From contig NC_072791.1 in NCBI RefSeq assembly GCF_028583425.1, positions 12,233,868-12,297,867 of the forward strand: 64,000 bases of DNA, given 5' to 3'. Origin of the DNA: Eublepharis macularius (Eukaryota > Chordata > Lepidosauria > Squamata > Eublepharidae). The notes under the pieces are model-generated. The model searched no databases and was not told the origin of the DNA. It saw only the letters and a program-made list of their open reading frames with translations. The translations under genes and the position numbers were made by a program. Shown here piece after piece: positions 1-64,000 of the stretch (position 1 is its first letter; every line of letters starts with the position of its first letter).

Positions 1-530
1 ACTGTCACAATATATCACGGCTGGGGAGGGGCGGGGGGGGGGGCTCTTCATCGCTTACATGACATGGCCAGAATGTATCTTCTCCTGTTCCCTACAAATG
101 ATGAGCATGTGAAGACAAACTGAATTATTCAGGAGTGCTTTTTCCTCAGACAGTAGGTCTGGGCAGTAAAGAAATGGTTCATACAGATGTGTTGGTAAAG
201 GGAGAGGGACTGTAGTTTATACTACTGTGTACTGCTTTTTGCTGTAATAATGCTCCTATTGGATAGTTGCTCTGCAGTGGTAATATGTCATATCATTTTA
301 CTTATGTTTTGTTTCAGCATTGTTTCGGCTCTGTATCAGATGTTTGCTTGCTTCTCAAATTCCTATTGTATTGTTTATTGAATACACTGTTTATTGAATG
401 TCCGAGCAACTGATCGTATTGGCTTACACTGTGTAATCTGCCTTGAATCTCATGGAGAAAAGCAGACTATAAATTATGTACATCTAATGTAAATAAAATA
501 AAGATCTACCAACAAGGATGCTATTTTGCT
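1..530. other. Non-coding flank ending in a LINE 3' tail
   Basis: I see no gene here. Positions about 340-500 resemble the 3' end of an L2-like LINE on the plus strand: a phrase of the type 'gtaatctgccttgaatctcatgg', then an A/T-rich tail with aataaaataaag. The same tail recurs near 20.5 kb and 31.2 kb. The first 300 bases are unassigned apart from a G-run near 30-43. Confidence 0.45.
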
Positions 531-539
531 AGAGACTGC

Positions 540-910
540 AGACAGCCCAACGCAGAGAAAAAACAGCAGGAGATGCCTCCCTTATTGCAAGAACTCACCT
601 CCACCTCCAGGGAAGCGGAGCTGCCAGAGAGCAAGCAGGTAAGCCCCGGAGATCAACGGAGCCCTCTGGCTACTAAGGCCAAAAGCAGGGAAGCATTTGG
701 CAAAGGAAATATTAGTTCACTACGTACCTCTTTTAAAACAGTCCTCCAGTGTTGCCTTCCCTCCCCTTCTCTGCTCAACGCAAGAGGAGACGGCTGCAAG
801 TCAGGCGGCCTGCTCTCTTCCGGCCTCTCTAGGAAGGGAGACTCTTTCCCTTTAACCCTTATGTTGACTCTCCAGACAGCAAAAAGGACCCCGAGGTTGC
901 ATATTTAGGG
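540..910 (-). pseudogene. Paralogous copy of a zinc-finger gene 5' exon region
   Basis: This block is clearly similar to 28100-28380, the putative leader exon and start of intron 1 of the zinc-finger gene. Shared blocks include 'cccttattgcaag', 'caaaggaaatattagt' and 'aagtcctccag'-like text. On the minus strand both copies have a GT donor after an AAAAGAG or AAAAAGAG stretch (here exon low end at 728, donor GTACGT). I infer that it is the first exon of a neighbouring zinc-finger gene running leftward out of the window, or a relic of a tandem duplication. No protein is encoded here. Confidence 0.5.
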
Positions 911-1553
911 ATGGAGTAAATAGTAGTACCGCAAGAAACAGTGGGATGTGTTGAAGACACTAGAGAAATATTTTAGCAATGAAAACATGGAAATACCATG
1001 CTACTATTAACCCTTTTCCTGCCCAAATGCTTTCAGAACAGCACAAATCAGGCTGGAACGGGCACTAAATTAATGCCACTGGACAATATTTTAAAAACGA
1101 AAACCCTGAACTGGAATGCTTTTATTAACCTTTTCCCAGCCGAAGTATTCTGGCAACACCACCTAACAGGCCAGACTGGCACTAAATAAATGATGTATCA
1201 CAAGAAAAAAAACAGTGGGAAGCTTTAAAGACCTCGAAGAACAATATTTTTGAAATGAGGTTCTTTATCACAGGTTCCACCCCCAAATCTCCAGATATTT
1301 CCGAAGCAGAATTTGGCAACCCTTAAGACTGGGGAGGCAGCAAAAGTCCTGCTCTACAATATGACAGATAAGGAAGATATTTTTATTTTATTTTATTCAA
1401 TTTATATTCCACTCTCCCCACAAGATAAGGGGCTTCTAAGCAGCAGCAGGTTTGCCATTATGGCTACAAAAGAAAATTCTGATGGGCTGTATTAAATATT
1501 GAGATTTCAGCTCATAGGAACAGTTTTATTGAAACTGGAAGCGAACAGACACA

Positions 1554-1787
1554 GAGCGGAACTACAAGTGATGCCTGACACAGGTTGGACACTTGTCAGC
1601 TTCCCTCAAGTTTTGATGGGAAATGTAGGCAGCTTGGCGGAATGTTGGACAAGTGACAGTTGAAAAGTCCATTGGACAGCAGTCGGAGAGCCAAGCTGCA
1701 AGACCAGGATGCCTACATTTCCCATCAAAACTTGAGGGAAGCTGACAAGTGTCCAACCTGTGCCTTTTGTCACTTGTAGTTCCACTC
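1554..1787. mobile_element. Palindromic MITE, 3-bp TSD family (copy 1)
   Basis: The ends are inverted (gagcggaactacaagtg and cacttgtagttccactc), with aca directly outside each end as a 3-bp target duplication. The inner sequence is the family's inverted repeat (gacacttgtcagcttccctc). The same family lies at 5578, 39290, 48311, 48632, 57311 and 61728. The 3-bp duplication and non-coding palindrome suggest PIF/Harbinger, but no transposase is present in the window. Confidence 0.75.
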
Positions 1788-2739
1788 ACAGACAGGCTCA
1801 CCAGGAGCCAACTATATACACACAAGCCACGCCCCTTTTCCAAGCAACAACCAATAGGCACACACAACTAGAATCCTTAGTTTGCATTAACTATATACAA
1901 AGTAACTTATTTACAGTACAGTGATTGGTCTTTATTATACAGCACTGATTGGCTGCTGCCAGCAGGAAACAACCAATAGAAATGAAGACTTCAGGAGCCT
2001 TAGCTCAGACAGAAGCTAAGTCAATACAACAGGTTGGGCCCCTGTGGATCAACTTTTCCTGAGGGTCCCCCCTCCAGTCAGTGTCCAAGCAGCCAGGAGG
2101 ACCAATAAGGCTGGCTAGGCAAGAATCTGCCCGTGGTATAGTGGTGCAGGAAAGCTTGGTGCTGCAACTGCTGCCGGTCTGCCTCACTTGGCTTCTCATT
2201 GCCCCACTGGCTCCAGCAGTGATCCCCCTTGACCAGAGGCACCAGCCCCAGATGAGGCAAGGATGAGCCGAGGGGGGACAGGCAGCAACAGTCCTTGGCT
2301 TCACTTTGATGCTGGCTGCTGCTGGTGAGTGCTTGCACATTAGCCCATTAGCTGGTGGCCCTCCATCAGATGAGGCTAGAAGAGGGAGGGTATCAGTGGG
2401 AGTGAAGAGCCGTTCTCCGTGGCTATTTGGGCCACACTGTCCTCCCTGTTGCTAAGTCATAGAGAGTTTTAAAGGCCCCAGGAGTTTATAATGTGGGGAT
2501 TAACACCCTAATAAGAACAAGATGGCAAACGTGGAGGCAAGCTCAGGAGGAGAGGCACCCTATGGTCTACGCGAAGAGAGGAATGAAGAATGTTGACAGT
2601 GACATTTTTGGGCATGGGTGCGCCGATGCTCTTAAACTAATGAGTTAGTCAGCTCCAGTGATGTTGGAATACTTCCATTATGCAGGAGGTGGCACACCTG
2701 AGAAGCCCCATTGGATAAAATGGGACTTACTTTTGAGTA

Positions 2740-3130
2740 GACCTGCTTAGGCTTTCTCCTAGATTTCTCTGACTGGGAGACTGCATCCCTCTTTGTCTAC
2801 CTGCACTTGTCATTGCCTTTTGACACAGTTGACAATGCCATCCTGTGACAGCACAGAATTCATATTTGCTAACTCCGTAACCTGAAGCTGGCTAGTTGGG
2901 CCATAAGGATTTTTCTCCCGAAGACAGCTCTGTCCACCAGGCAGCCACAAGGATGTAGATAGATAGCATGCTTAATTGGTGTTACCTTCACCCACTGGTT
3001 TGCAAACTGTGGGGCAGTGAACCCCAAATATGGACCCAGGACCTCCATGGTGGAATTCAGCACTCTAGAGGCAAGGTTTTTACCCCCCTCACATATGCGG
3101 AAGAGAAGTCTTCTCACATATGCAAAGGAC
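2740..3130 (+). mobile_element. Degenerate LINE reverse-transcriptase fragment (L2-like)
   Basis: A short piece around 2790-2850 translates to a PFDTVDNAIL-like string. It resembles the 'AAFDTVDH' motif of L2/CR1-superfamily reverse transcriptases. It is surrounded by stops and there is no intact frame. The assignment rests on one motif. Confidence 0.35.
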
Positions 3131-3249
3131 ACTGTTTTTCAGGCTTTACAGTCAGCAGAGACATGGTTGCTTCTGCCCCCTGTCCCCCATGGTATCTGCA
3201 GAAGGCCCTTATCGGCTGTGTCAAGGTAGGCTAGTCTGTGTCCAGACTA

Positions 3250-5010
3250 GGCTGAGTTGGAAGATGGCGTGTGTTCCGCGTGACTAATTCTGGGCTTTCT
3301 TACCTTTTTATTCTCCTGGCCGGGATGCACCCCATGGAAGCCCACCCAAGCACCAGCACCCCCCATGCAGTGCCGCTCACCTTGCCCGAGGAGCCCCGAA
3401 GTTCTAATGGGCAGGAAGAAGAGTAAGTGGCTGCAGGAGAGCCCCAGCTGCCTGCAGATGCTGGACACTGGATGGGAGACACCACCACCAGCTGAGCCAC
3501 TCAATCCAGCCCTGGCAGTGACGATGCCTCCCTTGGCCTGCCCGGGCCACCCCACTGACCTCCTGTTGCTGCGCTCTGCAGTGGCCTCCCCAACCCCAGC
3601 AGCTGATGAGCCGGGTGGAAGGCAGCCACAGCCAGTGCCATTGGGCCGGGTATGGCTGGGGCAGAGAACCAAGAATGCCGAGTCACCCCCAAATGAGGTA
3701 CGGCTGGCTGGCTCAGGCAGCCATTGGGCAAGGGGGCACTGAGGTGGGCTCTGCCCTGCTGGAGCAGCAGACTGGGGTTCATATCGCCCAGTCACAGTGG
3801 GGGCTTGGGGGAGGGAGGAATGCAGCAGACTGGTGGATTGGCTGCCTTAAGGGTTGGGGGAAGCAGGGCCATAAAAGGGGCATCCCCAGAGCGGCCAAGG
3901 AAGAGTTGTCTGGCATGACTTAGGTGAGTGAGAGAGAGCAATGAAGTCACTGCACAGAGGGTAGGAGGAGACAGGTGGCGCTTCCCTTCCCATATCTGAG
4001 GCTGAGGGAAATGCCTGGGGAGGTAGGTGCACTGACCGCCTACCGTGCCAGCAGCTACCCTGCCAAGCCTGCTGGAGATGGCGGCAGGCTGGGCCTCGGA
4101 GCACTCCAGGTTATTGGTCCTGGGTGACTTCAATGTCCATGCCGATGATGCCGCCTCTATGCAGGCTTCGGATCTGGTGTCACCCAGGTGTGATCTTTGG
4201 GATGAGGATACAGGTGGACCTTGATGCCGGTGAAGCGGTGCCATGGTCAGACCACTTTGTCCTGAAGTCTTGTTTGGGAGCACCAGCCACCTCCTGCATA
4301 GGCGGCGAGCTAATTTGAGCTTGCCTGCAGAGGCTAATAGATCCAATTGGTTTCCAGGATGCTCTGCAGGATCCGATGCCCCCTGGTGGTTCATTGGATG
4401 AGCTGGTAGGGGACTGGTATGACCATCTCTCTGAAGCCATCGACGAAATCGCTCCCTGTTTCCTTCTCCATTCCCTTGCTAAATTGGCTCCCTGGTATAT
4501 GGAGGAACTACATCAGATGAAGCGAGAACTGAGACGGAATGAATGAGTGTGGTGGCAGAATTGGGGCAAAGAGACAAGATCATCTTATAGAGCATTTATG
4601 AAGTGGCTGTGAAGGTGGCAAAGAAGGATTTCTATACTGCCTCCATAGCATCTGCAAGCTCACACCTGGCAAATTTGTTTCAAGTGGTTAGGTCCTTGGT
4701 CTCCCTTTCTCAAGGAGACCGCCAAATTAAAAATTCGGCTATTAGCTGCGAGGCTTTTGGGAGTGTCTTTGCAGATAAAATTTTGTCTCTCCTCCATGAT
4801 CTGCTGGCCACAGTTGATACAGTAAGGGAACTAGAGGCCCCTTGATCATCTTCTGGCCCTTATTTAGATCACTTCAGTCTGGTGTCCCGGGAGGAAGTTG
4901 AAAGGATCCTGCAGCGGGTGAGGCCCACCACAAGCTCCCTGGACCCCTGCCCTTCGTGGCTGCTGATAGGGTTATGAAATTAGGATTGGCAAGGCTTAAT
5001 GTCTATAAAG
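3250..5010 (+). mobile_element. L2-like LINE, endonuclease and early RT remnant
   Basis: At about 4110-4270 the plus strand carries an endonuclease signature: an LGDFNVHADDAAS-like string, then downstream SDHF. Near 4860-4960 is a block like LDHFSLVSREEVERILQRVRPTTSSLDP, typical of the segment before the RT core in L2-type LINEs (quoted here only as key words: REEVERIL, SLDPCPSWLL). The reading frame is broken several times. The GC-rich stretch 3250-4080 upstream may be the 5' part of the same element, but I see no diagnostic motif there. Large ORFs in that stretch are probably chance products of base composition. Confidence 0.55.
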
Positions 5011-5577
5011 GCTGCACTGCAGTTGTGAACATCAATATATTTCCAAGCCTCCTGGAAATATATTTCCCTGCTCAGACCCCAGGCAAACTGCAAAACCCGC
5101 TGTTTCTGCAACTACCCACCGGGAGCTGCCATCCAGAGGATGAGAGGGTAATCTCATGATCTCTGTTTTGTCTAGAGAGATTATTTCAGCCAATATTCAA
5201 AGTCCCACTGCTGTTCTCGGTAGTGCTGCTCCTCCACGCAGTCAGAGACCTCAGCCTGCCATAGCTCCTCACCGGAAATCAGTAATCAAACTGTTGGTAA
5301 ATACAGTGACTGGAGCAACCTTGGTACAACCCCTCGTTCAATTCATTTTTATTATTTATTTATTTACATTATTTATAGTCTGCTTTCTCACGGAGACTCA
5401 AAATGGATTACACAGTATGGGTCATTATACTCAGTTTCAAGGCATTTCAATATGCATGTAATAAGGTATATACATGTAAATCTGCAAAGATTTAAACCTG
5501 CAGAAATCCAATACAAAGTTAAGAAATTGCTGAAACAGTGCATATATAATTCTAATACCAACATATTAAGCAATTTA

Positions 5578-5771
5578 GAGCCAAGCTACAAGTGATGCCT
5601 GACACAGGTTGGACACTTGTCAGCTTCCCTCAAGTTTTGATGGGAAGTCCTGGTTTTACAGCTTGGCTCTCCATTACAGATGCAAGACCAGGACGCCTAC
5701 ATTTCCCATCAAAACTTGAGGGAAGCTGACAAGTGTCCAACCTGTGTCAGGTGTCACTTGTAGCTTGGCTC
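5578..5771. mobile_element. Palindromic MITE, 3-bp TSD family (copy 2)
   Basis: A nearly complete palindrome of about 194 bp, beginning gagccaagctacaagtga and ending in its reverse complement. It interrupts the L2-like LINE at 5345-7165, so it is younger than that LINE. The flanks read tta and ata, an imperfect 3-bp duplication. Confidence 0.75.
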
Positions 5772-5954
5772 ATAGGATCCAACCTTAGGATTATGCTTAC
5801 GGCAATAGAAGTAAAGTTTATAGTCACTCCCTATCCTGTTACTGGCATATCACTTTAAGACAGCTTCCATACATTACAGCCCTCCCATCTTAGTACAAAG
5901 CCCTCTTGAATAATTCCATCCATAATTTGCCAGAAGAGTGGGAGCTTTCTTAAT

Positions 5955-6050
5955 CTCCTCCTGACAAAGAGAACTTGATTCTCGAAAGCTTATGCTACAA
6001 TAAAATTGGTTAGTCTTAAAGGTGCTACTGGACTCTTTTTGATCTTAATC
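5955..6050 (+). mobile_element. Degraded Penelope-type 3' end with hammerhead-like core
   Basis: At 5961-5990 the sequence runs ctgacaa, a 5-bp stem gagaa/ttctc, then gaaagc. That matches the hammerhead layout CUGANGA / stem II / GAAA with one core mismatch. It is followed by the familiar vertebrate repeat text 'gttagtcttaaaggtgctactggactcttt'. Related text recurs near 60600-60780. A minor part of a retroelement end, not a gene. Confidence 0.4.
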
Positions 6051-6099
6051 TCCTCAGGTAGTCCACTCCATGAAATGGGGGACGCTTCAGAGAATGCAG

Positions 6100-6261
6100 A
6101 GAGCCAGTTTGGTGTAGTGGTTAAGAGCGCGGGACTCTAATCCGGAGAGCTGGGTTTGATTCCCCACTCCTCCACTTGAAGTCAGCTGAGTGACCTTGGG
6201 CTAGTCACAGTTCTCTGGAGCTCTCTCAGCCCCACCCACCTCACAGGGTGTTTTGTTGTGC
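6100..6261 (+). mobile_element. tRNA-derived SINE fragment
   Basis: Pol III A-box-like (ggtgtagtggttaagagc) and B-box-like (gggtttgattcccc) motifs at tRNA-like spacing, then the family body ending cacctcacagggtg. It is truncated after 'ttgttgtg', lacking the (ATA/ACA)n tail seen in other copies (11074, 29739, 31617, 62375). Confidence 0.8.
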
Positions 6262-7254
6262 CATGGAGGAACATAAGGAGAGAGGCATTTCCACATACAC
6301 TGGACCACAGCCATAGAGAGTTTTTTATGTGATAGAATAGGTAGCCAATGCAGTGATGTTACCATGGATATGCTGGACAATGGCCATGGAGAGCTTTTTA
6401 TATGATAGCCAATTTCTTGAACTCAGTCCAGTAACTGGTAGGTAGCCAATGGAGTGATTGCAGAATGGGAGTCATATTCATGCTCCTCCTAACTCCCGAT
6501 AACAGCCAAGTTGAAGTGTTCTGCACCGAACGAAATCTCTGAGTTCACTTACAGGGGAAACCAGTGTACACTGCATTACAGTAGTCAAGTCTTGATGTTA
6601 CCATGGTATGGATCCAGGTGGATAAATCGGACATGTCAATGTAGGGGGCCATCTTCCAGGCTAGACTGAGTTTCTGGAAACCGTTTTTTACAGCTTCCTT
6701 CACTTGCTTTTCTTGCAGTAGCACGGGATCATTAACAGTGATCATTAACAAGGGTCAGACAAACTCCATTGAAAGAGGGAAGTACAGTGTCCTTCAAGGT
6801 CTCTGGCTTCCCTATGAGCATCACTTCCATCTTGTCTAGGTTCCCTTACAAATTGTTTGCTTTCAGCCACTCGACCACAGCTGCCAGTCACTGAAATAAA
6901 ATCTCTACTGCATTCCACAGTGATTTGGTTAGCAAGATATGGAGCTGGGTGTCAACTGCATATTGATGACATCCAATTCCATACCTACAAATTAGTTCTC
7001 CTAAAGGCTTTACATAGAGGATGGATTATATTAGGGATAAGATTGTGCCTTGGGGAACTCCACAAACTTATTCCTACTCTTGAGATATTTATTAAAGCAT
7101 TTATACCCCACATTTGTACATGGTTTAAGGTGGTTTACAAAGCAATTTTAAAAATTCCAAATTAAAACCAATATAAAATCTCCCCTTCCCCCCACCTTTG
7201 AAATATCCCTGACTTTCACTCTATATCAAAAACCCTGCCCAAAGCCCTTCTATG

Positions 7255-7817
<563 letters not shown>

Positions 7818-9133
7818 TTATATGGTGTGTGGATTTGTCAATGGAGAGTTAAGGTCTGCATTCCGAGCAAAGCCCTTCCCACACTCCAGACATTTATATG
7901 GCTTCTCTCCTGTGTGGATTTGTTGATAGAGAGTAAGGTTTGCATTCCAAGCAAAGCCCTTCCCACAGTCCACACATTTGAATGGTTTCTCCCTGGTGTG
8001 GATTTGTCGATGGACAGTAAGCTGTCTACTCTGAGCAAAGGTCTTTCCACACTCCAAGCATTCATATGGTTTCTCTCCTGTATGGATTCGACGATGAACA
8101 GTAAGATATGAACTATAACCAAAGTTCTTTCCACATTCTGCACATTTAAATGGTTTCTCTCCTGTGTGAATTCGTCGATGGTCAGTAAGATGTGTATTCC
8201 GAGAAAAGCTCTTCCCACAGTCCACACATTTGTATGGTTTCTCCCCTGTGTGGATTCGTTGATGAACAGTAAACTCTGAATTATGAGCAAAGCCCTTTCC
8301 ACACTCCAAACATTTATATGGATACACCCCTAGGTGGATTCGTCGATGGGCAGTAAACCCTGATATATGAGGAAAGCTTTTTCCACAATCCAAACATGTA
8401 TATGGTTTCTCCCCTGTGTGGATTCGTCGATGGACAGTAAAGTGTGAAATTCGAGCAAAGCACTTCCCACAGTCCAAACATTTATATGGCCTCTCTCCTG
8501 TATGGATTCGTAGATGGGAAGTAAGGTCTGAATTAAGAGCAAAGCTCTTTCCACACTCCAAACATTTATATGGTTTCTCCCCTGTGTGGATTCGTCGATG
8601 ACCAATATAGTGTGAACTTTGAGCAAAGCTCTTCCCACACTCCAAACATTTATATGGTTTCTCCCCTGTGTGGCTTCGTTGATGGCCCCTAAAATGTGAA
8701 CTTTGAGCAAAGCTCTTCCCACATTCCAAACATTTATATGGTTTCTCCCCTGTGTGGATTCGTCGATGGTAACTAAGGTTGGATCTCTGAGCAAAGCTCT
8801 TCCCACACTCCACACATTTATATGGCTTCTCCCCTGTGTGGATACGTCGATGCTCAGTAAGATGTGCTTTCTGAGAAAACGTCTTCCCACACTCCACACA
8901 TTTGAATGGTTTCTCACCTGTGTGGATTCGTTGGTGGACAGTAACATCGTTGTTCTGAGCAAAGTCCTTCCCATACTCCATGAATATATATTGTTTCTCC
9001 CCTGTGTGTATTTGTTCAAGGGATGATTCATATCCCCTCTCCCATTTTGTCCCATTGCTTCTTCTCTGCTCTTCCTCTTCCAATGGGAGTTGTTGAGGCT
9101 CTCCCTCAGGCTCTCTCTGGGGTCCATCTGCCT
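7818..9133 (-). CDS. C2H2 zinc-finger exon of a SCAN/KRAB zinc-finger gene
   Basis: Terminal coding exon of a Kruppel-type DNA-binding protein, probably a nuclear transcription regulator. The exon begins after a tttattccag acceptor (AG at 9134-9135) in phase 1 and reads [15 protein letters not shown], an acidic linker, then the finger array. Finger 1 (QYIFMEYGK) has lost its cysteines. Fingers 2-12 each keep C-x2-C-x12-H-x3-H and HTGEKP-type linkers. The next finger has Tyr for its first His, and the last is cut short when the frame slips near 7850 and stops at 7818. Specificity residues (-1,2,3,6) vary between fingers: QAHE, QSNY, QSHG, QSHG, LSDS, RSHV, HSGA, HSEV, RTHD, YSYV, QRQV. The phase-1 start matches the phase-1 end of the KRAB-A exon (20968) and of every KRAB-B-like exon. 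Eleven intact fingers suggest a working DNA-binding array, with a recently shortened 3' end. No orthologue is recognised, as is usual for this fast-turnover family. Confidence 0.9.
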
Positions 9134-9294
9134 CTGGAATAAAGAGGAGACTGGTAAGACCTTCAAACAAAAGCAGAATCAAGGAAAAATGGCCATTAAT
9201 AGCTCCTGATAATAATAGAACAAAAATCACTTGAAGTGGAAACACATGCTGCCATGTATTAAATTTTGCTTATTAAGCATTCATGTTGGGTAAA

Positions 9295-10420
9295 GATCAA
9301 AAATAAGAGCTGGAAGGGATCCAAAGGGTCATCTAGTCCAGCCTCATACACAATACAGGAATTTCACAGCTAATCCCCTCTACACCACCTGTGACCCCTG
9401 CCCTATGTCCAGATAATGGGGAAAAAAACCTTCCAGGGTCCATACCCAACCTGGCCTGGAGGGAAATTCTTTCCTGGTCCCAAAGTGGCTATTAGCATTG
9501 CTCTGGAAATATGAGGAAGGACCTCAGGCGCAGAACACTGGCTCATTTCTTCCTGCTGTCCCTCTCACAATTTGCCTAAGTTCATACTGAATCATAGAAT
9601 CAGCACTGCTGAAAGATAGCAGTCTAGCCTCTGTTGAAAAATGTCCAATGAAGGGGAGCCTACCACATCCCCAGAAAGCCTGTTCCATTGAGTAACTGTT
9701 CTAACGGTCAGGAACATCTTCCTAATGTTTAGCAAACAACTTTTTTGCTTTTGTTGTTTTTGGTGTGACCCTCTGGGGCAACAGACAAAAACTCTGCTCC
9801 ATCCTCTATGTGACCTTTCAGTATCTCCTCTCCTCCAGTATTGTATCACCTTTCAGTTGTCTCCTCTCCAAGCTAGAAAAGACACACAGAGAGTCACGGT
9901 AGAACAATCCAAAGCTGAGCCAACGCTGTGACTTACTAACTAATTACATTCAAGAACAATTTAAAGCATCCAGATTCTGCATCCAGAATCCCCCTCTTCT
10001 GCTGAAGCAGTGACAATCTAAAAATGAGATAAGGTTAGTCTAGCATGACCTGCCCTTGAGGAACACAGGCTGGATCTTGGTCATCACTGCCTTCTTTCTG
10101 AAGTGCTCCAGGAGAGACTCTTTCAAGATGTGTTCTAAAACATTTCCAAGTATGGACATCAAGCTGAAAGGTCGGTGGATACCTGGATCATCCTTTCTCC
10201 CCTTATGGAAGATGGGGACAACATGTGCTGACCTTCGATCTTCTGGCACCTCACCTGTTCTCCAAGAATACTGAAAGATCTCTAAAATTACACCAGAAAA
10301 GTTCCATTAGTACCCCAGGATGCAATCTGGCCCTGGGGATATGTTTTCAGTAAAGGAAGCTAGGTGTTTCCAGATCACTCTTACACCTCCCCTAGGTGTC
10401 AACTCCCTTCCTTCATCATG
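9295..10420 (-). mobile_element. CR1 LINE fragment
   Basis: Minus-strand CR1 remnant in the last intron of the zinc-finger gene. At 10250-10040 the translation gives VVPIFHKGRKDDPGIHRP and EHILKESLLEHF, the conserved start of the CR1 RT domain. At 9849-9592 it gives LNIRKMFLTVRTVTQWNRLS, the C-terminal CR1 block. The RT core between them is missing. The 3' end near 9295 has typical CR1 text (agggtcatctagtccagcctc). Confidence 0.75.
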
Positions 10421-10559
10421 CATTCTCTTATTGCCAGGATGAGCAGTTTCCCTGGCAAGAGATGATTAAGGCAAACTAGGAGCTGAGCATTTCTGCCCTG
10501 TCTGTATCACCTGATAAAATCCCAGTCTCCAATCCCTGAAGCCAGCCGCCACTCCCAAG

Positions 10560-10760
10560 GGGACTCAGACGAACTTCTGTCTTTTCAGGCAACATCTCTC
10601 TGAATGCTGGTTGCCAGCAGGGCAAGCCCAGAAGGGGGCTTTGGCTCTGCTCCTCTGCTTGAGAATGTTCCAGGGACTCCAGCTGGCCACCCTGGGAAAC
10701 AGGAGGCAGGGCTAGATGGACCTCTGGCAGATCTCTTCCTAGAATCCAACACAGAACAGA
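10560..10760 (+). mobile_element. CR1-like 3' end fragment
   Basis: Contains 'ctgggaaacaggaggcagggctagatggacctctgg', resembling the common CR1 3' terminal text 'gaaacaggatgctgggctagatggacc'. Short ORFs here are not gene-like. The assignment rests on this phrase. Confidence 0.4.
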
Positions 10761-11073
10761 AGGACATTCTGGAACAGAGCTTTAGACGTGAACTACGGAG
10801 ACCCAAGCAGAGCTCCCTACCCAAGCAGAGCTCCCTACAGCACACTGGAGTGGTCTTGGACCAATCACTCCTCCCCAGTTTTTCCTACTTCACAGGCTTG
10901 TTGAGCGAGTAAATGGAATTCTCACCAATTCTGCCCTATATTCCTTGAAAGAAGGGCAGGATAAGAGATAAGAATTCACCAAAAAACAAGAAATAAAGGG
11001 ATGGTCCTGCTGCCCTCCCCCCAACAGATCACCTTCTCTGGACTCATCATACTCCAGGTCCTTCCAAAGAACT

Positions 11074-11326
11074 ATAATAATAATAATATTCGATTTATAT
11101 ACCGCCCTTCAGGACAACTTAATGCCCACTCAGAGCAGTTTACAAAGTATGTCATTATTATCCCCACAACAAACCACCCTGTGAGGTGGGTGGGGCTGAG
11201 AGAGCTCCAGGGAGCGGTGACTAACCCAAGGTCACCCAGCTGGCTTCAAGTGGAGGAGTGGGGAATCAAACCCGGTTCTCCAGATTAGAATCCCACTCTC
11301 TTAACCACTATACCAAACTGGCTCCC
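11074..11326 (-). mobile_element. tRNA-derived SINE, near full length
   Basis: Minus-strand copy. On the plus strand the (ataata)n tail comes first and the tRNA-like head last (B-box complement at about 11262-11276, A-box complement 'cactataccaaactggc' near 11310-11326). Same family as 29739, 31617 and 62375. About 250 bp. Confidence 0.85.
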
Positions 11327-11339
11327 TAGTCAATCAGAA

Positions 11340-11770
11340 GAAACACTTCTGGTCTAGGAGGACCAACTGGAGCAGCTACAAATCTTTCTGGTTCTAACTT
11401 TAAGGCCCTAAACGGGGCTAGATTCCTTCACGGTCTGCTTCTGGCCAGATTGTTCACCACCACCCTATTAAGCTCTTCCCCCCCAAACCCCTAAGTAGAG
11501 AGACTGATAGTTACCAGAGACGGGGCATTTACAGTGGTAGCTCCTCCCTTCTACAAGCTTGCCAGGAGAACTACTTTATCTTTCTCACACCTAGTGAAAA
11601 TTATTCATTTCAACTAGGCTTTGAACTAAAAGGTTTTTCATTCTGAGGTATTCTTTAGTCTGATTCTCTCCTGAAGAATGTTCTGATCCTAGTTTAAATT
11701 TTGTTATTGGTAATTCATGTTATGTTACCTAGAGTGTCATGTAAATAAATAAACAAACATTGAATACAAC
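11340..11770 (+). mobile_element. L2-like LINE C-terminal and 3' tail
   Basis: Plus-strand 3' end of the L2-like LINE. It shows degenerate coding text for the C-terminal block (around 11400-11660: 'agtggtagctcctcccttctacaagcttgcc...') followed by a non-coding tail ending in taaataaataaac near 11755. No open frame. Confidence 0.45.
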
Positions 11771-11973
11771 TGGATAGTGAATACAGATTTCCTCCAAGAT
11801 TAGCCACCAATAAGCCTACATTTTGTAATCTGTTTTAACCATTTGAGAAAGCTTTCCTATCTACTCTTGGCTGTTTCCACATAAAAATGTCTCTGTACTT
11901 CAATGAATGAATGTTAGCCAAATCTATCTGGATACACCAGAAAAAGATTTGCGCTACACAAGGAGGTTCATAC

Positions 11974-13253
11974 CTGCTGATCCCTCTCTTTTGCCTGGGT
12001 CATGGAAAAATGGATTTCCATTTCCTTGCATGAAGTCACGTCCTGGAAGCAGAAACCCTCCTTTTGGGAAAGGAAACAGAAAAAATACTGCATGAGAGGG
12101 GAGGTGGCTATTGCTTGGATCCAGAATTATCTTTCAGCTGATCCCGCTGGTGGTCCAGAGCAGAGGATACACCAGAAAAAGATTTGCACTACACAAGGAG
12201 GTTCATACCTTCTGATCCCTCTCTTTTGTCTGGGTCATGGAAAAATGGATTTCCATTTCCTTGCATGAAGTCACGTCCTGGAAGCAGAAACCCTCCTTTT
12301 GGGAAAGGAAACAGAAAAAATACTGCATGAGAGGGGAGGTGGCTATTGCTTGGATCCAGAATTATCTTTCAGCTGATCCCGCTGGTGGTCCAGAGCAGAG
12401 GATACACCAGAAAAAGATTTGCACTACACAAGGAGGTTCATACCTGCTGATCCCTCTCTTTTGTCTGGGTCATGGAAAAATGGATTTCCATTTCCTTGCA
12501 TGAAGTCACGTCCTGGAAGCAGAAACCCTCCTTTTGGGAAAGGAAACAGAAAAAATACTGCATGAGAGGGGAGGTGGCTAGTGCTTGGATCCAGAATTAT
12601 CTTTCAGCTGATCCCGCTGGTGGTCCAGAGCAGCGGATACACCAAAAAAAGATTTGCACTACACAAGGAGGTTCATACCTTCTGATCCCTCTCTTTTGTC
12701 TGGGTCATGGAAAAATGGATTTCCATTTCCTTGCATGAAGTCACGTCCTGGAAGCAGAAACCCTCCTTTTGGGAAAGGAAACAGAAAAAATACTGCATGA
12801 GAGGGGAGGTGGCTATTGCTTGGATCCAGAATTATCTTTCAGTTGATCCCACTGGTGGTCCAGAGCAGAGGATACACCAGAAAAAGATTTGCACTACGCA
12901 AGGAGGTTCATACCTGCTGATCCCTCTCTTTTGTCTGGGTCATGGAAAAATGGATTTCCATTTCCTTGCATGAAGGAGAAACAGTCACGTCCAGGAAGCA
13001 GAAACCCTCCTTTTGGGAAAGGAAACAGAAAAAATACTGCATGAGAGGGGAGGAGGCTAGTGCTTGGATCCAGAATTATCTTTCAGTTGATCCCACTGGT
13101 GGTCCAGAGCAGAGGATACACCAGAAAAAGATTTGCACTATACAAGGAGGTTCATACCTGCTGATCCCTCTCTTTTGTCTGGGTCATGGAAAAATGGATT
13201 TCCATTTCCTTTCATGAAGGAAAAACAGTCACGTCCAGGAACCAGAAATCCTC
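11974..13253 (-). CDS. KRAB-B-like candidate exons 2-7 of the array
   Basis: Six further copies in transcription order: 13253-13158 and 13009-12914 (96 nt each), then 12765-12679, 12530-12444, 12295-12209 and 12060-11974 (87 nt each). The copies are nearly identical, and the differences leave each frame open. The only length change is 9 nt, a whole number of codons. I infer that the 96-nt type is ancestral and that the shorter type was amplified after the deletion. Use in mature mRNA is unproven. An alternative is that only one copy, or none, is spliced and the array is an intronic minisatellite that captured an old exon. Confidence 0.5.
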
Positions 13254-13256
13254 CTT

Positions 13257-14084
13257 TTGGGAAACAGAAAAAATACATTAGTGGATCGTGCAAGACGGAT
13301 ATGTGAGCCGCTCTTTCTCAATGAGGAAATTAATCATCTAAACCACGCACTTCAGGCAAATGGCTACTCCAGAAATGAAATCCGAAGAGCAATCAAACCC
13401 AGGATGAATCAAACAACCAAGGAAAAACAGTCTCCTACAGGAAAAGTGTTTTTGCCATATATCAAAGGAATTACTGATCAGATGGGAAAGCTTATGAAAA
13501 AGCATAACCTTCAAGCAGTATTCAGACCCACCCGAAAAATACAACAGATGCTACGATCAGCAAAAGACAATAGAGACCCCCTCACCTCTGCAGGAGTATA
13601 CCGTATACCCTGCAGCTGTGGACAAGTTTACATCGGGACCACAAAGCGTAGCATCCAGACAAGAATAAAAGAACATGAAAGACACTGCAGACTTGGACAA
13701 CCTGAAAAATCAGCAGTGGCTGAACATAGCCTAACGCAAACAGGGCACAGTATCTTATTCCAGGACACCAAAATACTGGACAACACTTCCAACTACTTTG
13801 TCAGACTGCTCAGGGAAGCCATTGAAATTCACAAGCATAAGCAAAACTTCAACAGGAAAGAAGAAACCTTAAGAATGAACAGAGCATGGTTTCCAGTTCT
13901 GAAAAACACCAGGCTAACAAAACATTCTATCCCTGACAATAGCCCTGCAGAGAAGATTAGCACATCAAGTACCAATCCATATGCAAAAGAACCTCCTCAG
14001 GATACAGTGAAGCCTCCCGCCATTAGCATTCCACACCCTGGGAAACTCTTACAGGATGACTCAGCTCAACCCCACCCCTCCTGA
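13257..14084 (+). CDS. Penelope-like element C-terminal fragment, GIY-YIG endonuclease
   Basis: This open frame starts in flanking array sequence; the element's own part begins at about 13277 with LVDRARRICEPLF. Residues about 7-100 are the RT C-terminal extension. About 115-200 are the GIY-YIG nuclease: the GVY and YIG strands, the Arg and Glu helix (TRIKEHERH) and a Cys pair in PCSCG typical of vertebrate Penelope elements. The tail after about 215 is Pro/Ser-rich. The RT itself is missing, so the copy cannot move by itself. It is not a host gene. Confidence 0.8.
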   Translation: MGNRKNTLVDRARRICEPLFLNEEINHLNHALQANGYSRNEIRRAIKPRMNQTTKEKQSPTGKVFLPYIKGITDQMGKLMKKHNLQAVFRPTRKIQQMLRSAKDNRDPLTSAGVYRIPCSCGQVYIGTTKRSIQTRIKEHERHCRLGQPEKSAVAEHSLTQTGHSILFQDTKILDNTSNYFVRLLREAIEIHKHKQNFNRKEETLRMNRAWFPVLKNTRLTKHSIPDNSPAEKISTSSTNPYAKEPPQDTVKPPAISIPHPGKLLQDDSAQPHPS

Positions 14085-14280
14085 GTAGATACAAATGACC
14101 TACATCTTTTCCACACTGTGACACTGAGAGATCTCTGTCTTTTGGTGCTACACCTCTGAAGATGCCAGCCACAGCTGCTAGCGAAACGTCAGGAACTACA
14201 ATGCCAAGACCACGGCAATACAGCCCGGAAAACCCACAACAACCATCGTTCTCCGGCCGTGAAAGCCTTCGACAATACAT
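13277..14280 (+). mobile_element. 5'-truncated Penelope-like element with GIY-YIG ORF
   Basis: A 1-kb insert splits one unit of the tandem array. The 11-bp duplication agaaaaaatac lies on both sides (13266-13276 and 14281-14291). The element is cut off just after the reverse-transcriptase end. It keeps an open C-terminal frame (about 13276-14084) with a GIY-YIG endonuclease: GVYRIPCSCGQVYIG, then TRIKEHERHC and AVAEH. The 3' non-coding part (about 14085-14280) includes a hammerhead ribozyme. Penelope-like elements insert by target-primed reverse transcription using this endonuclease. The open frame and exact duplication suggest a recent insertion, after the array had expanded. Confidence 0.9.
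14146..14201 (+). ncRNA. Hammerhead ribozyme of the Penelope element
   Basis: The core is CTGAAGA (fits CUGANGA), then stem II tgccagc...gctagcg (one mismatch), then GAAA, then the palindrome ACGT followed by C (cleavage after GUC). Stem I pairs cct before the core with agg after it. Stem III is too short for a stable monomer; the ACGT palindrome suits the dimeric fold described for Penelope hammerheads. Self-cleavage is predicted, not shown. Confidence 0.7.
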
Positions 14281-14411
14281 AGAAAAAATACTGCATGAGA
14301 GGGGAGGAGGCTAGTGCTTGGATCCAGAATTATCTTTCAGTTGATCCCGCTGGTGGTCCAGAGCAGAGGATACACCAGAAAAAGATTTGCACTACGCAAG
14401 GAGGTTCATAC

Positions 14412-14507
14412 CTGCTGATCCCTCTCTTTCGTCTGGGTCATGGAAAAATGGATTTCCATTTCCTTGCATGAAGGAGAAACAGTCACGTCCAGGAACCAGA
14501 AACCCTC
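14412..14507 (-). CDS. KRAB-B-like candidate exon, 5'-most copy (96 nt)
   Basis: The copy nearest the KRAB-A exon and one of three 96-nt forms. AG acceptor on the minus strand just above 14507; donor GTATGAACC just below 14412. In phase 1 it reads a GFLVPGRD start and ends ...GSA plus one base. Its 32-residue span equals a usual KRAB B-box exon. It lies alone to the right of the Penelope insert; the other six lie to the left. Confidence 0.5.
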
Positions 14508-15712
14508 CTTTTGGGAAAGGAAACAGAAAAAATACTGCATGAGAGGGGAGGAGGCTAGTGCATGGATCCAGAATGATCTATCAGTTGATCCCGCTGGTGG
14601 TCCAGAGCAGAGGAGGGAGCAGGGCACTCCAGCACAGGGCAAGGAAGCCCTAGCCCAGACAGAGTAACCATGGCCCAGGATCTCAGCCACTTCCAACGAC
14701 ATGCAGGATCCAACATTCCATTCTGACACCATCTAAGGTGGCCCTGAGGAAAGTCCATTAAGGACTCCTCTCCCTTTTAAGAGACCCCGTACTCCTTGTA
14801 AGGTGAGGAAAAGGTGTTGATCAATCCGTAAAACCTTGAATTCCTAAAGATCTGATCATTCTTTAAAAAAAACTTTTTATTTAATTTTCTAAATATTTTA
14901 TAAACAACAAATTAATCAACATACAATAACAAGTCATAATTCAATTTCCATTGGAGTATTGAAGAAGTAGAGAGTTGGACTACTAAGTGCTAGTAAAATA
15001 CAAAATCTGTGTAACTTTTTGGGAAAAGAAATATAAGATGATGCATAATTAGTCACATAATCAAAAAATGGAAACTATTTTTCCAAAAAACAGGATTGAA
15101 AATTGGTGTTATCATTCATTATTAACTGTTCAGACATCTTATACATTACCATAACATCCCACATTTTTTGTATCCACTGTGTGAGTGAGGGAACTTTATC
15201 AGATTTCCAGCTCTGCTCTATTAAAGATTTAGCTGCATATAATAATAATGTGATTAAATTTCTCCTCAGTGGTGGAACCGAACAGGTGTTCGAAAGGTTT
15301 AATGAAATTTTCTGGATTAAGTGGTATGATGTATCCTGTTATTTTTGCAATATCGTCTACAGTCTTACTCCAGTAGCTATGTATTTTGCAGCAGATTCAC
15401 CAACAGTGGATAAAAGTGCCATTCTCCTTACAACCTTTCTAGCATTTAGGGTTATTGTTGAACTTATAGTGATATAAATGGCATTAAATAACATCTGTTT
15501 ACTATTTTAAAGGTTTGTAATCTAATATTTAGTGACTTAGATTACTAAAGACCTGATGACCAAATTGAACTCCAATCGTCACTGAATTCTTTTTTTTCTA
15601 TATTTCTATATTTCTATATTTTCTATATTTTTTACGATCCATATTTCATGCTTTTTGTTGTAATGTAGTTATTGACAGTCATTATTTACAAATGGATAAA
15701 TAAATCATATTA

Positions 15713-15835
15713 TCAGGGCTTTTTTTCAGTGGGAGCTCCCAGAATCTGAGATCCGGCACCTCTGAAAAAAGATCATGTGACTGGTGGCAGCAAGGACTTC
15801 CTCTGGTGTAATAGGCTGGACCATGAATTCCAAAT
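15713..15835. mobile_element. hAT-type MITE fragment
   Basis: Starts cagggctttttttcagtggg, like the left end of the complete element at 20137. It continues with family-like text (cacctctgaaaaaagatcatgtgactggtgg). The right end is not clear, so this is probably a partial copy. Confidence 0.5.
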
Positions 15836-17099
15836 GATCTTGGGAGAGTTTTGGAGTGAATTTTGTTGTTTTAAGATATTTTATTATATTTTTTCATCAA
15901 GGGTGCCTGATTGGTAAAGGTTTTGGTAGTAATCACTGAAAGTTTGGACAATATCCTTCATGGCTGTAATAGATTTTCCCTGAGAGTTTTTTAGCTGATG
16001 TATCATATTGGATGATACCCTGTGTTTGGCTGTCCTGTGGAGCCAATGGGCAGCACTGGGTGTTTTCATTAAGAATGACCATTTCAAGAATTGTAGGTTT
16101 TGTTGGATTTTTGATGATTTTAGTACTTCCAAATTTTTGCGTACAAGGTTTAGTTTTTTTTAGCGTTTTGTTTCCACCAAATCTCATGTGTCTCTTTTCC
16201 AAATTAGAAAATTTTAAGGGCTAATATTAGTTTCTGCCTTTCAGATTTGTATGCAGTAGCTAATGAGATAAATTTCCCTCTAGGAACAGCTTTAAAGGCA
16301 TCCCATCCCATCCCACTGTCATTATTCAACTCAAAATAGGTTTCAATTTCTTTAGCTAATGTAGAACAAATGCCTTGCTTCTGAAGCAAAAGTTTATTCA
16401 TTGACCATTTAGGTCCCTTCCCATTTGATATCTTATTTGTGATAAGACATGATACCGAAGAGTGATCTGACCAATTACTGCTACCTATGGCAGATGAATA
16501 AACTTGTGGTAGTAGAGTTTTGGTAACCAGAAGAAAATCTATACGGGTGTAAATTTTGTGCACATCAGAAAAATATGTAAATTCCTTAATCCCTGGGTTC
16601 ATAGATCGCCAGACATCTTCAAGACTAAAGGAGTCGAATATTCTCTTCAGCTTTGATGTCTCCTCTCTTTTCCTTTTTGAATTGTTTTTTATGAGTTTTG
16701 TCTAAGGATGAGTCAATTATATAATTAAGATCTCCCCCAATCAGAACATTCCCCTTCTAAAATTGGTTCCTCTAGGGTGTTTTTTAGGAAATTAAGTTGA
16801 TCATTGTTTGGTGCATAGATTGATGCTAAAGTTAGAGGGGAGCCATCTAACAAATAGGAAGCAACTTTTTGGGCCTGCTAAGATTTCTACGTTGTGAAAC
16901 GGTGGATTTTTAACAATAAGTGCTGCTACCCCTCTAGCCTTAGTGGTTCCAGGGGCTTGGAAAGAATAAGAAAACCAGTTTGAGTTTAATACGTTCTTAA
17001 CTTGATTTTTACAATGCGTTTTCTGTAAAAACACAAAATGAGGGCATGCCTTACTCAGCTGATTTGAGATTCTTTTTCATTTTATTGGGTTGCTAAGCC

Positions 17100-18300
17100 C
17101 TCTGCAGTCCCAGGTTACTGCTTTCCATGGTGTTGCCATGCTGTTTGATATTGCACTTTTTTGTTTGTTTTTGTTTAATGGTTTGGATTCTTAACTTCGG
17201 ATAGTTAAATTACAAACTAAGGCTAACAGCTATACTATTACCTATTCAACTAACTTCTCTACTAACCTAACTAAAAACAAAATTAAAGAAAAAACTACTC
17301 TTTTCGTATAAGCTGAACTAACTAGACTACAAGGCTTATTCTAACATACTATAAAATACCTACTTTAACTTTCATTTATTAACTAGCCCTCTAAGGAGGG
17401 CTGAAAAAAAAACAGGGCCCTAACTTTAACCTAAGGGCACAGGGATCTTAAAACTCTTACCCTTATAATTTGAAACAGTATACTACTAACTATTACCTGA
17501 CAACTTTCTAAGTGGGGAAGTAGTAGAAAATAATTTGCTTTAACTACCCCTCCCCTTCTCCTCCTAGATCTCCCCCCCCTTTTTTTACACCAGTTTTATT
17601 AACAAAGTTATTGAAGTATCAGAATATTTACACTCCCACTGGGTTAATAAAAAGCAATATCTATTGTTAAAACTGTTGTCCAGATTTGCCTAAATTACTG
17701 TCTAGTTCCTATAAGGGGATGCAGATGAGAAAGTAAAAAACAAAATACTAACTTTAAAACTTCAAACTCTCTGCTATTTTCAAAGAACACCCAAACTTAT
17801 TACCCCAATATTAGGGTAAGTACCTCAAGGCCCAGAGTAATTTTGGGGCTCAGGGAGAATATCTCAATTCCTCCATGATCTGGGATTGCTTAACTGGAGG
17901 GGGGGAATGAGTGGTGAAATTTGGTATGCTCCGAATCCCCCTCCCCCTCTCCTGTTATTCTTATGAGCTTATATAGACTCATAATTTCTCATGACGCACT
18001 TACAAGAGATATAGATTTTAACTATATACATTTAAAGAATCATGCAGATAAGTTCAAGAATTTAGAGATATTTTTATCTTGAGTCTTGCTGTTGCTGTTC
18101 ATCTTCTGTCTTCAAGTGAAGTTTTAACGTCAACAAGAGTTCCTTCCCTGAAGCTAAATCACTTGCCTGGAGTGCATAACCTTCATATATTATGATATTG
18201 GATGAAGGGCTCCACTTAAATATGATGCTGGCTTGTATTCATGTGGCAGAGATTGGTTTAAGGATTCTTCTTTTCTCCAATATTTCTGGAGGGTGATCCA
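17100..18300. other. A/T-rich intronic stretch within L1 territory
   Basis: No gene. The part nearest 17100 is the start of L1 ORF2. The rest (about 17150-18060) is A/T-rich with no motif I can name and may be the L1 inter-ORF region plus unrelated sequence. 18060-18300 leads into the C-terminal end of ORF1 on the minus strand. Confidence 0.35.
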
Positions 18301-18823
18301 AAAGTACTAGAATTTTTTTTCGTTATACGTCAGAGCCCCTTTAAGTCTTGCCTCTCTTAGAATGCGTTCTTTGGTTTTTGGGTACAGGAACTGAACCAAT
18401 ATATCCCTTGGTCTGTTTGCACAGACTGTGGCTATAGGGCCTACATGAAATGCCCTTACAATGACTGGACTCCCTCCTCTAATTGCAATACACTTGCCAG
18501 CCATTTAGACATAAAAACAGCCCAATTAGAGTTACCTTCTTTGTGTTCTGGAATTCCTCTTATTTTCAGATTATTCTGTCTTGATTTGCTTTCCAATGCT
18601 TCTAATCTCCCCTCCATAGCTGTTTCACTTGATTAGAGAGTTTTAATTTCATCCTGAAGAGTCATTCCCAATTCAAGAGTAGTTTCTGCAGCTTGAGTGG
18701 CTCCTTTCAAGATATCTGTTAGTTCTTTTATTTGACTGTGGGTTGGTTTTAAAAGTTCAGTTACTGTTTTGAGAAGAAGTTCTGTAGGTCATCTTTAAAG
18801 GCTTATAATGTTGCTTTTTAGCA

Positions 18824-19354
18824 CAGGGGTGGGGAATGTCTAGCCATCCCGCAGTCATTTGGACTGGCCCGCAGAGAGAGACGAGCGGCAGTGCTGTGGG
18901 CAAACACAGCAGGCAGATTCCCCCGATCCCACCCTTCCCCCTCGCTCCCACTTACCCACTTGGCGGGGGACACGCTCCCGCACCTCGAGAGCAGGAGGTG
19001 GTAGTGGTGAAAGCAGGCCGCTCTTGCTGCTGTTGCCACCTGCTGCTGCCAGCGCTGCCTGCTGCTGCCGCTGCTGCTACCAAGAGCAACCTGCAGCGCT
19101 GGCGAAAGTGGCCTGTGCCGCCATGGGGAGAGTAAATGGCGGTGGCGACAGTGGGGGGTGCTGGCAACAGAGCTGCTGCTGCTGCCGCCACCGCCACTGC
19201 AAGCGGGCCGCAGAGGTGGCACCAGGGAGAAAGGAGACACAAGCGCCCTTTCTCCTGCATGCGTAATGTCACATGCGTGGGGAAAAAGGACGCTGCCCAT
19301 GCAGGACAGAACATAAACTTGGCCCTCGGCGGAAAAAAAGGTTCCCCACCCCTG
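18824..19354. mobile_element. hAT-type MITE with GC-rich core
   Basis: Terminal inverted repeats caggggtggggaa and ttccccacccctg. The flanking 8-mers ttttagca (18816-18823) and ctttagca (19355-19362) make a near-perfect 8-bp target duplication, the hAT signature. The core is rich in CTG/CCG triplets, which creates ORFs in several frames on both strands; I regard these as composition artefacts. It is inserted in the ORF1 region of the minus-strand L1. Confidence 0.8.
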
Positions 19355-20136
19355 CTTTAGCAGATAGGAGCCTCTCTATTTTTGGCAGGCTTTCCCCTGG
19401 CAGCCGTTTTGGTTCCACTTGCTTGCGTTATTGAAGTTATTATTGCCTCTATTGTCAAAAAGGTCTCCATTGTTACTGAATTTTTTGAAGCTGATTTGGC
19501 TTTTGTTGCTGAAAATTTTCCCATTTCAGGTAGGTGTTTTTAGCTCAGAATTGTGCAGATTTTCTAGTTAGAGAAGGAGAGGTTTTCAGAGCTCTGCAAT
19601 CTGTTTGGAATGTTGTTTATCCCAACCGTCCTTGAGGGGGCTCATAACAGGATATCCTCCAGCCTAGCACCTTTCTGAATGGATGGGCTCTGGATTTTCA
19701 TAGCAGCTTGACACACAAGAATTCTTTGTGACACAAGCCAAAACTTCACCTGCTCAAATCCAGGTTTTCATGGTTTGTTCTTCAAGGCTCAGACACACTC
19801 TTTCCTGCAAGGGTCGACATGCCACAGCCTAAACTAGTAGTATAAAATAACACCCTTCTATAGATTTAGGAACACACAACACAAAGTTTAATTGTAATTG
19901 TGTTAAATGTCTAATATTTATGTCTAATACATAAATATGGATGTACAGACAGATATATGGCCACGAAAAATAATACAAAATATACAGAACTTATTCTCTC
20001 CAAAATATCAATTTTCAATTTTTGTATGGATGAAAACATGACCAACGCACATCCGCTATTGCCATGTGTTTCAGTCCCTTCATCAGAATCACATTTCACA
20101 AGTTGCTGTGTAACAAATAACATCATCATCTAGAAC

Positions 20137-20394
20137 CAGGGCTTTTTTTCAGCTGGAGCATGGTGGAACGGAGTTCCGGAACCTCTTGAAAATGGTCACA
20201 TGCCTGGTGGCCCCGCCCCCTGATCTCCAGACAGAGGGGAGTTTAGATTGCCCTCTGCGCCACCAGCAACACAGAGGGCAATCTAAACTCCCCTCTGTCT
20301 GGAGATCAGGGGGCGGAGCCACCAGCCATGTGACTATTTTCTCTGAGGGCAACCCACTGAGTTCCACCACCTCTTTTCCCAGAAAAAAGCCCTA
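20137..20394. mobile_element. hAT-type MITE, complete, 8-bp TSD
   Basis: 258 bp, bounded by cagggcttttttt and aaaaaagccct, and flanked by the perfect 8-bp duplication tctagaac (20129-20136 and 20395-20402). The centre is a long near-perfect inverted repeat (ctccagacagaggggag and its complement around 20225-20305). It is non-coding. The perfect duplication suggests a fairly young insertion. Confidence 0.9.
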
Positions 20395-20469
20395 TCTAGA
20401 ACAATGTTCTTTACATACATATATTGGTTGAGTGCTGCTATTTTATATGTTTTTAAAATATTTATATTG

Positions 20470-20620
20470 GACTGGTTGTTATTGTCATTTTAAACTATTT
20501 TAAAGTGTAAATTATATTGTCATGTTTTATCTGAGTGTAATCCGCCCTGAAGCTGCCAGTGTGGGGAGGGCGGAATAAAAATCGAAAACAAACATACAAA
20601 CAAATATACAAAAACGACAT
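20470..20620 (+). mobile_element. LINE 3' end fragment
   Basis: The text 'gtgtaatccgccctgaagctgccagtgtggggagggcgg' and then an A-rich end is the common L2/CR1-type 3' terminus. The same phrase appears at 52500-52580. Confidence 0.5.
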
Positions 20621-20967
20621 TTTTTTAAGATAACACACCCTACACGTAGCAAACCAATTACTTCTTAGCCTGCTTGTAAATGTTTGTTATTTAAAATGCT
20701 GGATTCTTTGGCTGCTCTGAAAAGCACATGAGGATGCCCTGTTGACATCCCATGTAGTGTTCCTCTTAGTTTACAAACCAATATTTTAGCTTACACACTA
20801 ATATTTGGGAAGTCCACTAGATATGAAGAAGTCTCTCATTTGCCTGTGTGTGGAACCGCCTCACTACCTATTCAGAGTTTCTATTGGAAGGGCTCTACGA
20901 GAACCCTTCTTAGACGGAGTGATTTCTGCCTCCAGCTTCTGTGAATTGAGGGAGAAGGGACCCTTAC

Positions 20968-21094
20968 CCAGAGAGGCCACATTCTGAAAATTCTCCTCCA
21001 TGACTTCCTTGTGAAGGCTTCTTTTTTCCGCATCAAGTAGAGCCCACTCCTCCTCAGTGAAATGAACAGACACCTCCTCGAAGGTCACTGGACC
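20968..21094 (-). CDS. KRAB-A box exon of the zinc-finger gene
   Basis: The exon is exactly 127 nt, the usual KRAB-A exon length. A pyrimidine-rich acceptor (tttttctcttttcag) precedes 21094 and a GTAAGG donor follows 20968. It starts in phase 0 with GPVTFEEVSVHFTEEEW and continues LLDAEKRSLHKEVMEEN to NVASL, ending with one extra base (phase 1). Conserved KRAB positions are V-T-F-E, F-x-x-E-E-W and the EVMEEN block (mammalian consensus DVMLEN). KRAB-A recruits the corepressor TRIM28 in mammals; whether the reptile form does is not established here. The phase-1 end joins directly to the zinc-finger exon or to any KRAB-B-like exon of the array. Confidence 0.92.
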
Positions 21095-21164
21095 CTGAAA
21101 AGAGAAAAAAAAAAGCAACCTCTCTATCTTATCAGATACTGAAACAGATTCTGTATCCTCTCAG

Positions 21165-22545
21165 ATACTGTTTATTTTTATTTATTTATGACATTTTTAG
21201 TCTGCCTTTCTCAAGGCGGATTACATAGTACGAGATTAGTACAATCAGTAAAAAGTACATTTTAATACAGTATCAAGGACATTTCCATAAACAATGCCAT
21301 AGGATAGATAAAGGTTTAAAAGACATAGTATTAGCAAGAATCCAATACAGAGTAGAATACTGAAGGAGAAAATAATCAATTCTATGACTAACATTAGACA
21401 ACATGGAGCACTGGTGGTACGTAGGAGTACATATTTAAAGCAGCAGATAATATTTAAGGCAAAAATAGTGATGAAGTCTATGATCCCCAACTCATTAGTG
21501 AAGCATCTGAGACCCCATCCCTACAATACAGCCCTCCCATTTGAGTAAAAAGCCTTTTTGAATAGTTCGGTTTTGTATCGTTTATGAAAAGCCAGGAGAG
21601 TGGGGGCTCTTCTGACTTCCTCAGGCAGGTCATTCCACGGGATAGGGGGCACCACAGAGAAAGCCCATGTATGAGCTGCTGCTGACTTCACCTGTGTGCA
21701 GCCCGGCACCTGCAGGAGACCCTGTTCAGATGAGCGAAGCTGCTGTGGAGGAACATAGGGAGGGGGGCGGTCCCGTAAGTATGCCGGACCAAAGCCGTGA
21801 AGAACTTTTTATGTAATAACTAATACCTTGAACTGAGCACGGTAAGCGATGGGTAGTGGAGCGACTGTAGGATGGGAGTGATGTTCATGCTCCTGCTTGC
21901 TCCTGATAACAGTCGAGCTGCAGCATTTTGCACTAATTAGAGCCTCTTAGTTAACTTAGATGGGAGACCTATGTATAGAGCATTACAATAGTCAAGCCTC
22001 GACGTTACCATAGCATGGATCCAAGTGGCCAGGTCAGCCGTGTCAAGATAAGAAGCCATCTTCCAGGCTAGAGTGAGGTTGTAAAAAGCATTTTTTGCTG
22101 TCGCCTTTACTTGTTTTTCTAATAATAACGCTGGATCCAGTATAACTCATAGGCTCCTAACCAAGTCTGCAAGGGTCAGACGAACGCCATCAAAAGTGGG
22201 GAGTACAACGTCCTTCAAGATCTCAGCCTCACAAACAATCATCACACACTTGTCTGTGTTCAATTTTAATTTGTTATTTTTCAGTCATTTCACTACAGCT
22301 GTCAGGCAGTGATCTAAGATTTCAGCTGCATCCTGTGGGGACCTGGATAGAGAGATATAGAGCTGGGTGTCATCTGCATATTGATGGCATCCACCTCCAT
22401 TGCTGCGAATGAGTTCTCCTAAAGGCTTTACATGGACATTGAATAACATGGGAGATAAGACTGAGCCCTGCAGAACCCTGCAAGATTGTTCCCATTCTGG
22501 AGATAGTTGATCTCCAACGGCAATCTTCCCCTTATGAGGGCCAGC
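21165..22545 (-). mobile_element. L2-like LINE, 3' portion
   Basis: Minus strand, 5'-truncated. At 22480-22285 the translation reads QGSVLSPMLFNVHVKPLGE and YADDTQLYISLS, the RT catalytic block in the L2 style. At 21709-21521 the C-terminal block reads VVPPIPWNDLPEEVRRAP. The 3' tail ends at the tttatttatttatgac run near 21165. It lies in the intron between the SCAN and KRAB exons. The frame is not continuous. Confidence 0.8.
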
Positions 22546-22549
22546 CAAA

Positions 22550-24150
22550 AGAAGTATACTTAGAAGCTTGCTTGCAGGATTCAAAGTTCCATCAGACCTT
22601 TCTGTTTTCCTTCTAGTGAATGTCCCAGATAGCAACCAAGGCAAAGAGAGTGAGGGGTTCTTTCTGGGCTGAGGAGGGGTGGGGGGTGCATGCTGGCACC
22701 CGGGGTCATGATTGGCAGTTCCACACTTACCTGCTCTGGCCACACGGAAGTTTCTTTCTCCCTGCTGCAAAGATACGGCAAAGGTTTTGTTGTTGGTTTC
22801 AAGGCCTCGCCTGGAAGGATCAAAAGATAATTGGAAGACATTCAAATCCTTTCCGCTATTTAGCATTGCAGTTCCTTGAGTGGGAAACAGAGAATCTCTT
22901 GGCTCATGGTCACAACTACCCTCGCTTCCTTACATAGTATAATCGTTTGATTCCAGACATTTTCAAAACCCAGTCTTGCTAAGAATTATCATAGACAAAT
23001 ATAGGCCTGATTCTCCAATGGTACAGAATTCACAAGATGAAGAAGGAAGAACTCTGAAATGAAAGGTAGAAGCAACTCTGAACCCACTGATAGAATCGCA
23101 GCTACCAAACTCAAGAATCTCTGCACGTGGGCAAGATATGGAAAAAGGCAGGCTTGCTATTGGTGAAATAACACTTCCCACGTCACTGGGTGGTGCTTCT
23201 TCTGGTCATCTCCCAGTGCAGGTCATCCACCAGGGCGACCAAGGCTGTTTTAGTCACATGACCCAGACACAAAAGGATCTAACCAATTGCAGTTCTCCAG
23301 CCACTGCCTATTCAGTCACCTCACTTAAGAAAGGGATATTTCAGACTTTCCAGTTAAGATGCCCTGGGTCCTTTGTAGACTTCTTTAGACAAGGCGCAAC
23401 ACAATCCATTTTGAGGCAGGGGTGACCTCCCCCTTGCTCAAGGAGGCATTTCCTCCCTTTCAGAGTAAGTCAGACAGGCCCACCCTGGCTGATTACATTA
23501 GCCAGGAAGGCCATATAAGTAAGTCATAGCCCTCAAGACCCCAAGGGGGGTCCGCAGCCTCAGACTGAATGCACTGAAAAATTCCCCAAACAGCCCAACG
23601 AGTCTCCACCCGGCATCATCTGACCCTGTCTCTGCTAATGCAGAGCCCAAGTCAGAACTGAGTCAGTGCTGAGCAAAATGGCTACAACGGACCACTGAGG
23701 CCTCGACTTCCTCCTCCCTCCAGAACCCAACAGGCCTCTGACCACCCAGATGAGCTCCATTGGCCTAAACGGTGCAGACGCAAGGGCGGCTTAGAAGTGA
23801 TCTTTGCTACCATCACTTTAAAGTGAGTTTTTGCCGTCTCCCGTGCCGTATCCCTTGTCTTTTCATCTCTGGAGCCCCTCAGCAAACCAAGCTGCTGTCT
23901 CATGTCGCCTAGGAGCAGATGTGTCAATTCCCCAGGTCATTTTTTCTTTCCAGCCAGGGTATAGACAGAAGCGCCAACTATATCAGCAGGAAAATCTACC
24001 AGTCCTATCTGAACATCAGTCGCATCGATCAGGCTGTGGAGGCAGATCACCTTAAATGATCCCCCTCCACTACACACTCCTGTAATCTTAAATCCAAGCA
24101 AGAAGTGACTTGTCTATGGGAATGGGACTGTTTTTAGTCCCTCCATCCTT
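22550..24150. other. Intronic sequence, mostly unassigned
   Basis: Apparently single-copy DNA in the intron between the SCAN and KRAB-A exons. A short minus-strand block at 22741-22774 has an AG before it and GTAAGTG after it (34 nt), but its phase does not link the SCAN and KRAB frames. I see no protein motif and do not call it an exon. Confidence 0.4.
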
Positions 24151-24153
24151 CTA

Positions 24154-24769
24154 GGATTGCCAGGGACCTGGAGTCCCTTGTCGGGAGATGCCCAGGTCCC
24201 CGGACTCTCCCATGGGGGATTGCGAGCCACTTACTCTCGGGTCTTCTTTATGAGTGTGCTCCTGGCTTGTGTGATGATGTCACTTCCGGGAGTGACAGCA
24301 TCACATGAAGGTCAAAAGGTGCCCCTTGGGTCAAAGGGTGCCCTTTCCTCGCTGGTGCAGGCTGCTTTCACTGCGGCCGTGACCTGCTTTTGCCGCCACT
24401 GCTTGCACCCAACTCTTGTTGGGTGCAAGGGGGCGGCAGCGAGACCAGGTGGTGGTGGTGGCATGAGCAGGCCTGCTTTCACTGCCACCACTGTGGCCCA
24501 CTCTTGTTGGGTGCAAAGGGGTGGCAACAGTAAGAGCGGGCGGCGGCAAGAGCAGGCGGCGGCTGTGGCGAGAGCAGGCTCGCTCTCACTGCTGCCGCCG
24601 CCTGCTCTCGCAGTGCATAAGCGCCCCCCTCACCCAGGGGCAAGCTGTGCCACCAGGGAAGGACGCGCCCCAGGGAGTGTGCCCCCTGCCGGCTAAGTAA
24701 GTGAGCATGGGGGGGAAGGATGGGGTTGGGGGATCCCCCGCACTGGGCGGGGGAATGGGAACCCTACAC
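24154..24769. mobile_element. TIR element of the GGGTTGCC family with GC-rich core
   Basis: The left end ctaggattgccaggg and right end gggaaccctac are degenerate forms of the ends seen at 29582, 40214 and 63753. The core has direct and inverted pieces around 'ttgcacccaactcttgttgggtgcaa' (perfect short palindrome at about 24404-24429, partly repeated at 24500) and CTG/GGT-rich text. Non-coding; ORFs across it are composition-driven. Confidence 0.45.
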
Positions 24770-25465
24770 CCTTCACATCACCTTCCTCCTGCACAGAGCA
24801 AAACCCCACATCAAGAGTGTGTCCGGGGCAGGAAACGGGGCCTGCTATTACTGGAGACAGGCCTATGGTTATCATGGAGGCCTAAAATCCTGAACTGAAG
24901 CCTCTGCAAGGATGTTGAACTCCGCAAGAATGACGGTTACTGTGGCATGAGATCTCCTCAAGGCTTATTGGCCCCACACACTATCTTCCCAATTTTAAAC
25001 ATTAATTTACATAAATTGTCATTTCTTTGCATTCAGAGCAAGCTTTGTTCTCAACGCCCTGATGACACCAGAGGTGAGGTGGACCGGAAGAGTTTTTGTC
25101 ATATTTTCTTCCATGCACTTATGACTTTATCATGATAAAAACATAAATCCCTCTCATTTTTCTTTATCCGCAACCACAAACCTATTGGCACTTTTACCAA
25201 GTAATTACTCAACTGGTTAACCATATTACCCTTGCACAATTATAATATAATTGTAAATAAGGTATGGACTAAACCACTATTCTTCCAATTAGTTTGCACT
25301 GATTTTAAATTGATTCTCGGTTTTTGCTTCCCCAAATTGATATTTCTAAAGTGAGAAGCTCAGGTGAGCATCTTTCCCACCCCAGACTGATGTTGGGGGA
25401 ATAAAAGAAGCCCACCTAAACTCAAAGAGGCCATTGAGTGGGTAGGACAGCCCTTTTGATCTTAC

Positions 25466-25508
25466 CTGGAAAAGCTGTTCCGTGGCAAAAGGTGATCCTT
25501 TCTTGCAC
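25466..25508 (-). CDS. Candidate 43-nt exon after SCAN (uncertain)
   Basis: On the minus strand the block has an AG in front (ctttttcag) and a GTAAGATC donor behind. Joined in phase 0 after the SCAN exon it reads VQERITFCHGTAFP plus one base. The phase-1 end does not fit the phase-0 start of the KRAB-A exon, so a further exon or an alternative join would be needed. The residues VQ..ITF vaguely resemble a KRAB start, so it could be a decayed duplicate KRAB exon. Confidence 0.3.
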
Positions 25509-25670
25509 CTGAAAAAGAAGTGGGGATCCCACAAAGGGGAAACTGTTGAGAAAGGGAACAGGAAAAAGGTGAGGGGGGGGGGCTAAAAAATTTGGGGCCA
25601 TCTGTATGGATTTTGAGGGCATCCCTGATCATTCTCTATCCCCACATACTACCTAGAGGAATCCCCCTTA

Positions 25671-26168
25671 CCTCCTGGTCTGGATTCTTGTCCTCTGCAT
25701 GGCTCAGGAGGAACCCTTCTGCCAGGGCCACTGCCTGGGAACTGGTCTCCGGTCCACATTCCCTGACCCAGCTCTCCATCTCTGGGGGCAGGATGGCCAG
25801 GAACTGGTCCAGGATCACCAGGTCCAGGATCTCCTTCTTGCTGTGCCTTTCTGGCTTCAACCATTGGAGGCAAAGGTGGTGGAGGTCACTGCAGACCTTT
25901 CGGGGCCCTTCAGCCTCCTGGTAACGGAAGTGCCGGAATTGCTGGCGCTGCACATCTGAAGGGGGAAAATCCTCTCCCAGGCTCTTCTGCAAGGTTCCTT
26001 CCCACACTTCCCTTCTGCTCCCAGCCTCTGTGGCAATAGGGCTTTTTCGTACTTCTGGCTCTCCCCTCATCCTCCCTTCGTCTCCAAACAGCCTCCACCC
26101 GGGCCAGTGGATCACCTTCCTCCTCTGTCAGATTCTTCTACCAAGGCAGGTGCTGGATTTATGACCTC
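25671..26168 (-). CDS. SCAN-domain exon of the zinc-finger gene
   Basis: Encodes a SCAN box, a leucine-rich dimerisation domain of vertebrate zinc-finger proteins. The acceptor ctctttgcag lies at 26169-26170. The domain spans about 26010-25700: [17 protein letters not shown], then [39 protein letters not shown] and [12 protein letters not shown], all matching the SCAN pattern. The donor GTAAGG follows PDQE at 25671 in phase 0. All three frames contain a stop close to the acceptor, and the SCAN frame is first open from about 26130 with an ATG at 26070. Either translation starts inside this exon or the 5' part has a frameshift. The upstream half of the usual reptile SCAN-gene N-terminus is not seen. 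Confidence 0.85.
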
Positions 26169-26189
26169 CTGCAAAGAGAAGACTGATCT

Positions 26190-27480
26190 GTTGTGTATAT
26201 ATATATATACTGGTAGCTAAACTATAAACTAAAGGTTCCTGCAGCATTCAGATGCCAGAGAACATGACATGGGACCAGGAGTGGGGTGCATATTTACAAA
26301 ATGGTTGTGAAGTTACAGTGAATTAAAAACAGAACGGAGCAACTGAGAGTCCTAGAGATGCTGGATCTCTCTAATCATGCTGCAGACAACTGGAGAAGAT
26401 TTCACGAGCTGTCTGGCTTGTCATGGAAGCCAGCAGAGCCATGGAGGAGCCAGAGACGAGGAAGAGGATCCTAATTTGGAAGCATCCAGGGCCACAACCT
26501 GCTGATTGTTTTCATATCTTTCCACTAACTGTGCAGACAAGAACTCTAAATACGTTAAGTTGGAAGGGTTTTATATGCTTACTAAGATGAGGTTTTTAGA
26601 GGGCACCTTTTAACATAAGGAGTTGATCTGTGAATACTATGTTGATAGGTTGCTTTCAGTCTACAAAGCCCTATTTGTTGTCATTCAAGGATCTATGTTT
26701 TTATACTCCGGATGGGTTTTTATGCTGGATTTTTAATTAATATCGCTTAATCTTTTTTGTTTTCTTTACATGGTGCTTTTTCAGCCACTTCAGTCAGGTT
26801 CTCTGGAGAGGCAGCACAAAAATTCCTTAAAGAGATAAATATCTTTGTCATAGAAGGAAGCAAAGCCAGATAGAGATCTTGGTGGCTCATCTGAGAAACT
26901 CAAGTCCGACACGTGACTTCACAGGGCTTGTGGACTCATTAAGAATGGATCAGATTGTCTGAGGCGCTCATAATTTGAAGGGGAGAGGTGGATTTCTAGA
27001 AGCCAAAGATCTTCCATCAGTAAAGGCAACTGAAGTGCGCCAGGCAGCAGAAGTCACCAGGACGGCTTTGGATTTTCAGGCAAGGAAATTCTTGCTGAGT
27101 CTGTGAGCAGAATTGTGCCTTCAATAAGCCATAACAGCATGAAGAAGGGAACTCTCCAAAAGTCCAAGTTTCCTATTTCAGAACAGCAAGAACAAAGAGG
27201 AAGGCCACACAGGAACACAACTGCACTACAGCAGCACCAGGCTTATGAAAAAAATTACGGGAGTGCCTCTCTATCTACGCCCACGACAGCAGTTTCGCTC
27301 CTCTGAGCCAGGCCCTCTGCAGGTGCCACTCCTTCATTTATTCTGTCTTGGGAAGGGCTCTGCATAATGGATAGATGCACTGCTCTGCACATCATTGGGG
27401 TTGTGACATGACCCACCTGGTATTGGTTAGTTGGATTAATGCTGGCTCCATCTTCTACTTCTAGGACCATGCTGGTTTCA
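26190..27480. other. Intronic sequence without a recognised gene
   Basis: Between the leader exon and SCAN exon of the zinc-finger gene. It contains a short (TA)n run near 26195-26210. Otherwise I see no motif, repeat family or coding pattern I can name. Confidence 0.4.
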
Positions 27481-27482
27481 AA

Positions 27483-27700
27483 ATGGGGGCATTAAAGTGG
27501 GATCCCTGTGAGCGTAGTGTCCTGGGGGTACACCGCACATGCACACTCTCTGTAGTGGCCCCCACCTTAGAGAATGACCTTCCTAAGGAGTTCAGAAAAG
27601 CTCCCTCTCTCCTGGCCGTCTGCAAACTGTGGAAGATGGAATTATTTAGGAGGGCTTCTTATTCAGGCAATAGACCTGCGCTGTAAGAAACAGCTGAGCG
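27483..27700 (+). mobile_element. L2-like LINE C-terminal fragment
   Basis: An open stretch giving TLSVVAPTLENDLPKEFRKAP and then LLAVCKLWKMELFRRASY, the C-terminal block of L2-like ORF2 (compare VVPPIPWNDLPEEVRRAP at 21709-21521 on the minus strand). It is only about 200 bp long; not a host gene. Confidence 0.6.
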
Positions 27701-28257
27701 AGATGTTCCAGAAATGGGACTAGGACTGTAGACCCGGGGTTGTGCACCAGATGGCCCAGATCTGGGTTTCAGGGATATAAAAAAACACTTGGTACCCCTG
27801 AATTCCAGGGCAGATTAATCCAATTACAGAATCGTGAATTTATCCAGTTATTATTTCCAATGTGAGAAAACGTCTGGAGGGACTGTGGGGGGCATTGTTG
27901 AAGTAAACAACACCAAATTTTCTGTACACTACTCCTGAGTAAAGATCCCCCAAATTACGGGAAGATTGGACCCTGGGATCCAGTTCTATGGGTCCGTGAA
28001 CAAGGTCCCCCAGCGTCTCGCCATTTTTTCCCAGAGGAGAAACCATCAAACCAGCTTTACAGAAGGAAGGGGGGGGGCTGAGGTTTGCTGAATCACAGAG
28101 TTTAAAAGGTGGCCGGAGATGCATCCCTTATTGCAAGAAAGAAGGACTCAACTCCACAGAGCAAGCAGACAAGCCCTGGAGACCAGGGGAGCCCTTTGGT
28201 AACTATTTCCAAAAGCAGGGAGGCATTTTGCAAAGGAAATATTAGTCCCCTACTTAC

Positions 28258-28370
28258 CTCTTTTTGAAAAGTCCTCCAGCGCTGCCTCCTCTCCTCTTCC
28301 CCACTCAATACAGGAAGTGACTGCAGCAAGTCAGACAGCCGTCTCCCTTCAAGCCTCTCTAGGAATGGTT
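28258..28370 (-). other. Putative 5' leader exon of the zinc-finger gene
   Basis: A strong GTAAGTAGG donor follows AAAAAGAG at 28258 on the minus strand. Upstream sequence is similar to 728-850, where the same exon-donor layout recurs. No ATG-led frame joins to the SCAN exon, so I take it as non-coding leader. The 5' limit (about 28370) is a guess from the end of similarity. It lies about 1 kb from the LRRC9 leader and is transcribed away from it. Confidence 0.5.
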
Positions 28371-28495
28371 GTGTGATTCTTTATCATAAATAGTGGGTCC
28401 CCCCCCCTCCGCCCTTGAGTTTTGTGTTTGTGAAAATACCTTGAGAAGATATAATTGCAATTGAAACTGCCAAGCTTAAGAACTATTCTGAAACC

Positions 28496-28654
28496 ATGGT
28501 GTGGATTTTCCGGTCTTTCGGTGCCACACCTCTGAAGATGCCAGTCACAGCTGCTGGCGAAATGTCAGGAACTACAATGCCAAGACTACGCCCGTACAGC
28601 CCGGAAAATTCACAACAACCATCGTTCTCCCGCGGTGAAAGCCTTCCACAATAT
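28496..28654 (+). mobile_element. Short Penelope 3'-end insertion with hammerhead-like core
   Basis: The 159-bp insert is flanked by the 11-bp duplication attctgaaacc (28485-28495 and 28655-28665). It matches the last part of the Penelope element at 13277-14280, from the tctttcggtgccacacc segment to 'gtgaaagccttc'. It keeps CTGAAGA, a clean stem II (gccag...ctggc) and GAAA, but has ATGT where the intact element has the palindrome ACGT. It sits between the two divergent gene starts. Confidence 0.85.
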
Positions 28655-29279
28655 ATTCTGAAACCGATGCACCGATCAAAACTGTGCAATGCGAAAGGCT
28701 GGGCAGCTGCTGCCAATCACAGTAGACAATATTGACCTTTATGGGTCTGGTTCAGTTGTAAAATGTGCACTTAAATTTTATGGTTAACGTACTGGCTAAG
28801 TGCTGTAATAATAATAAAGACGGGTCTGGTTCAGTGAAAAGCAGCTTCATTTGTTTTTACGTTTAAGAAAGCCAGATTCTCTCAGCCCCTCCCTGGCGAT
28901 ATGGAAGAAGCCTGTTGTAGCAGGGGAGGGGGCTGGGAGAGGAGAATCGCTGCTTGCAAACCAGACTATTGTTCTCCAGTGTCTTTAATGCTTCTTCTTC
29001 TTTTTTGGTGGTCCTATCATTTATTTAGCACTCATTCTGGGGAGTTCCGGGAGCATTTTGGCAGGGAGAGGGTTAATAAAAAAGGACCCATGCCACGTAA
29101 CGAAAAATTGAAGCTCCCTTGAAAACAACGAGACTTTCTTAACAACAAATACTGCCAGTAGTAGCAGAAGTAGTAGAGAGAGATCAGGGTCGTCTATATC
29201 TGACCATTTACACCGGCCAGTCCATTGTGACACCACCCCCAATTTGGCAAAAAAATGCCAGTAAAGATCAGATGAAAAC

Positions 29280-29478
29280 TTGTCTCCCGCCCGCCTACCC
29301 CCCCCCCTTCAAAGGCTCCCTCCGCTCTTGGAAAAGCGTCACGCGCCGCTTTCACAACGTTCTAGTCGAGGTTAATTGGCTGCTGCTTGACAGGGGGAGT
29401 GGCCAGGAGGGTTTCCTAGACGACGGCGGGGCCTGCAGCTACACGCAACTTTGTCCGATTCTGTAGATTCCCGGGCAG
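29280..29478 (+). promoter_or_regulatory. LRRC9: GC/CpG-rich LRRC9 promoter and candidate non-coding exon 1
   Basis: CpG density rises here (gcgtcacgcgccgc near 29335-29349; cgacggcgggg near 29419-29429). A splice donor GGGCAG|GTGAGTG lies at 29478/29479. The next acceptor consistent with the gene is at 35010, whose exon carries 31 nt of leader before the ATG. I infer exon 1 ends at 29478; the transcription start is not determinable from sequence. No TATA box is evident. Confidence 0.5.
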
Positions 29479-29516
29479 GTGAGTGAGTGGCCTCTAGGAA
29501 GGAGGGGCTACCTGCT

Positions 29517-29529
29517 GTTGCCTAGCAAC
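29517..29529 (+). promoter_or_regulatory. RFX X-box (GTTGCCTAGCAAC)
   Basis: A perfect, nearly palindromic match to the X-box bound by RFX factors (GTTGCC and its mirror GGCAAC/AGCAAC with a one-base spacer). It lies 39 bp downstream of the candidate exon 1 donor, within the likely promoter zone of LRRC9. X-boxes near starts are typical of ciliary genes regulated by RFX2/RFX3. Confidence 0.7.
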
Positions 29530-29581
29530 CGCCTCCCCTTCCCCGTTCTCCATCTCTGGCACCCTTCAGCTTCTAATTAGG

Positions 29582-29738
29582 GTTGCCAACCTCCAGATGG
29601 GGCCTGGAGATCTCCCAGAATTACAACTGATCTCTAGATGACAGAGATCAGCTCCCCTGGAGAAAATGGAGGGTGGGCTCAGGCATTATACTATGCTGAT
29701 GTGTCCTCCTCTCCAAATCCCACCCTCCCCAGGCTCTA
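29582..29738 (-). mobile_element. GGGTTGCC-family TIR element, partial
   Basis: Begins tagggttgccaacctccagatggggcctggagatctcc, the mirror of the right end of the copy at 40214-40419. The other end is lost at the SINE starting at 29739. TA precedes the terminal repeat, suggesting a TA target site. Confidence 0.6.
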
Positions 29739-29990
29739 ACAACAACAACATTCAATTTATATACCGCTCTTCAGGATGACTTAACACCCACTCAGAGCGG
29801 TTTGCAAAGTGTGCTATTATTATCCCCACAACAAAAACCCCCTGTGAGGTGGGTGGGGCTGAGAGAGCTCTGGAAGAGCTGTGACTGATCCAAGGTCACC
29901 CAGCTGGCTTCAAGCGGAGGTGTGGGGAATCAAACCTGGCTCTCCAGATTAGAGTCCCACGCTCTTAACCACTAAAACACACTGGCTCTA
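29739..29990 (-). mobile_element. tRNA-derived SINE, near full length
   Basis: Minus-strand copy: (aac)n tail at 29739, body 'accgctcttcaggatgac', B-box complement (gggaatcaaacctgg) near 29925-29940, and A-box complement near 29970. In LRRC9 intron 1. Confidence 0.85.
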
Positions 29991-30087
29991 TCCCCCCAAA
30001 TCTTTAGGAATTCCCTAACCCAGAGTTGGCAATGGCAACTCTAAGGGGGGGAAGGTACCCTATCTCACTTTTGTCCTCCTTAAAAGA

Positions 30088-30475
30088 GGAGTATCTACTT
30101 TTATTTTATTTATTTATTTAATGTCATTTATACTCTGCCTTTCTCACTGAGACTCAAGGCGAATTACATAGTGTCAGATTAGTACAATCAGTATCAAGTA
30201 CATCTCCATACAATATCAAGGACATTTCCATAAACAATGCCAGAGGGTAAATAGACACAAGTTTAAAAAGACATAGCATTAACAAGAATGCAAAACAGAG
30301 TAGAAAAAATATTGAAACAGAACATAATCAATTCTAGGACTGACATTAAACATAAGTGATACAAAGGAGTACATATTTAAAGCAACAGATAATATGTAAG
30401 GCAATATAGTGGTGAAGTCTATGGTCCCTAACTCATTAGCGAAGTATCTGAGCCCTCCTCCCTACAATAGTCTTT
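30088..30475 (-). mobile_element. L2-like LINE 3' UTR copy
   Basis: Nearly co-linear with 21180-21500: ctgcctttctcac, gattagtacaatcagta, aaggacatttccataaacaatgcca, and the phrase 'taactcattagcgaag'. Severely 5'-truncated, so only the 3' tail is present; no coding. Confidence 0.75.
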
Positions 30476-30479
30476 CCCA

Positions 30480-31080
30480 GTCCACAAGGTAAGTTGCTAG
30501 TCATTGGAAAGCCCTCTTCCCCTTTCTGAAAGCTGGGGCATACTCCAGATCACTTAATTTGGATTAGGTCATCCCATGTTAGCTGCTGATTTTGTATTTG
30601 GGATCTGGGATAAGGGGGTGGTGGTAGTTCCCAACGGTGGGGCAAATAGCGTTCTGTTTGTTTGGGTGCATGTCCAGAATCTTTGGCCTCAGATCAGTTT
30701 GCCTGAAAAAGACATTTTTACAACTTTGAAAAACAAAATGCACTTGCGTAGGACATAATGGGAAAAGACACGGGCTGAAAAAAAAGATTGGGATTTGAGT
30801 TGCTGACTGTGAGCGTATGCCGTAACTGCTTCCTTTGGCAGAATGCTGGTTTTGTCTTGGATTGTTTTATAGGATGATTCTGGAATATGCTGGCTTTAAA
30901 AGTTCTTATCTGGATCACCTTTTTATTCTCAGGTCCTGCAAAGTAATACATTCACAACATTTATGCTTTCTGCATAATCAAAGTACTTCATTATAATCCT
31001 TGGTAATCCAGTAATCCTAGCAACAACCCAGACAGGTAGGCTGATGTTACTATCTCCATGTTTGATGTTGTAAGCCACAA
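30480..31080. other. LRRC9 intron 1, unassigned part
   Basis: No repeat or coding signature recognised. Short ORFs on both strands have no family features. Confidence 0.35.
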
Positions 31081-31084
31081 TATT

Positions 31085-31300
31085 TCTCTTTTGGGTAGAA
31101 AAAGCAGGCTTTAAATAAATAAATGAACATATTGTAGTAGTGGAGAAAAGGGGAGTGCTTGGAAAACAGTTGCTTGTTTAACATTTCCGAATGTCCCAGC
31201 TGTTGATCATACTGAATTATACTCCATAATTCACCTTGGGTCTCAGTGAGACAGACTGTAAATAATGCAAATACGTAAATAAAATAATGATATAGAGCAG
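31085..31300 (+). mobile_element. L2-like LINE 3' tail
   Basis: Contains 'caccttgggtctcagtgagacagactgtaaataatgcaaa' ending in aataaaataatg, the plus-strand counterpart of the tail at 340-500. Confidence 0.5.
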
Positions 31301-31616
31301 CCGTGGACACCGGACTTGGCATCTTACCTTCATTTTGACACAGTTTATTTAGGTTGTAGCTTGTTGGGGCTGTCATGTGGCTTTGTTGTGGCCGTACCTT
31401 TATAATGTGCCCTGAACCAAGCAGAAATGAGGTGGAGGGAAGCTTCCCCCCCTCCCCACCAACAAATGTCAAGGTAATGGAAAGGGTCACTTGTCATTTT
31501 CAGTCCCTTATTTATATATTAAATTCTCAGTTGGCCTGCCAAAGGGTGGAGGGTGGGGGGGGGGGGGAGACTGGATTTTTCTGTGATTGCATCTGATTTA
31601 TTTGTTGTTATTTAAT

Positions 31617-31868
31617 GCCAGTTTGGTGTAGTGGCGAAGCGTGCGGGACTCTAATCTGGAGAACCGGGTTTGATTCCCCACTCCTCCACTTGAAGCCAGC
31701 TGGGTGACCTTGGGTCAGTTACAGCTTCTAGGAGCTCTCTCAGTCCCACCCACCTCACAGGGTGTTTTGTTGTGGGGATAATAATAACATACTTTGTAAA
31801 CCACTCTGAGTAGGTGTTAAGTCATCCTGAAGGGCAGTAGGTAAATTGAATGTTGTTATTATATTATT
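31617..31868 (+). mobile_element. tRNA-derived SINE, near full length
   Basis: Head ccagtttggtgtagtggcgaagcg (A-box), B-box gggtttgattcccc at about 31665, body and (att)n tail. Plus strand, LRRC9 intron 1. It runs into LINE-type text (tttatagcctgctttccttgc) at 31870-32100. Confidence 0.85.
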
Positions 31869-32107
31869 ATTATTAATTTATAGCCTGCTTTCCTTGCTGG
31901 ACTCAAGGTGGATCACACAACTGAAAAACAGCGCAATGAGAATGTTATACATACAATAAACAATAAAAGGAATAAAACTGGATTACAAAAATTAAAGAAC
32001 AATGCACTAAAACAGATTAGTACATACAGGAAAGTAGAAGTAGAAGACTGGAGAGCAATGCAGTGTAGCAATATGCAACAAAAATGGAATAAAGATGGAT
32101 TGGGGCG

Positions 32108-32315
32108 GTGGGGGTGCATCAAGTCATAGCCAACTTATGGTGAGCCCTGTAGGGTTTTCAAGGCAAGAGAAGTTCAGAGGTAGTTTGTCATTGCCCGCCT
32201 TTGTGTAGCAACCCTGGACTTTCTTGGTGGTCTCCCATCCCAAGTACTCACCAGGGCTGACCCTGCTTAGTTTTCAAGATTTGACGAGATCAGTCTAGCC
32301 TGGGCTATCTAGGTC
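32108..32315 (-). mobile_element. 5S-rRNA-derived SINE
   Basis: Read on the minus strand, the segment near 32300-32220 follows the internal promoter half of 5S rRNA (gatctcgtc..., aagctaagcagggtc-like, agtacttggatgggagacc). It then continues with a non-5S tail (aagtccagggt, ggcaatgacaaactacctctg). Other copies: 33622, 43858, 44868 and 56785. Confidence 0.65.
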
Positions 32316-32481
32316 AGAGCAAAGATAGATTACAAGGTGCAATGGAAACAGTATAATATATATTCAATGAATAATGCACTGAATACTGCCTCAAAATTCA
32401 CAGACATTAACTGCAGCTCTTTTCCCTTTATGGCATATGATGTTTTGACTCTGGTGCTTTGTCTATAAAATGAGAACATCG

Positions 32482-32694
32482 GGGCCGTTTCCAGATGGCT
32501 TACCTGAAGCCGCTCCATGCCGCAATGTTGTGGATCGTGCCGGGGAAAACGCGAAATATCGTGTTTTCTCGTGCGAGTTTTCCATGACATCGCGCAAAAC
32601 TCGCGCGAGAAAACACAATATTTCACGTTTTCCCCGGCATGATCCACAACATTGCGGCATGGAGCGGCTTCAGGTAAGCCATCTGGAAACGGCC
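32482..32694. mobile_element. Palindromic MITE, unclassified
   Basis: Inverted arms of about 95 bp starting gggccgtttccagatggctt and ending in its complement. The centre is CpG-rich around gcgcgagaaaacac. I see no clear target duplication. Non-coding; the ORFs across it are mirror images of each other. Confidence 0.7.
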
Positions 32695-32768
32695 CAGGTG
32701 CTCCTAGGAAACCCATGTATGTGGTGTGGGACAGGGCCTTCTCCCTGTTAGAGCTCTCCCTGAACAGA

Positions 32769-32777
32769 AATCTGTTG

Positions 32778-32816
<39 letters not shown>

Positions 32817-32820
32817 TATT
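32769..32820. repeat. (TTTA)n microsatellite
   Basis: About twelve tandem TTTA units followed by LINE-like 3' text ('tccgccctcccc'). Confidence 0.9.
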
Positions 32821-33621
32821 CAATTTATATTCCGCCCTCCCCACACCTGCAGGCTCAGGGTAGATCACAACAAAACTTAAACTTATGTATTTTAAAAATA
32901 TTTTCATTATTAGAAGCAATCAAAACATCACAAAATACAGTGCAAGGTTTTGAGGTTACCCGAACTCTTCATCAGAATGGAGCAGGGGGGAAATAAAAGA
33001 TGATTTAGGATATAGGATTCATGGCAGATCTGCAAGGGGACTGTAAGCCAAATTACCTCCTTTCAAGCCACTTCCTCCAGTTTGCAGCAAGTCTGTTAAT
33101 GATAGGACGTTTTGGAGGTCTTTCATTCATAGGGTCACCATAGGTCGGAGGTGACTTGATGGCACATAACACACACAAATCCATTATGGGCTGAGAAGAG
33201 TGTAGCTATGTTTAGGATTGCAGAGTCCACGATGTTACTGGGTTTCAGCTTGCTCCCTAAGCCTTCTGGGATGAGGAGAGAAATAATAGCAGTCTCGGTT
33301 TTGAAATAGGCGTTGACAAAACAGCTGTCTAGCACTAAATGAGACATGCCTATCCTTGGAAGGACCAAGTGGAAGCATGGTAGTCCTTTTATTCATAAAA
33401 CTGGAAGCTCACTGGATGTGCTAGATAGAGTAAACAGAAACCTCCCTGTTACTTATTGGAAGGCACCATCTCCTAGATAAGCTTCATCAGTTTGAAGAAT
33501 CCCTCTCCTTAAAAGAAAAAGAAAAAGAATCCCTCTATAGGCTAAATTCAGGTATTTCCAAGAGGTTGCAAGCAGCTATGATTTTTTTAAAAAAAGAAAC
33601 ATGCAGTACCTTTTAATGCAT

Positions 33622-33805
33622 ATGTATGTGTCGTCAAGTCGCAGTCAACTTATGGTGACCGTAGCAAGGGGTTTTCAGGGCAAGTGAGGAGCAGAAGTGG
33701 TTTGCCATTGCCTCTCTGTGCAGGATCTTCCTTGGTGGTCCCCCATCCAAAGTACCAACACTGCTCAGCTTCTGAGATCTGATGAAAATGGGCTATACTA
33801 TGCTG
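33622..33805 (-). mobile_element. 5S-rRNA-derived SINE
   Basis: The same layout as 32108-32315: tail 'gtcgtcaagtcgcagtcaactta', 'gtggtttgccattgcctc', and the 5S-like head complement 'ctgctcagcttctgagatctgatg'. Confidence 0.6.
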
Positions 33806-33892
33806 CCTTTCTTCTCAATGCCTTTTATTAGGACACACCTATACAGTGGGCAATCTTTTCTGCCTTGGGGTACGTCATTAGGGGCTGGACAT

Positions 33893-34152
33893 TCAATACA
33901 AATACTAATATTAACAACAACAACAACAACAACAGTGTAGTAGTATATTGCCCTTCTGGACAGATTAGTGCCATGCTCAGAGCAGTGAACCAGGTCAGTG
34001 TTATCATTATCCCACAATACGGCTGGGGAGCTGGGGCTGAGAAGAGTGCTTCACCCAAGGTCACCTGCAGAGTTCGTGGCAGTAGCTGGAATCGAACAAG
34101 CAGAGTGCTGATTTGCAGCCCAGCTGCTCAACCACTATGCTACAGCAGGGGC
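33893..34152 (-). mobile_element. tRNA-derived SINE, second subfamily
   Basis: Starts with (aac)n, then 'tattgcccttctggacagattagtgcc'. It ends with an A-box complement (ctcaaccactatgctacagca). B-box complement: 'tggaatcgaaca'. Related copies are at 40705-40915 and 55408-55560. Confidence 0.7.
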
Positions 34153-35040
34153 TAGGGTGGAAGGGGGGGACTTTATGGGAAAAGCCATAAACTTGCAGAT
34201 TCCGTTTCCCTAATAGCTGTTGATCGACTAATCCTCCATGAATTTTTAAGCTATTTTAATTATTGTGTGCTTATTGGAATTGCTGAAAAAAGCGGCTTGG
34301 AAAATTTGTAAATAAATAACATCAAATCGCCTTTTGAAACTGTCCAAGGCAGTGACAATCACGCCGTGTGAATTTAATGAAAAAGTACTTTCTTCTTCTG
34401 TCTGTGCTTGCTTGGCATGTAGAATGCTCCATAGTCTTGACCCAGGCATTTCCAATTCAGAGATTTCCATAGTTGGGAGAAACCTGGAGACTTGTTGCCA
34501 GTTAGAAGAGACCACAGTGAACAAGATGGGCTAGCGGGCACTTTCAGTATAAGGCACTTTGATATGTTTTTATGCTTCTTTGCCATTTTAAATCCTCTTT
34601 TCCACAGCTGAGCTCTGAAATCAGAAGTAAACCTGAGTGGGAAGTTATTTATCAAAAAGAATTGGGTTATGTTCTATGGAAGTCTGTGACTGGGATCCTA
34701 TGAACAAGTTCCAAGAGCATGCTAGATAGTCACTGCAATGGAGTGTACTTTCTCTTTCCTGAACTTTGTTTGTACAAGGGCCCATTGAAAACCTCTTTTT
34801 AGCACACTGATTTTGCACAAACAGAAGATTTAGTGGAAGAGGAAGCACGCTATGTGGCAGAGGCTGACGGGGGCATACAGAACTCTTTCACTGGATCCAA
34901 GATACCATTTTTAGAATCCTTTCCCCAGCTGATTCAAAGACTGGTGATTTTTAAAAATGGTGTGACTGGTTTCTCAGCAAACAAATAATATTTCTTCTCT
35001 CCCCTTTAGGCTGTGACCATAAATCTGAAATGCTTAGAAA

Positions 35041-63750
<28,710 letters not shown>

Positions 63751-63752
63751 TC

Positions 63753-63966
63753 TAGGGTTGCCAGCTCTAGCTTTGGAAATTCTTGGAGATTTTTTTGGGG
63801 GGGGGTGATACCTGGGAGGGTTTGGGGAGGGGACGGAGCTCAGCAGGGGTGTTATGCCATCCACCTTCCAAAGCAGCCATTTTCTCCATTGGAAGTGACC
63901 TCTCTAGTCTGGAGATCAGTTCTAATTCTGAGAGGATTCCGGTCCCTCCTGGAGGCTGGCAACCCT
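63753..63966 (+). mobile_element. GGGTTGCC-family TIR element, complete
   Basis: Starts gggttgccagctctag after ta and ends ggaggctggcaaccc before ta, so the TA dinucleotide may be the target site. 214 bp. Body as in 40214. Confidence 0.75.
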
Positions 63967-64000
63967 ACTTAACTCGTCTGCCTGAGCTGAGTCATAAGGG

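Follow-up and report, generated by a model that had tools for sequence, protein, structure and literature searches.

Results

Seven splice-competent blocks in a SCAN/KRAB/C2H2 gene

In KRAB zinc-finger genes, the number and sequence of the fingers change rapidly in evolution. Can such a gene also multiply an exon of its effector domain? An earlier note on the window, the whole stretch of 64,000 nucleotides analysed here, had claimed seven tandem KRAB-B-like exons on the minus strand, in units of 235 or 244 bp, each with its own AG acceptor and GT donor. We recovered all seven between 14507 and 11974 of that strand, with the period as claimed and the units matching at 96% in TRF (Table 1). The acceptor reads ...ttcccaaaag/GAG in every block (the slash marks the junction), the donor reads CAG/gtatga in five and AAG/gtatga in two, and all seven are open in phase 1 to 1. 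The setting is also as described: SCAN, KRAB-A and C2H2 fingers lie in this order on the same strand, making this a SCAN/KRAB/C2H2 gene by sequence. The KRAB-A exon matches KRAB chains of the PDB with E values of 6.4e-9, 3e-8 and 1.5e-6.

Table 1. Coordinates in the window of the array and its host gene
Feature	Position	Strand	Length	Remarks
SCAN-domain exon region	25672..26127	-		Pfam PF02023, E 4.1e-38; 25672 is the last exon base before GTAAGG; the open frame runs from 26127
KRAB-A exon	20968..21094	-	127 nt	phase 0 to phase 1
Zinc-finger exon	7820..9133	-		11 canonical C2H2 fingers in frame; stop near 7820
Block 1	14507/14412	-	96 nt	first base after AAAAG / last base before GT, here and below
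Block 2	13253/13158	-	96 nt	
Block 3	13009/12914	-	96 nt	
Block 4	12765/12679	-	87 nt	9-nt deletion
Block 5	12530/12444	-	87 nt	9-nt deletion
Block 6	12295/12209	-	87 nt	9-nt deletion
Block 7	12060/11974	-	87 nt	9-nt deletion
Array unit 1	14368..14611	-	244 bp	holds KRAB-B exon 14507-14412
Array unit 2	13114..14367	-		split by insertion; holds KRAB-B exon 13253-13158
Array unit 3	12870..13113	-	244 bp	exon 13009-12914
Array unit 4	12635..12869	-	235 bp	exon 12765-12679
Array unit 5	12400..12634	-	235 bp	exon 12530-12444
Array unit 6	12165..12399	-	235 bp	exon 12295-12209
Array unit 7	11930..12164	-	235 bp	exon 12060-11974
Insertion in unit 2	13277..14280	+	~1004 bp	presumed Penelope-like retroelement fragment with GIY-YIG-type frame

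The claim that the phases match was borne out as well. KRAB-A ends in phase 1 at 20968, the finger exon begins in the matching phase at 9133, and joins with no block, one block or all seven stay in frame (for none and one, over the first 120 and 150 residues of the product). Since the exons are symmetric, with phase 1 at either end and a length divisible by 3, and carry both splice sites, anything from 0 to 7 KRAB-B boxes is possible without a frameshift. The lengths given earlier, 87 and 96 nt, hold for the upstream acceptor; two acceptors, AAG and GAG, stand in tandem 3 nt apart, so that the exons may also be 84 or 93 nt long, in frame either way. Among the paralogs described below, L024 to L027 lack the upstream AG and L034 lacks the downstream one. 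As stated before, the sole exonic length change is 9 nt, a deletion of the residues CFS common to units 4-7. In protein, the units are nearly identical, with two length forms and five substituted positions.

Beyond the array, neither a loose pattern scan of 9133-26200 nor a six-frame profile scan of the window found a second KRAB-B exon in the gene. Residues 30-250 of the spliced product had no match at E <= 1 among 7998 scored proteins, a collection we took to be without such vertebrate proteins, and Rfam gave 0 matches on the window at the gathering threshold.

The blocks are homologous to a single-copy KRAB-B exon

Scored across the genome, the block has at least 29 matches; seven make up the array, and the other 22 are dispersed at spacings of 13.8 kb or more. 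We opened 18 of the dispersed matches with 10-kb stretches. Exactly one homologous KRAB-B exon was present at 17 of these 18 loci (E < 1e-3). KRAB-A lies inside the stretch at 17 and about 7 kb upstream at the eighteenth, and at 13 both KRAB-A and fingers flank the KRAB-B exon within the stretch. Because the loci were picked by their match to the array block, finding at least one KRAB-B at each is uninformative; the informative findings are the single copy and the KRAB-A and finger neighbourhood. An ordinary or dispersed satellite, or a random repeat, is rejected, in line with the earlier note: among the matches scored, the dispersed ones are scattered singly, those opened lie near KRAB-A, and the array is monophyletic and collinear with the paralogs. 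We listed 150 KRAB-A places (754 candidates) but opened only loci similar to the array block, so other arrays may exist in the genome.

We then compared the blocks with a KRAB-B profile free of array sequences, built from 14 of the 18 paralog exons. Left out were L021, with its 2-nt loss, L033, which lacks 6 nt close to the start, L036, whose 3' end is altered, and L038, which is shorter by 57 nt. The profile matches all seven blocks with E values of 1.3e-16 to 2.4e-9 (33-57 bits), as the earlier identification of KRAB-B would predict. The next match in the window has E 0.4 (7.3 bits), and the best of three shuffled windows reaches 9.4 bits. The four 87-nt blocks match mainly over profile positions 12-32. 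The 32-residue block alone has no match in Pfam at E <= 1. In an alignment with a 75-residue query, the human ZNF93 KRAB-A+B chain (PDB 7z36) covers KRAB-A and continues into the block as far as query residue 62. Homology in this context supports reading the array blocks as KRAB-B exons. They resemble the exon of the paralogs in sequence, splice signals and position after KRAB-A, and differ in number, seven against one.

The array arose inside the gene

In a tree with 15 of the 18 paralog loci, the array forms a single clade with an ultrafast bootstrap of 100; one KRAB-B alignment took 14 paralog and 2 array sequences. Together with the single-copy paralogs, this monophyly indicates copies of one exon within the gene, that is, tandem exon duplication. 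Comparison with eight of the loci agrees: all units of the array align with one and the same segment of the paralog, unit 2 as two pieces. The left flank (about 14845-14401) is collinear in all eight, and collinearity of the right flank extends to about 11331 in four and over shorter stretches in the other four. The unit border reads GTATCC/TCTGCTCTGG at five of six borders, and the sixth differs by one base. The left flank (CTCC/TCTGC) and the right flank (ATCC/AGATAG) have TCC in common. Judged from these junctions, the array arose when a segment of 244 bp was duplicated at a microhomology of 3 bp.

The probable course of events starts with one KRAB-B exon and its splice signals, a 244-bp segment of a SCAN/KRAB/C2H2 gene, being tandemly duplicated from the TCC microhomology. 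Expansion to seven copies would have followed, probably via unequal exchange. Along the way the 9-nt in-frame deletion would have arisen and spread to four copies, with a likely two-unit duplication relating units 4-5 and 6-7. Copy number shifts through unequal exchange in coding minisatellites and in zinc-finger repeat expansion too. Those repeats sit within one exon, whereas the unit here comprises an entire exon and the intron sequence that goes with it.

Substitutions give little sign of selection on the copies

The earlier note implied functional weight for the copies, and this the substitution pattern does not support. Exons differ at 31 of 1284 compared sites (2.4%) and introns at 67 of 2160 (3.1%), counted over six of the seven units, unit 2 excluded, with the exon border one base off. 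Read by codon, five of the eight exon substitutions change the amino acid. With exon and intron divergence so alike, the kept frame may reflect youth, not selection. Compared with the consensus of eight paralogs, a change of CCT to CGT had removed the proline from the KPD/RPD motif in the ancestor of the array. Pooled KRAB-B dN/dS over eight paralogs, drawn from the 14-exon set, is 1.69, and unit 1 against them gives 1.03 (single pairs 0.63 to 1.47), rough values in that pooled pairs reuse the same branches and 31 codons hold few synonymous sites. KRAB-A, in a set of different membership, has 0.27 among seven genes, and that of the array gene has 0.25 against six paralogs. In L021 the 2-nt loss shifts the KRAB-B frame, and L036 is without GT at the usual donor. 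Across paralogs, then, KRAB-B looks unconstrained and KRAB-A constrained; the evidence for selection on the array is weak.

Similar divergence in exons and introns, little or no constraint on KRAB-B and damaged paralog exons are consistent with a splicing-inert, minisatellite-like expansion, in which splicing normally takes a single copy, or passes over all of them, and the extra copies are neutral passengers. We regard this as quite possible. However, both splice sites and the frame are intact in all seven copies, whose exons vary in length by that single 9-nt step, and there is no evident reason for the spliceosome to skip near-identical exons with 148-nt introns. So few changes separate the units that retention of splice sites and frame is not a strong test against an inert repeat.

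Could the whole gene be dead, a decaying paralog whose array is without consequence? Finger sequence does continue beyond the stop near 7820, to about 7300 and partly in another frame, and a 1-kb retroelement fragment sits inside the array. But SCAN, KRAB-A and 11 canonical fingers all have open frames, the KRAB-A protein is identical over 43 residues at four other loci, and its low dN/dS argues the same way. We consider a dead gene unlikely.

What the array may do

The most likely explanation is that the exon was duplicated in tandem fairly recently, giving an array that is splice-competent by its sequence, would make 0 to 7 KRAB-B boxes possible and has so far probably had at most a modest functional effect. 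That one exon was duplicated inside the gene to seven symmetric, spliceable KRAB-B exons we hold to be highly probable. With seven splice-ready copies against one in the relatives examined, the protein may vary in B-box number. It would still repress: KRAB-A would recruit KAP1/TRIM28, the B boxes forming a disordered accessory segment whose number would alter linker length and perhaps, modestly, KAP1 binding. A bolder proposal is a repressor ladder of 1 to 7 B boxes, produced by alternative splicing and copy-number alleles, their number setting KAP1 recruitment or KRAB-A-finger spacing quantitatively, like a dial. This seems to us improbable; if true, repressor strength would evolve through exon number.

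One report of a KRAB-KAP1 crystal describes KRAB-B as accessory and disordered (PMC9753469), and another states that swapping KRAB-B alters repression and TRIM28 binding (PMC3912051). On whether other KRAB-B boxes strengthen KAP1/TRIM28-dependent repression, the literature is divided (PMC9753469, PMC3912051). A KRAB-B that changes freely while KRAB-A is held fits an accessory role and may explain why the array is tolerated. The locus offers a natural series for the still little-understood role of the B box, one gene with many B exons and single-copy paralogs as controls.

More than one KRAB module per zinc-finger protein has precedent. ZNF274 and mouse ZFP568 are reported to have two KRAB domains, and ZNF274 also has SCAN, placed between its two KRAB motifs (PMC11397430, PMC5033580); here only the B exon is multiplied, seven in a row. 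The earlier note knew of no described case, and in open-licence papers we found none of a KRAB-B array or of effector-domain exon multiplication. Adjacent duplicated exons are also found in Drosophila Dscam, where they are reported to be spliced mutually exclusively, and tandem exon arrays are a known substrate for such splicing (PMC1397879, PMC6071210). A cassette of this type, one of seven B boxes per transcript, is very improbable here. The copies are almost identical in protein, so that choosing among them would add little, and with every copy number in frame, exclusivity is not enforced by frameshift.

An insertion splits unit 2

The seven units of the earlier note stand, but it missed the insertion that splits unit 2. 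This is bordered by an 11-bp direct repeat, GTATTTTTTCT, and its frame has a weak match to T5orf172 in Pfam (E 0.12); we take it to be Penelope-like. TRF counts 5.5 contiguous copies because the insertion interrupts the unit. Blocks 1 and 2 are separated by an intron of 1158 bp, and the next five introns measure 148 bp each. Unit 2 keeps both splice sites and its pyrimidine tract, 5 nt shorter, and the insertion supplies the string CACTAAT, presumably a branch-point-like motif. Stretches akin to the insertion are also present at paralog loci L024 and L028.

The KRAB-B exon array and its reading frame

One gene of a large SCAN/KRAB zinc-finger cluster has, in this window, a real, well-formed sevenfold array of KRAB-B exons on the minus strand. 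The features described in an earlier note, made from the sequence alone, lie where that note had placed them. Each block, from unit 1 to unit 7 of 96, 96, 96, 87, 87, 87 and 87 nt, follows a pyrimidine tract and an AG acceptor, ends at a GTATGA donor and is open in phase 1. The earlier note had claimed that the blocks can be spliced in frame; indeed, when 0, 1 or all 7 of them were joined by script between KRAB-A and the finger exon, the frame remained intact. At the acceptor, AAG and GAG stand in tandem; four paralogs (L024 to L027) have the downstream AG only and one (L034) the upstream AG only. The exons are therefore 93/84 or 96/87 nt long, both in frame. Finger sequence continues beyond the stop of this gene, so the finger array is apparently shortened.

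Features of the window and their positions
Feature	Position	Strand	Remarks
SCAN exon	last base 25672, frame open from 26127	-	Pfam SCAN E 4.1e-38
KRAB-A exon	21094-20968	-	
Left flank of array	about 14845-14401		
Insertion in unit 2	13277-14280		
Right flank of array	to about 11331		
C2H2 exon	from 9133, stop near 7820	-	11 canonical in-frame fingers
Finger sequence beyond stop	7300-7820	-	partly other frame
Penelope-like fragment	near 42370-42917		similar-looking to piece in unit 2
97-bp repeat	55969-56259	+	three copies

Judged by its signals, the array would be splice-competent, and we consider it highly probable that it is a tandem exon duplication with at least the potential for inclusion of several copies. 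The extra copies could also be passengers, rarely or never joined in splicing, to which we give somewhat less than an even chance. The two readings have anatomy and origin in common and differ only on splicing, and the likelihoods we assign them are not exclusive. A literature search, with most subscription journals outside its reach, showed no description of a KRAB-B array among the papers it listed. It did bring up ZNF274 and ZFP568, proteins with two KRAB domains (PMC11397430, PMC5033580), whereas the gene described here has a seven-copy KRAB-B exon array.

Identity of the blocks and single-copy paralogs

The earlier note had called the blocks KRAB-B-like and proposed a profile search. We built a profile from 14 paralog KRAB-B exons, array sequences excluded, and scanned it over the window in six frames. 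It matched all seven blocks (E 1.3e-16 to 2.4e-9), mainly at positions 12-32 in the four shortened ones, and the runner-up in the window had an E value of 0.4. Alignment with the crystallised KRAB of ZNF93 (7z36) starts in KRAB-A and extends into the block, reaching residue 62 of 75; a Pfam search with the 32-residue block alone gave no match. By sequence and place, the array blocks are KRAB-B.

Searched at DNA level with one array unit, the full genome (2.24 Gb) gave at least 29 scored matches, the 7 array units and 22 others, which on any one contig lie at least 13.8 kb apart. Eighteen of these 22 dispersed places, picked for similarity to the array block, were opened as 10-kb stretches, and our knowledge of other arrays rests on these 22 matches and 18 loci. 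KRAB-A lies inside the stretch at 17 loci (cut by the stretch end in L032) and about 7 kb upstream at the 18th, L026; for KRAB-A loci, 150 of 754 candidates were listed. C2H2 fingers are present in 14/18, SCAN in 10/18, and KRAB-A together with fingers in 13/18; the stretches are short, and absences say little. Exactly one KRAB-B exon (E < 1e-3) was found in 17 of the 18, and in the remaining locus, L038, the exon is 57 nt shorter, in frame. Because the loci were chosen by their match to the array block, at least one copy per locus was given; the finding is that there is no second. Between unit 1 and the consensus of eight cluster paralogs, GLLVPRPDCISLMQGNGNPFFQDPEERERSA, eight residues are different. 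On C2, at 13.64-13.72 Mb, the genome has three equal 43-bp matches (13642078, 13682067 and 13717358), of which the opened one is L038 with its shortened exon; this suggests a recent gene duplication.

Origin of the array and the insertion in unit 2

Across the eight paralog loci that were printed, the left flank is collinear in all, the right flank is collinear as far as about 11331 in four and over shorter stretches in the other four, and each array unit aligns to one common paralog segment of about 206-254 bp. In the tree the units group as a single clade (ultrafast bootstrap 100) and have therefore multiplied within this gene. Five of the six unit borders read GTATCC followed by TCTGCTCTGG, the sixth being one base off, and TCC is common to both single-copy flanks at the border point. 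Units 4-7 have a 9-nt exon deletion in common. At their ends AGAAG (units 4 and 6) alternates with AGCAG (units 5 and 7), which points to a later two-unit duplication step. Pooled over pairs of six units, with unit 2 left out, divergence is 2.4% at exon sites and 3.1% at intron sites; the origin of the array is fairly recent.

The earlier note had the seven blocks right and overlooked an insertion of about 1004 bp that splits unit 2 just upstream of the pyrimidine tract. It has an 11-bp direct repeat, GTATTTTTTCT, on both sides and holds a plus-strand frame of Penelope-like/GIY-YIG endonuclease type, with a Pfam match of only E 0.12; the family is presumably Penelope-like with a GIY-YIG endonuclease. 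Despite the insertion, which places CACTAATG upstream of it, the unit 2 acceptor is intact, and its pyrimidine tract is 5 nt shorter. Among the 8 of 18 loci printed, akin stretches lie between KRAB-A and KRAB-B in L024 and L028.

Selection on KRAB-B and KRAB-A

The array exons differ by eight substitutions, five of them amino-acid changing, and one 9-nt deletion, too few changes for a verdict. Pooled Nei-Gojobori dN/dS is 0.52 within the array, 1.03 for unit 1 versus eight paralogs of the C2 cluster (0.63 to 1.47 for individual pairs), 1.69 among those eight, and 0.27 for KRAB-A of seven cluster genes, all rough values since the exon is short and the pairs are not independent. Thus, in the cluster, KRAB-B seems to evolve almost freely or to diversify, while KRAB-A seems to be held. 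Some paralog KRAB-B exons, too, are decayed or shortened: in L021 a 2-nt loss has destroyed the frame, L036 is without GT at the usual donor, and L028 (near 4963-5049) and L033 (near 4950-5036) lack 9 and 6 nt. These two in-frame deletions and that of units 4-7 (9 nt) fall at three different exon places.

Elsewhere in the window, each copy of the 97-bp repeat has a pyrimidine tract, a CAG acceptor and an exon start of 18 residues, and the final copy continues into a longer open stretch. The unit shows no donor, and its 97 bp do not divide by 3; the repeat resembles a 3′ splice site in triplicate.
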